A stretch of 64,000 bases of DNA. It comes from Trifolium pratense. Taxonomy: Eukaryota > Streptophyta > Magnoliopsida > Fabales > Fabaceae. Positions 1-64,000 of the stretch are shown one piece after another. The stretch is from contig NC_060060.1 in the NCBI RefSeq assembly GCF_020283565.1, positions 71,161,257-71,225,256 on the forward strand, written 5' to 3'. The notes beneath the pieces are model-generated. The model saw only the letters and a program-made list of their open reading frames with translations, ran no database searches and was not told the origin of the DNA. Every line of letters begins with the position of its first letter. The stretch's first letter is position 1. The translations under genes and the position numbers were made by a program.

Positions 1-534
1 CATTTTCAAAAAAGAATACTTTTGTAATTTCCATTTATTTTTGTATATAAAAAATATAAGAACCTCTTCTTTGTTAATAATTACCGTTTGTTTCCATAAC
101 AGTTATCGCTATCTTTCTCAATTTATTTTGGTAGAGACTCTTTTATTTTTTTTGTCAAAAAAACAAAAAATAGCAACAAATGATCATTTTGTGCATAGTA
201 CCAGGAACAAAACTACTATATATTCTTTAACCTTTTTTAGTACCATAATTACAGTTAGTATTATTGAGTAACAAAAAAGAGTCGGTGGGTTTAAGTAAGT
301 CTCACAATAATTAACACAAAAAAAGTCTCACGAATAGAATATCACCACCAACAAAAATGTAAGAAACGATTATGATGTTTTTGTTGGAAAAAATAACAAA
401 CTTACAAAATTACCCTTTTATTTAAAATTGGTTTTAACAATAGAAAGTGGGCTTTTTGGTAAATAACAAGTGGGGGTATGCTTGCTAATTTACTCTCACC
501 CATATGTTTTAGGTGGGAGTAAGTTAACAACTCC
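1..534. mobile_element. Mutator-like MITE, right part (left BURP copy intron)
   Basis: This stretch matches 50229-50744 closely, so it is the right part of the same MITE that lies in the intron of the intact BURP gene; the window opens inside it. The right terminus (about 519-534) reads as a near inverted copy of GGGGTTGCTAACTTAC, the left terminus seen at 50135. The flank TTTATAATTT at 535-544 matches the target duplication at the intact copy. Its presence in both genes shows that the MITE inserted before the gene was duplicated. Confidence 0.7.
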
Positions 535-969
535 TTTATAATTTATCTTAATCCATCGTTATTTTTTGGTAAATGCTAACTAGTGCACCTGATGCACTAG
601 TTAAGAGTATAAATTTTAATTTTTTTAAAAATGATCTGTATTTTTATTTTCTAAAATATTTGTTAATTTACCTTTGTAATAAAAAAATATATGACATTTG
701 GAATGTATAATTATGATTGAAAGAAGATGAAATGCTAGTCTATTATCTTCTGTCATTCACAAATAAAATTATCAACTTTTAAAATAGAGAACGATTTCTC
801 AAAAACTAAATGTGCATGCATTATTCCTAATTTAAAATATGCTATTATACAAAACATTTTTTTTTTGTGCAGTAAAATGTGTCTCTCATAATAAAACATT
901 TGTGTTTTTATATGTGATCATATAGTAAATTGTTATTCCCTAATACTTATTTATTAAATTGCATTGTAG
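535..969 (+). other. Intron 3' part of the left BURP gene copy
   Basis: This is non-coding sequence homologous to 50745-51607. It ends in TTGCATTGTAG, the same splice acceptor used in the right copy. Relative to the right copy it lacks two blocks: about 370 bases after position 600 and about 130 bases after position 740. Exon 1 of this copy, encoding the signal peptide, would lie left of the window and cannot be checked. Confidence 0.7.
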
Positions 970-2028
970 AATGGCCACGGAAGCTTTGCCAGAGATATGA
1001 AGATTCAGCAAGAGAATAAAAAACAAGTTGATCAACCTTATCTTGATGGCTGGCTCAAAAACACTCCACACAAGAATGAAAACATCAACCCAAACTCTAA
1101 TGCCGCTTACCTTGATGGATGGTTGAAAGATACCAAGGATCAAAAGGAAAAGACTAACCAAAATTCCAATCAAGTTTACCTTGATGGCTGGTTGAAAGAT
1201 AGCCAAGCAAAGTCCACCCCCAACGCCAATCCAGCTTATCTTGATGGATGGTTAAAAGATGGCCAAAAAGCAAAATCCACCCCAAATGGCAACCAAGCTT
1301 ACCTTGATGGATGGTTGAAAGATAACCAGGCTAAGAAGGCAAAATCCACCTCAAACTCCAACCAAGTTTACCTTGATGGCTGGTTGAAAGATAGCCAAAC
1401 AAAGTCGACCCCCAACTCCAACCTAGTTTACCTTGATGGATGGTTGAAAGATGGCCAAAAAGAAAAATCCAACCCCAACTCCAACCAAGTTTATCTTGAT
1501 GGCTGGTTGAAAGATAGCCAAGCAAAACCCAACCCTAACTCCAATCAAGTTTACCTTGATGGTTGGTTGAAAGACATCCAAGCAAAGTCGACCCCCAACT
1601 CTAACCAAGTTTACCTTGATGGATGGTTGAAAGATGGCCAAAAAGAAAAATCCAACCCTAACTCCAACCAAGCTTACCTTGATGGCTGGTTGAAAGATAG
1701 TCAAGCAAAATCCAACCCTAACTCCAATCAAGTTTACCTTGATGGTTGGTTGAAAGACATCCAAGCAAAGTCGACCCCCAACTCCAACCTAGTTTATCTT
1801 GATGGATGGTTGAAAGATGGCCAAAAGGAAACATCAACCCCTAACGTCAAGCAAGCTTACCTTGATGGATGGTTGAAAGATAGTCAAGCCGAGAAAACAA
1901 AATCCACCCCTAACTCCAACCAAGTTTACCTTGATGGATGGTTGAAAGATAACCATGACAAATCCAACCCTAACTTCAATCATGTTTACCTTGATGGCTG
2001 GTTGAAAGACAACCAAGCAAAGTTGTAA
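970..2028 (+). pseudogene. Truncated BURP-family repeat protein (left tandem copy)
   Basis: This is the start of exon 2 of a BURP-family gene, opening directly after a splice acceptor with N-G-H-G-S-F-A-R-D and running in frame through 16 copies of a 19-26 residue repeat centred on Y-L-D-G-W-L-K-D. The repeats are usually preceded by Q-V or Q-A and linked by K/S/T/N/P-rich spacers. The frame breaks at 2024, where sequence starting TGTAACGCC (typical of a gypsy LTR end) replaces the gene; the stop at 2026-2028 is contributed by the inserted sequence. No BURP domain follows anywhere before the next copy at 49374, so the cyclase-like part is missing. It is clearly paralogous to the intact copy: same exon boundary, same repeat order and the same intron MITE. 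It is probably a pseudogene, although a secreted repeat-only protein could still be made if exon 1 exists upstream. Confidence 0.85.
1036..2010 (+). repeat. In-frame minisatellite: 16 repeats of YLDGWLKD
   Basis: There are 16 tandem coding units of roughly 57-78 bases, each holding the nearly invariant core Y-L-D-G-W-L-K. The residues before the Tyr are QP, AA, QV, PA, QA, QV, LV, QV, QV, QV, QA, QV, LV, QA, QV and HV in order. Higher-order units recur (for example spacers GQKEKSNPNSN and SQAKS/TPNSN), which points to expansion by unequal exchange in blocks. Confidence 0.9.
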
Positions 2029-3052
2029 CGCCCCAAATTTTGTAAACTAGTATTTTCTTTATATTATTAATTTAAGTATTTTTATAAAATTTATTTGATC
2101 ATTTAGTTATATTTTTATAATAGTTTGTGAAATGTTTACTTTCTTGGAAATGAACTTTAGATAAAGAAAACCTATAATCTAATCTATTAATTTAATGTAA
2201 GTTATGGTTGAAATTTTAGAACAGGCAGTGTTAAAGTATACATCGTTAAAAATATGTCATTGTGATATCCTAATATTTCCTAATTATTTTAGGTGTGCTT
2301 TGATAGTATTTTTACCTTGTGTAGATTGATAATTAATATATTTTCTAGACTGTGAATTTAAGAAAAGTAATTTTAGATATCAATTATGAAATATTTTAGT
2401 AGGCTGTTATTAAATTTAGGACTTAAAATTCTACTGGATTTTGGACAGTGATTTAATCGACAATATAAATTTATATCTTAGAAAAAGAAAAGAAAAATAT
2501 TTTTTATATCACAAAAATATCTAGGTGAAGCTGAAGGTAGTATCCTAAATTTGATGATTTATGTTATAAAAATAAAATAAAAACTTAAATGAAAAATTAA
2601 GAGATAATAATGAATGTTTAGATAAGAATAACACATATGCATGAATCGCGTGGCTTAATTTTCCTTCACAAGTAGAAGTGAAAACGTGGGCTTAAGTGGA
2701 AGTGAAAACTTAGTGTTCACAAATTTTCACACGACTATCACTCAAGCTGAGAATTAAAAAATCACTCCTTTCTTTTCATTCTTTTCACAGTCTAATATTC
2801 TTTATTCTATTTGTTTTCTTAAGAACTTGTCTCTTTCTTTTATCCTAAAAACCTCTAGATACTCTTATTTTCACTAGCTTTCAAGTTTAGTTTCTTTAAC
2901 CCTTAACTAATATGTAGTTAAAAATTCTGTCAGATTATGAATAAAACAGAGGACCTGTTAAATATATATTTTTATGTCTTTAGTTACATAATTCTTCTAG
3001 TTTTTAGCTTAGCCAATTGACTAATGTTTTCTAGCTTGTATTAAATCTATAA
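2024..3052. mobile_element. Gypsy-like LTR start and unassigned AT-rich DNA
   Basis: Position 2024 begins TGTAACGCCCC, closely resembling the start of the solo LTR at 14718. What follows is AT-rich and non-coding, as expected of an LTR. I cannot find the matching ...TTACA end or a repeat of the flanking AAAGT, so the right boundary is unknown. No gene is visible here. Confidence 0.45.
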
Positions 3053-3350
3053 GTGTTAATTAAGCAAAGGTTTCAAGCTGAACTATGTGCAGTCATGATT
3101 GCAATTGAGGTTGCACACAAAATGAAGTGGCATAATCTATGGATTGAATCGGACTCAGCTCTTGTAGTGCTCGCCTTTCACAAGTCCAACATTGTGGTTA
3201 CTTGGAATTTAATGAACAGATGGAGAAATGTCATGTCTCTCTTCAAGCAGATGAATGGCATTGTGACTCACATTTATAGAGAAGGGAATCAAGTTGCAGA
3301 CAGTCTTGCAAATCATGGTTGTACTTTGTCTTCTTTCACTTTTTGGTACC
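3053..3350 (+). pseudogene. RNase H domain fragment of a LINE-type element (5' part)
   Basis: The reading frame resembles the C-terminal RNase H domain (RVT_3 type) found in plant non-LTR retrotransposons and their derivatives. Visible features are a Q-A-E-L acidic site, the strand W-I-E-S-D-S with the catalytic Asp, and N-Q-V-A-D-S-L-A with the last acidic residue. There is no upstream ATG, and reverse transcriptase is absent, so it is truncated at the 5' side. The frame is split at 3350 by a Sirevirus and resumes at 13486. It could alternatively be a stand-alone 'ribonuclease H protein' pseudogene; the poly(A) tract at 13633 favours a LINE. Confidence 0.65.
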
Positions 3351-4387
3351 TGAAATTCCTGGCACACAGTGGACAGGTGTTGCTCAAGGTGTAGCAACAC
3401 TTGTCTGTTGTAGACAGATGTTGTAACTGGTGCGCCAACACTTGTCTATAAACAGAGCAAATAACATAAAACAACACAAACAGTAAAGTAAATAACACAC
3501 GAGAGTTGTTAACCCAGTTCAGCCTAAAGCCTACTCTGGGGGATACCAATCCAGGAATGAAGTCCACTATCAGCAGTATTACTTTGAAGCTAAACTCACC
3601 CGTTTACAACTTCTCACTTAATCACTACCCAATGACCCTTCTACCTAGGAACTCCTAGATATGAGACCCCGTCCCAATTCCCACCTTAGCAACACAGACA
3701 GCGCTGCTATTCAATTCAACAATCACAACAGGTGGAGACACACTCCTAAGAAACTAGGATTCACTCTTGCTTAAAAGCTTGCAAGTAAACCACACAACAC
3801 AATAGAACAATCTCCGTACTTCAAAGCTTAGGAGAAGTTCACACTTACAACTCAATAACACAGGTCCTATCCTTGCATCAATGAGATACAAGAAAGACTC
3901 ACAATTAACACTCTAAAATCCTAAAACACACGCTTTGTAAGAACACGATTTTAGATGCTTGAAACCATATGCTCGCCTTCGTATTTATAGTAGTAGAATG
4001 ACTTGGGCTTCAAGACAAAATTAGGGCTTCTAGATTTGCGGCAGCAGTGATATATTTTTGAAAACAATAGTTATATTTTTGAAACACAAAAATATATTTT
4101 CCAAAAATATAATTCCTTTGGAAAATAAAACTAGGGTTTGGCTGCCTCATGAAACACATTAAACACGTGCGCCTTCCTCTGTAAGAAATCTTGAAACAAT
4201 TCTTCAAACAGATCTTCAAAAGATTGAGTAGAAATTTAAACCCGCTAGCTGGCGCGCACGATACAGAGTCAGGTGTTGTTCCAAAGTGTAACAACATTTG
4301 TCACAACACTTGGGGTCAGCACACTTGTCTCAACACTTGGCTAAAATATGTTTTTGCAAAATGTAGCCAATATACAAAAACCCAACA
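3351..4387 (-). repeat. 3' LTR of Sirevirus element 2
   Basis: This 1037-base direct repeat matches 12449-13485 and has TG...CA ends. It contains the block GGTATCCCC-CAGAGTAGGC (read on the minus strand) that is shared by the LTRs of the Sireviruses in this window. Confidence 0.95.
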
Positions 4388-4401
4388 ATCTCCCCCTTTG
4401 G
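4388..4401 (-). promoter_or_regulatory. Polypurine tract of element 2
   Basis: On the minus strand this reads CCAAAGGGGGAGAT immediately before the 3' LTR, the position from which plus-strand DNA synthesis is primed. Further AGGGGGAG-type tracts lie at about 4822-4828, 4873-4880, 4913-4920 and 5002-5009, in the region between the envelope-like ORF and the LTR. Repeated polypurine tracts are a known Sirevirus trait. Confidence 0.8.
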
Positions 4402-5180
4402 CAAATTTTGGCTAAAACAATATTAGACCAGTATATGGAGAGATACAGTATTACCTTTCCTTCGATTCAACATGATCACACAACTAGGAAAGAAAGTAAC
4501 ACATAGTAAGACTACTTCCAAGAGAGGTAAGTAGCATCAGAGGCATGCAATAGCAGGACTAAACACATATAGCCTCACAGAGCAGATAGAGAGAAATAAA
4601 CTCTCATAGTGGATTCAAAGATAGGAGAAATAAACTCCTATAATCAAAGTACATCCATTCAACAAAAGATCACCAGGGAAAAATAAATTCCCATAACCAT
4701 CTGAGAAAAATAAATTCTCAGTCATAGTGGATAGTGGACTCATTAGTCAGGTGCCATAACATTTGGCACAACATTTGTCATCAAACATATTCAGGCGATC
4801 AAGAGATAATATCACTCACACTCCCCCTGAATTCATGCATACGCACACCAGATAGAGAAAGAATACTCACTACTCCCCCTCAGTACATGCATATTACTCA
4901 CACTCCCCCTCAGTACGAGCATACGAACAATTCATGCAAAAACACAGACAGTCACCAGATGTGAGAGCATCTGTCCACACACTTGTCACACATACACACT
5001 ACTCCCCCTTTTTAGCCACAATTTTGACAAACATCATGCATAGGAAATAGAAGTGTCAGGGTGCAATTATTACAGACCATAGAGCACATACAGGTGCTAG
5101 AAATCCAGGGCCTTGCCCATAAAAGGAACAACAAAGAAACACCAAAAGTACATTAGTAACAGGTAAGAAAATATCAGAAA
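4402..5180 (-). other. Non-coding 3' region of element 2
   Basis: This lies between the end of the envelope-like ORF and the polypurine tract. There is no convincing gene; the notable content is the set of four extra polypurine-like tracts separated by short variable repeats. Confidence 0.6.
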
Positions 5181-7430
5181 TCATATAGAAGAACTTTCAT
5201 CAGAGTCCTCCATCACATCCTCAGTGTCATCATCAGAGCCACTAGTTCCTTCACCTTCTTGTCCATCAGGCTCACCCTCAGCAGTCTCAGCAGCTTCCTC
5301 AGCCTTGAGGGCTTCAATCACACGATCTATTTTCAGTTTCCTGGCCTCAAGAGCTCTGCTAGTCTCAGTAAGATCAGCAATCATCTGCTTTCTTGAAAGT
5401 ACACCAGCCTGGACAGATGTGCCAACACCTACTGCAGCATTTGTCCCATCCAGCAGTCTCTGCTCAATAACCAACACCCCTTTCCTTTTACAAGGAACAT
5501 CAGTACTTCTCAGAATATCTGGGTGTTGCTCAAGTATTATATTGCATAGCAGAGTGGGGAGAGCAACTGGCTTCTCAACAGCATAGGTCAGGGCATGACT
5601 TAAAGTTTCTTGAAAGAAATAGGATCCATAATCAAATTTGGCCTTGGTACCCACGGCATATATGAACTTTCCCAATCCTCTGGCTACATCACCTGAATGG
5701 GTTGTAGGGACCCAATTGTGTGCAGCTATCCTATTCAAAACAGCATAAAATGGAGAGAGAGAAGTTGCAGCCAACTTTGCCTTGCTTGGCCATACCTTGA
5801 TCCTGCCACCTGTGAGGACCTTGCAGACCTCATTGTCTGTGATTTTTAGAGGAGCCACTTCTTCAGAATCCCTTTGCAAATATTGGTTGATCACAGTTGG
5901 AGAGAATTGAACACACTTTCCTCGAACAAATACTTGCCTGTATTCAGGACTTGCTGGATCATTACAGTTTGCAGCCACATTAATCAAAAATTCTTTGACA
6001 AGCCTGTCATAGCACTTGTCCAACCCAACCACAGTTTTCATTAATCCTGCATACTCAAGAGCTTCAACAACACTTGGACATTCAAGAATATCATCTTTCA
6101 AATTCCTTTCTAGAGCCAGCCTCCTATGATATACAAACTTCCATCTTGCAGACCCATTTTCTAGATGGAATGAGACATTATCCAGAGGAGCATAGGGAAC
6201 AGTTTGAGGGACCTTCTTCCTTCCTATACTCTTCCTAGATGTGCTGCCAGATGCAGCAACATCTGTCTCTGGCTCAAAATCAGAATCACTAGTTGGTGGA
6301 GCCTTCCTTTTCCTAGTTTCTGTTCTAGGTATTACCTTACTTACAGGTTTTGGAGGTCCATAAAGAGGCTTTTTACCAGTATCTTTTCCAGCCTTAGAAG
6401 GTTTGGGTGTTTGGGCAGGTGTGTTAGCAGTTTCTACCCCTTTACCAGCCTTACTTCTAGTCCTTCTAGCCACACTAGCCTCAGAATTTGTAGGCACAGC
6501 CTTATCACTCACAGTTGTTTCAGTAACAATTATAACCTCAGGATTTTCATCTACAACCTTATCAGGAACAGTTTCTTTATCAGCATCCTTAGGTTGGGGA
6601 CTCTCATCAGACTCAGAATAGTCCACCAGATTTTCTTGTGCCAAGGATGTGGGAACATCTGGCACCACATTTGGCGTAGCGCCATGTGTTGCAGCACTTG
6701 GCAAAATATGTGTCTCAGCACCAGTTTTTGTGTGAGACTCAGTGGTAACATCAACATTGATCTCAGTAGTAGCATCAACATTAGTATCAACAACAATAGG
6801 GGGGTTAGGAGCACTTTTCCCCAAATTATCAGTCATAGTAGGTTTCTCTAAACCTAGGTTTTCAACAGAATTTGGAACACCAGAGTTTTGATTAAGTGAA
6901 TTCTTACCAGATGTGTCAACATCGTCCTCTCTAGTATCAACGACAGGAGTAGGAACATCACTTGATGGCAGAGGATCAACATGCAGTTCAGACATTGTAT
7001 AGGACCTTCTCGATTCAGTTCGCGATTTCTTGCTCTTCTTCTTCGTTTTCTTAATTGAGGAGGAGGGAGATGAAGGATTTGTGCTTGTTCGTGATGATTT
7101 TTCCTTCTTCGCAACTGATTTTCTCCTCATAGTTGGACTTATGGAAGGTATGGTGGTGAGAGGAACAGCATCGATTACCACCTTTGGTAGTGATGGAGTA
7201 GCATCTGTCTTTGTTGGTGAAGATTTGGCAGAGTTAGACATGATTTGGAATTGAAGTTTTCTGAGAAGAGGAGAAGTCAGAGAAATGTTGATGAGGAAGA
7301 TAGATAGTTTTTGAGCGTGAGAGAGAGAATAGATGAATAATGATTGTGGTTGATGGAGGTTGTGGGAAGTTGAATGAGAACTTCCTTGATTAGCGTGTAA
7401 CTTAAAGTGATGAGAGGTAGTTACACGCAT
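5181..7430 (-). CDS. Envelope-like / putative plant transposon protein (element 2 ORF after pol)
   Basis: A 749-residue frame immediately downstream of pol and in frame with it: the pol terminator TAG (7448-7446) is followed by CAG-TTA-CAG and then continues open, so it may be made by stop-codon readthrough as reported for soybean SIRE1. A start at the ATG of M-S-N-S-A-K (7241) is the alternative. The N-terminal third is rich in S, T, K and acidic residues. The region at about residues 420-640 contains F-V-R-G-K, I-K-V-W-P, N-W-V-P-T and G-K-F-I-Y-A-V-G and matches the style of the 'putative plant transposon protein' domain also seen in the Athila-like ORF at 44526-46378. A charged helical segment and an acidic tail end the protein. 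A hydrophobic stretch lies at about residues 43-57. Its real function is unknown; membrane fusion is not shown. Confidence 0.75.
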   Translation of the reverse strand: MRVTTSHHFKLHANQGSSHSTSHNLHQPQSLFIYSLSHAQKLSIFLINISLTSPLLRKLQFQIMSNSAKSSPTKTDATPSLPKVVIDAVPLTTIPSISPTMRRKSVAKKEKSSRTSTNPSSPSSSIKKTKKKSKKSRTESRRSYTMSELHVDPLPSSDVPTPVVDTREDDVDTSGKNSLNQNSGVPNSVENLGLEKPTMTDNLGKSAPNPPIVVDTNVDATTEINVDVTTESHTKTGAETHILPSAATHGATPNVVPDVPTSLAQENLVDYSESDESPQPKDADKETVPDKVVDENPEVIIVTETTVSDKAVPTNSEASVARRTRSKAGKGVETANTPAQTPKPSKAGKDTGKKPLYGPPKPVSKVIPRTETRKRKAPPTSDSDFEPETDVAASGSTSRKSIGRKKVPQTVPYAPLDNVSFHLENGSARWKFVYHRRLALERNLKDDILECPSVVEALEYAGLMKTVVGLDKCYDRLVKEFLINVAANCNDPASPEYRQVFVRGKCVQFSPTVINQYLQRDSEEVAPLKITDNEVCKVLTGGRIKVWPSKAKLAATSLSPFYAVLNRIAAHNWVPTTHSGDVARGLGKFIYAVGTKAKFDYGSYFFQETLSHALTYAVEKPVALPTLLCNIILEQHPDILRSTDVPCKRKGVLVIEQRLLDGTNAAVGVGTSVQAGVLSRKQMIADLTETSRALEARKLKIDRVIEALKAEEAAETAEGEPDGQEGEGTSGSDDDTEDVMEDSDESSSI

Positions 7431-7445
7431 TGCATGCTGTAACTG

Positions 7446-8357
7446 CTATTTGTCTTCAAAAAGGCAAATTCCAAGTTTGCCTCTCAAATTTTCAAATTGA
7501 GTCGCATCTAAAGCCTTTGTAAAAATATCTGCCAACTGTTCTTCAGATGCAATGTGCTCAAGTGTAACAATTTTTTCTTCTACAAGCTCTCTTATAAAAT
7601 GATGGCGTATATCAATATGCTTAGTCCTACTATGTTGAATAGGATTTTTAGAAATGTTTATAGCACTCAGATTGTCACAGTAAAGTGTCATGACATCTTG
7701 CTCCACACTATACTCTTTCAACATTTGTCTCATCCATAACAATTGAGAGCAACTACTCCCAGCTGCTATATATTCTGCTTCAGCTGTTGATAGAGACACA
7801 CTATTCTGCTTCTTACTAAACCAAGATACTAGATTGTTTCCCAAGAAGAAACATGCACCAGAGGTGCTCTTTCTATCATCAGCACTTCCAGCCCAATCTG
7901 GATCACAATATCCAATTAAGGTAGAATCATTACCATGAGAGTATAAAATTCCATAGCCACATGTTCCATTGACATATTTGAAGATCCTCTTTACTTGAGT
8001 CAGATGACTCATCTTGGGTTCAGATTGATATCTTGCACAAACACCAACTGCAAACATGATATCAGGCCTGCTAGCTGTGAGATATAGTAAGCTCCCAATC
8101 ATACTTCTATAGAGACTTTGATCCACATCAACCCCTTTCTCATCTTTGGTAAGCTTCAAGTGTGTAGGTGCAGGTGTCCTTTTGTGGCTACCACCTTCCA
8201 TTCCAAATTTCTTCACAATGTTTCTTGCATATTTTTCTTGAGAGATAAATATGGTGTCTTCCATTTGTTTGACCTGAAGACCTAAAAAATAAGTTAGCTC
8301 ACCTACAAGACTCATTTCAAATTCAGATTGCATTTGATGCACAAAATGTTCCACCAT
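7446..8357 (-). pseudogene. Pol 3' part: reverse transcriptase end and RNase H (element 2)
   Basis: This continues the pol frame after a frameshift. It shows the C-terminal part of copia reverse transcriptase ([19 protein letters not shown]) and the copia RNase H motifs [18 protein letters not shown] and H-I-D-I-R-H-H-F. It ends at the TAG at 7448-7446 in the readthrough context TAG-CAG-TTA. The frame overlaps the upstream pol frame by 46 bases in a different phase, so both cannot be translated as one protein without a shift. Confidence 0.85.
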
Positions 8358-11300
8358 TTATCGCGACATACAATATCATCCACATATATCTGAGCTATCA
8401 TTAGCTTCCCTTTCTCTTCTCTTACAAACAGGGTTTTATCATTACCACCCTTCTTGTATCCATGGCTGACAAGGAATTCAGTCAGTCTTTCATACCATGC
8501 TCTAGGAGCTTGTTTCAATCCATAGAGTGCTTTCTTTAATTTGTAAACATGGTTAGGAAAGCTTGGATCTACAAACCCTTTTGGTTGTTCAACATATACC
8601 TCTTCATTTAGATAGCCATTTAGGAATGCACTTTTTACATCCATTTGATATAGCTTGAATTTTAAAATGCATGCCACCGCCAAGAGTAATCTTATGGACT
8701 CCAAGCGAGCAACTGGAGCAAAAGTTTCATCAAAGTCTACTCCTTCTATCTGGGTGTATCCTTGTGCTACAAGTCTGGCTTTATTTCTAGTAATGTCACC
8801 ATTTTCATCAGTTTTGTTCTTGTACACCCACTTTGTACCAATAACATTTATACCATCTGGTCTAGGTACTAGATCCCATACCTCACTTCTTTTGAACTGA
8901 GTTAGTTCATCCTGCATAGCATTGATCCAGTATTCATCAGTCAAAGCTTCTTTAACATTCTTTGGTTCAATCTTTGATATGAAACATGAATTGGAGATTG
9001 CTTCTTTTGATCTTCTTGTTGCAATTCCTTGATTTGGATTTCCAATGACAAGTTCCAGAGGATGATTCTTCTGTGTTCTAGTAGATGGTCCCTTGTTTGG
9101 TCTAGGAACCTCTGTAGTAGATTCAGAATGTTGATCAGGTTCAGGTTCAGTTTGATCATCATCAGGTGTTGGGACAGGTGTTATGACATCTGTCTCTTCA
9201 GCTGGATCTGCACTTGTTGTATCACTGTCATCAACAGCAACATTAATTGATTCCATCATAGTTCTTGTTCTGGAGTTAAAAACCCTGCACGCTCTGCTGT
9301 TGGTTGAGTAACCTAAAAATATCCCCTCATCACTTTTGGGGTCTAATTTTCTTCTAGGTTCTCTATCTGCCAAAATATAACATTTTGTCCCAAACACATG
9401 GAAATACTTCACAGTAGGCTTCCTATTCTTCCATAATTCATACAGTGTTGTAGCAGTACCTTTTCTTAATGTTACTCTATTGTGAATGTAACATGCTGTA
9501 TTCATGGCTTCAGCCCAGAACTTGTAAGGAACATTTTTGGCATGCAACATTACTCTTGCAGATTCCTGTAAGGTTCTATTCTTTCTTTCAACCACACCAT
9601 TTTGTTGAGGTGTAATTGGTGAAGAAAATTCATGAATTATTCCTTCAGCAGCACAAAAATCAGCAAATTTAGAGTTTTCAAACTCCTTACCATGGTCACT
9701 TCTGATTCTTACAATACCACAGTCTTTCTCCTTTTGAAGTTGTACACAAAGATTTTTGAATTCTTCAAAAGTCTCAGATTTTTCCCTAATGAAATTTACC
9801 CAAGTATATCTAGAGAAGTCATCAACAATAACAAGAACATATTTCTTACCTCCAAGACTCTCAATTTGTATGGGACCCATCAGATCCATATGTAGTAACT
9901 CAAGAACTCTAGAGGTGGCCAAGTGTTGCAACTTTTGGTGCGACACTTTGGTTTGCTTCCCAATCTGACATTCACCACAGATATTGCCTTCCTGTATCTG
10001 TAAGATTGGTAGTCCTCTGACAGCTTCTTCTGATATGACTCTCTTCATGCTCTTCAGGTTAAGGTGTCCTAATTTTTGATGCCACAGCTTAACCTCTTCA
10101 TTTTTAGTAAAGAGACATGTAGATACATTACCTTCTTCAAGAGGGATCCACAAGTAGCAGTTGTCTTTTGATCTAACACCCCTCATAAGGATGTCTCCTT
10201 CATTATTGCTGACCAGACATTCATTTTTTGTAAAGTTGACTTTCATGCCTTGATCACATAGTTGGCTTATACTGATTAGATTGGCAGTTAGTCCTTTTAC
10301 AAGGAGAACATTTTCAAGTTTTGGTAGATCATGGTCAATAAGTCTTCCAATACCTTTGATTTCCCCCTTTGCTCCATCTCCAAATGTCACAAAACTTGTG
10401 GCATAAGATTTTACTTCCTTTAAATATTTTTCAACACCAGTCATGTGTCTGGAACAACCACTATCAAAGTACCAATCTTCTTTTGATGATGCTCTGAGAG
10501 ATGTATGGGCAATCAAACTTTTCCCACTGCTTTCAGCTGTATACTCCTTGGTATTGGTTGCATCATCTTTTTGCTTCCATTCCATCTTTGTTTTAGTGAT
10601 GGATTGATCAGATTCTTGTGGAATTTCACTTGGATAACCATACAGTTTGTAGCAATAAGGCCTTATGTGCCCCTTTCTTCCACAGTGATGACATCTCCAT
10701 GAATGGTACCTGCTTCTTGGTCTAGGTATAAACCTAGGTCTCTGCCATCTTTGCTGATGTGGTGCCACATGTGGCAACACTTGTCTCTGCTGTCTAGGAG
10801 ACAGGTGTGACGACATCCTGTCATGCATTTTTGGAGACGGTTGTTTACTTATCTCAGGCATATATTTCCCTTCTTTGTTGTAATCCATAATCCTATTAAC
10901 ATTTTTGTATTCATACCCAATGCCTGTTTTGGATCTACTAGGAGCAGGCAAAGTTTCCAGGATTTCATCTAGATCACTTCCTTTGAATAGCCTAAGAACA
11001 TGCTTCTTTAAATTCTCAAGATGTGAGTTTAATTCAGTTACCTCTTCATTCAGATGGGCTATCTCAGTCAGTTGTTTGATCTTGTCAGCTTCTAAGTTGA
11101 TGATAGTTGCCTTCTGTTCCTCAATGATCTTTAAACTATCTTCCCATTTAGTACTAAATTCAGAGATTCTTGACAAATTAGCAGCTTTCTCAGTTTGCAA
11201 CTTAGTGATTGTCTCTTTTTGCTCTTCAGAGACTCTGCAAACTTCTGCACTCTTCAGACACAGCTTTTTATATGATTCAGCAAGTTCATCAAAGGTTAGT

Positions 11301-12379
11301 TCTTCTTCACATGATTCAGTGTCAGATGTGCAAACACTTGTCAATACATGTATAGCTTTTGCAGTATCGGCTTCTCCTTCAGAATCTTCATCTGACCAAG
11401 TTACAGTTAACCCCTTCTTTTGTTTCTTCAGAAAGGTTCCACATTCACTTCTAATGTGACCAAACCCCTCACATTCATGGCATTGAACACCTTTATTTGG
11501 AGCTGATTTCTCATCTGTTACAGGTTTTCTGAAATTCCTGTAAGTGTTGCGACCAGTGTCAGCTGCACCTGTCTTAGAGCGTTTGTCCATTCTTTTTAGC
11601 ACCTTATTAAATTGTTTTCCCAAAAGAACCATTGCATCAGAGATGCTTTGTTCAGATTCTGTGTCACTCAGTTGATCTTCTTCCTCAGCATTTGAAACAA
11701 AAGCAATACTTTTGTTTTTCTTATCCATCTTTTCATTTGTGGCTACCTCATAGGTTTGTAGTGAACCAACCAGTTCATCTAGCTTCATATCTGTGATATC
11801 CTTTGCTTCTTCTATAGCTGTGACTTTCATGTCAAACTTCTTAGGTAGAGACTTGAGCATTTTTCTTACCAGCTTTTCTTCAGGTATCTTTTCACCCAAG
11901 GCATCAAATTGATTGTCAAAATCAAGTATGGTCATGTGAAAATCCTGAATGGTTTCATCATCGTTCATTCTTAGATTCTCAAACTTAGTTGTTAGGAGTT
12001 GTAGCTTAGACAGCTTCACTTTAGAGGTACCTTCATGAACAGTCTCAAGAATTGTCCAAGCTTCCTTAGCACAGACACACTTTTTGATGAGTCTGAATAT
12101 GTGCTTGTCAACACCATTATATAGGGCATATAATGCTTTTGAGTTTGCAAGAGCAAGCTCATCTTCTTCTTTGGACCATTCTTCAGCAGATTTCAACTCA
12201 AGAGTTGGTTTACCATCTTTGTCCATCTTCACAGGTGGAGTCCATCCTCTCAGAATTGCCTTCCATGTCTTGCTATCAATTTGTTTTAGGAAGGCCATCA
12301 TGCGGGACTTCCAATAGTCATAGTTTGAAGCGCCAACCAAGAGAGGTGGTCTGGTAACAAAACCTCCTTCTTTGTCCAT
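8312..12379 (-). pseudogene. Gag-pol of Sirevirus element 2, frameshifted in RT
   Basis: 1355 residues from the ATG at 12379. Order: capsid-type gag (opening with Y-D-Y-W-K-S); zinc knuckle [14 protein letters not shown]; a coiled-coil stretch; a second knuckle [14 protein letters not shown]; aspartic protease [13 protein letters not shown]; integrase with [24 protein letters not shown] and P-Q-Q-N-G-V-V-E-R; and reverse transcriptase up to Y-V-D-D-I-V. Directly after the Y-V-D-D box about ten bases are missing compared with element 1 (near 8366), so the frame runs out at 8312. A product from this copy would lack the RT thumb and RNase H. Compared with the uninterrupted gag-pol at 17611-22398, the rest is well preserved. 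Confidence 0.93.
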
Positions 12380-12435
12380 CCTTGCCAGAAACGATTTCCC
12401 TGGAGCTCACCCTAAAATTCAGAACAGGGTGCCTG

Positions 12436-12447
12436 CTCTGATGCCAA
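12436..12447 (-). promoter_or_regulatory. Primer binding site of element 2
   Basis: On the minus strand, just inside the 5' LTR, it reads TGGCATCAGAGC, one base off the usual initiator tRNA-Met complement TGGTATCAGAGC that is found intact at 17544 and 57116. Confidence 0.8.
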
Positions 12448-12448
12448 T

Positions 12449-13485
12449 TGAAATTCCTGGCACACAGTGGACAGGTGTTGCTCAAGGTGTAGCAACACTT
12501 GTCTGTTGTAGACAGATGTTGTAACTGGTGCGCCAACACTTGTCTATAAACAGAGCAAATAACATAAAACAACACAAACAGTAAAGTAAATAACACACGA
12601 GAGTTGTTAACCCAGTTCAGCCTAAAGCCTACTCTGGGGGATACCAATCCAGGAATGAAGTCCACTATCAGCAGTATTACTTTGAAGCTAAACTCACCCG
12701 TTTACAACTTCTCACTTAATCACTACCCAATGACCCTTCTACCTAGGAACTCCTAGATATGAGACCCCGTCCCAATTCCCACCTTAGCAACACAGACAGC
12801 GCTGCTATTCAATTCAACAATCACAACAGGTGGAGACACACTCCTAAGAAACTAGGATTCACTCTTGCTTAAAAGCTTGCAAGTAAACCACACAACACAA
12901 TAGAACAATCTCCGTACTTCAAAGCTTAGGAGAAGTTCACACTTACAACTCAATAACACAGGTCCTATCCTTGCATCAATGAGATACAAGAAAGACTCAC
13001 AATTAACACTCTAAAATCCTAAAACACACGCTTTGTAAGAACACGATTTTAGATGCTTGAAACCATATGCTCGCCTTCGTATTTATAGTAGTAGAACGAC
13101 TTGGGCTTCAAGACAAAATTAGGGCTTCTAGATTTGCGGCAGCAGTGATATATTTTTGAAAACAATAGTTATATTTTTGAAACACAAAAATATATTTTCC
13201 AAAAATATAATTCCTTTGGAAAATAAAACTAGGGTTTGGCTGCCTCATGAAACACATTAAACACGTGCGCCTTCCTCTGTAAGAAATCTTGAAACAATTC
13301 TTCAAACAGATCTTCAAAAGATTGAGTAGAAATTTAAACCCGCTAGCTGGCGCGCACGATACAGAGTCAGGTGTTGTTCCAAAGTGTAACAACATTTGTC
13401 ACAACACTTGGGGTCAGCACACTTGTCTCAACACTTGGCTAAAATATGTTTTTGCAAAATGTAGCCAATATACAAAAACCCAACA
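12449..13485 (-). repeat. 5' LTR of Sirevirus element 2
   Basis: 1037 bases, matching 3351-4387 with one difference found (position 13097). On the minus strand it starts TGTTGGG and ends TTTCA. It would hold the element's promoter; I do not assign a start site. Confidence 0.95.
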
Positions 13486-13564
13486 GTACCATGCTCATGA
13501 TTTTATTAAAGTTAGTATGTTGAACAACAAACTAGGTGTGCCAAGTTTTAGAGTTTGTACTTGA
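13486..13564 (+). pseudogene. RNase H fragment of LINE-type element (3' part)
   Basis: After the GTACC target duplication the reading frame broken at 3350 resumes and ends at a TGA at about 13564, with a short tail ending F-R-V-C-T. This confirms that the Sirevirus inserted inside the coding region. Confidence 0.6.
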
Positions 13565-13645
13565 TGGAGTTTTGGTTTATGTCCCCTCCATAGTGTTTCC
13601 TTTTTTCTTCTTTAATCTATTTTGGGTTGGTTAAAAAAAAAAAAA
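13565..13645 (+). mobile_element. LINE-like 3' end with poly(A) tract
   Basis: A pyrimidine-rich 3' untranslated stretch follows the RNase H stop and closes with 13 consecutive A residues (13633-13645), as expected for the 3' end of a reverse-transcribed LINE. A target duplication could not be recognised. Confidence 0.5.
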
Positions 13646-14713
13646 TTTGGTGAAAATATATTTGTGGAAAATATATTTTTCTTCTACAAGGTTGCTTTGA
13701 GCTGAAGTATTGTGCAGCCTGTTACGTTGTGATCTCGCGCCGTTTTATATTTATGGAATCCACGTGGTTTTTACTTGTGCGCCAAGTAGCGCCGTTTCTT
13801 ATGGTTCAGAAGGCGGCCATGACCTAGTTTTGTTTCTAATCAAATCATCCATTTAAGGAAACAAAACATTTGTTCGAAGAATATTACTTGAAGGAACTTT
13901 TGATCCTGAGTTATCGAAGCCCAATTCAAGACCTAGCCCATGCTAGCGCAGGTTATTTAAAGGAAGCTGACACCATTGTACAAACCGAAACCGAAACTGA
14001 AATCAATTTTACAACGATGTAGTCTTTTAGGGTTTCGTGTCATGTAGCCACTCTCTAGGAGAGTTGGTGTAAGTGAACCACTCGGGTTGTGAGATGGTCA
14101 CTATGTCCTCACTCAGAAACCTTTAGGTAATGAGTAGAGTGTTGTAATATCTCTAGAGCTTCTAAGCAGAGAGATAGTGTGTGTGAACCATTCCTAAGCT
14201 TTGAAGTACAGAATTGGTGAATGTTTAAGAAGTGTGTCTTCATCTGCAAGTTGTTATTTGTACGATCATAGTGGCTGTGATTAAGAGGAGTTGAGCGGAG
14301 GTTCTCATACCTAGGTGTGACTTAGGTAGAATATAGCACGGGTGGTGATTAGGTGATAAGTTGTAAACGGGCGAGTTTAGCTTTGAACTAATACTATCAT
14401 AGTGGATTCACTCCTGGATTGGTATCCCCCAGATTAGGTGACGTTGCACCGAACTGGGTTAACAAATAACTCGTGTTTTATGTTCTGCACTTTATTATTA
14501 ACTTGTCTGTACTGGTACGGGATGCTTAAGCATCACGTTCAACATCAGTATACTATCGCTCCTGACAAATGTTGGAGCATCATGTAAAACATCTACTGTT
14601 TACGTTTTTTTCAGTATCTGTTGTTAAGGTTATATGCCTTGCCATATTATTCATGACAGACCAGATGTTTCGCCATCCTGTACAACATCTGTTTCTGCTA
14701 TACCAGAATTTCA
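13646..14713 (+). mobile_element. Partial Sirevirus LTR
   Basis: The sequence shares long blocks with the solo LTR at 42841-43982, including the stretch around 'gatgtagtctt..agggtttcgtgt', the run ending 'cctcactcagaaacct' and the 'ggtatcccccagattaggtgacg' block. It ends CCAGAATTTCA at 14713 like other plus-strand Sirevirus LTRs here. The expected TGTTG start is missing; the left side runs directly into the LINE poly(A). The right side abuts gypsy protease-coding sequence once the later solo LTR is disregarded. Confidence 0.75.
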
Positions 14714-15790
14714 ATTGTGTAACGCCCCGATATTTTAAACATACATTTTATTGATTTATTATTTATTTAAATATAATTCTTGTTTTATTTCTTGTTTAAT
14801 TATTTTAGAATTAAGAGTGACCAAACCAAATTTGACTAGTTAGCCAAATTATGCCATATTTGGTTCATCCTTAATAGTTATCACGTGAATAGTATGATAG
14901 TTAGCCTAAAATGCTCCATGATTTCATTAACCATAAAGTCTATAGTATTTTCTTAATATAGCCTTCTATTTGCCAACCAAGTTACTGATAGAGGTGAAAT
15001 AAATATTTCTTCTTCACCATTTTGATCGGGTGCATTATTTCCCATTCATTCCAATTCAATTGTCTTAATACCATATAATTAACCTATTAGTCCTCAACCA
15101 TTATATTCATACCATAAGTACCTTTAACCTATTATTATTGGTTTCAATGTTATGCCATGCGTTTCAATGTTAACCAAGTCTATGAAACCAAACTCCTATT
15201 TCATCAATTTGGTTCGGTTTAGCCATTCTTATTAATTTTAGTTTCCATTCCAACTAAAAGACTACCACACACAGTTTCCACCAATTATTCCAAGTTCTAT
15301 AAATTTCTTCTCTCATAATTTCAAGTGATCGTCAAGCTTTGATTTCATGAGCATCGTTTCGTCGGCTTTAGAGTTTCTTCAACTAGGAAGTAAAGCGCTT
15401 ATAAGGTAAGGGCTTTTTCCCCATAAACTCATGCTACGTAGGATTATGTTGTTAAATAATAGTAGAACTTTTGCCACTTAAAATGAACCAATGGAATCAG
15501 CCTTATAAAAAGCAAATAAATAATTTCGTGCGTCGGTTATATATATAAGTTTGTGATAATTGAATTGATGGATATGTGCTTATGTTTGCAAATTAATCTT
15601 CAGTTCATGCCATGTGTATTGTGTTTGGTAGTTGCAAATTATACAATTACTTGTTAAATTAAGAATTGAAATATATAAATAAGTAGTTTCAAATCAGAGT
15701 GATTTATTGCTGTTTCGGTGAAATCGGCCTTGCTAAGAAAGTTGAGTATCATGCATCATATAGGATGTGTATAGCAGAGTATATTTAGGT

Positions 15791-15870
15791 AGCCTGTGTG
15801 GCTGGTTTTACTTTTAGCCTGTGTGGCTTGAGCCTGTGTGGTTGGTTTACTTTTAGCCTGTGTGGCTGGT
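15791..15870 (+). repeat. Short tandem repeat AGCCTGTGTGGCTGG
   Basis: Four imperfect units of AGCCTGTGTGGCT(T/G)G with TTTACTTTT-type spacers sit inside the gypsy solo LTR. This is probably slippage-driven. Confidence 0.7.
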
Positions 15871-16514
15871 TCTCTCATTGGTATGAGATTTATTATCCGG
15901 ATCATTAGTATTTCATATAGTGTTGTCTTAGTCACATTGCATTGCATATAGAAAGGGAGAAAAAAATACAATAGTAAATAATTATTACAATTATAATAAA
16001 AGCAAAGAAAAAGAAAAAGGAAGAAAAGAAAAAGTATAGTTAGTCTATGGTAAAGCGGTGATCGTTGCTTCCTCGTCTTTCATTTGATTTTGCCGTACAA
16101 TTTGTAATATGTGTAATTATATTGCCTTGTCTATTACTGTCGTTCAACAATAAGATGATACCTATGTTTGTATATGTGACTCTTATCACCCAAAAGTTTT
16201 TATAATAAATTAATAATTATATTTTCGATAAGGTGAAGTGTTTTGTTATTATTTTATAACATTTTCTTGTGGTGAGTATGATTCAATGTGGACCAGGAAA
16301 TTGACCCTTACAACCAATATTTTAGGTACTCAAGAAGAAAGCCATGATTGAACGTGATGCTTGAAGCGCGTATGAACGGGGAAAATTGGGTTTTTGTAAT
16401 AATTGAGAATTTTATGTAATAAATAATTTGTTGTTGTATTTTCTTCCGCTGAAAATTTTCAAATATTAATTCATTTTAATTAAGTCTATATTTCTATGAA
16501 TTCTATTTCAATTA

Positions 16515-17541
16515 TGTTGGATATTTGAATTGGCTTAATTTTGCTAAAACAAATATACTAACAAGATGTTGGAAAACATGTTACAACATCATATTTACTC
16601 AAGGAAATCTCGCGCATTTATGAGAGCATCTGCTATATATGGAAATCCACTTAAAGAGCACGCTCAATGGAGATTTGATCTGATCAGGAGTTTTAAAGAT
16701 AAGACAGACTTAATGGTACAACGGTATGATCACAATTATCCTATAAAGTCCTTAAACACTTTTGGAAAGTTTATATACAATCTTGATGAAGATCAAAAGA
16801 GAATTAGATCACCTTTTATGAGTTACAAGGAGCGTCCTACGAGTAATGAAGAAAGAGGAGCGTGCTAGATCATTATATATACGAAGACCAAGCTCAAGAC
16901 TATTATCTCATTGAAAAATATTAGTTACATATATTGAGTCTTTGTTAAAGTCTTTGTTAAGTCTTTGTTGAGTTTTTTTATTGTTTGATTGTAATTCTTG
17001 CTTGTGGATTCTATAACACAAGTTAAGAAGTAAGTTTATTAGTTTAAGGTTGCTCCTAAGCTTTGAAGTACGGAGTTTACCGTGTGTGACTCACTTGAAG
17101 CTTTTAAGCAAAAGTGAAGTGTTGTCTTGACAAGTTGTCGCCACATCATTCTCAACATTGTATAATCAACACAGGTTGTGTTGTGTGAGTGGAAGTGAGA
17201 TGGGATCTCATGTCTAGGAGTTCCTAGGCAGAAGTTGCATGAGTAGTGTCGAGGTTATAAGGCGTAAACTAGGGGTTTGCTGGAGGTCTTAGTTTAAGGC
17301 GTAAATCCTAAGGTTTGCTGGAGGTCTTAGTAACTAGAGCTATTAGTGGATTTCCTTCCTGGATTGGTATCCCCCAGAGTAGGCAGTTGGCTGAACTGGG
17401 TTAACAATTACTTGTGTCATTTATTTATTTTCTGTCAGTTTTTATATGTTATAAGATGTGCCAACAATAGAAACAACATTATTCATAAAGTAGTTGTTGG
17501 GACATCTTCGGTAACATCATTCTAGTGATACCAGAATTTCA
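16515..17541 (+). repeat. 5' LTR of Sirevirus element 1
   Basis: 1027 bases from TGTTGGATATTTG to CCAGAATTTCA, matching 25405-26431. It contains an open frame of 100 codons (16566-16868), present in both LTRs, that resembles nothing I know and is probably incidental. Confidence 0.96.
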
Positions 17542-17543
17542 AT

Positions 17544-17555
17544 TGGTATCAGAGC
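17544..17555 (+). promoter_or_regulatory. Primer binding site of element 1
   Basis: TGGTATCAGAGC, two bases after the LTR, complementary to the 3' end of plant initiator tRNA-Met. Confidence 0.92.
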
Positions 17556-17610
17556 AGGCACCCTGTTCTGTTATTTTGGGTGAGCTCCAGGGAGAGTACT
17601 TTCTGGTACA

Positions 17611-20600
17611 ATGGATAAAGAAGGAGGGTCAGTGTCTAAACCCCCCTTACTGACAGGTCCTGAGAACTATGATTATTGGAAATCTAAAATGGAGGCTTTC
17701 ATAAAATCAATTGACAGCAGGACATGGAAGGCTGTGTTACGTGGATGGGAACCACCAATGGTTCTTGACAAAGATGGCAATAAAACTGATGTCAAGAAGC
17801 CAAATGATGAATGGACTAAAGATGAGGATGATCTGGCACTTGGCAACTCCAAAGCCTTGTATGCAATTTTTAATGGTGTGGATGCAAACATGTTCAGGCT
17901 TGTTAAGAGATGTATTACTGCTAAACATGCCTGGGAAATTCTGAGAAAAGCTCATGAAGGAACATCAAAAGTTAAGCTATCTAAGCTTCAGATGCTCAAA
18001 ACCAATTTTGAGAATCTCAGAATGAAGGAGGAAGAAACCATTCATGACTTTCAGATGAATGTGCTTGACTTTGCAAATTCGTTTGATGCACTTGGAAAAC
18101 CTATCTCAGATGAGGAGCTAGTTGGAAAAATACTCAGATCTTTGCCTAAAAGATTTGATATGAAGGTGACAGCCATTGAGGAGGCTCATGATCTCTCAAG
18201 CCTAAACTTAGATGAACTCATAGGATCACTGCAGACCTATGAAATTGGGTTGAACAGAAGGAATGAAAAGAAAGATAAGAATCTAGCCTTTGCTTCAAAA
18301 AGTGCTGCTGATGATTTACAAATTGAATCTGAAGGTGAAGAAAGCTTAGCTGAGTCTATGGCTATGCTTGGGAGACAGTTCAACAAGTTGATGAAGAAAG
18401 TGGATCAAAGGCACAAGCCAAATGGTCGTTTCAACAACAACAAACAGTCCAGCATTCAGAAAAAGACAAATGAAGATGAAAGAGGAGTGAAATGCCATGA
18501 GTGTGAAGGTTTTGGCCATATCAGACCTGAATGTCCAACCTTTCTAAAAAGGCAAAAGAAAAGTCTTGTGGTTTCATGGTCTGATACAGATTCAGAGGAG
18601 GAAGAATCTGCCAAATTTGTTAATGCTTTAACTGGGGTTTGTGTATCTGACTCAGAATCATGTGATGAGGAGGTAACTTATGAAGAACTAGCTGCTACTT
18701 ATAAAGATCTTCATAACAGAAGTATAGAAGTTTGCAAAGCATTAGAGAAACAAAAGAAGATCAATGGTAAACTACAAGCTGAGAAAAATGACTTACTCAT
18801 GAACATTGATAATCTCAACATTAAGGTTGAAGATCAGAGTAGTCAAATTCAACAGTTGGAAATGGAGAAGTCTAACCTCCTGTGTAAAGTTGCTGAACAA
18901 GGTGAAGAAGTGACCAAGTTAAATGCTGACTTGGATCAAATCACAAAAGTGGCTAAAATGATGACCAAAGGTACTGATGCCTTTGAGGAAATGCTACAGA
19001 GACAAAACTATGGGAAACCTAAGCCCATTGGTTTTGAACATGAAAGAGTAAATCAGCAGATGAAGTTCAACAATGCTACTATACATACTCCAATCAGCAG
19101 TACGTTTGTGTCAGGAGGATTGTCGCGACATCTGATGGGACATCCTATGCCCAGGTTCTATAACTGGACATGCCATCATTGTGGTAGGAAAGGACACATT
19201 AGGCCCTTCTGCTATAGGCTGCACGGATATCCAAGGAAAGTTCATCAAGAAAGCTATACACCTGCTTTTCCTAATATTACAACCAGAATGGAATGGAGAG
19301 AAAAGAAGAAGATCACGGGTCTAATAGCTCATACATCCTTGAGAGCTTCTTCAAGAGAAACTTGGTACTTTGATAGTGGCTGTTCTAGACACATGACAGG
19401 TGTTGAACACTATCTTGAAGATTTAAAGTCATATGCTTCCAGCTTTGTGACCTTTGGAGATGGGGCCAAAGGAGAGATCAAGGGAGTTGGTAAACTTGCA
19501 AACCATGGCTTACCAAAGCTAGATAATGTGCTGCTTGTAAAAGGGCTTAAAGCAAATCTTATCAGCATAAGTCAACTTTGTGATCAAGGCATGAAAGTCA
19601 ACTTCACAAAAGCTGAATGCCTAGTTACAAATGAGCAAGGAGAACTGTTGATGAAAGGAGTAAGGTCTAGAGACAACTGTTATCTCTGGATTCCTAAAGA
19701 AGAAGATGTACCAACATGTCTTATTAGTAAAGAAGATGAGGTAAAGTTGTGGCACCAAAAACTTGGCCACCTGCACCTCAAAGGCATGAAGAAGGCAATA
19801 GCTAAAGAGGCAATCAGAGGTCTTCCAAAACTCAAAATTGAGGAAGGAAGTATATGTGGAGAATGTCAAATAGGGAAGCAGACAAAGATGTCGCATCCAA
19901 AGTTGCAACATCTTACCACAACAAGGGTTCTAGAATTACTGCACATAGACCTGATGGGGCCAATGCAAGTGGAGAGCCTTGGAGGAAAAAGGTACGCGTT
20001 TGTCATGGTAGATGACTTTTCAAGGTTCACATGGATTGAATTTCTAAAAGACAAATCTGAAAGTTTTGATGCATTCAAAGAACTTTGTCTTCAACTCCAA
20101 AGAGAAAAGAACTCTGCTATTGTTAGGATACGAAGTGATCATGGTAAAGAGTTTGAGAATGCAAGCTTTCTAGAATTCTGCATCTCTGAAGGAATCAAGC
20201 ATGAATTCTCAGCTCCAATCACACCTCAACAAAATGGTGTTGTTGAGAGGAAGAACAGGACAATACAAGAGTCAGCCAGAGTGATGTTGCATGCAAAACA
20301 TCTTCCATATCAATTCTGGGCTGAGGCTATGCATACTGCTTGTTATATTCACAATCGTGTCACACTCAGAACTGGAACTTCTACTACACTATATGAACTG
20401 TGGAAAGGCAGAAAGCCAACTGTCAAACACTTTCATGTGTTTGGAAGTAAGTGCTATATCCTATCTGATAGAGAGCACAGAAGAAAAATGGATCCCAAAA
20501 GTGAAGAAGGATTGTTTCTTGGATACTCAACAAACAGCAGGGCATATAGAGTTTACAACCAGAGAACTAAGGTAATAGTAGAATCTATCAATGTTGTGAT

Positions 20601-22398
20601 AGATGATTTGACATCTGCTAAAACATCTGATACTGAAGATGATGTTGCAACAACTTTGCCAACATCTGAAGAAGCTGTAGCAGATAAGGAATCAGATTCA
20701 GATGATGAATCAACCATTCCTACACCTCGTCCTGTGAGTAAAGTTCCTTCAATAAGAATCCAGAAGAACCATCCCAAGGATCTCATCATAGGAAATCCTA
20801 ACCAAGGAATTGCTACAAGAAGGACTAATGAAGTGGTTACTAATTCATGTTTTGTTTCAAAAGTTGAGCCTAAAAATGTAAAAGAGGCTCTCACTGATGA
20901 GTTTTGGATAGAAGCCATGCAAGATGAATTAACTCAGTTTAGAAGAAGTGATGTGTGGGATCTTGTTCCTAGACCTAATGGTGTTAATGTCATAGGCACA
21001 AAATGGGTGTTCAAGAACAAGTCAGATGAAAATGGTGTTGTAACAAGAAACAAGGCAAGGTTAGTGGCTCAAGGGTACACTCAGGTTGAAGGACTTGATT
21101 TTGATGAAACATTTGCGCCAGTTGCAAGACTGGAATCTATTAGGCTACTTCTTGGTATAGCATGCATCTTCAAATTTAAGCTGTACCAAATGGATGTCAA
21201 GAGTGCCTTTCTCAATGGGTACCTACATGAAGAAGTTTATGTGGAGCAGCCTAAAGGTTTTGTAGATCCTGCTAATCCTGATCATGTGTACAAGTTAAAG
21301 AAAGCTCTTTATGGACTGAAACAGGCTCCAAGGGCTTGGTACGAAAGGCTGACAAATTTCCTTGTTAGTCAAGGATACAGAAAAGGAGGTCATGACAAAA
21401 CCTTGTTTGTTAAAGAACAAGAAGAGAAGCTGATGATCGCCCAGATTTATGTTGATGACATAGTATTTGGTGGAATGTCTGACAAGATGGTGCAACAATT
21501 TGTACAACAAATGCAATCAGAGTTTGAAATGAGTTTGGTAGGTGAGCTGACATATTTCCTTGGTCTGCAAGTTAAACAAATGGAAGACACCATATTTGTT
21601 TCTCAAAGCAAGTATGCGAAGAACATGGTCAAAAAGTTTGGAATGGACACTGCAGCACACAAGAGAACTCCAGCTGCTACTCATCTGAAGCTAACCAAAG
21701 ATGAGAATGGCATTGATGTTGACCAAAGTCTGTACAGGAGTATGATTGGCAGTCTCTTGTATCTTACAGCTAGTAGACCTGACATCACCTTTGCTGTTGG
21801 TGTTTGTGCAAGATACCAAGCCAAGCCAAAGATGAGCCATCTTGTGCAAGTCAAAAGGATTCTGAAGTATATAAAGGGCACCAGTGATTATGGGATTCTG
21901 TACTCCCAGACAAAGAATTCAACTTTGATAGGGTATTGTGATGCAGATTGGGCTGGAAGTGCTGATGATAGAAAGAGCACTTCAGGAGGATGCTTCTTTT
22001 TGGGTGATAATTTAATCTCATGGTTCAGCAAGAAGCAGAATTGTGTGTCTCTGTCTACTGCAGAGGCTGAATATATAGCTGCAGGAAGCAGTTGTTCCCA
22101 GCTGATGTGGATGAAACAGATGCTGAAAGAATATAATGTCGACCAAGATGTCATGACATTATATTGTGACAACTTGAGTGCAATCAATATATCAAAGAAT
22201 CCAGTTCAACACTCAAGAACCAAACACATAGACATCAGGCATCATTTTATCAGAGACCTTGTTGAAGAAAATTGTGTGGAACTCAAGCACATTGGTACAA
22301 ATGAACAGCTAGCTGACATTTTTACAAAGGCGCTTGATGCTAATCAGTTTGAATTTTTAAGGGGCAAATTGGGAATTTGCCTGCATGAAGAAGCATAG
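17611..22398 (+). CDS. Gag-pol polyprotein of Sirevirus element 1
   Basis: 1595 residues, uninterrupted. Gag occupies about residues 1-290, then a zinc knuckle [14 protein letters not shown] (about 295), an acidic and coiled-coil stretch, and a second knuckle [14 protein letters not shown] (about 521). The protease has W-Y-F-D-S-G-C (about 585, catalytic D-S-G). Integrase starts near residue 710 with H-Q-K-L-G-H and C-G-E-C zinc ligands, then the D-D-E triad in [15 protein letters not shown] and P-Q-Q-N-G-V-V-E-R. Reverse transcriptase spans about 1050-1350 with Y-V-D-D-I (about 1280), followed by RNase H with G-Y-C-D-A-D-W, T-A-E-A-E-Y and H-I-D-I-R-H-H. The start ATG is 55 bases past the primer site. 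The terminator TAG is followed by CAG-TTA, a readthrough context, and the next frame is in phase. Confidence 0.97.
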
Positions 22399-22404
22399 CA
22401 GTTA
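22396..22404 (+). promoter_or_regulatory. Leaky stop context TAG-CAG-TTA at pol end
   Basis: UAG followed by CAR-YYA is the readthrough signal known from tobacco mosaic virus and reported for soybean SIRE1. Here it reads TAG CAG TTA, and the frame remains open for 806 more codons. The same nine bases occur at the pol end of element 2 (7448-7440, minus strand). Confidence 0.75.
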
Positions 22405-22410
22405 CAGCAG

Positions 22411-24816
22411 TTGAGGCGTGCAAAAGGAAACCGTTTTCTCTCCCATCATTCAATGCACGCTAATTTAGGGAAATCATTACAAACTTCCCTTAAATACATC
22501 ATCACACGCATTCAATTGTTTTTCTTCCAAACTTTAACTTTTGTCTGCAAACCCTATTCTCACACTTCTCTCATCAAACTCCATCTATCCATCTTCTCAA
22601 CCTTCAAAAATCATCGTCCAAACATGTCTGAATCATCACAAACTACAAAGTCCACCCGTTCAACTCGATCAAAGGCACTAATCATCAAAGATGCTGTACC
22701 TGTTACAACTGTTCGTGCTTCCAAATCCAAAGCTCAAACAAATGTCGCTGAGAAGAAAGGGAAAGGAAAAACGGCTGAAAAGAAGGAAACTCCAAAAGTA
22801 AGTGATGATATCTCTCCTTCGACTGCTAAATCTAGTAAAGGTAGTTCTAAAAAGAAGAGAAGAGATTACAGATCTAGGATCCCGTTGAGTATGTCTGATT
22901 TGGTTTTTGATTCGAATGTTAACACATCTGAGAAAGCAACTGAAGTAAACCTCAAAACTGTGTCTGGTGTTGTTGAAACAATCGTGTCAACCGGTGATAA
23001 CCCTAGTCTAGAAAAATTGGGGTCTGAAGCTGAAAAAAGAGATCTTAATTCTATGCCTGTTGAAACTGAGAAGGAAGACACTCCTACAGAGGTTGAAACG
23101 GAAACTGCTAATGAATCACCAACAATTGCTGAGATGATGGCTGAAAAATCAACCCCTGTTGTTACTGAAGAGGTTGTCATGCAAGATGTTGAGACATCCT
23201 TGAATAAGAATGAAGATGCTGGAACTGCTGAGGAAGAACCTGTGAAGGAAACTGTTGCTGAAAAGGATGTTGAGCCAACTGCCACAACATCTGAGTCCAC
23301 AGATGAGGAAACTGGAACTGCTGATGAGGATACTTCTGATAATGAAGGGGACACTCAATCTGAAGAAAGTAACCAGTCCATCCCTACAGATGAGCAAGAG
23401 GTTGAAGCTGACAAGCCTGCAGAACCTGAGAAAGAAAAAGAGAAAGATGTTGTTGATGTTGATGATTATGTCACCACCAAGACTGCTGAACAATCAACTG
23501 GTGGTATAACAAAGAGATTGAGAAGCTGTACAGGGAAGGCTGTGGCCACTGTAAGCAAGACTCCTGCACCAAGAGTGAAAACAAAAGGTGTTGGACCAGT
23601 CAAAGGTTGGAGCAAGGTTCTCTCTCCTCCTGCCAAGAAGAAGGAAACTCTGAAGAGAAAGAAGGAGTCATCTAGTGACTCAGACTATGATGTTGCTGAA
23701 GATGTTGTTAACATCTCCTCTGCCAATCCTAAGAAGACTACTGTGAAGAAGGCTCCACAAGGTGTTGAAGAAGCCCCATGTGATAACATCTCCTTCCATC
23801 GTGCTGCCTTTGCACTGAGATGGGACTATATTTACCAAAGGAGATTGGCTGTTGAAAGGGAACTGACCAAAGATGCTCTCAAATGTCAAGACATCTTTGA
23901 CTACATCAAGGAAGCTGGTCTGATGAAGACAGTCTGTGACTTCAGTCCCTGTTATGAGCTGCTTGTGAAAGAATTTCTGGTGAACATCCCTGAAGAATGT
24001 GATAACCCACTGAGCAAGGACTACCACAAAGTTTTTGTCAGAGGTAAATGTATCAATTTTTCTCCTATTGTGATTAATAACTACTTAGGAAGACCTATAG
24101 AACCTAAGGCTGAATTAGAGGTTGCTAATGATGTTGTGAGTGCTGAGATAACTGGTGGTAAGGTTAAGGTCTGGCCCACGAAGAAGCTGATACCCACTAG
24201 TAAACTGAATGTCAAATATGCCATCCTCAATAGGATAGGGTCAACAAATTGGGTACCAACTAAGCATGCAACCAATGTTGCTACAAACCTGGGTAGATTT
24301 ATATATGCTGTAGGAACCAAGTTTGACTATGACTATGGAACCTTTATTTTTGATCAAACCATTAAGCATATTAGATCAACAGCTGTGAAAATGCCAATAG
24401 CATTTCCCTCGTTGTTATGTGGAATTATCTTGGCCCAGTATCCAGACATTAAGGTTGTGACTGACACTCCAAAGAATAGAGAATCTGGTTTTACTTTTCA
24501 TCATAAGCTTTTTGGTAATCACAATGTTACTGATCATGTTGGGACATCTGCTGCTGGAGCTGGTGTTATGACCAAAAGGGAGATTATTGCTGGTTTAAAG
24601 ATTCAATGTCAGGAAATAGATAAACAGCAGGCTGAGCTTGAGGAAAGGAAGACTGTGTTCTTGAAAATGATTGAAGGATTGGAAGCTGATGAGGTACCTG
24701 TCAAAGCTAGTGCAAATGTGGCTGCTACAGGTGATCAAAACAATGCAGATGAGGATGAAGGTTATGCTACTGCTACAGATGAGGATGAAGCCTCTGACAG
24801 TAGTGATGATGAATGA
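22411..24816 (+). CDS. Envelope-like / putative plant transposon protein (element 1)
   Basis: About 801 residues, in frame with pol across one TAG. Independent starts could be used, such as M-S-E-S-S at 22624. The N-terminal half is low-complexity with many E, T, K and V residues. The region at about residues 475-690 carries the conserved domain also seen in element 2: F-V-R-G-K, I-N-F-S-P, V-K-V-W-P, N-W-V-P-T and G-R-F-I-Y-A-V-G. A helical segment rich in E, K and Q (about residues 725-760) is a likely coiled coil, and the tail is acidic. Sirevirus proteins in this position are called envelope-like, but no strong membrane segment near the C-terminus is visible and function is unproven. Confidence 0.8.
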   Translation: MRRAKGNRFLSHHSMHANLGKSLQTSLKYIITRIQLFFFQTLTFVCKPYSHTSLIKLHLSIFSTFKNHRPNMSESSQTTKSTRSTRSKALIIKDAVPVTTVRASKSKAQTNVAEKKGKGKTAEKKETPKVSDDISPSTAKSSKGSSKKKRRDYRSRIPLSMSDLVFDSNVNTSEKATEVNLKTVSGVVETIVSTGDNPSLEKLGSEAEKRDLNSMPVETEKEDTPTEVETETANESPTIAEMMAEKSTPVVTEEVVMQDVETSLNKNEDAGTAEEEPVKETVAEKDVEPTATTSESTDEETGTADEDTSDNEGDTQSEESNQSIPTDEQEVEADKPAEPEKEKEKDVVDVDDYVTTKTAEQSTGGITKRLRSCTGKAVATVSKTPAPRVKTKGVGPVKGWSKVLSPPAKKKETLKRKKESSSDSDYDVAEDVVNISSANPKKTTVKKAPQGVEEAPCDNISFHRAAFALRWDYIYQRRLAVERELTKDALKCQDIFDYIKEAGLMKTVCDFSPCYELLVKEFLVNIPEECDNPLSKDYHKVFVRGKCINFSPIVINNYLGRPIEPKAELEVANDVVSAEITGGKVKVWPTKKLIPTSKLNVKYAILNRIGSTNWVPTKHATNVATNLGRFIYAVGTKFDYDYGTFIFDQTIKHIRSTAVKMPIAFPSLLCGIILAQYPDIKVVTDTPKNRESGFTFHHKLFGNHNVTDHVGTSAAGAGVMTKREIIAGLKIQCQEIDKQQAELEERKTVFLKMIEGLEADEVPVKASANVAATGDQNNADEDEGYATATDEDEASDSSDDE

Positions 24817-25392
24817 TTTTGTAATCTGTTTAATGTTTTACTGCACTTTGTTATTTGGTTTGTGGGTTGTTTTGTGCCCTGGATTTTAGCACCTTCTGAG
24901 TGCATGGTCTGTATTTTTAATTCTGCACTTTGGATACTTAACTTTCCTGTTTTGGCACATTTTGTGGCTAAAAAGGGGGAGTAGTACTTTGCTTTGTTTG
25001 TTTCTGCTACATGTTGTTGTGTCTTTTGTTATGACATGTTTTTTAAGTAGCAGTAAGCAAGTATTCAGGGGGAGTTTGCTACTGAATGGATGCTGCCCTG
25101 ATTGGACGAACATGTGCTAGAAGATGTGCTCCCATATGTCACAACACCTTTGATGACATATGACATATGATATATGTTTTGCTCTGATACCACGTTTTAA
25201 TTTTGCTCGAGGCTTTTTGAAGACAAATCCGCTGCTGCTGCCTCTGATGCATATATTTTTTCACCTATGTGAAATTTTGTTTAAATGATGCTCTAACATT
25301 CCTTCTTTTGTGTGACCATGGTGATTTGAAGGATTGCGCTGTTTATATCTCTCAAAGGTAATGGCCTGAAATTGTTTTAGCCAAAAATTGCC
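24817..25392 (+). other. Non-coding 3' region of element 1 with extra purine tracts
   Basis: No gene is visible. Purine tracts occur at 24970-24982 (AAAAAGGGGGAG) and 25067-25074 (AGGGGGAG) ahead of the terminal tract, echoing the multiple tracts in elements 2 and 3. Confidence 0.6.
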
Positions 25393-25403
25393 AAAGGGGG
25401 AGA
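25393..25403 (+). promoter_or_regulatory. Polypurine tract of element 1
   Basis: AAAGGGGGAGA directly before the 3' LTR start at 25405. Confidence 0.9.
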
Positions 25404-25404
25404 T

Positions 25405-26431
25405 TGTTGGATATTTGAATTGGCTTAATTTTGCTAAAACAAATATACTAACAAGATGTTGGAAAACATGTTACAACATCATATTTACTCAAGGAAATCT
25501 CGCGCATTTATGAGAGCATCTGCTATATATGGAAATCCACTTAAAGAGCACGCTCAATGGAGATTTGATCTGATCAGGAGTTTTAAAGATAAGACAGACT
25601 TAATGGTACAACGGTATGATCACAATTATCCTATAAAGTCCTTAAACACTTTTGGAAAGTTTATATACAATCTTGATGAAGATCAAAAGAGAATCAGATC
25701 ACCTTTTATGAGTTACAAGGAGCGTCCTACGAGTAATGAAGAAAGAGGAGCGTGCTAGATCATTATATATACGAAGACCAAGCTCAAGACTATTATCTCA
25801 TTGAAAAATATTAGTTACATATATTGAGTCTTTGTTAAAGTCTTTGTTAAGTCTTTGTTGAGTTTTTTTATTGTTTGATTGTAATTCTTGCTTGTGGATT
25901 CTATAACACAAGTTAAGAAGTAAGTTTATTAGTTTAAGGTTGCTCCTAAGCTTTGAAGTACGGAGTTTACCGTGTGTGACTCACTTGAAGCTTTTAAGCA
26001 AAAGTGAAGTGTTGTCTTGACAAGTTGTCGCCACATCATTCTCAACATTGTATAATCAACACAGGTTGTGTTGTGTGAGTGGAAGTGAGATGGGATCTCA
26101 TGTCTAGGAGTTCCTAGGCAGAAGTTGCATGAGTAGTGTCGAGGTTATAAGGCGTAAACTAGGGGTTTGCTGGAGGTCTTAGTTTAAGGCGTAAATCCTA
26201 AGGTTTGCTGGAGGTCTTAGTAACTAGAGCTATTAGTGGATTTCCTTCCTGGATTGGTATCCCCCAGAGTAGGCAGTTGGCTGAACTGGGTTAACAATTA
26301 CTTGTGTCATTTATTTATTTTCTGTCAGTTTTTATATGTTATAAGATGTGCCAACAATAGAAACAACATTATTCATAAAGTAGTTGTTGGGACATCTTCG
26401 GTAACATCATTCTAGTGATACCAGAATTTCA
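25405..26431 (+). repeat. 3' LTR of Sirevirus element 1
   Basis: 1027 bases, matching the 5' LTR except position 25695. Confidence 0.96.
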
Positions 26432-26540
26432 AATTATCTTTAGAATTATTTTATTTATAAAAAAAAGAAGAAGTAGCCGCACGTTTTCAAACTAAGTAAA
26501 ATTCTAACTAATATCTTGGATAAAAATTCGGGATGTTACA

Positions 26541-27574
26541 AATTGCGATTATTGATACGGGAGAAACACATTCTTTTGTATTTGTTGATTGCAAGAAGCG
26601 TCTTAGTATACATGTATCTGAAATGTCTTGTCGTATGGAAATAGAAACTCCTGCTAGTGGTTCTGTAACTACCCGCCTTGTATGTCGTGACTGCCCCGTG
26701 ATCGTGTTTGGTAGACACTTTGGTATGGACCTAGTGTGTATTCAACTTAGTGGTATCAATATGATCTTTGGTATGAACTGATTAATATTTAATCGAGTTC
26801 ATATCAACTGTTGTGAGAAGACCGTCGTGTTTCCGAAACCGGAGGAGAGTTTGCATTTGATGAGTGAGAAGGAAGTAGTAGAATCTTTGAAGGAACATGT
26901 GGAGATGTATGCTTTGTTTGCATCCTTGAAACTTGAAGGTGGAGTTAAGATGGAAGAGTTGCCGGTTGTTTGTGAATTTCCCGATGTATTTCCAGAAGAT
27001 GTGTCAGATGTACCTCCAAAAAGAGAAGTAGAGTTTACGATTGATTTGATACCTGGTACTAGTCCGATATCTATGAAATCGTATAGAATGTCAGCGTCAG
27101 AGTTAAATGAGTTGAAGAAGCAACTAGAGGAATTACTTGAGAAGAAGTTTATTCGACCTAGTGTATCGCCGTGGGGAGCACCCGTGTTGTTGGTTAAGAA
27201 GAAAGAAGGAAGTATGCGGTTGTGTATTGACTATCGCCAGTTGAACAAAGTGACGATCAAGAATAAGTATCCACTTCCGAGGATAGATGATTTGATGGAT
27301 CAATTGGTTGGTGCTTGCGTGTTTAGTAAGATTGATTTGAGATCCGGATACCGTCAGATTAGAGTGAAACGAAGGATATACCAAAGACAGCTTTTCGGAT
27401 GAGGTATGGTCATTATGAGTATTCAGTGATGCCTTTTGGTGTGACCAATGCACCTGGTGTTTTTATGGAGTACATGAATAGGATTTTTCATTCATTCTTG
27501 GATAAGTTTGTAGTGGTGTTCATTGATGATATTTTGGTTTATTCAAAATCCGAAGAAGAGCATAAAGAGCATTT
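26541..27574 (+). pseudogene. Ty3/gypsy pol remnant: protease and reverse transcriptase (first part)
   Basis: Protease with I-I-D-T-G-E-T-H-S-F (active D-T-G at 26554-26562), then reverse transcriptase with [30 protein letters not shown] and [10 protein letters not shown]. It is typical of chromovirus-like gypsy pol. It is broken by an in-frame TGA (26779) and a frame change near 27370. No gag or LTR belongs to it on the left: its left side abuts a Sirevirus LTR end. It is split at 27574 by Sirevirus element 3 and continues at 39860. Confidence 0.88.
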
Positions 27575-28698
27575 TGAAGGTGTGAAAACACAAGAAGGGG
27601 GGGGTTGAATTGTGTTTTAGCTAAGTTAAAACTTTTTCAGGTTCTTAACTCAACTACGTTAGCAGCGGAAAAGTAACACAATAAATAACAAGTTAAGGAG
27701 ATAGAGAGAGAGATCACACAAGCAATTTATACTGGTTCCTCTCACAAAACGAGAGTAGTCCAGTCCCCTTGCACTTCCAAGGGAGTTCACTATAATCACA
27801 CAAGATTACACCTGCTCAAGCACACAAGCAAGAGACTTCACAACTATGCTCAAGCACACAAGCTTAAGACTTCACACTTAAACACACAAGTTTAAGTTAC
27901 ACACTTAAGCACACAAGCTTAAGTTTCCTCAAGTAATGGTAAAGTATATAAAAATATACAAATGCTCTTAGATGAACCTAAGGTGAGCAAATACAAATAG
28001 TACAGAGTATTTGGCTAAAGTGCAAAAACACTTGAGAAAGGTTCAGAGCTTGTATATCACAGAGTTCAGAGTTTGTTCAGCGCACGTTCAATTCTTGATA
28101 ATTGTTATGTTGTTGCAGCTGATCCTTCAAGTATATATACCACTAGAAAAGAGTCGTTGCAAAGGAGCCGTTGGAGTTGATAACCTTTTGTCTTCAAGCA
28201 GTCTGTCTTGATGCAGTTTGGTTGTATCCAAAACTAAGAAAGAGTTTCAGTTACTTTGACTACTGCAGAGTGGACTTTCCTTATTCAGCTAACAAAACTG
28301 AAGACCCACGTTCTCAAGATAGGACAGACAAAACAGAGGTAGCTGAGCTGATCAGACTTGAAAGGTCCTTTTCTTCATTGGTAGAAGAGTTGACTAGTAA
28401 AGAGAATCTTCACAGCTTTCAAAGAGATCTTCAGAGGTTGATGAAGCTCGTAGACAGACAAGAAGTACTGAAGTCTTCATCCTCTGAACGTTGTAACCTC
28501 TGAAGTCCAACATCTTCTGAGCGCTTGTGAACTTCTGAGTTCACATCCTCTGAACTCCACTCAGGACTTAAATGATGCTTATATCTGCGCACTTAAAATA
28601 AATTTTTAGTCCTTCCAATTTGTTAATTAATACTTTGTTATCATCAAAACCTTTATAGATTTAGGGGCAAACATTTTTAAATCAATTTTGTTCCAACA
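27575..28698 (-). repeat. 3' LTR of Sirevirus element 3
   Basis: 1124 bases, apparently identical to 38731-39854. It holds repeated phrases such as 'ctcaagcacacaagc' (27815-27925) and a GC-poor remainder. Open frames on the plus strand here recur in both LTRs and are not credible genes. Confidence 0.95.
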
Positions 28699-28714
28699 AT
28701 CTCCCCCTTTTTGA
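28699..28714 (-). promoter_or_regulatory. Polypurine tract of element 3
   Basis: On the minus strand AAAAAGGGGGAGAT abuts the 3' LTR. Similar tracts lie at about 28797-28802, 28931-28937 and 29132-29140. Confidence 0.8.
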
Positions 28715-29171
28715 TGATTACAAACATAAGTATTAATTGACAATTGTTGTTAAATTAACTTATCATGTTTCTCTTAGGTTTATGAGGTTTGCAAGCTCCC
28801 CCTAAGATTGATACTTCATAAAGTCTGAACTTTATGTTTTATCCATGATATTTTAATTTAGTATAAGATTAAGATAATTTTGAAATAAAATAAGTTTCAT
28901 ATCTTTCTTCAGAGTGAGAGGTTTGCAAGCTCTCCCCCTAAGTCTCATAAGGCTAAGTTAAAATTGCACTCTTAACTTATCCTTACTTATGAAATTTATT
29001 TCAGTTTCAACTAACTTAGTCTCCGCATTGAAATACGTAAAACAACTTAAAAGTAACAACTTATAACTTAACAGATAAAAGCGAGATAAAAGGCGTGGTT
29101 TCAGTTTTGGAGTATATCAATTAATGCGTAACTACTCCCCCTTTTGTCATTATCAAAAAGTAAAACAAAGT

Positions 29172-29178
29172 TATAAAA
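29172..29178 (+). promoter_or_regulatory. Possible TATA box for the antisense frame
   Basis: TATAAAA about 100 bases before the ATG at 29280; a second T-rich/TATAAAAA lies near 29248. AT-rich sequence makes chance matches common. Confidence 0.25.
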
Positions 29179-29279
29179 CCAAGACAGTCAAAGAAGAAAG
29201 AGTGGTTGTTACAAAGGTGAATTAATTTCAAAAACAAAAACCAACGCGCTCAAGGGTTTATAAAAAGGAACAAGTTAAC

Positions 29280-29645
29280 ATGCCTGCTTCACGTAAAAAC
29301 AAGAAGAAACAAGTGAAGCAAGAGAAGGTAGGAATAATGAAAAGATTTAGTTTACGCATCGCAGAGTTTAAGAGAAAGAAGAACGAAGAGAAACGCGAAG
29401 ACGAAGAGAAGGATAAAAAAGACAACAAGAAACCACAAGATGCTGAGATAATAATCATCTCATCAGACTCTGAAGCTGAAGAGAATGAAGATGATGCTGA
29501 CTATGTGGAGTTCTTGGCTAGCTATGTTCCAGAAGAGGAACAAGAAGAAGAAGAACAAGAGCAAAACCCAGATCCCATTGAAATATCATCAGAGGATGCT
29601 GAGGAGAAATCAGAGATTTCTTCTGAGTTTTATCCATCTGATTAG
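29280..29645 (+). CDS. Antisense small ORF in Sirevirus element 3
   Basis: 121 codons from ATG to TAG on the strand opposite to gag-pol, between ORF3 and the 3' LTR. The N-terminus is strongly basic (K/R-rich, possible nuclear localisation), and the C-terminal half is very acidic (E/D/S). Within it, I-I-I-I-S-S-D-S-E followed by acidic residues matches the pattern of a SUMO-interaction motif (hydrophobic core, serine, acidic tail), and I-E-I-S-S-E-D is a weaker second match. AATAAA follows at about 29704. I do not recognise the protein. Antisense accessory ORFs are described for Ty3/gypsy Tat elements; for a Sirevirus this is unusual. Low-complexity composition means it could be chance. Confidence 0.45.
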   Translation: MPASRKNKKKQVKQEKVGIMKRFSLRIAEFKRKKNEEKREDEEKDKKDNKKPQDAEIIIISSDSEAEENEDDADYVEFLASYVPEEEQEEEEQEQNPDPIEISSEDAEEKSEISSEFYPSD

Positions 29646-29877
29646 GATTAGGTTGTCTTTTTCTTTTTCTGTTTACCAATGTACTCTACATTATCAGATC
29701 ATTAATAAAAATTTTCGTTTTTAAAAGCATCTTGTGTTCTTATGTTCTAATTTAACAAAGAAAAGAATCACAAGCAAAACAAACAAAACATATAATAAAC
29801 CACATAATAAGAAAAAAAAATTGTTCAGAGGATAAAACAGAGAATAAAAAGAATGCATAAAACATGTGCAGAGAATC

Positions 29878-32646
29878 CTAGGGTTGCTTAAGAAGGGCTA
29901 AGAGTTGGTCGAATTTATCATTCAAGGATCCCACATTGGAAACTAAACCATCCACCTTGGTTTCCAATGTCTCTTGAGCAGCTCTTTGACGTTCTAGACC
30001 TTCTTGCTGTTCCCTCAGGGCTTCTTGAAAAATCTGCAACTGATCTGCCATAGCAGGAGCTTGATCTTCAATCACAGGTTCTGGTTCTTCAATCAAAGGT
30101 GCCTTGCCTTTATCAGAGGGTTCACCTTCCTCTGGATAGTCTATCATCAGCACATCCTCTTGATCCTGAGAAGCAAGCACATCCAGTACATCCTCTTCTG
30201 TGGCATCTTCATTATGTAGCTCATTTGCTAACTCAGCAACTCTAGCAGCAGCTTCGTCCAGACGTGCAGTCTCAATCCTTTGATCCTCAAGACGTTGCAT
30301 AAGAGTAGAATCAACCCAGCAATCTTTGAATTCAGACATACGCCTCACAGCAGCAGCTATAGCAACAAGCTTAGCACGCTCATGCTCTTCATGATTGAAT
30401 GGCGTTAACCTTTTCAACTCAGCCCTAGCCAGACTGTCCCTCATGAAGCTTATACCTTCCAGATCCCGCTTACCAATAACAGCCTTAACCTTTGCAGCAG
30501 CAACATCCAAAGCATTGCAAATCCTTGCCTTAATGCTTGATACTTCGAGATCCACATCAGAAGGACAAACTAAGAACCTGTCCTTTATTGTAGATAATCT
30601 AAGCAAGTCTTCATGAAATTGAGTGGATAGATTTCTAAAAGTGTTGGATGATGATGGTGAAGGATTGGGAATGGTAGAGAGAGTAGGTATTTCAGGAGTA
30701 GGGTTGTCAATAATCACAACTTCTACCTCTGAAGGCTTGGGAGCACAAGTGTGAATACGCTCAGGAGAAGCATGTTCAGCACTTGGGTTAGGATGGGGTT
30801 CAGGGGTTGGTTCAGATGATGAGATGTCAGAAGTGGATTCAGGGTGAACATGTTCAGGAGATGGTTCAGGAGATTTATGTTCAGGAGTTGGTTTAGGAGC
30901 AATTTGTTCAGGGGTTGGTTCAGGAGATTTGTGTGCAGGGGTTGGTTCAGGAGGTGGAGAGGATTGTTTTGTGGGAGAGGTTGGTTTAGTGACAGGAATA
31001 TCTGGTTGAGGTTCAGATGGTGGAATGTCAGGTTGAGGTGCAGGTTGAGGTGATGTAGGTTTTGGAGGTGAGCTAGATTTGTGTTGAGTTTCATGAGAAA
31101 AAGGGTGATTATTAAGAGGGTCAGGGCTCAGATGTTTTTCAAGTTCAGATAGGGGGTTATCAGAGGTTGAAATATCAGAGGTTGGTAAGATGGTTTTGAG
31201 AGGTTTGGTGTAACCTAATCCAATCTCTTTTTCATTAAAGACATACTTAGAAGACTTACCTTTATCTTTAGGAGTAGGAGCAGGTCTTTTCCTCAAACGA
31301 GTAGCAAGAGTCTCCTCATCAGATTCAGTCTCATCTTCTGATGTAGATCCTTCAGATGAACTGTCTGAACTATCTTCCTCAATAACAATAGGCTTTTTAG
31401 AAGCTCTCTCAGCAGCCTTGTTTGCAGTTTCTTCATGCTTCCTCTTAGTTCTCTGTTCAGCCATAGATTGCTCAACCTTAACCTTCTTCTGAGCAAGAAG
31501 ATCTGGCTTAACTTGCTCATCCTGAGAATCAGCTTTTCTCTTTGGTTTCCTCTTAGGGTTATACAGATTGTCAGGAGCAGGAGGAATCATACTCCTATCA
31601 ACAACAAAACCTTCTTGTCTGAGCACTTCCAAGTAGCCTTGAATTACATGCTCAGCATCAGCTTCAGATATAAGTGGATAGCCTGTGACATACAGACGAT
31701 CCTCAAGCCTAACAGTGAACTCTTGTGGGGGAGCAACAGGCTTAGATGCAATCAAACGCATCTTGGACAGAAAGTTAGCGTTCAGAATTTCTGGATAGAA
31801 CCTCTTCTCAACTAATTCAGGGTGGAATTTCCTCAAGTTCTGAACAACATGACCTTGATGCAGAAGATCAGACAACAGCCTAGGATAAACTATAGTAGTT
31901 TTCCTCTGAGATTTACTTGCAAAAATGGCTTCACAAATACGTTCAAAAAAGTAATCTCCTAGATTAACCTTCTTTTCAGTCAGAAGAAAATACAGCAGAT
32001 GACGATGAGTCCAGGAGATAGTATCAGTCCCACCAACCCTTGGACTGATAGCTGCTAGGATGATCTTGAAAAGAACTCTACATTCATCAGTCAGACCCTT
32101 TACTTTCCCTTTTAAAGAGAAATCTGTGCAAATGAGATGCAGAAGATCATCCCTGTATCTTGTATCCTTTTCAAACACATCTAACTCTATCCCAGAGTTA
32201 GGTAGACCAAGAAGAGCATTGAAATGAATAGGCGAGATTGCCATGTTCATCCCACAGATATTTGACCTAATCTGTACACCTGTATAATCCAGCAAACCCA
32301 TTTCCTTCCTAGTTTTACCCTTCAGACTAGGATTCCTCTCAATAGCAGCAAGCTCTTCCTTCTTAGCTTCATGCTTATCAAATACCTTTGCTTTCATCCA
32401 AAATTTCTTCAACAAATCTGGATAAATGGGACCATTGAGCATGTCGAAGTACTTATCCCATCCCTGAGCGATAAAGTACTTTTTAACATCAAACCCATTC
32501 GCTTGTAGACCATCGAAATCAACCATCTTCTCTGAAAGAAAAGTAAGTTCAGATTCTGGGAATTCCATCTCATTCCCAACAATCTGAAGATTCTTGAATA
32601 TGAACGGTGGAATCCTTTTTGAAGAAGAAGACGAAGCACCAGCCAT
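29878..32646 (-). CDS. ORF3 / envelope-like protein of Sirevirus element 3
   Basis: 922 residues from ATG at 32646, with its own leader: about 450 bases separate it from the pol stop and no readthrough context is present, unlike elements 1 and 2. The first ~300 residues hold the 'putative plant transposon protein' style domain (W-D-K-Y-F-D-M-L, I-S-P-I-H-F-N-A-L-L-G, S-W-T-H-R-H-L-L-Y-F-L-L and V-Y-P-R-L-L-S-D-L). The middle is a long proline-rich run with recurring P-E-P-T-P-E-type units (about 520-650), and the C-terminus is helical and acidic, ending in a Q/E/L-rich coiled coil. Function is unknown. Confidence 0.75.
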   Translation of the reverse strand: MAGASSSSSKRIPPFIFKNLQIVGNEMEFPESELTFLSEKMVDFDGLQANGFDVKKYFIAQGWDKYFDMLNGPIYPDLLKKFWMKAKVFDKHEAKKEELAAIERNPSLKGKTRKEMGLLDYTGVQIRSNICGMNMAISPIHFNALLGLPNSGIELDVFEKDTRYRDDLLHLICTDFSLKGKVKGLTDECRVLFKIILAAISPRVGGTDTISWTHRHLLYFLLTEKKVNLGDYFFERICEAIFASKSQRKTTIVYPRLLSDLLHQGHVVQNLRKFHPELVEKRFYPEILNANFLSKMRLIASKPVAPPQEFTVRLEDRLYVTGYPLISEADAEHVIQGYLEVLRQEGFVVDRSMIPPAPDNLYNPKRKPKRKADSQDEQVKPDLLAQKKVKVEQSMAEQRTKRKHEETANKAAERASKKPIVIEEDSSDSSSEGSTSEDETESDEETLATRLRKRPAPTPKDKGKSSKYVFNEKEIGLGYTKPLKTILPTSDISTSDNPLSELEKHLSPDPLNNHPFSHETQHKSSSPPKPTSPQPAPQPDIPPSEPQPDIPVTKPTSPTKQSSPPPEPTPAHKSPEPTPEQIAPKPTPEHKSPEPSPEHVHPESTSDISSSEPTPEPHPNPSAEHASPERIHTCAPKPSEVEVVIIDNPTPEIPTLSTIPNPSPSSSNTFRNLSTQFHEDLLRLSTIKDRFLVCPSDVDLEVSSIKARICNALDVAAAKVKAVIGKRDLEGISFMRDSLARAELKRLTPFNHEEHERAKLVAIAAAVRRMSEFKDCWVDSTLMQRLEDQRIETARLDEAAARVAELANELHNEDATEEDVLDVLASQDQEDVLMIDYPEEGEPSDKGKAPLIEEPEPVIEDQAPAMADQLQIFQEALREQQEGLERQRAAQETLETKVDGLVSNVGSLNDKFDQLLALLKQP

Positions 32647-33098
32647 TGTTGGAGATTAGGGTAAGGTTTGGAAGACTAACGAGAGAGAAAGAAATTGTGT
32701 TGGAGGTTTAGAGAGAATATGAAAGTGTAGGTTGTGAAAGTGAATAGTGTGCAAGTGTATTGTGTAAGTTTATTTAAATGAGTACAGTTAACACGAAAAT
32801 AGCAAATTTGGGAAGTTACGCTAATTGACAAAAAGTTGAATACCAAAAATCATCATTAACCACCCACTACCTGACACACGTAGACCACGTGCAGAAAATT
32901 TACTCGGTAACTGCTATTTTAATGGACAACTGTTCAGCAGTGAATACTAAACGTTTCCCACTAAAATAATTCAAAGCCTCTGAGTTATTTAAAATTCTCT
33001 ATCAGAGTCAAGTACTTCAGAGCTTGTGTTTCAGATGTTCTGAATCATAAGTTCTGATATACATAACCTCTTACACTTTAATTGCCAAAAACAATTTT
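32647..33098 (-). other. Intergenic leader between pol and ORF3 of element 3
   Basis: No coding sequence. CT-rich and GA-rich runs immediately upstream of the ORF3 ATG (32650-32720) look like a 5' untranslated leader, so a spliced or internally initiated message is possible. Confidence 0.4.
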
Positions 33099-34280
33099 TC
33101 ATTCAGAGATTGAAAACATGTTCAGATGTTTCTTTATAAAATCAAATCTTTCAACAGATAAAGCTTTAGTAAATATATCAGCCCATTGATTTTCAGTATC
33201 AACAAACTGAATATCTATAATGCCTCTCTGAACATAATCTCTGATAAAATGGTGTTTAATTTCAATATGTTTGGCTCTAGAGTGTAGAATAGGATTTTTA
33301 GATAAATGAATGGCTGCAGTATTATCACAATATAAAGGAATATTGTTACTGCTTACCTGATAATCTTCTAACTGATATTTTAGCCAGAGTAGTTGTGTGC
33401 AACACTTAGCTGCTGAAATGTATTCTGCTTCTGCTGTAGACAAAGCTATAGTAGTTTGTCTCTTACTAGCCCAGGAGATAAGGTTTTCACCAACAAATTG
33501 ACAATTGCCACTTGTGGATTTTCTTTCAATTTTATCTCCAGCATAGTCAGCATCACAGAATCCATTTAGCACATAATCATTGGATTTCTTATAGAGAAGT
33601 CCAAGATTAGTTGTTCCTTTCAGATACCTAAAGATTCTCTTTACAGCAGTAAGATGAGATTCTCTGGGATCTGACTGGAATCTTGCACATAAGCAAACAC
33701 TGAATAGAATATCTGGTCTAGAGGCTGTCAGATAGAGTAAGGAACCAATCATACCTCTGTAGACCTTTTGATCTACCTTTCCTTCATCATCTGACTTCCC
33801 CATGTTGGTAGTTGGATGCATAGGAGTATTCATTATCTTGCAGTCATCTAAATTGAATTTCTTCAGAAGTTCTTTAGTGTATTTTGATTGATGAACATAA
33901 GTTCCTTCCTTCTTCTGATTGATTTGAATTCCAAGAAAGAACTTCAACTCTCCCATCATGCTCATTTCAAATTCATCCTGCATTATCTTAGAAAAACTCT
34001 TGCACAAAGCAGCATTAGTTGAACCAAAAATAATATCATCAACATAAATTTGAATGATTAAGATGTCTTCTTTGGTTGTCTTTCTAAAGAGTGTGCAGTC
34101 AACCTTTCCTTTCTCAAAACCTTTTTCAAGAAGGAAATTACTGAGTCTGTCATACCAAGCTCTTGGAGCTTGTTTCAGACCATACAGTGATTTCTTCAGT
34201 TTAAAAAACATGTTCAGGGTTTGAGACATCTTCAAAACCAGGAGGTTGCTTAACATACACTTCTTCAGAAATAAAACCAT
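33099..34280 (-). pseudogene. Pol 3' part of element 3: RT end and RNase H
   Basis: 393 codons open, with [49 protein letters not shown] and H-I-E-I-K-H-H-F. The only link to the upstream pol frame is broken at a run of six T residues near 34208, where one extra base shifts the frame. It ends in TGA with no CAR-YYA context. Confidence 0.88.
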
Positions 34281-36258
34281 TTAAGAAGGCACTTTTAACA
34301 TCCATTTGATATAAGGTTATTCCATGATTAACAGCATAAGATAGAAGTAACCTGATAGCTTCAAGTCTAGCAACTGGTGCAAAGGTTTCAGTATAGTCAA
34401 TCCCCTCTTGTTGACTATAACCTTGTGCAACCAATCTAGCCTTGTTCCTTACCACTTCACCTTGTTCATTCAGCTTGTTTCTGAATACCCATTTTGTTCC
34501 AATAATGTTCTTGTGTGAAGGTTTAGGCACTAGAGTCCATACATCATTCCTTTGGAATTGATTTAGCTCTTCTTGCATTGCTACAATCCAAGCATCGTCC
34601 TTCAGAGCTTCATCAATCTTTGAAGGTTCCATCATTGAGATAAGACCAACTAATGATTCCTCATTTCTCAGTTGAGATCTTGTCTTTCTTGGACTATCCT
34701 TGTTGCCTAAGATCAGTTCCTCTGGATGTGATGACTTGTATTTGAAAGTATTTCTTGGGGGCTCATCATCTTCAGACTCATCAACATCAGGTTCAGCAGA
34801 TGCTTCTGTTCTTGGTTGTTCAGAGTCTGTAGGAACTATTGTGTTCAGAGGTACTTCAGAGAATGGATGTTCTGAGTAGTTTGGAATATCTGAATATTGA
34901 TCCTCTGATACCTGAAATCTAGATAAACCTTCCACAAGCTCTGACACTTGGTCAGGCTCTTTGTCATCAAATTTGACATGCATACTTTCTTCCACAGTGT
35001 GTGTTTCAGAAATATATAGTCTGTATGCTTTTGAGCGTTCAGAATATCCTATAAAGATACCCTTATAACCTCTAGCATCAAATTTCTTTAGATGGACTTT
35101 GTTATTTAAGATGTAACACGTACATCCAAACTGATGAAAATAAGAAATATCAGGTTTTCTTCCTTTGAACAATTCATAAGCAGTTTTGTTCAACTTAGAT
35201 CTGATATAGATTCTATTTTGAACATAGCATGCTGTGTTTACAGCTTCTGCCCATAAAAACTTTGCTACGTTTGTTTCATGCATCATGGTTCTGGCCATTT
35301 CTTGCAGAGTTCTATTCTTCCTTTCTACAACCCCATTTTGTTGAGGAGTTCTAGGAGAAGAGAATTCATGCAGAATGCCAAATTTTTCACAAAAGTTTTC
35401 AAAAGGTTCATTTTCAAATTCTCCACCATGATCACTTCTAACTTTTAAAATAGTGTAGCCTTTTTCATTTTGAATTTGTTTGCAGAAGATGCTAAACTCA
35501 TCATAAGCTTCATCTTTTGTTCTTAGGAATTTTACCCAAGTCCATCTACTGTAATCATCAACAATCACTAATCCATACTTCTTTCCATTGATTGAAGCAG
35601 TGTTAACTGGTCCAAAAAGATCAATGTGAAGAAGTTCCAATGGTCTTGAGGTAGAGACAATGTTCTTAGGTTTAAAAGATGACTTTGTAATCTTTCCTTT
35701 TTGACATGAACCACAAAGTGTGTTTGAGTGATATTTAATTTTAGGTAAACCTCTGACAAGGTCAAGCTTACTAAGCTTAGATATTAACCTCCAGTTAGCA
35801 TGGCCTAACCTCTTATGCCAGATCCATTTTTCTTCACTCAAGGTCAAAAGACACATCACTTTTTGTTCATTCAAATCAGAAAGATTAATTTTATAAACAT
35901 TGTTCTTTCTCAGACCTTTGAAAATCATGGTGTTATCAGATTGTTTAGACACAGTACATGATTCCTTATTAAAGACAACTACATAACCATTGTCGCAAAA
36001 TTGACTTATGCTCAATAGATTATGCTTAAGTCCATCAACTAACCAAACATCATTAATAGATAGGGAGGAATTACCTACTGTACCTGTACCTATTATCTTT
36101 CCTTTCTGATTACCTCCAAAGCCAACAGAACCTCCTTCTTTCATGGTTAGCTTGGAAAACAGTTGTTTGTCACCAGTCATGTGCCTTGAACACCCACTAT
36201 CCAGATACCATGAATGATTCATGATACTTCTTTGAGTGATAGGCTGTATGAGAAACAA
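34201..36258 (-). pseudogene. Pol 5' part of element 3: protease, integrase, RT
   Basis: 685 codons. Protease [13 protein letters not shown] at the start; integrase with [25 protein letters not shown] and [11 protein letters not shown] up to [12 protein letters not shown]. The frame starts without a good ATG and is offset from gag, so translation would need a frameshift or represents damage. It ends early at the T-run frameshift near 34208. Confidence 0.88.
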
Positions 36259-36260
36259 CT

Positions 36261-38660
36261 TTAATCACTACAATGGAACTCTTTATCACAGTTAATGATA
36301 AAGTCATCCCAATATTCTTCCTCTTCATTGATCAAGTTCTGATTGTTCACTTGAGAACTTGTCAGCCATTGGTCAAGGACATAAGCCCTTCTTCCTTTGC
36401 ATAGAACTTGTTTCCAAACTCTAGGTAGGACATATCCTTTCCTAGTTGGTAAATCTGAATGATACATAATTTCAGCTTTTGGTACCCATCTTCTGGGTCC
36501 ACGCTTGTTAGTCCACAAATGATTACTGTGTTGTTGAGTGTGAGAGAAAGATTTTGGTTTGGAATAATAACTCTTTTGAAAATATTTCTTAGTTTGAGTT
36601 CTGTTATTATTCCAGGACTTGGATTGTTTATGGTCCCAGAGTTTGTATTTATCACCAGTCCATTGATTTGACTGGTTATACTTACTGACTCTAGAATCAT
36701 AAATAACCTTAGTCCTATGTTGCCTCTGAGGTTTGAGGTTTGACTTTCTTTTAAAAACTTCTGAGCCTTTAGGTTGACTTTTCTTATGAACTGGAGTTCC
36801 TCTGGTTCCAGAAGTTGAAGCCTCAGATTTTGAAACTTTCAGAACATCTGAACTGATACTGTCAAGTTCTGAATAGCTTTTATCTTCTGAGCTTTTCTTC
36901 CCAGATCCTGAGGAACTTGGTTCCTCTGAGTTGTCATTTCCCAAATCTCTCAGATTATTATCCTCATCTTCCAGAGTACCAAATTTCTTTCCTTCTTCAC
37001 TCTGAGGTACAACATAGTAAACCCAAGATTTTCCAACCTTTTTGGGATAGGTCTTTAGCTTTGAATATGTTCTACCATATTCATAGCCAAGTCCCTCTCC
37101 TCTATGTCTCATGACATTATAAACAAGATTAGCAGCTTTGCTCTTACCAAGGTTGAGATGCACAAACTGTTGAAGAGCCATTTCTTGCTCATCAGTAGGT
37201 TTGTGACACACAGCACAACCCTTTTCAAGATCATTTACTCTATTCAGAGTTTCTTGATATAGACCTTGAAAATGTTCTGCTTGTTCAGTCAGAGTGTTAA
37301 GGTTTTCTTGTAAAACTTTTTGTTTACTTAACACTCTGAGATGTTTCTCAATGACCTTGTTAAGTGCAGTTATAAGTTGAGATTTAGAACAGTCAGAAAA
37401 TACCTCATCAGTTACTTCTGAATCTGATTCTGATTCATCGTCTGAGTCTACATCTGAGTCAGTTGAAGCCATCAGGGCTAGATTTGCTTCTTCTTCTTCC
37501 TCAACTTCTTCCTCAGATGATAGCTCTTCAAAAGTAGCCATCAGACTCTTTCTCAATTTACTCTTGAATTGTTGCTTCTTTGAGCTGTATCTTTTGCTTT
37601 TGTCTTTAGCAGACATTTCTGGACAATCAGCAATAAAGTGTCCTGGCTTCTTACAGTTGAAGCAGTTCTTCTGATCATCCTTTTTGCTGACAAAATTTCT
37701 GGAGCTGTTTCCTCTGAAATTTCTTTTGTTAAATCTGTTCCATTGCTGAAACTTGGTGAATAACGCAAACTCATCCTCATTCATCTCATCCTCTTGACCA
37801 TCAGCAGAAGATTCTTCTTCAATATCAAGAAGCTGAGTCTTAAGAGCCTTAGAAGTAGTCTTAGTTGACTGTAAAGCCACTGACTTAGACTTCTTCTTAG
37901 TTTCTGAGTCAGCATCCAGAACCATCTCATGGCTTCTGAGATTGCTTATCAGAGCTTCAAGACTCAGAGTCTTGAGATTTTGAGCTTCCTCTATTGCAGT
38001 GACCTTGGGTCTCCAAGCAATAGGAAGACTTCTCAGAATCTTCTGAACATGGTCATAGGTAGAATAACTTCTCTTAAGAGCTTTAAGACCAGATACAAGG
38101 ATTTGAAACCTTGTAAACATAGTCTCAATGTTTTCATCTTGTTGCATAGTGAAAAGTTCATATTGTCTTATCAAAAGACTAGCTTTAGCCTCTTGAACCT
38201 TTTCATTACCATCATAGGTAGCACACATAGAATCAAAGATAGATTTAGCAGTAGACTTGTTCTCTATTCTGACATAGTCCTCATGTCTAATAGCACCAAC
38301 AACAATGTCCTTTACTCTATGATGTTTTGTGTAGATTTTTAGGTTAGCTGGTGTGAGTAACTTTCTATTCTCCATGGACAACCTACCATGTTCATTCAAG
38401 TTTTCAAAAGTTACTCCCAACTCAACCAAATCCCACAACTCATGATCAATAGCAGTAATATTGCTATACAGTCTCTCTTTCCACCACTCAAATAATGAAG
38501 CATCACCATTGAATATAGGGGCTTTTCTATTGCCACTATGTTCATGTGATTCATTACTTAAGTAGTCATAACCAAAAGCATTTCTAGGACCACCACCAGC
38601 ACCACTGGCATTACCGGCTTCACCGGTTGTTCTAGTACTACTATCATCTCCTCCAGACAT
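36261..38660 (-). CDS. Gag of Sirevirus element 3
   Basis: 799 residues from ATG at 38660. A glycine-rich N-terminus is followed by the capsid-type region ([20 protein letters not shown]) and one zinc knuckle [14 protein letters not shown], then an acidic S/D/E stretch, helical segments, and a basic, aromatic C-terminal tail. It is about 90% alike by eye to the gag at 57183. The TAA stop lies two bases before the pol frame opens in another phase. Confidence 0.9.
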
Positions 38661-38717
38661 AGTGTTCTCACAAGATCTTTACTGTCTCACTGTTAAGTGA
38701 AAGTAACAGACCAGGTG

Positions 38718-38729
38718 CTCTGATGCCAA
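38718..38729 (-). promoter_or_regulatory. Primer binding site of element 3
   Basis: On the minus strand TGGCATCAGAGC, with the same single change from the canonical initiator tRNA-Met complement as element 2. Confidence 0.8.
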
Positions 38730-38730
38730 T

Positions 38731-39854
38731 TGAAGGTGTGAAAACACAAGAAGGGGGGGGTTGAATTGTGTTTTAGCTAAGTTAAAACTTTTTCAGGTTC
38801 TTAACTCAACTACGTTAGCAGCGGAAAAGTAACACAATAAATAACAAGTTAAGGAGATAGAGAGAGAGATCACACAAGCAATTTATACTGGTTCCTCTCA
38901 CAAAACGAGAGTAGTCCAGTCCCCTTGCACTTCCAAGGGAGTTCACTATAATCACACAAGATTACACCTGCTCAAGCACACAAGCAAGAGACTTCACAAC
39001 TATGCTCAAGCACACAAGCTTAAGACTTCACACTTAAACACACAAGTTTAAGTTACACACTTAAGCACACAAGCTTAAGTTTCCTCAAGTAATGGTAAAG
39101 TATATAAAAATATACAAATGCTCTTAGATGAACCTAAGGTGAGCAAATACAAATAGTACAGAGTATTTGGCTAAAGTGCAAAAACACTTGAGAAAGGTTC
39201 AGAGCTTGTATATCACAGAGTTCAGAGTTTGTTCAGCGCACGTTCAATTCTTGATAATTGTTATGTTGTTGCAGCTGATCCTTCAAGTATATATACCACT
39301 AGAAAAGAGTCGTTGCAAAGGAGCCGTTGGAGTTGATAACCTTTTGTCTTCAAGCAGTCTGTCTTGATGCAGTTTGGTTGTATCCAAAACTAAGAAAGAG
39401 TTTCAGTTACTTTGACTACTGCAGAGTGGACTTTCCTTATTCAGCTAACAAAACTGAAGACCCACGTTCTCAAGATAGGACAGACAAAACAGAGGTAGCT
39501 GAGCTGATCAGACTTGAAAGGTCCTTTTCTTCATTGGTAGAAGAGTTGACTAGTAAAGAGAATCTTCACAGCTTTCAAAGAGATCTTCAGAGGTTGATGA
39601 AGCTCGTAGACAGACAAGAAGTACTGAAGTCTTCATCCTCTGAACGTTGTAACCTCTGAAGTCCAACATCTTCTGAGCGCTTGTGAACTTCTGAGTTCAC
39701 ATCCTCTGAACTCCACTCAGGACTTAAATGATGCTTATATCTGCGCACTTAAAATAAATTTTTAGTCCTTCCAATTTGTTAATTAATACTTTGTTATCAT
39801 CAAAACCTTTATAGATTTAGGGGCAAACATTTTTAAATCAATTTTGTTCCAACA
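38731..39854 (-). repeat. 5' LTR of Sirevirus element 3
   Basis: 1124 bases; no difference seen from 27575-28698. On the minus strand it starts TGTTGGAACAAAATTG and ends CACACCTTCA. Confidence 0.95.
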
Positions 39855-39859
39855 CATTT

Positions 39860-40110
39860 GCGGATTGTTTTGCAAGTTTTGAAAGAGAAGAAGTTGTATG
39901 CCAAGTTGTCTAAGTGTGACTTTTGGTTGAAGGAAGTAAGTTTTCTTGGTCATGTGATTTCAAGTGGAGGGATAGCGGTTGACCCTACGAAAGTTGATGC
40001 CATCTTGCAATGAGGAACGCCTGAGTCTGTTTTGGAGATAAGAAGTTTTCTTGGATTGGCCAGTTATTATAGAAGGTTCACTGGCGGATTTTCAAAGTTG
40101 GCTTTGCCTT
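39860..40110 (+). pseudogene. Ty3/gypsy pol remnant (second part)
   Basis: This continues the RT gene interrupted at 27574: [27 protein letters not shown] and R-S-F-L-G-L-A-S-Y-Y-R-R-F are recognisable. An in-frame TGA is present near 40012. It is cut at 40110 by another LTR, and RNase H and integrase are not found. Confidence 0.85.
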
Positions 40111-40939
40111 TGAACGACCCAATTTTAATTTATTCGTTTTGTGTGTTTAAAATATTTTATTGACGTGGCATTTAAATAAGTTAATAACTTTAGTTATTTA
40201 TCGAATACCTTAGTTATTAAGCGAGTAGTGAGAGTTAATGCAGGTTGGGTCAAACTATTGGGCTTGAGGCCCAATGGGCCTTGTCTCATGTGTGTGGGGC
40301 GCCCATATGGCTTAGTGGGGAGAGAGAAGTTCATTTCTCATGTTATTTTAGGAAAGTTAGAGAGAAGGAAGAGAGAAAGAAGCTAGGGCAAAGGAAAGTG
40401 AAGAGATTCAAGAGCAAATCTCCGAGTTTACATCGAATCCAGGTATGAGAGTAGATTGCATAACCTTGAGTGATTCATAGAGAGGGGAGAATGTCGATTT
40501 CTCCGTACCCGAACTCTCTACACTCATTTTCGTTTTGGTTTGGTGGGATTTTTCTTAAAGAAAATGGAATCTAATGTTCATATCATGTTTATTATACTCT
40601 TAGCATGATGTATGAACGAATTTAATGAGTAAAAACAAGAATTTGTAGATGTTTGATCAAGAACTTTGTGGTTTATGAGTTTTTGAGTAAAAGTGTATAA
40701 ATCACTATATTTTGATGTGTATGTTGTGGATCTATGAAACAAATTGTTTTTTCATGTTTATATATGTGGGTGGATTTATGTTCAAACCAGAAAACAAGGC
40801 ATCTGTGGCTGGCGTGCTGGCTGGGCCAGCCTTGCTGCAAGGGCTGGCTTTCTCTAGCTGAAGCCAGGAAGCCATGGGTTCTTGCTAGCTTTCTCTGGCT
40901 TTCTTTCGCTCAGCCACTGTTTGCGTCCTTTAAGAGACT
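40111..40939 (+). mobile_element. LTR (partial) of TGWAACGACCC gypsy family
   Basis: It starts TGAACGACCC and shares long blocks with 55161 onward (for example 'ttattgacgtggcatttaa', 'ggcccaatgggcctt', 'gaatccaggtatgagagtag', 'ggagaatgtcgatttctcc'). It is cut on the right by the Athila-like LTR at 40940. Positions 40800-40925 are a CTGGCT-rich stretch that differs from the other copy's GCTCGCT-rich stretch. Confidence 0.7.
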
Positions 40940-42320
40940 TGTGAAAGTACATACAGTCAATTGCAGGCAAGTAATAAGATAGAGTATCGAACCCACAGGG
41001 ATTGTGAGTGGAACTTTGATTTCAATCTTTAATCAGTTAATTCTTAACTTATGAGCATAAAAGTAACAAAATATCATTTTGGGTTTTTATAACAATTAAA
41101 TATAAATGACAATAATGAAAATAGGTTTTGATAACAAGAGTTGGAAAGTGTTGGAATCAATGATCCATTCAACTACGGTTTACTGCCTGTGTGTGATAAG
41201 TGCTGTCAAGACTATTGTGACCAAGCTTCCTTGTGGTGTATGTCTACAACGTAAGATAATAAAATGGGGGATAAAGTGGGTCCTATGTCTAGGTCACGCT
41301 TAATTCATTTTAGTTCATAAAAGATCTTGCTTGTTTTAAATCACTATGGCCTCAAGGCTTATGTCTAAGACCTAGAGTAAGAAGTATGTGTCCATCCTCT
41401 ATTTAACCATATTAGTTCATTCAATCCATTTACTATTAGATGTCTCATAATAATAAAATTGTACCTAATCCTAAGTTGATCAATCTCAGAATTAAATATA
41501 TAACAAAATAGCAAATGAACCAAAATAGCATAACAACACACAACACATCACATAAATAACATTAAACTTTCATTGAACTTCACATAAATTCCAACATCAA
41601 GAGGTTTAGCTCATAGTGAGCTGTACAATACAAATAACAAGAGGAATAGATCTACACATCAGATGAAGATAGAAATGTAAACCTACAAACACGACCACCT
41701 AGAGGTGATGTCTCAACCTCCAAGTCAGCAGCGTCGCGCCTCCAGTTATCGGAACTGCATCAGAGTTGCGACGGCTCAAGTGGCTCTCCAAACTAGCACC
41801 CCTTCATCTTCTACTTCTTGCTTTCCAATGTTCATTTAAGTATATCAGATCTAGGGTCATTGGCTCCTTTATATACAGATCAATTTTGGATCATGGGCCA
41901 TAACCAATTAGAATAAGATAAGCCCAAAGAATAAAGCATATTCCCAAAAGATGATAACTCTGTAATGGGAAATCCTCCAGCTGTCTTATCTCTTGTCCGG
42001 TAGTGCTTTTGTCTTCTTTCTCAGTATACGTGGAGCTTTGGCCGCAAATGCAACGTCCACGCAAGCAGTTGTATGGCACTCAAGTCTTGACTGTAGTTAG
42101 CATGAGATATCTCTGGACCCTTTTTGTCTTGCTTTAGGTCCAGTGGTCTGTCTTGACTCAAGTTATCACTAGAACTCCTCTTTTTTGGATGAAGGATTAC
42201 ACTTAAGTCCTAGTTACATGCTAGACTAAAAATACATTAAAATGGCTCAAAACATTGAATGATCACCTTATGGTCAGACAATAATTAAAGTAAATAGGGA
42301 CAACATAAAGTGAGTTATCA
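40940..42320 (-). repeat. Athila-like Ty3/gypsy 3' LTR
   Basis: On the minus strand it begins TGATAACTCA, directly after a purine tract (CAAGTTTGGGGGTG, 42321-42334), and ends TTTCACA at 40940. It contains the phrase GTATCGAACCCACAGGGATTG (plus strand, about 40987), typical of plant Athila-type LTRs. The partner LTR is missing. Confidence 0.7.
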
Positions 42321-42334
42321 CACCCCCAAACTTG

Positions 42335-42840
42335 AATCATTTCCTATCCTCAGGTAATGCAGTAGATAGCATAAACCATTAAGAAATACTCACTTTATTG
42401 ACACTAAAACAACACATTCAGACCTTAAGCTTCAAACCTTGGATTGCATTTTAAAGATTGGTATAACTCTTGTATGTCATCTGTCAACAACAGCCTTGCC
42501 TGTGTGTGTGTACTGCCTACTACAACTAATCAGAGACATGCCAGGATCCTTCTCCAAAACTACTCAATCAGGATACTAAGTCATCAGTTTTCTCTCCTAC
42601 AACTTAGAGTTTAGGTTCAGATTTCAGCAAGGGGGGAACTATAGCTTTTCATGATATTACATGCTTTTTGATACTTAGAGTTCATTTTAATTAATGCTTT
42701 AGGTGCTACTCTACCTTTTCACCTGACGGGATCTCACTTGTAATGAGTCCAACCTGTTACTCAGAGTAGAGCACCCTACACAGCATTGTTCCTCCAGTTT
42801 CGGGCACAGGAACTTCTCACACAAAACACATGTTCATCCA
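42335..42840 (-). other. Athila-like 3' untranslated region (right of PPT)
   Basis: Non-coding; between the polypurine tract and the nested solo LTR. I see no gene. Confidence 0.5.
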
Positions 42841-43982
42841 TGTTGAGGTTTTTATGTCGGCTACATTTTGCAAAAACATGTTATAGCCATAATGCTACAC
42901 AGGATGTTGTAGCATCGCGTACAACATTGTTGATGCTCTGTTTTACGCAGAACTTTTATATCATATCTTTGGAAGATTTGTTTCAGATATAATTTTTGTG
43001 CTTATCTAACAAGCCAATATGTGCCTTGTCCCACAAGTATCTGAAGGCGGTTTATGTGATACAAAAATATATCGTGATATATTTTTAAATTTCATCAAAT
43101 ATTGTTTTGGAGTAAATCTTTGTTGAAGAATTATTTTGAAGGAAATCTTGTGAGCTGACCAATGAAGATTTCAGCTATTTATTTGAAGCCTTGCTCCTCA
43201 AGCTTATGGAAGGCGGTTTGCATGCTTTATGTGAAACAAAAATATAACATAATATATTTTGCGTGAAATCAATTATTGGTTTTATTTTTAAAACTAGGCC
43301 TGGCCGCAATTCCTACAAGTGTGAGTCTGGAAACGTAGCTTGCGTATCAAGACAAATTCTGGTTATAAATACATGAAGAATCAGACCTATTTTTGCACTG
43401 AAGCCATTGTTCATCAAGATGTAGTCTTTAGGGTTTCGTGTCTTTGAGCCACTCTCTAGGAGAGTTGGTGTAAGTGAACCACTCGGGTTGTGAGATGGTC
43501 ACTATGTCCTCACTCAGAAACCTGTAGGTAATGAGTTGAGTATTGTACTTGGAGGAAGCTTGTAAGCAACTCCAAATTGTGAACTTAGTCAAGTGTTGGC
43601 TAGGTATTAGTTTCTTAGGAGGGTGTCTCCATCTTGATCGTTATAATTGACAGCAGCACAATACATGTTGTTAGAGAGAATTTGGAACGAGGTCTCATTA
43701 TCTAGGAGGTTTCTAGATAGGATTGCACGGGTAGTGTCTAGGTGAGAAGTCAAGTACCGGGTGTTGGTCGACGGCTTTGAACGAGAGCTATTATAGTGGA
43801 TTCATTCATGGATTTGTATCCCTCAGATTAGGTGACGTTGCACCGAACTAGGTTAACAAACGATCTGTCTTATTTATCTTCCTGCACTTAATTTATTTAT
43901 AACTTGTCTATTGTGTTCTGTACTAGTACGAGATGTTGTAGCATCTTTTGCAGCATCTTTCCACCAGCCTGCCAGAATTTCA
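42841..43982 (+). mobile_element. Sirevirus solo LTR
   Basis: 1142 bases from TGTTGAGG to CCAGAATTTCA, with the block 'gtgacgttgcaccgaact' and others shared with the fragment at 13646-14713. The flanks ATCCA (42836-42840) and CTCCA (43983-43987) agree at four of five bases, consistent with an aged target duplication. No internal region remains. Confidence 0.8.
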
Positions 43983-44525
43983 CTCCAGATTTGGCACATG
44001 AACTTATTCTTTTTTTCATTTTTTTTTATACAGCCATGTGGTGTCCCATCATAAATCAGCCATGATCCATCAATCAAGCAATCAAGTTTATACCCCTAAA
44101 CTTAGTCCTAATCATACCCCTCATCATGGTCAATACTTCAGATAACTTAGGCTAATGATTGAGTATTTTAAAGACTTATCAAGGCATTACTAAGATCAAC
44201 AGTATTCAACAGTTTGTGCATTAATGTGCAAAGGCTATCATATCAAGAATCAAAACAAAAATTCCCAAAAATTTCATCAATCCTACAGCTACATTCACTT
44301 AAGATCATACAAACTCTGTCAAGTGTCAATAAAATGCTTAACGCAAAATTTTAAATGCCAATCTGACCCAATAACACTAAACAGACTCAATTTATTGACT
44401 CTTGCCTATCCCCCACACTTAAACTAAACAGTGTCCCCACTGTTGACAGGTAGAGGCATCTACTGACTCGATAGAAAAATAAACTAACTAACTTATTAGA
44501 CAAGATAAGGCAAGATAGTTACCAA
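43983..44525 (-). other. Athila-like 3' untranslated region (left of ORF)
   Basis: Non-coding continuation of the Athila-like element after the solo LTR; contains 'cccccacacttaaac' near 44411. No gene is visible. Confidence 0.5.
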
Positions 44526-46378
44526 TTAGGCTTTAAGCCTAGAGCTTTTCCTAGGTCCTTCAAAATGAACCTTTGACTTCCTCTTCTTGGCAAAGCCCTT
44601 TGATTCTGCCACTCCTTCCTTGGTATGCTTCTCTTTTGCTACTGGAGTTGGCTCAAGAATGGGACTGGCAGACTTATCAGCAGTTGTCTGCTTTACAGCT
44701 TTTGTTGGTGTCTTTTTATTCTTCTTTGGAGGGGCAATATTAATTGCGGGCTCCTCAGATGCTGCACCCTTATCCGTCATAGCCAAACCAGCTTCTGGGG
44801 TAGTCACCCCATGCTCACCTTCCTTGGGCTCTTCATCTTTCTCAACCAACTGCTTCTCAAGCAAGACAGTGGTTATCTCAGCATCCTGGCCTTTCTTCAC
44901 TCTCAGCACTTACTTCCTCATCTTCTTCCTTTTCTTCCTTCTCTTCTTCATTCACCAGATCGTCATTGTTTTCTCCTTCCTCCTCAGCTTGCAAAATTTC
45001 TTCAACAACCTTCTTCACAGAACTCTCCCCTTCCTCAGCTTCCTTCTCAACCTCCATAGATTTTTGTTGTTCCAAGACCGGCTCCTCTCTGTTAGCATCA
45101 TCAACATGCTTTAACAAGTGATCATCCTCAGGCAACCTCTGATTAGACTCTTCAGTGTTCAATGGAGGGCTTTGCTCTGAGTTGATAAGGGTCGTCTTAT
45201 ATTCTCCTTCTTTCTTCTTCTTACTGCTTTTTCTCTTCTTGCTCTTCTTCTTTTCTTTAGCAGGCTTGGCAGGTGTTGCCTCCGACACTGCTTCTTCTTC
45301 TGGTATCACCTGAGGGAAAGTGTTATCATCAATTAGCTCCCGAGGGAATGGTGGCATAGCTAATGACTTGCCCTCAGGAAAGGCAAATATAAACTAATTC
45401 TCGATCCAATCACTGAATCTAGCTTGCCACCCCTAGTATGTCTTAATCTTTTCCTTGAAATCCAAAAACTCTGTAGCTTCAATAGCTTGGCTCCCAGCAG
45501 TGCCACTCGGTGTGGCTTCAGATAACTGCTGTCTTGGCTTCCTTCTAGTGTTACCCTTTAGCAAAGTCTCGATAGACCTTTTGTCAAAGCATTAAGTTGG
45601 GGAAAACACTTCATCCTTTCCATCGACATGAACCAAATTCTTCTTACACAGATCAGTAATCAAACAAGGGAAATAGAGCATATCCTCTGTAGTCTTCCTT
45701 GTTGAACAGTTCACAATCTCTTGATAGATAATCTTGCCCACATTCACCTTTGGTTCAGCGGTTATACAGTGCAACAGAACAAGATGAGCTTTGTTGAGTG
45801 TCTCGTTGTGAGTGGTAGGCATAATGGAATGCTTCAAAAACTGGTACCATACTCTAAATTCAGGCTTCAAACTCATCCACTTGATAGACCATTCATTCAC
45901 ACCTTTCCTATAATTCCACTGCGTTCCTTCTTCAGTCATGCCTTGCATTATCTCAGTCAGTGAGGCATCAGTCAAGATTTTCCTCATAGTCATCCAATTC
46001 ATCGTCAACAAAAATCAACCCATAATACCTATTGATGTTGGCTTCAGAGTAAAGCACTCATTTGCCTCGAACATACACTTCCTTCTTTTTTTGGTTAGGG
46101 TTGGTCAGGTTTGAATAAAATTCCTTCACCATCTGGGCATTATAACTTCCTAGTTGCTAAGCTAGCTTCTTCCACTTAAGTTTTTCGATCAGCTTAGCAA
46201 ACCTTTCTGGTAGACCCAAATTCTCTTTCTCAGTGTTGAAAATAAATCCACGTTCAGAGTGGAAGCTCTTAGAACTAAAGATCGTTACGAAACGATCAGC
46301 AACATCACTGTTGACAAAAGTGTTGATCTCAGAATCAGATCCAGAATTAGCAGCACTTGACCTTCTTGTTGCAGACAT
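44526..46378 (-). pseudogene. Athila-like envelope-position ORF (putative plant transposon protein)
   Basis: Read on the minus strand in four pieces: 46378-46157 (start M-S-A-T-R-R-S-S, F-V-T-I-F-S-S-K-S-F), 46011-45592 (W-Y-Q-F-L-K-H-S-I-M-P-T-T-H, H-C-I-T-A, Y-F-P-C-L-I-T-D-L-C), 45357-44878 and 44909-44526 (long K/E/S-rich low-complexity tail ending K-S-S-R-L-K-A). The second piece matches the 'putative plant transposon protein' domain of Athila-type elements. Several frame changes and stops separate the pieces, so it is dead. The position between integrase and 3' LTR fits the Athila envelope-like gene. Confidence 0.72.
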
Positions 46379-47094
46379 GGTGTGATTTTGATAGAAAAGT
46401 GTTTGAGTTTTATGGTTGAGAGAGAAGAGAGGTTAAGCTTTTTGTATGTTTGAGATTTGAATAATTGAGAGATAAGTGATTTAGGGTAGAGAAGAGGTGG
46501 TTATATAATTGATGAGAGAAGATGGAGAATTTTTCGCACAAATCATGGAAAGATCCGTTTGAAATTAAAAATCGTGGGATAATGGGCTTTTTGAAATGAT
46601 GAAGGTTGCAGGAATTGCAGACTAGCGGTTACTTGTTTAGGTGGAAAAGTAGTTTCCAATGGGCAATTCAGCGCGTGCATGTTACTCTCCTGACACAGCC
46701 TCAGTTATCTGCCAGATGGCAATAACTATTGTCTCTTCTGTTTACAGCTATCCTCCACTTGACCTTTACATCTTCTGACGCCAGCTAACCATCAACTTGA
46801 CAACCTAACGATCTGGTTCCATCTTTCAGTTGCATCACAACGAGCTAGTTTCCTTCTCCACAGGCAATTAGAATCAAGACACGACAATGACTGACTTGCC
46901 TTAAGTTATCTCATAACAGCTCTTGGTAACTTGTTACACTTAACCTGTCTTAGACAAACAAAACTAAAATATTTACATTAGTAATCTGGGTTGCCTCCTA
47001 GTAGTGCTTGGTTTTGAAAGTCCTTAGCCAGACTTATCAATTCTTATCAGGGCTCAGCAAGAATGGTGGTGACTCTCATCCTTGAGTTGTCACC
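46379..47094 (-). other. Spacer between Athila-like integrase and envelope-position ORF
   Basis: Non-coding; the part next to the ORF start (46380-46470) is pyrimidine-rich on the minus strand and resembles a leader. Nothing else is recognised. Confidence 0.45.
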
Positions 47095-47340
47095 CTAATA
47101 ATTTTTAACTCTTTGTCCATTAACTTTGAACTCTTGCCAAGTTGACTCATCAAGAAGATCTACAACACCATAAGGATAAATTTTCAAAAGTTTAAATGGG
47201 CCAGACCATCTTGATTTCAACTTGTCAGGAAATAACTTAAGCTTAGAGTTGTAGAGTAAAACATGTTGTCCTTCTACCAAAACTCTTTTTTGAATCTTTT
47301 TATCATGCTATAGGCTTAAGTCTTTTCCTTGTAAATCTCA
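47095..47340 (-). pseudogene. Athila-like integrase C-terminal fragment
   Basis: The last ~60 residues of a gypsy integrase: G-Q-H-V-L-L-Y-N-S, L-F-P-D-K-L-K-S-R-W-S-G-P-F and F-K-V-N-G-Q-R-V-K-N-Y, typical of Athila/Tat integrase ends. The sequence just upstream (47281-47340) continues the similarity in broken frames and then stops abruptly, so the 5' part of the element is missing. Confidence 0.75.
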
Positions 47341-47634
47341 GCAAGATAAAAAAATATAATGGCAATATAGTGGAAATATTTGATGTAAATTCTCATTGAT
47401 TTTTTGGTATCTGAAAGTTGAATCAATTATCTCCCGAAACATTATTTTCCTTACTTATATCTGTCTCTCGAACTTTCACACTTTCATCAGCAATCATCTT
47501 TAGTGTATATCTTTGTATTAAGGCGTGAAATTCAGATAATAAAAATCTAATTTTTAACTCATAATTTCTCTTTTCCATACAACATTAATTACATTTCTTA
47601 ATTTGTGTAATTTGTTCAAAGTGACTTACATTTT

Positions 47635-49255
47635 GGAACGGAGGGAGTATAAGAGAATATATACTCCCTCCGGTCCTATATATAAGATATTCATTATAGA
47701 ATTGATGTATGTAAACAATAGGCTTAATTAGTTAAATGGTCCTACTCTCATACCTTCCGCCAACCCCGGATTTACGTGGCTAGCTAAAAATAAATCACCA
47801 TCCCATCTCCAATCATTCAAATTCCATTCTCTAGACCTCTTTCCCATACTAGTCAATTCAGATGAACCACCAACACCATAAAAATGATAACCTTCACCAC
47901 CCAACAATTTAGTTAAAAGTACAAAATTAACAAATTAAAGTACAAAATTAACAACACAAATCAAAGTTACTAAGCTTCAATTTATCCCCAACAATCCAAA
48001 ATAAAATCAACATCTTGTGCTTTAACAATGTTTTTAGGATTTGGGTTTTTTGATTTAGATTCACATGAAAAACTTTGATTTTGGATTTTAATTTTCTCAG
48101 ATCTGCGTTTTGGTTGAAGGTTTATGAAGATGATGATAAATGTGAAAAAGAAATTTAAAAAGAAGATGAGAAATAGAGAAAAAGTTTAGTTGATAATGGT
48201 GCATTATTAGATATAGTGTACATTCAAAATTCAATGGCTATTTTTTTTCCCAATAAGATCAAATGGCTTAAATTAAAAGAAGTATTGAGATCTATGGTAG
48301 ACCACATGCAATAGTGGTCCACCTAATACATTTGGTGTTAAAAATTAACGGAAAGGACCATTGTGACTAACGGTCATATAGTTAAGGAAACAATCCAGAC
48401 CTTTTTTTTAAGGGACCATTATGAAACATAAAATTTCTTTAAGGAACCATTTAACTAATTAACCATAAATAATATTATAGTCTAGATACATCATTTTTAT
48501 AATGAATCTAAAAAGTGAAAGTTTTCTTATAGGACTAAAGGGAGTAATTTTTAAATTCATTGAGAATCTAATGTATTTCCTCTATATTATAGGCTAGATA
48601 TATATTAAATTCTCAATGTATCTAAAAAGTAGATGTTCTCAATGTAGTCAAACAGGTCATTTATTTTGAGACGGAGGGAGTAAGTATTTTTTTGACTAAG
48701 TTAAATACTACTCCCTCGAGTCCTAAATACTCTGGCCCTATATATAAGAAAAACTTTACTAGTTTTTATATTCATTATAGAATTGATGTATGTAAACAAT
48801 ATTATAGTCTAGATACATCATTTTTATAATGAATCTAAACAGTGAAAGTTTTCTTATACTCCCTCTAGTCCTAATTATAAGAGAACTTTTACTTTTTAGG
48901 TACATTGAAATGCTAATGTATCTAAACTATAATATAGTCCAAATACATTAGTTTTCCAATGTACCTAAAAAGTGGAGTATATAGGACTAGAGGGAGTAGT
49001 TTTTAAATTCAATGAGAATCTAATGTATTTCATCTATATTACAAGCTAGATACATTGAATTCTCAATGTATAAAAAAAGTATATTTTCTCGATGTAGTCA
49101 AACAAGTCATTTATTTTGGGATAGAGAGAGTAAGTTTTTTTTTGACTAAATTAAATACTACTCCCTCGAATCAGATTCTCAATGTATCTAATGTATTTAG
49201 TATATATTATAGGCTAGATACATTGAATTCTCAATGTATCTAAAAAGTAGATGTT
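47635..49255. mobile_element. Cluster of Stowaway-like MITE pieces
   Basis: Ends of the type TACTCCCTC... and ...GAGGGAGTA recur near 47646, 47665, 48540, 48680, 48710, 48860, 48995 and 49160, with TA at the borders. Between them are repeated blocks such as 'tctagatacatcatttttataatgaatc' and 'gaattctcaatgtatctaaaaagt'. This is a pile-up of related Stowaway-like MITEs and fragments directly upstream of the BURP gene; exact pairing of ends is uncertain. Confidence 0.65.
47721..48464. mobile_element. MITE with 22-base terminal inverted repeats, nested
   Basis: The left end GGCTTAATTAGTTAAATGGTCC and the right end, read in reverse as GGTTAATTAGTTAAATGGTTCC, form an inverted repeat. The related copy at 48790-48830 lacks this insert and shows the uninterrupted block, giving an empty-site comparison. 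AATA recurs beside both ends. Superfamily not certain. Confidence 0.65.
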
Positions 49256-49307
49256 CTAGTGTGTGTTTACATATGATTATTATTTGTCGTTTTTCTTCTC
49301 ATTCACC

Positions 49308-49316
49308 TATAAAAAG
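49308..49316 (+). promoter_or_regulatory. TATA box of the intact BURP gene
   Basis: TATAAAAAG, 58 bases before the start ATG at 49374, leaving room for a leader of about 30 bases. The MITE cluster ends only about 55 bases upstream. Confidence 0.6.
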
Positions 49317-49373
49317 CACACTTCTTTGTACTTCAATTCATCAGTATTCCAACAATAAGCATAGCAGTAAGAT

Positions 49374-52300
49374 ATGGCGCACAAAGTTGTTCTCTTTCTC
49401 CTCCCTTTTGTCTTGCTTTTCATCATTGTAAGTAGTTTACTTGCATACAATGCATTCATGCTTATCTCTTTACATTTATTTATTTTTTTTTTGAAATGGC
49501 TATTTGCGGTTTTGATAATTTATTTATAGTAGTCCGTCATTATTTTTCATTCTTTAGCACGCTCTTGATTATTGTGAGTTTACACAGAAGCGGAGCTAGT
49601 GGTGGCCCGGTCGGGCCACGGTCCACCCAAAATATTAGGAAATTACCATGATACCCATAGTACTTTTGTAGTGTTAATACTTTATATATCAGATTGGGCA
49701 AATTCAAGGTTGAAGGTGCCAACTTCCACTCCTGGTCACTTCCAGTTTTTGCATTTTGTTTATTTATTTATTTTTTTTAACAAAAAATCAACTTTCTTAA
49801 GCTTATTCGGAAAAAAAATGTTATTAAGCCACATTTTTCTAAAATATTTAATTTTGATGTGTATATAGAAAAATTAAAAATGTATAATTTCTATTTTCTC
49901 AAAAAAAAAACATTTAAAAATTAAAAATAATATGTTTTTTTTTTGTGAAGCATAAAAATAATATGGTTCTCGTATTTAATTTACATGTTATAATTTTTTG
50001 GCGGCCCACCCAAAAAAAAAATTCTGGCTCCACCACTGAGTTTACATTCATGCATGTTATATCTTTACATTTACAGTTTTCATCATTTTAATTAGTGCTG
50101 CTCTTGATCATAATGAGTTTATAATTTATAATTTGGGGTTGCTAACTTACGCCCACATATTTAGGTGGGAGTAAGTTAGCAAGTATACTCCACTTAGTTT
50201 TTACTAAAATATCATCTCTTATTTTAAAAATAGCATTTTCAAAAAAGAATACTTTTGTAATTTCCATTTATTTTTATATAAAAAACATATAAGAACCTCT
50301 TCTTTGTTAATAATTACTGTTTTTTCCATAACAGTTTTATCGCTATCTTTTTCAATTTATTTTGGTATACTTTTTTTTTTTGTCAAAAAAAAAAAATAGC
50401 AGCAAATGATCATTTTGTGCATAATACCATGAACGAAACTACTATATATTCTTTAACCTTTTTATTACCATAATTACAGTTGGTATTATTGACTAAGAAA
50501 AAAGAGTAGGTGAGTTTAAGTAAGTCTCACAATAATTAACACAAAAAATCTCACAAATAGAATATCACTGCCCGCAATAATGTAAGAAACGGTTATGATG
50601 TTTTTTTGAAAAAAATAACAAACTTACAAAATTACCCTTTTATTTAAAATTGGTTTTAACAATAGAAAGTGGGCTCTTGGTAAATAACAAGTGGGTGTAT
50701 GCTTTGCTAACTTACTCCCACATGTTTTAGGTGGGAGTAGCCCCTTTATAATTTATCTTAATTCATAGTTATTTTTTGACAAATGATAACTAGTGCACCT
50801 GATGCATTAGTTAAGAGTATATATTTTAAATTTTTTTCTTTAAAGTTGTATAGCCAAACACTTTCTTTAAAAATCTAAATTTTTATTTTCTCAATATACT
50901 TTTTTTTTAATTTCTTAATTAGTGCGGGGTGCACTAATTAGCAACACCCTTATTTTTTATCCTTGTGCTGCTCTTGATCATCGTGTTTACTTGCATGCAT
51001 GTTTGTATCTTTACATTTCATTTGCATTTATTTATCATATCCATCATCACTAGCTCACTTTCATCTTTATTAGCAATTGGGCTCGTTGAATTTATATTGC
51101 ATGCATGCTTTAATATCTTCCTCTTAAGTTGTTTTTATGTCCATTATATGTTTGATTTTGTAAAATGATGTTTATACTTTGTAAATATGTTCTCTATTTT
51201 TATTTTCTAAAATATTTGTTAATTTACCTTTTTAATAATAAAAAAAATATATATAACACTTTTGGAAAGAATAATTATGATCGAAAGAAGATGAAATGCT
51301 AGCGAGTAATGATGCATTTGTGAAAAATAATGAAAATATTTTTTTGACACATTTTTATTGTTTTTGAAATAATGCACATAATTGTTGATTTCAATAGTAT
51401 GTTATCTTATGCCGTTCACAAATAAAATTATCAACTTTTAAAATAGTGAATGATTTCACACAAACTAAACGGGCCTATATTATTCGTTATTTAAAATATG
51501 TATCTCATAATAAAACATTTGTGTTTGTATATTTGATCATATATATCATCCAAAACATGTAGTTAAATTGTTATTCGCTAATACTTATTTATTCAATTGC
51601 ATTGTAGAATGACCACAGAAGCTTTGCCAGAGATATGAAGATTCAGCAAGAGAATGAAAAACAAGCTGATCAACCTTATCTTGATGGTTGGTTGAAAGAT
51701 AGTCAAGTAAAGTCGACCCCCAACGCCAATCCAGCTTATCTTGATGGATGGTTAAAAGATGGCCAAAAAGCAAAATTCATCCCAAATGGCAACCAAGCTT
51801 ACATTGATGGATGGTTGAAAGATAACCAAGCTGAGAAGGCAAAATCCACCTTAAACTCCAACCAAGTTTACCTTGATGGCTGGTTGAAAGATAGCCAAAC
51901 AAAGTCGACTCGAAACTCCAACCAAGTTTACCTTGATGGATGGTTGAAAGATGGTCAAAAGGAGAAATCCAACCCCAACTCCAACCAAGTTTATCTTGAT
52001 GGCTGGTTGAAAGATAGCCAAGAAAAATCCAACCATAAATCCAATCAAATTTACGTTGATGGTTGGTTGAAAGACAACCAAGCAAAGTCGACCCCCAACT
52101 CCAACCAAGTTTACCTTGATGGATGGTTGAAAGATGGCCAAAAAGAAAAATCCAACCCCAACTCCAACCAAGCTTACCTTGATGGCTGGTTGAAAGATAG
52201 CCAAGAAAAATCCGACCATAACTCCAACCAAGTTTATCTTGATGGATGGTTGAAAGATGGCCAAAAGGAAACATCAACCCCTAACGCCAAGCAAGCCGAG

Positions 52301-53350
52301 AAAACAAAATCCACCCCTAACTCCAACCAAGTTTACCTTGATGGATGGTTGAAAGATAACCATGACAAATCCAACCCTAACTTCAATAATGTTTACCTTG
52401 ATGGCTGGTTGAAAGATGGCCAAAAAGTAATATCCACCCCGAACTCCAACCAAGCTTACCTTGATGGATGGTTGAAAGAAAGTCAAGCCGAGAAAGCAAA
52501 ATCCACCCCTGACTCCAAACAAGTTTATCTTGATGGATGGTTAAAAGATAGCCAAGTTGAAAAAACAAAAGCTACCCACATCTCGACTCAAGCTTACCTT
52601 GATGGTTTGTTGAAAAACTCACACGCAGAACCAATTGATAAATTATCTTCTAAAGTTGACCATACAGAGGCATTCAAGATGGCTTTTTTCGCTATAGAAG
52701 ATATGTATGCAGGGAATGTAATGACCTTGTCATTTCCTATCAGAGAATATGCTAATTTCTTGCCAAAAAAAGTAGCCGACTCCATTCCTTTATCCAAGTC
52801 ACAAGTACCAAGCCTTCTTCAACTATTTAAGCTTACAAAAGATTCTCCCCAAGGTGAAGACATGCAAGACATAATTGATCAATGTGAATCTCCACTACAA
52901 AAAGGGGAGACCAAAGCTTGTCCTACTTCAATCGAGTCTATGGTTGAATTTGTTCATAGTGTCATTGGTTCTGACGCCAAATATAACGTTCTCACAACTC
53001 AATACCCCACAACATCAGGTGCAGCTTTGCAGAACTACACCATTTTGAAAGTATCAAAGGATATCTATGCTCCTAAATGGGTAGCTTGTCACCCAAGGCC
53101 TTACCCTTATGCTCTTTACTATTGCCACTATCTAGACATAGGAAGCAGGATCTTCAAAGTTCTTCTAAAGGGTCAATATGGAGACACTATGGATGCTTTG
53201 GCCATTTGCCACCTAGACACATCTGACATGCCTCCTAATCATATCATATTCAAGTATCTTGGAATGAAGCCCGGGGAAGGTCCACTATGTCATTTCTTCC
53301 CTGTAAAGCACGTTGTTTGGGTGCCACTCCCATCAGAGGCCTCCAACTAA
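49374..53350 (+). CDS. BURP-domain protein with 14 YLDGW repeats (candidate burpitide cyclase precursor)
   Basis: Two exons, 49374-49427 and 51608-53350 (phase 0; donor GTAAGT, acceptor TTGCATTGTAG), giving 598 residues. Exon 1 is a signal peptide core (M-A-H-K-V-V-L-F-L-L-P-F-V-L-L-F-I-I), so the protein enters the secretory pathway. Residues ~40-355 are 14 tandem repeats with Y-L-D-G-W-L-K-D (one Y-I-D-G-W, one Y-V-D-G-W) plus a decayed last unit Y-L-D-G-L. Residues ~371-596 are a BURP domain: F-F...M-T-L-S-F-P at its start, a conserved Cys pair, then C-H-x10-C-H-x26-C-H-x25-C-H, the family signature. Known autocatalytic BURP cyclases use copper bound at such residues to crosslink Trp or Tyr in core peptides. 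Here the repeated Q-V/A-Y-L-D-G-W is the obvious core candidate. Alternatives: a cell-wall structural BURP protein (RD22 or PG1-beta-like) without cyclase activity. Confidence 0.9.
49585..50038. mobile_element. hAT-type MITE in BURP intron
   Basis: 454 bases flanked by the perfect 8-base duplication AGTTTACA (49577-49584 and 50039-50046). Ends CAGAAGCGGAGCTAG and, inverted, CAGTGGTGGAGCCAG form the terminal repeats. Eight-base duplications and CAG-type ends are hAT hallmarks. Confidence 0.85.
50135..50744. mobile_element. Mutator-like MITE in BURP intron
   Basis: 610 bases flanked by TTTATAATTT (50125-50134 and 50745-50754), compatible with a 9-10 base Mutator-type duplication. The ends start GGGGTTGCTAACTTAC; near each end is a hairpin built on CTAACTTAC...GTGGGAGTAAG. 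About ten bases are missing near the right end compared with the orthologous copy at 1-534. Confidence 0.7.
50785..50950. mobile_element. Possible small MITE with GCTAAYTAGTGCACC ends
   Basis: GATAACTAGTGCACC at the left is mirrored by GGTGCACTAATTAGC at the right. The left BURP copy keeps only the left end (near 575-600). Flanking duplication not clear. Confidence 0.4.
51675..52617 (+). repeat. In-frame minisatellite: 14 YLDGW repeats plus one decayed
   Basis: Coding repeat units of about 60-75 bases. The residues before the core Tyr run QP, PA, QA, QV, QV, QV, QI, QV, QA, QV, QV, NV, QA, QV, QA. Unit three is Y-I-D-G-W, unit seven Y-V-D-G-W, and the last Y-L-D-G-L. One core has been removed near 52298 by a 33-base deletion compared with the left gene copy. 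Confidence 0.9.
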
Positions 53351-55070
53351 AAAGAAAGGAACTAACTTATGTCTTTGTTGATTGTATTTCTGTGTCATTT
53401 TCTATGTTTTTCATTGTGTTTCTTTGTTGTTAATTTCTATGTATTATGAGATCTTGTTTCTATGTACTAGGTAAGCTACTAAATAAGGTTTTATCTCAAT
53501 GTAGTAAATCAGTTTGCTTAAAATAAACATCAAATTTGTCGGTGGAAGATTGAGTTGTCGTCTCTTTACTTTACTCTTTCAATTTTACTAGCTGTTATGT
53601 CATGAAACTCTTTCAATTTTACTAGCTTTTATGTCATGAAAGTGACATTTGTTGATAAATAAGTAGTAGAGACAACTCTATAATACAGGAACAACACGTT
53701 GTTAAAACAGAGAAACAACCAAAATCAACCTCACCAATATTAAGCTTCAATCTAATATACAAGACAAAGCACATCCTTATCAAAACAAACAAATAATACA
53801 ACCACAAAAGATTAATACACTATGGTTGTATTCATTGAATTGTTCTCTCCTATTTCTTTATAGTTTAACTTCTTGTTAAATTTATTTACCGTTTTGAGTA
53901 AGAAGACAAAGTTATTTAATGTTCTTGATTATAAACTTGTGTTTCATAATTATTTTTTTTACCAGAGTTAGAAACCCTTGTAATGATTAACCTCTATCAT
54001 CGATTTCCGACTCTGTAGACTTGTAAGCCTATGTCCCAACTTTCTTCTTCTAACTAAGAAAGCATAGACAAAATTTTAAATAAGGGTCGGCAGGACAAGA
54101 CTGGCCAAGCCATAACTTGAAAGGTAGCTTAGCCTTTAACCAAGTTGCCTTCAGTCGTAACATTGTAGACGAATTAGTGTGGTTAAGTTTACGTTTAAAA
54201 ATAATTGTGTCATCCACCGAAGAAATTATTGGGTTGAGTCGCAGACTAGATCGCTCTCTTTAAGACGTTTCGCGGCACTGCCCAAAATTGTGCAAGCAAA
54301 CTATCAATCACGTTGTCCGCAAGATAAAACAACCAAGTTACAACTGTATAGCGATTTACTACTGCACTGTAGAAATTGAGCAAGGAATACACCTTTGTTA
54401 ATGGTACTACCATACCACATGTATTGATACTACAATATCAATCAATAATGCACTGAGACCATTCTAATATGGTACTAAGATCAATCTCATATGATAACTA
54501 AAACCATTTTTAAGTCAAGGGAATTATGGTACTATGACCATTATTAATTTGAAAGAACTAATGATACTAAGATCACTTTAAAAATAAATTAATACTAATA
54601 TTAATATTAGTAACACACAACACATAAAATAAACTTCAATATTCTTTACACAATTAGGAACAAAAACTAATAAAAATCTCTTAATTTGCATAACCAAATA
54701 AAAAAAATCAATCAATTTGTTTATTCTAACTTTTCACATGACACAAGTCACTTAAGTTAAACTCAAAGTTTCAAATCTTTCATTACTTGAACAAGCCATA
54801 AACAGAATTCATTTTCCAAAACCTAGAATTAGTGTTAGCTAAATTAAACAAGTGGTCATCATATCATATCATATATTAATTAGCAAATAGCTTAAGGAAA
54901 TAATGACCTATCCAATTAATCAAATATGAAATGAATGAACTAAAACAGAATTTCAACATTTAACAATATAAAAAAAATAAAAATAAAAAAAAAACTCAAT
55001 TAACACACACTCATTAAAACAACCGATCGATAATGATGATTCTCAAATCATTTGTCATTACTAATCGTTA
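53351..55070 (+). other. 3' flank of the BURP gene and AT-rich spacer
   Basis: AATAAA at 53522-53527 is a plausible polyadenylation signal about 170 bases past the stop. From about 53600 to 55070 I see no gene, RNA or clear element; the stretch is AT-rich with short imperfect repeats of the 'gatactaagatca' kind at 54420-54600. Confidence 0.5.
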
Positions 55071-55160
55071 GTTGGTCTAGTGATGATTGCCACTGAATTT
55101 AGTAGGGAGGATCACGGTTCAATCCCCGCAACTGCGATCGGAAGGGGGCTGAAGTCACTT
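55066..55160 (+). mobile_element. tRNA-derived SINE head
   Basis: It contains an A-box-like GTTGGTCTAGTGA (55071-55083) and a B box GGTTCAATCCC (55116-55126), spaced as in a tRNA-type internal promoter, followed by 'gcaactgcgatcgg'. It cannot be folded into a convincing full tRNA, so a tRNA-derived SINE is more likely. Its body is cut at 55161 by an LTR. Confidence 0.5.
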
Positions 55161-56541
55161 TGTAACGACCCAATTTTCATATTATTAGTGTTAAAATATT
55201 TTATTGGCGTGGCATTTTAATTAAGTTAATAACTTGAGTTATTTACCGAGCACTTTAGTTATTAAGCGAGTAGTGAGAGTTAACGTGTTATTGGGCCAAA
55301 CCAATTGGGCTTGAGGCCCAATGGGCCTTGTGTGTGTGTGTGAGGGGCGCCCAAATGGGCATAGTGAGGGAGAGAATTCATTTCTCATTGTTCTTGTGAG
55401 TTCTAGAGAGAAGGGAGAGCTCAAGAGGAAAGCTAGGGCAAGGGAAAGTGAAGGGATTCAAGATCATCGTCGTGTTTTCTTCGAATCCAGGTATGAGAGT
55501 AGGTTCCATAATCGTGGGTGACTCGAGGAAGGGGAGAATGTCGATTTCTCCTGACCCGAACTTCCTCCACCCCATTTTCGTTTTAGCTTGGAATGGATTT
55601 TCTTGATGGAAAACGTTTCTAAGGTTCTTAACATGCTTAACATGCTTTTAACATGATGAATGAACGAATTTAATGGTTAAAAACGAGTTTTATGAAAGAT
55701 TAAACTCAAGAACTTTGTGTTCTTGAGAGTTTTGATGAAAAAGTGTTCAATCTTTACTTTTTCGATGTTTATGATGTAGATCTATGAAATGAACTGTCCT
55801 TTTGTGTTTATCCATGTTTGTTATGCTTGAATACAAACTCTTTTGGGATTTATAACATGAAAAATGGGATTTTTGGGTGATTGGAGTGGAAAACGCAAGT
55901 TCTGAGTTTTCATGACAGAAGGCGTTCGCAAGGCCTTCGCTCAGCTAGAGCGTGGCGAACAGCTCGCCACAGCTCGCCACGAGCAGGTGATCCACTGGTG
56001 TGGTTCGCTGAGGCTCACTGAACCTTCGCTCAGCGAACAGCTCGCTGATGCTCGCTGATGCTCGCTATGAGTCAGTAATTCTCTGGTAGTGTTCGCTGAG
56101 GCTCGCTACAGTTCGCTTAGCGAACAGTACTGGAACTTCAACTTTTTGTTGATGTTTGTAAGTGTAATTAGACACTTGTAACATGGTTTAATGGTATTCT
56201 TACATGATTGTTGATGCTTGTTGATGCTTATAATGCTCATTGCTAATCGTTAAATGATTGTTAATCGTGTATGAAGTATAAATGAAGAATATTAAGGTTT
56301 TGTTAATCTTAATGATGAAGTATGTTGGATAGTGTTCCACATAGTAAATGAAGAGCTTTAATTCATGAAAAACAAATACATGCATTCATGAATTAAATAG
56401 GATATTGGATATTCCAATAAAGAAGTATATCGGATTATATTTATCCGATAAAGAAGGATATTAGACTAATTGTGATAATTGATAATTGATTGTTTGAGTA
56501 TTCGATTATGTGTTTAAGAACTTATAATTGGATGATAGATG
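55161..56541 (+). mobile_element. LTR (partial) of TGWAACGACCC gypsy family
   Basis: It starts TGTAACGACCC and matches the fragment at 40111-40939 over its first ~650 bases. It carries a GCTCGCT-rich repeat at about 55920-56130. It is interrupted at 56542 by a truncated Sirevirus; its right end is not found in the window. Confidence 0.7.
55920..56130 (+). repeat. GCTCGCTGA/TTCGCTCAGCGAACAG degenerate tandem repeat
   Basis: Many copies of GCTCGCTGATGC, GTTCGCTGAGG and GCGAACAGCTCGC on both orientations, GC-rich against an AT-rich background and able to form hairpins (TTCGCTCAGCGAA). It lies within the gypsy LTR. Confidence 0.75.
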
Positions 56542-57074
56542 TGTTGGAACAAAATTGATTTAAAAATGTTTGCCCCTAAATCTATTAAGGTTTTGATGAT
56601 AACAAAGTATTAATATACAATTGGAAGGACTAAAAATAAAAAAAACTACTATTACACCCGCTCGAACAATTCATATTTGCGAATACAAGCTCTGAACCTC
56701 TGAACTAGTGTTTTTAACTCTTAGTCCAAATACTTTGTGCTCATTGTATTTGTTTATTAAGGTTCTCTTAGAGCAGTTGTATTCTTTCAACAACTTTATT
56801 ATCTCTGTTTTGAGAAGTCTTAAGCTTGTGTGCTTGAGCATAGTTGTGAAGTCTCTTGCTTGTGTGCTTGAGCATTTGTAATCTTGTGTGATTATAGTGA
56901 AATCCCTTGGAAGTGCAAGGGGACTGGACTACTCTCGTTTTGTGAGAGGAACCAGTATAAATTGCTTGTGTGCTTTCTCTCTCTCTTATCTTATTATTGT
57001 GATTTTTATCCGCTGCCAACTTAGTTAAGTTAAGAACTTTGAAAAAGTTTCAACTTGGCTAAAACACAATTCAA

Positions 57075-57091
57075 CCCCCCCCCCCCCCCCC
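57075..57091 (+). repeat. Run of 17 C residues in the LTR
   Basis: Elements of the same family at 27575 and 38731 have 8 at this place. The length is likely unstable in the genome or in sequencing. Confidence 0.85.
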
Positions 57092-57115
57092 TTCTTGTGT
57101 TTTCACACCTTCAAT

Positions 57116-57127
57116 TGGTATCAGAGC
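57116..57127 (+). promoter_or_regulatory. Primer binding site of element 4
   Basis: TGGTATCAGAGC, perfect complement of the initiator tRNA-Met end, two bases after the LTR. Confidence 0.9.
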
Positions 57128-57182
57128 ACTGGTCTGTTACTTTCACTTAACAGTGAGACAGTAAAGATCTTGTGAAAACATT

Positions 57183-58976
57183 ATGTCTGGAGGAGACGAA
57201 AGTACTAATACTGGTACTCCTGGTGATGCCAGTGGTAGTGGTAGAACTGGATCTGCCTTTGGTTTTGATTATTTAAATAATGAATCACATGAACATAGTG
57301 GCAATAGAAAAGCCCCTATATTCAATGGTGATGCTTCATTATTTGAGTGGTGGAAGGAAAGACTTTATAGCAATATCACTGCTATTGATCATGAGTTGTG
57401 GGATTTGGTTGAGCTGGGAGTAACTTTTGAAAACTTAAATGAACATGGAAGGTTGTCCATTGAGCACAGAAAGTTACTCACACCAGCTAACCTAAAAACC
57501 TACACTAAACATCACAGAGTAAAGGACATTGTTGTTGGTGCTATTAGACATGAGGATTATGTCAGAATAGAAAACAAGTCATCAGCCAAATCTATTTTTG
57601 ACTCTATGTGTGCTACCTATGATGGTAACGAGAAAGTTCAAGAGGCTAAGGCTAGTCTCTTGATAAGGCAATATGAACTTTTCACCATGCAACAAGATGA
57701 AAATATTGAAACTATGTTCACAAGGTTTCAAATCCTTGTATCTGGTCTCAAAGTTCTAAAGAGGAGTTATTCTACCTATGACCATGTTCAGAAGATTCTG
57801 AGAAGTTTTCCTCTTGCATGGAGACCTAAAGTCACTGCAATTGAGGAAGCTCAAAATCTCAAGACTCTGAGTCTTGAGGCTCTGATAAGCAATCTCAGAA
57901 GCCATGAGATGGTTCTGGAAGCTGATTCAGAAGCTAAGAAGAAGTCCAAGTCTGTGGCTTTACAGTCAACTAGGATTTCTTCCAAAGCTCTTAAGACTCA
58001 GCTTCTTGACATTGAGGAGGAATCTTCTGCAGATGGCCAAGAGGAAGAAATGGGGGAAGATGAGTTTGCCCTATTCACCAAGTTTCAGCAATGGAACAGG
58101 CTTAACAAGAGAAATTTCAGAGGAAACAGCTCAAGAAATTTTGTTAGCAAAAAGGATGATCAAAAGAACTGCTTCAACTGTAAGAAGCCAGAACACTTTA
58201 TTGCTGATTGTCCAGAAATGTCTGCCAAAGACAAAAGCAAAAGATACAGCTCAAAGAAGCAACAATTTAAGAGCAAATTGAAAAAGAGTCTGATGGCTAC
58301 TTTTGAGGAGCTATCATCTGAGGAGGAAGAGAAAGAGGCAAATCTAGCCCTAATGGCTTCAACCGACTCAGATGTAGATTCAGAGGATGAATCAGAATCA
58401 GACTCAGAAGTTACAGATGAGGTATTTTCTGACTGTTCTAAAACTCAACTTATAACAGCTCTTAACAAAGTTATTGAGAAACATCTCAGAGTGTTAAGCA
58501 AACCAAAAGCTTTACAAGAAAAGCTTAATGGTCTAAGTGAACAGGAAGGTCATTTTCAAGGTCTATATCAAGAAACTCTGAATAGAGTAAATGACTTTGA
58601 AAAAGGTTGTGCTGTTTGTCACAAACCTATTGATGAGCAGGAATTGGCTCTTCAACAGTTTGTGCATCTCAACTTTGGAAAGAGCAAAGCTGCAAATTTA
58701 ATTTATAATGTCATGAGACATAGAGGAGAAGGAGTTGGCTATGAATATGGTAGAACATATTCAAGGCTAAAAACTTATCCCAAAAAGGTTGGAAAATCTT
58801 GGGTTTATTTTGTTGTACCCCAAAGTGAAGAGGGGAAGAATTTTGGTACTCTGGGAAATGAGGATGATGATCTGAGAAAATTAGAAGCTGACAGCTCAGA
58901 GGAACCAAGTGTTGGAGTAAGCCCTAAAAGCCAATCTATTTTGATAGAATCGTCTTTTGTGTTCTTTGATTTGTGA
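57183..58976 (+). pseudogene. Gag of Sirevirus element 4, truncated
   Basis: About 576 gag codons remain, then a foreign tail from 58910 adds about 20 codons to a chance stop. Capsid-type region and one zinc knuckle CFNCKKPEHFIADC, in which the usual Gly before His is Glu. It closely parallels the 799-residue gag of element 3 up to the cut. The acidic S/D/E segment at about residues 385-410 is slightly shorter than in element 3. Confidence 0.88.
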
Positions 58977-59061
58977 TTAATGGTTTAATCAAGATCCGTT
59001 CATCGGGATTGTTCCGCTAAGAGGATTAGTTATTTTGAAAAACCTCTCTTAAATCCCTTCA
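58910..59061 (+). mobile_element. Short (152-base) LTR
   Basis: It starts TGTTGGAGTAAG, ends AATCCCTTCA, and is followed directly by a tRNA-Met primer site, so it is the 5' LTR of a retroelement. It resembles none of the other LTRs here. The second LTR is not in the window, so the element continues past it or has lost its 3' end. Short LTRs occur in some Ty1/copia and TRIM elements. Confidence 0.65.
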
Positions 59062-59062
59062 G

Positions 59063-59074
59063 TGGTATCAGAGC
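59063..59074 (+). promoter_or_regulatory. Primer binding site of the short-LTR element
   Basis: TGGTATCAGAGC one base after the LTR end. Confidence 0.8.
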
Positions 59075-61700
59075 ATCGGTTCTGATTAAATCATTAAATT
59101 CAAATTTTCTTTTATGCATATCGATGGTTATATGATGATATGATCATGTTTATATGCGTTTGTTTGATTGAATGCGTTAATCACGTGTTTCGAATTTTAT
59201 TATCCGAAATTTTTATGGGCTATGAATTTTGAATTTGTTCAAAAATATGCTATACATGTTTTCGTTCGTATGTTTGTGTATTCTACTATGATTTGCAAGA
59301 GTGTGCTATATATGAAAGTCATATTTGCTTTTTAAAAGATATAAGTGCATCGCTTTTAGTTCTAAAACAATCTATTAATCTTGACAACAAGAGTTGTTCA
59401 AATGCCACTGTAGGTTTGAAAAACTAGTGTTTTGCATTTTTTCAATTAATTAATCTTTTTATATATTTTGTTAGATAAATGTTGTTAGTGGTTGTTGATT
59501 TAACTAGGGAAGGTATTATCTAGGAAAAGTAATTTTTAGCTTTGTCATTTAATAGGGAAGGTAATTCTGCAACACAAACTTTACCCCCAAGTTTCAAATT
59601 CCTTTGTCTATAAATAGCAAAGGATTGATGCATCAAAAATACAATACTATTTCCTTTCATTTTTTATCCTTTCTCTTTTCTTCAACACAAGAGAACTCAT
59701 CTTCATTTCCTTTTTGTTATTGACTTCTGTTTTACATTGAATTCTTGAGAATTGATTTCTTGAACCTGAAAAGAAAAAACTCATTTGATTAGATCTCATC
59801 CATAATCAATATTTAAGTGAGGCATGAATATATGAACAAAGATCGAGGCCATGAACTATTTCTATATGCAATTTATTAGTTACTTTGTTTGAGACTTACA
59901 TTTTATTATTGATTGGTCTTTTTTATAGGTGACACTCACTTCTATCAAGGATCTTGTGTCTGTGTTTCAAAGGTAAATATATGTTTTTCGAAGATCTCAT
60001 TTCTTTCATGAATTGTCTTTAGTAATAAATTCTTATATTACTGACCTCATATCATTTTGGTGACATTATGCTTAGTTCTATTATGTACTTTTATATTCAT
60101 GCTCAAGAATTGATTTTGCAGGAACCATTTGAAGATGAAAATAAGAATAATTTTGGGAGGGAACTTTCAGACAAGGTGTTCAAATAGCCTAAACAGTTTG
60201 AACTTGAAGAATATTCATTCAAAATTCATCACAAAACAATTAAAGTACAAAATTTAACACTAATTTTATATTACACACTCATGACATCTTACTATGTCTA
60301 AACTCATCCTCTAATAGTGAGTAAATTAATAGTTTTCGTTTGAAGTTTATGACTTTCATCAAGTTTATTTGTCTTTCCTTTTCTTTCCTTTAAAAAAAGT
60401 TGAAATCATGATAACATGGACAATCAATCAAACTCTCTTCTATATTGGGATTACTACTAACCAAGGAAATGTAACAATTTTCATTCATAATGCTTTTTTC
60501 AATTTTTAATAACAAAGTCAAAATCTTTGATTAATTCCCTTTCAATTTCAAACACATTGGATACAATGAACTATTTATATTCAGTTTTTTATTGTTTACC
60601 CCACTCCAATCAGTTCTTACATGAATAATGTTTTTAGTAATACACTATTAAATCACTAACTTCATAATTTTAGTTAGATCATGTTTAACTTTTATTATGT
60701 GCATTTATAAATCTAAGAGTACATATAAAACATAGACAATTACAACATTTTTATTTATAACTCTTTAATTAAAAGCTAATAATGTATAGTTTCTATTAAC
60801 ATGTGATATATTAAAAAAAAAAGTTATTGCTATGCAAAGTTGACAAAAGATCTCATAATTAAGCCATATACTCTATATATGTAATAGAAGCAGAATAAAC
60901 CTAAAATCTCATAATCCCGAAGAAGCAATATTAACAAGTCACTTGCTTAAATAAAATTCAAAGTAACTAGGCATAACCAATCAAGTTTAAAGACATGTGA
61001 TGCCAAGAGTATCTCCCAATGTAGTCACTTATTAATGTCTTAACCTTGGCTAATTAGTAATTATTTTGTGCCCAAAATTGGAAATGTGGTATACATGATT
61101 GTTTCAGTTTAAGGACCTTTTTTAGTGAAGAGCCTTTGCTTTAAAAAAATGAATTCAATCTGTTGCATCATTCGGATGAAATCTTTAATTGATTAAGAAT
61201 CCTAAGCAATCTCACCCAACTCTTTTGCGGATTACCAACTATGGACTTCCCTCCGTTTACTCGAAAGACATAACCCTATAAACCTATGAATTCCACACTT
61301 GAGTGATGATCACATATCCAAGCATAAAAACTAATATTTCCATATTAATATAATGTAAAGATGTTCAGAAAGAACAATTGTAGATAGATACTTTCCATCA
61401 GTTTGAATCATTTGATAATGCAAATAAATGAAAAAATTTATTTATTTACTTATTTAATTTTAAGTTGTAAAGTGAATTTAGAAGAAACTTTGAGTGGGAG
61501 TTTGATCAAGATTATTTAAATTAGTATTACTTCAAAATTTATCAGATAAATGTTCTTAAGTTGAAAATTTAACAGCAATTACAGAACTAAAATTTTGAAC
61601 TAAAAAAATCAAATAGAGTTCCTTAGAAAAAACATGCAGTCATAAAAGAGTTTGGGTTAGGTTTTCATCATAAAATCAATCTAAAACTAGGAGGTTACAC
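59075..61700. other. AT-rich DNA downstream of the short LTR, no gene recognised
   Basis: The first several hundred bases may be the internal leader of the short-LTR element. From about 59580 the sequence changes character ('tctataaatagcaaagg', then CT-rich leader-like sequence to 59780), suggesting a captured or host promoter-like segment on the plus strand. No coding frame of credible length follows. Part of this stretch probably belongs to the Helitron that ends at 62836. Confidence 0.35.
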
Positions 61701-61704
61701 ATAC

Positions 61705-62100
61705 CCAAAATATCAGTGGCTACGATGAAGCATGAAGTTCTGTTGACATCGAGATTCCAATTTGACTGAAACAGAAAAGAAAAAAACGATTTCTCATGAG
61801 AAGTTAAATCAAAATAGAACCAGAAGGATATTTAGGAATTTGTTCATACCCGTAGCGGAGACGATTGTCGGCGGTGGTTTCCGGTGACGGTGCCCAGTTC
61901 TCAAAATGAAGATCACATATCAATCGCTCAACTCCATGGACGAGCTCAGACGTGGTCGAAAACAGAGCTTTTGGCGACGGAGTTCGATAACACATGATGT
62001 TGATTTCACAGCCAGCTGGGTCTGTAGCCGGACGGAGGAATGCAGTGGATAGGTGTTTTTGCTAGGGTTTGAAGGATGAAGAAGAGAGACCGTGTCTCAA
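61705..62100 (-). pseudogene. Gene-fragment-like exons on the minus strand
   Basis: A plant-type 5' leader (with CAAACCCTAGC near 62060) precedes an ATG at 61995 and 48 codons up to a donor-like GGTATG (61849). A TTTCTGTTTCAG acceptor then opens a 61-base second exon (61765-61705) followed by GTATGT. In the joined phase the second exon stops after about 14 codons. I do not recognise the product. Position just upstream of a Helitron 3' end suggests a captured gene fragment, though a short host gene or non-coding transcript is possible. Confidence 0.35.
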
Positions 62101-62799
62101 TAATTGATGAGAGAGAAAAATAAATTAAAATGAGAATGGAAATACAAAAGAAACAACGTGATGCAACAAAGGCAAATATGGGCTTCACAAAAAAAAAAGG
62201 CAAATATGGGCTTTGCTGATTTTTTTTATAAGAAAAAACACATGATTTTGCATATAAAAAAGAAAGGAATATTGATGTTTGTGTTGTTATTATAGTATTG
62301 TTAAGGAATATTGATGTTTCGTCGGGTTTATACGATGATACACGTCTCACTATTTTATATATAGGGAACAATTATCAGTCCTAAAATTGTAACAGGAATG
62401 AATATTGGTGATAATACCATCAGATGCAAATGTTTCAATAAGTTTATGGAGGCGCCAATTTCTTTTGTGTGTTTGCTTATGTATGACAATTAACAAAAGT
62501 TAGGGACAAACACTTTCCCGAGACCAGTTTTTACTCATGTCCAGTTATATGCTCAATCATATGTTGTTTTGTATATTAATATCTTAATTTTTAAACACAA
62601 TATGTCTACCAAACAAAAACCAATTGCCTGTAAAACAAAATGCATTATCAATTTATTATTAAACAAACAAACAAATTAAAGTAGAAAATTTGTGTTGCAT
62701 CATTTTTAAATATTGTCATTATTTTAATATAATATTTTATTTTAATATTCTAATTTTAAACACAATATACTTTGTTTACTAAAAAAAATTAAAAAAGAA

Positions 62800-62836
62800 A
62801 ATAAAAATCGTGCATCGCACGGGTAAAAAACACTAG
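62800..62836 (+). mobile_element. Helitron 3' terminus
   Basis: Hairpin CGTGC-ATC-GCACG (62809-62821), 11 bases of spacer, then CTAG (62833-62836) followed by T: the standard 3' end of a plant Helitron. The 5' TC end was not found, so its extent is unknown. Confidence 0.7.
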
Positions 62837-64000
62837 TTGTATACCATATGAATTCAATATGTTGAATTGTGAGATTGATTTAATAATAATTTATATAGTA
62901 ACAGTTACTAATGTGGTTTGATTATCTGATAATCAAACAAGTTTATTTCATTATAAACTATAAATTATTAACCATCATGATTTATTCCTGAAAGTGTTGA
63001 ATTTGATTCAAAAGCTAGTGGATAATATTGGTTCAGTATGATACACGCTTTATTCTTGTCAAAAGAGTTTTGATTATATAAATTGCTATATTCAATGATT
63101 GCAGAATTGTCAAAAATATTTGATTCAAAATATTTTATTTAGAATTAAAAGATTTGAATTAAATTAATTTGGTAATTTAAAACAATCATGAATCAAAAGG
63201 TTTGATTCTGTTTTTGGATTAATTGTTTGAATTGATTACATATATATATTCAAAATTTAATTTTGTTTATTTATTAAATAAATTGCCAAAATATATTTGG
63301 ATACTTGATCCTAATTTATAGCCAATTTAAATTAATTCTTAGAGGTATATAGTTATGGCCTTAGCGTGTTTGGCGTTTATTTTATTTGGTTTAAATACGA
63401 CCTGCGTGTCGTGGTTTATTATTTTATAAATACGGCCTGCGTGATGTGACAATTTATTTACTTTATTTATTTTAAATAATTGTAATTGCTCGTGATGACG
63501 GGAGACAAAGCCAAACGAAGGATGTCGACGGAGTAACTTGAAAAGTTTGCTCGAGGGTCAAAGAATTGTAATAAATTAGTTTATTTAATTCTTTCATTTT
63601 AGGAGGCCATAACTATACTACCTTAGTTTATTTTATGTATGTGATGCATGAGATGAATGTTTTAATTATATATGTTTTGAATATTTTATATAATTGTTAA
63701 ACATATATTTACATGAGTGTCATGTAAATTGAAACACGTTTTGTATGAGATACAAAATACGGTGAGATTAAATTTAATTAAAATCCCTTAAAAGAAATAT
63801 TAAGTTGAAAGCTTTCCAACATTTAGCACTCATCAAGACTAATATCGAATTTTGTGGGTTCGCCAAAGCGAGATGCATTTTCTATACTAGTAAGGTGCGA
63901 TAGGATAATTGTAATATCCGACTGCTATTTTTTGGGTTAACTTAACTAAACCTATTATAATACAATTATAAAAGTTTAGAAGCAAGAGTTGGGAACAATC
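62837..64000. other. AT-rich retroelement-like non-coding DNA to window end
   Basis: No gene is visible. Two related phrases, 'acgacctgcgtgtcgtgg' (63398) and 'acggcctgcgtgatgtg' (63431), repeat within a stretch that reads like a retroelement leader or LTR. It may be the continuation of the short-LTR element on the far side of the Helitron. Confidence 0.35.

Follow-up and report, generated by a model that had tools for sequence, protein, structure and literature searches.

Gene model and candidate cyclase domain

The locus described here raises the question of whether a gene of Trifolium pratense, in which an array of short units with the core Y-L-D-G-W precedes a BURP domain, encodes a burpitide precursor fused to its own cyclase, and, if so, which residues would be joined. 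The window, that is, the whole stretch of DNA that was analysed, has a length of 64,000 nucleotides. The gene (49374..53350, plus strand) is intact, has two exons and encodes 598 amino acids, from the ATG at 49374 to a stop codon that ends at 53350. Exon 1 (49374..49427, plus strand) contributes 18 residues, the same in the T. pratense database protein P0001; they begin a stretch, completed by exon 2, that makes the N-terminus signal-peptide-like as judged by eye. The GT-AG intron (49428..51607, plus strand) matches in parts the intron of a second copy in the window (positions 1-626 to 50234-50837, 89.7% identity), and exon 2 (51608..53350, plus strand) carries the repeat array and the BURP domain through the stop. 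The first 42 residues are identical to P0001, and since this identity runs across the splice, the gene model is supported.

The array (51671..52618, plus strand) consists of 15 units, 14 of which contain Y[LIV]DGW; the fifteenth and last, QAYLDGL (about 52589-52609, plus strand), ends in Leu, not Trp. It is followed by the BURP domain (PF03181; 52685..53326, plus strand; residues 360-573 of the exon-2 protein), a putative burpitide cyclase with a Pfam E-value of 3.2e-67 and 226.7 bits against a cut-off of 27. The sequence-only reading of this DNA had described 14 units and a BURP domain in which none of the four CH motifs is missing, and the description proved accurate: the coordinates are exact, PF03181 matches and the CH spacing is complete. 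The motif CH-X10-CH-X26-CH-X25-CH-X8-W (53087..53320, plus strand), whose Cys and His are the expected copper ligands, has spacings of 10, 26 and 25, then eight residues and W, and fits the pattern CHX10CHX25-27CHX25-26CH; across 43 aligned proteins, each of these Cys and His is either invariant or conserved in no less than 90%. An FF dipeptide at 378 and the pair C444-X11-C456 are both present in the domain, and an FF pair together with a surface CX11-12C pair is named as a hallmark of burpitide cyclases in the accessible text of PMC12874468.

The identity of the BURP part is 97% with P0001 and 83-85% with four T. repens proteins. Among solved structures, comparison by sequence found a single relative, AhyBURP, a copper cyclase from peanut (8sy2, 8sy3; E 7.7e-15), and the predicted fold matches 8sy3/8sy2 in Foldseek as well (E about 1e-11, TM-score by target 0.62-0.67). 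The AlphaFold2 model gives the domain a pLDDT of about 80-96 per block of ten; for core docking, AlphaFold2 was given either the exon-2 protein or its last three units plus the domain, and in these models the repeats stayed below a pLDDT of 50 and no core was docked. Further Pfam matches above the cut-off, Myosin_N and PG_binding_3 on the repeats of the gene and Myosin_N, Methyltransf_30 and PEGA on the second copy, were judged to be repeat artefacts.

These comparisons and models indicate that the gene is probably a secreted precursor with many burpitide cores, fused to a putative cyclase. The fused architecture proposed earlier was supported, and so were the repeated Trp cores, the full set of CH motifs and the Leu at the third position ahead of the Trp. 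Such a layout has precedents: LbaLycA is a fused precursor with twelve cores, and, as the available literature describes them, LbaLycA, KjaBURP, CcaBURP1/2 and SkrBURP share with the window gene the N-terminal repeated cores, the C-terminal BURP domain and the aromatic core end. This likeness is one of description, not of sequence, and the window gene has features of its own, namely the constant Asp-Gly, L/F/Y-K-D/N after the Trp and an optional Gln. A text search of the literature, with the main discovery papers outside its scope, returned YLDGW 0 times, so that an earlier mention is possible; such a core is likewise absent from the accessible parts of PMC11253845, PMC11250218, PMC12186524, PMC8672867, PMC11991032, PMC10349150, PMC12871766, PMC12874468, PMC5313189 and PMC4756517. 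The fused multi-core layout being already known, what is new here is a Trp-core legume clade beside in-register Tyr cores.

Conservation of the repeat unit and the truncated second copy

The unit had been read as Q-V/A-Y-L-D-G-W, which is exact for nine of the 14 units (seven with QV and two with QA) and does not hold for the other five, QPYLDGW, PAYLDGW, QAYIDGW, QIYVDGW and NVYLDGW. The proposed search for relatives with the same units was productive: 18 database proteins carry them, and together with the two window copies they yielded 217 units with 151 distinct 16-residue strings. The census accepts a unit at five or more of eight consensus positions and thereby inflates conservation; with this qualification, the core positions among the 151 strings are Y in 147, D in 150, G in 149 and W in 148, and the site three before the Trp, the expected link site, is L in 141, V in five, F in three and I in two. 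The position after the Trp is L in 141 strings, Y in four, F in four, V in one and W in one, and is followed by K (150 strings) and by D (116) or N (31); ahead of the core, Q is found in 109 strings and N in 102. Judged by these strings, the block constant across relatives is Y-L-D-G-W-[L/F/Y]-K-[D/N], which runs past the Trp, and Tyr, Asp and Gly of the core are as constant as the Trp, so the Leu-Trp spacing alone is no explanation. Units mostly recur every 20-23 residues, with periods as short as 14 in T. repens and a single one of nine in P0001.

Asn stands directly ahead of the Gln in 10 of the 15 window units, a position that would suit asparaginyl endopeptidase. Gln itself occupies position -2 in 12 of the 14 Trp units of the gene (13 of 15 with the fifteenth unit), in 18 of 25 units from T. 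pratense, 65 of 72 from Vicia/Lathyrus, four of eight from Sesbania and nine of nine from Prosopis, and in only 7 of 44 from T. repens (white clover). A fixed Gln at the core start, as assumed previously, therefore has to be given up: the residue is usual but dispensable. Since 37 of the 44 T. repens units have K, P or S at this site, pyroglutamate would not be family-wide. The burpitide cores characterised by 2021 start with an N-terminal Gln (or Val), according to the accessible literature.

We also compared the codons of the 30 window units. Pairwise differences, synonymous to replacement, number 637 to 169 in the core and 209 to 1065 in the linker, and the Gly and Tyr codons within units vary synonymously while the residues are fixed. 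Because these codons change only synonymously and the same units occur in 18 database proteins, the repeats are more than a product of chance.

The second copy (970..2028, plus strand) covers the beginning of exon 2 with 16 YLDGW units and is closed by a stop codon. It has no BURP domain; its intron reaches from before the window to 969, and its exon 1 lies outside the window. Positions 1-2028 of the window match the intron and exon 2 of the gene at 49374-53350, and no BURP domain besides the one in that gene was found within the window. Among the database matches we found no repeat-only relative of the second copy, as 21 of 21 carry PF03181, which favours a recent truncation. The second copy may be a gene fragment or, given an upstream signal exon, a stand-alone precursor for the cyclase of its neighbour. 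As to the idea of a transposon at the break (TGTAACGCCCC at 2024), 11 bases occur again at 14718, and a blastn search with 2029-3350 gave no other match in the window. Across 589 aligned bases, the two copies differ by two nonsynonymous changes in 180 core sites, compared with 18 among the 292 sites of the linker (Fisher p 0.008). The core has a lower rate of synonymous change too (2/36 sites, versus 14/77 in the linker), and the comparison is therefore weak as a test of selection when taken alone.

The Trp-core clade and its Tyr-core relatives

All 18 Trp-core sequences form one clade (support 100/100) in a maximum-likelihood tree of 63 BURP domains, which was built without P0011, P0046 and P0048, where the motif pattern was not found, and without P0049-P0065, before P0083-P0085 were available; the outgroup as chosen does not fall on one side of a branch in this tree, and P0043, P0072 and P0082 are long branches. 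The Trifolium members of the clade are the window gene, a T. pratense protein and four T. repens proteins; the others are from Vicia villosa, V. faba, Lathyrus oleraceus (pea; three), L. sativus, Sesbania and Prosopis, with four more. One relative, P0004, is annotated as polygalacturonase 1 beta-like protein 3.

An adjoining group holds 34 Tyr-core sequences, mostly from legumes (93/70, a branch that is not firm). Outside both groups stand P0079 from Fagus sylvatica, with the core QPYIAGY, P0069 and P0071, likewise with Tyr cores. Prosopis, which belongs to a different legume subfamily from clover, has both kinds: P0017 with a Trp core, P0031 and P0034 with Tyr cores. The Tyr units resemble N-[E/Q]-P-Y-I-[T/A]-G-Y in a census of 329 units, whose search pattern demands Tyr at both places and limits the residue that follows the first of them; Thr stands at the position of the Asp in 230 of them. 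By eye, in the proteins inspected, they are in register with the Trp units. Like the window gene, the legume Tyr-core BURP proteins (P0019-P0042 and others) have a signal-like start, repeats and a BURP domain; they differ by Tyr for Trp and Thr/Ala for Asp, and the BURP domains of the legume members compared are 54-61% identical to that of the window gene. To our knowledge, no product of the legume Tyr-core proteins has been described. That Trp replaces Tyr in cores that are in register fits a crosslinking residue.

As the Trp clade is one, and Tyr cores adjoin it and occur outside it (beech), the sequences suggest, as the simplest history, one Tyr-to-Trp replacement of the ring-forming residue in early legumes, before the subfamily split. 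Database searches, which limit candidates by length and shared words, retrieved no Trp-core protein from Medicago, Cicer, Glycine, Vigna, Arachis or Lupinus, and each of these genera gave Tyr-core matches; at most, this suggests loss of the Trp core.

By a strict diagnostic criterion, eleven columns of the domain separate the 18 Trp-core sequences from 37 Tyr-core sequences, the latter including three of the beech group. Two columns close in sequence to the CH residues, 515 and 559, were chosen among the eleven after looking, and their pattern is thus a description, not a test. At 515 (codon 53096..53098, plus strand) Arg is present in 18 of 18 Trp-core sequences, and the 37 Tyr-core sequences have Leu (30), Met (four), Gln (two) or Val (one). 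At 559 (codon 53228..53230, plus strand) all 18 Trp-core sequences have Met and all 37 Tyr-core sequences have Trp. The Trp-crosslinking AhyBURP shares the Met at 559 and has Leu at 515. The Solanum, Sphagnum and two PG1-beta-like sequences in which the motif matches also have Trp at 559, and three sequences of the grass type have Phe; by these outlying sequences, Met559 looks derived. We hypothesize that Arg515 would contact the Asp of the core.

Proposed bond, other readings and significance

In the proposed mechanism the C-terminal BURP domain would bind copper through the four CH motifs and use oxygen to crosslink every Y-L-D-G-W unit from its Trp to a residue close by; the likeliest partner is the beta-carbon of the Leu at the third position before the Trp. 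The bond would be of the C-C type known from stephanotic acid or of the C-N type of cercic acid. Small cyclic peptides would then be released by proteases, for which asparaginyl endopeptidase acting at the frequent Asn before the unit is a plausible candidate, and Gln, where present, would become pyroglutamate. With one ring, the calculated [M+H]+ would be 861.378 for QVYLDGW and 833.346 for QAYLDGW as pyroglutamate forms, 878.404 and 850.373 with the Gln unconverted, and 1217.584 and 1189.552 for pyroglutamate forms that keep the LKD tail. Copper chemistry, bond, cleavage and product are steps that we infer as parts of the burpitide reading.

The choice of Leu follows precedents described in the accessible literature. 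A Leu three before Trp is linked by C-C in stephanotic acid (QLLVW) and moroidin (QLLVWRGH), and the likeness to these cores that had been pointed out stands for the spacing and not for the place of the Leu, which is position 4 counted from Gln in the window unit and position 2 in theirs; only the window unit, moreover, has a Tyr ahead of the Leu. Cercic acid (QILFW), which shares an aliphatic residue three before the Trp, has a C-N bond from Ile at position 2. Arabipeptin A (FLWGY) has a Leu-Tyr link between positions 2 and 5 and is made by a split pathway with separate precursor and cyclase genes; it shares Leu-x-Gly-aromatic with the window unit, the aromatic residue being Tyr there and Trp here. 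The lyciumin type of burpitide is defined by a bond from the indole nitrogen of Trp to carbon, and the stephanotic acid type by one from an indole carbon. Lyciumins A and B have Gly four before the Trp, where the window unit has Tyr, and a bond like that of cercic acid is possible. Core length and link position differ from those of the characterised Trp burpitides. If the burpitide reading is right, we give the Leu-Trp bond an even chance.

As far as the sequences go, a Leu-Trp ring alone does not account for the constancy of Tyr, Asp and Gly in the core or of the L-K-D/N that follows the Trp, and within the burpitide reading this leaves room for another main bond: from Trp to the Asp two before it, a ring closed by way of the Tyr inside the core, or a pair of rings. 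Core Asp and Tyr are as constant as the Trp, the Tyr-core relatives carry Thr at the Asp position in most units, and Tyr takes part in the second links of selanine A and of legumenin, a peptide from alfalfa seeds, as the available text describes them. An Asp link, however, is without precedent among the burpitides described in the accessible sources, whereas a link from Trp to a Leu or Ile three positions ahead of it is described there twice, and we regard a different main bond as unlikely.

Outside burpitide chemistry, the gene could encode a repeat protein of the cell wall akin to the polygalacturonase beta subunit, in which the BURP domain dehydrogenates the repeats (a didehydro residue, minus 2 Da) and these stay in a long mature protein. 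In the accessible part of PMC5313189, the Phe of the FxxY repeats of that subunit carries minus 2 Da, read as didehydro-Phe, the spacing is i,i+3 as in the window unit, and the mature protein is the repeat domain alone. The name of P0004 points the same way, and a simple mass shift cannot tell such a modification from a crosslink. The window repeats, however, have no FxxY and their core no Phe, and the PG1-beta-like sequences P0044, P0045 and P0047 lie far from the Trp-core clade, which makes this function quite improbable. That the BURP domain is no active cyclase and that selection maintains the unit for some other function, for instance as a linear signal peptide or binding motif, is likewise quite improbable: YLDGWLKD loosely resembles bacterial choline- or glucan-binding repeats, with 17 weak matches (P0049-P0065, E 3e-5 to 5e-4, annotated PF01473/PF19127/PF19085), but these span 16% of the query, Pfam gave no PF01473 match, and the Cys and His of the metal site are invariant or nearly so in the 43 proteins.

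Returning to the fused precursor and cyclase, its parts can be joined into a single change of chemotype in early legumes. The crosslinked Tyr of a Q-P-Y-I-x-G-Y-like core would have become Trp, the adjoining Thr/Ala an invariant Asp, Leu515 an Arg that could hold this Asp, and Trp559 a Met as in AhyBURP; the products would be [Q]-x-Y-L-D-G-W peptides ringed through the Trp, with the Asp left free, and would occur in clovers, vetch, pea, faba bean and Prosopis; the second copy, with 16 cores and no cyclase, would be a fused precursor turning split and served by its neighbour. With all of these parts taken together, the scheme is tentative and less likely than not.

If the burpitide reading is true, a family of Trp-ringed cyclic peptides, with up to 14 per protein, has gone unrecognised in legumes grown for food and forage. 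Vignatic acid A, a mung bean cyclopeptide linked with a candidate BURP gene, has insecticidal activity according to the accessible literature, and a role in defence is therefore worth considering. The clade would also give a handle on the features that direct a BURP cyclase to Tyr or to Trp, by virtue of two adjoining groups, in-register cores and eleven diagnostic columns, two of them near the copper ligands in sequence.

Retrotransposons between the two BURP copies

The approximately 47 kb separating the shortened BURP copy from the intact gene comprise three LTR retrotransposons and other sequence. The three long elements lie at window positions 3351-13485 (Copia-type by Pfam), 16515-26432 and 27574-39854 (both Copia-type by resemblance); their LTR pairs are 99.9%, 99.9% and 100% identical, respectively, and apparent target duplications of 4-5 bases are found at all three. 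Each element contains an extra long frame with a match to the putative plant transposon protein family Transposase_32 (PF20167): 749 aa at 5181-7430 (minus strand), 787 aa at 22453-24816 (plus strand) and 922 aa at 29878-32646 (minus strand), respectively. A partial relative of the third retrotransposon, matching it at about 90% over 2.1 kb in the opposite orientation, is located at 56811-58976 and includes a 597-aa frame (57183-58976).

A two-half BURP-like protein

P0072, a single predicted protein of Solanum commersonii, has two BURP-like halves, the first of which, in the printed sequence, lacks the fourth CH motif. This structure may reflect a fused gene prediction.

Tyr-core relatives and S/TxY cores

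In the Tyr-core relatives (P0019-P0042 and others), 230 of the 329 units, collected with a pattern fixing both Tyr, carry Thr two positions before the second Tyr. In this they resemble the S/TxY cores, which PMC11250218 describes as prevalent and without a known molecule. The fused legume Tyr-core proteins may be the fused counterpart of these S/TxY cores.
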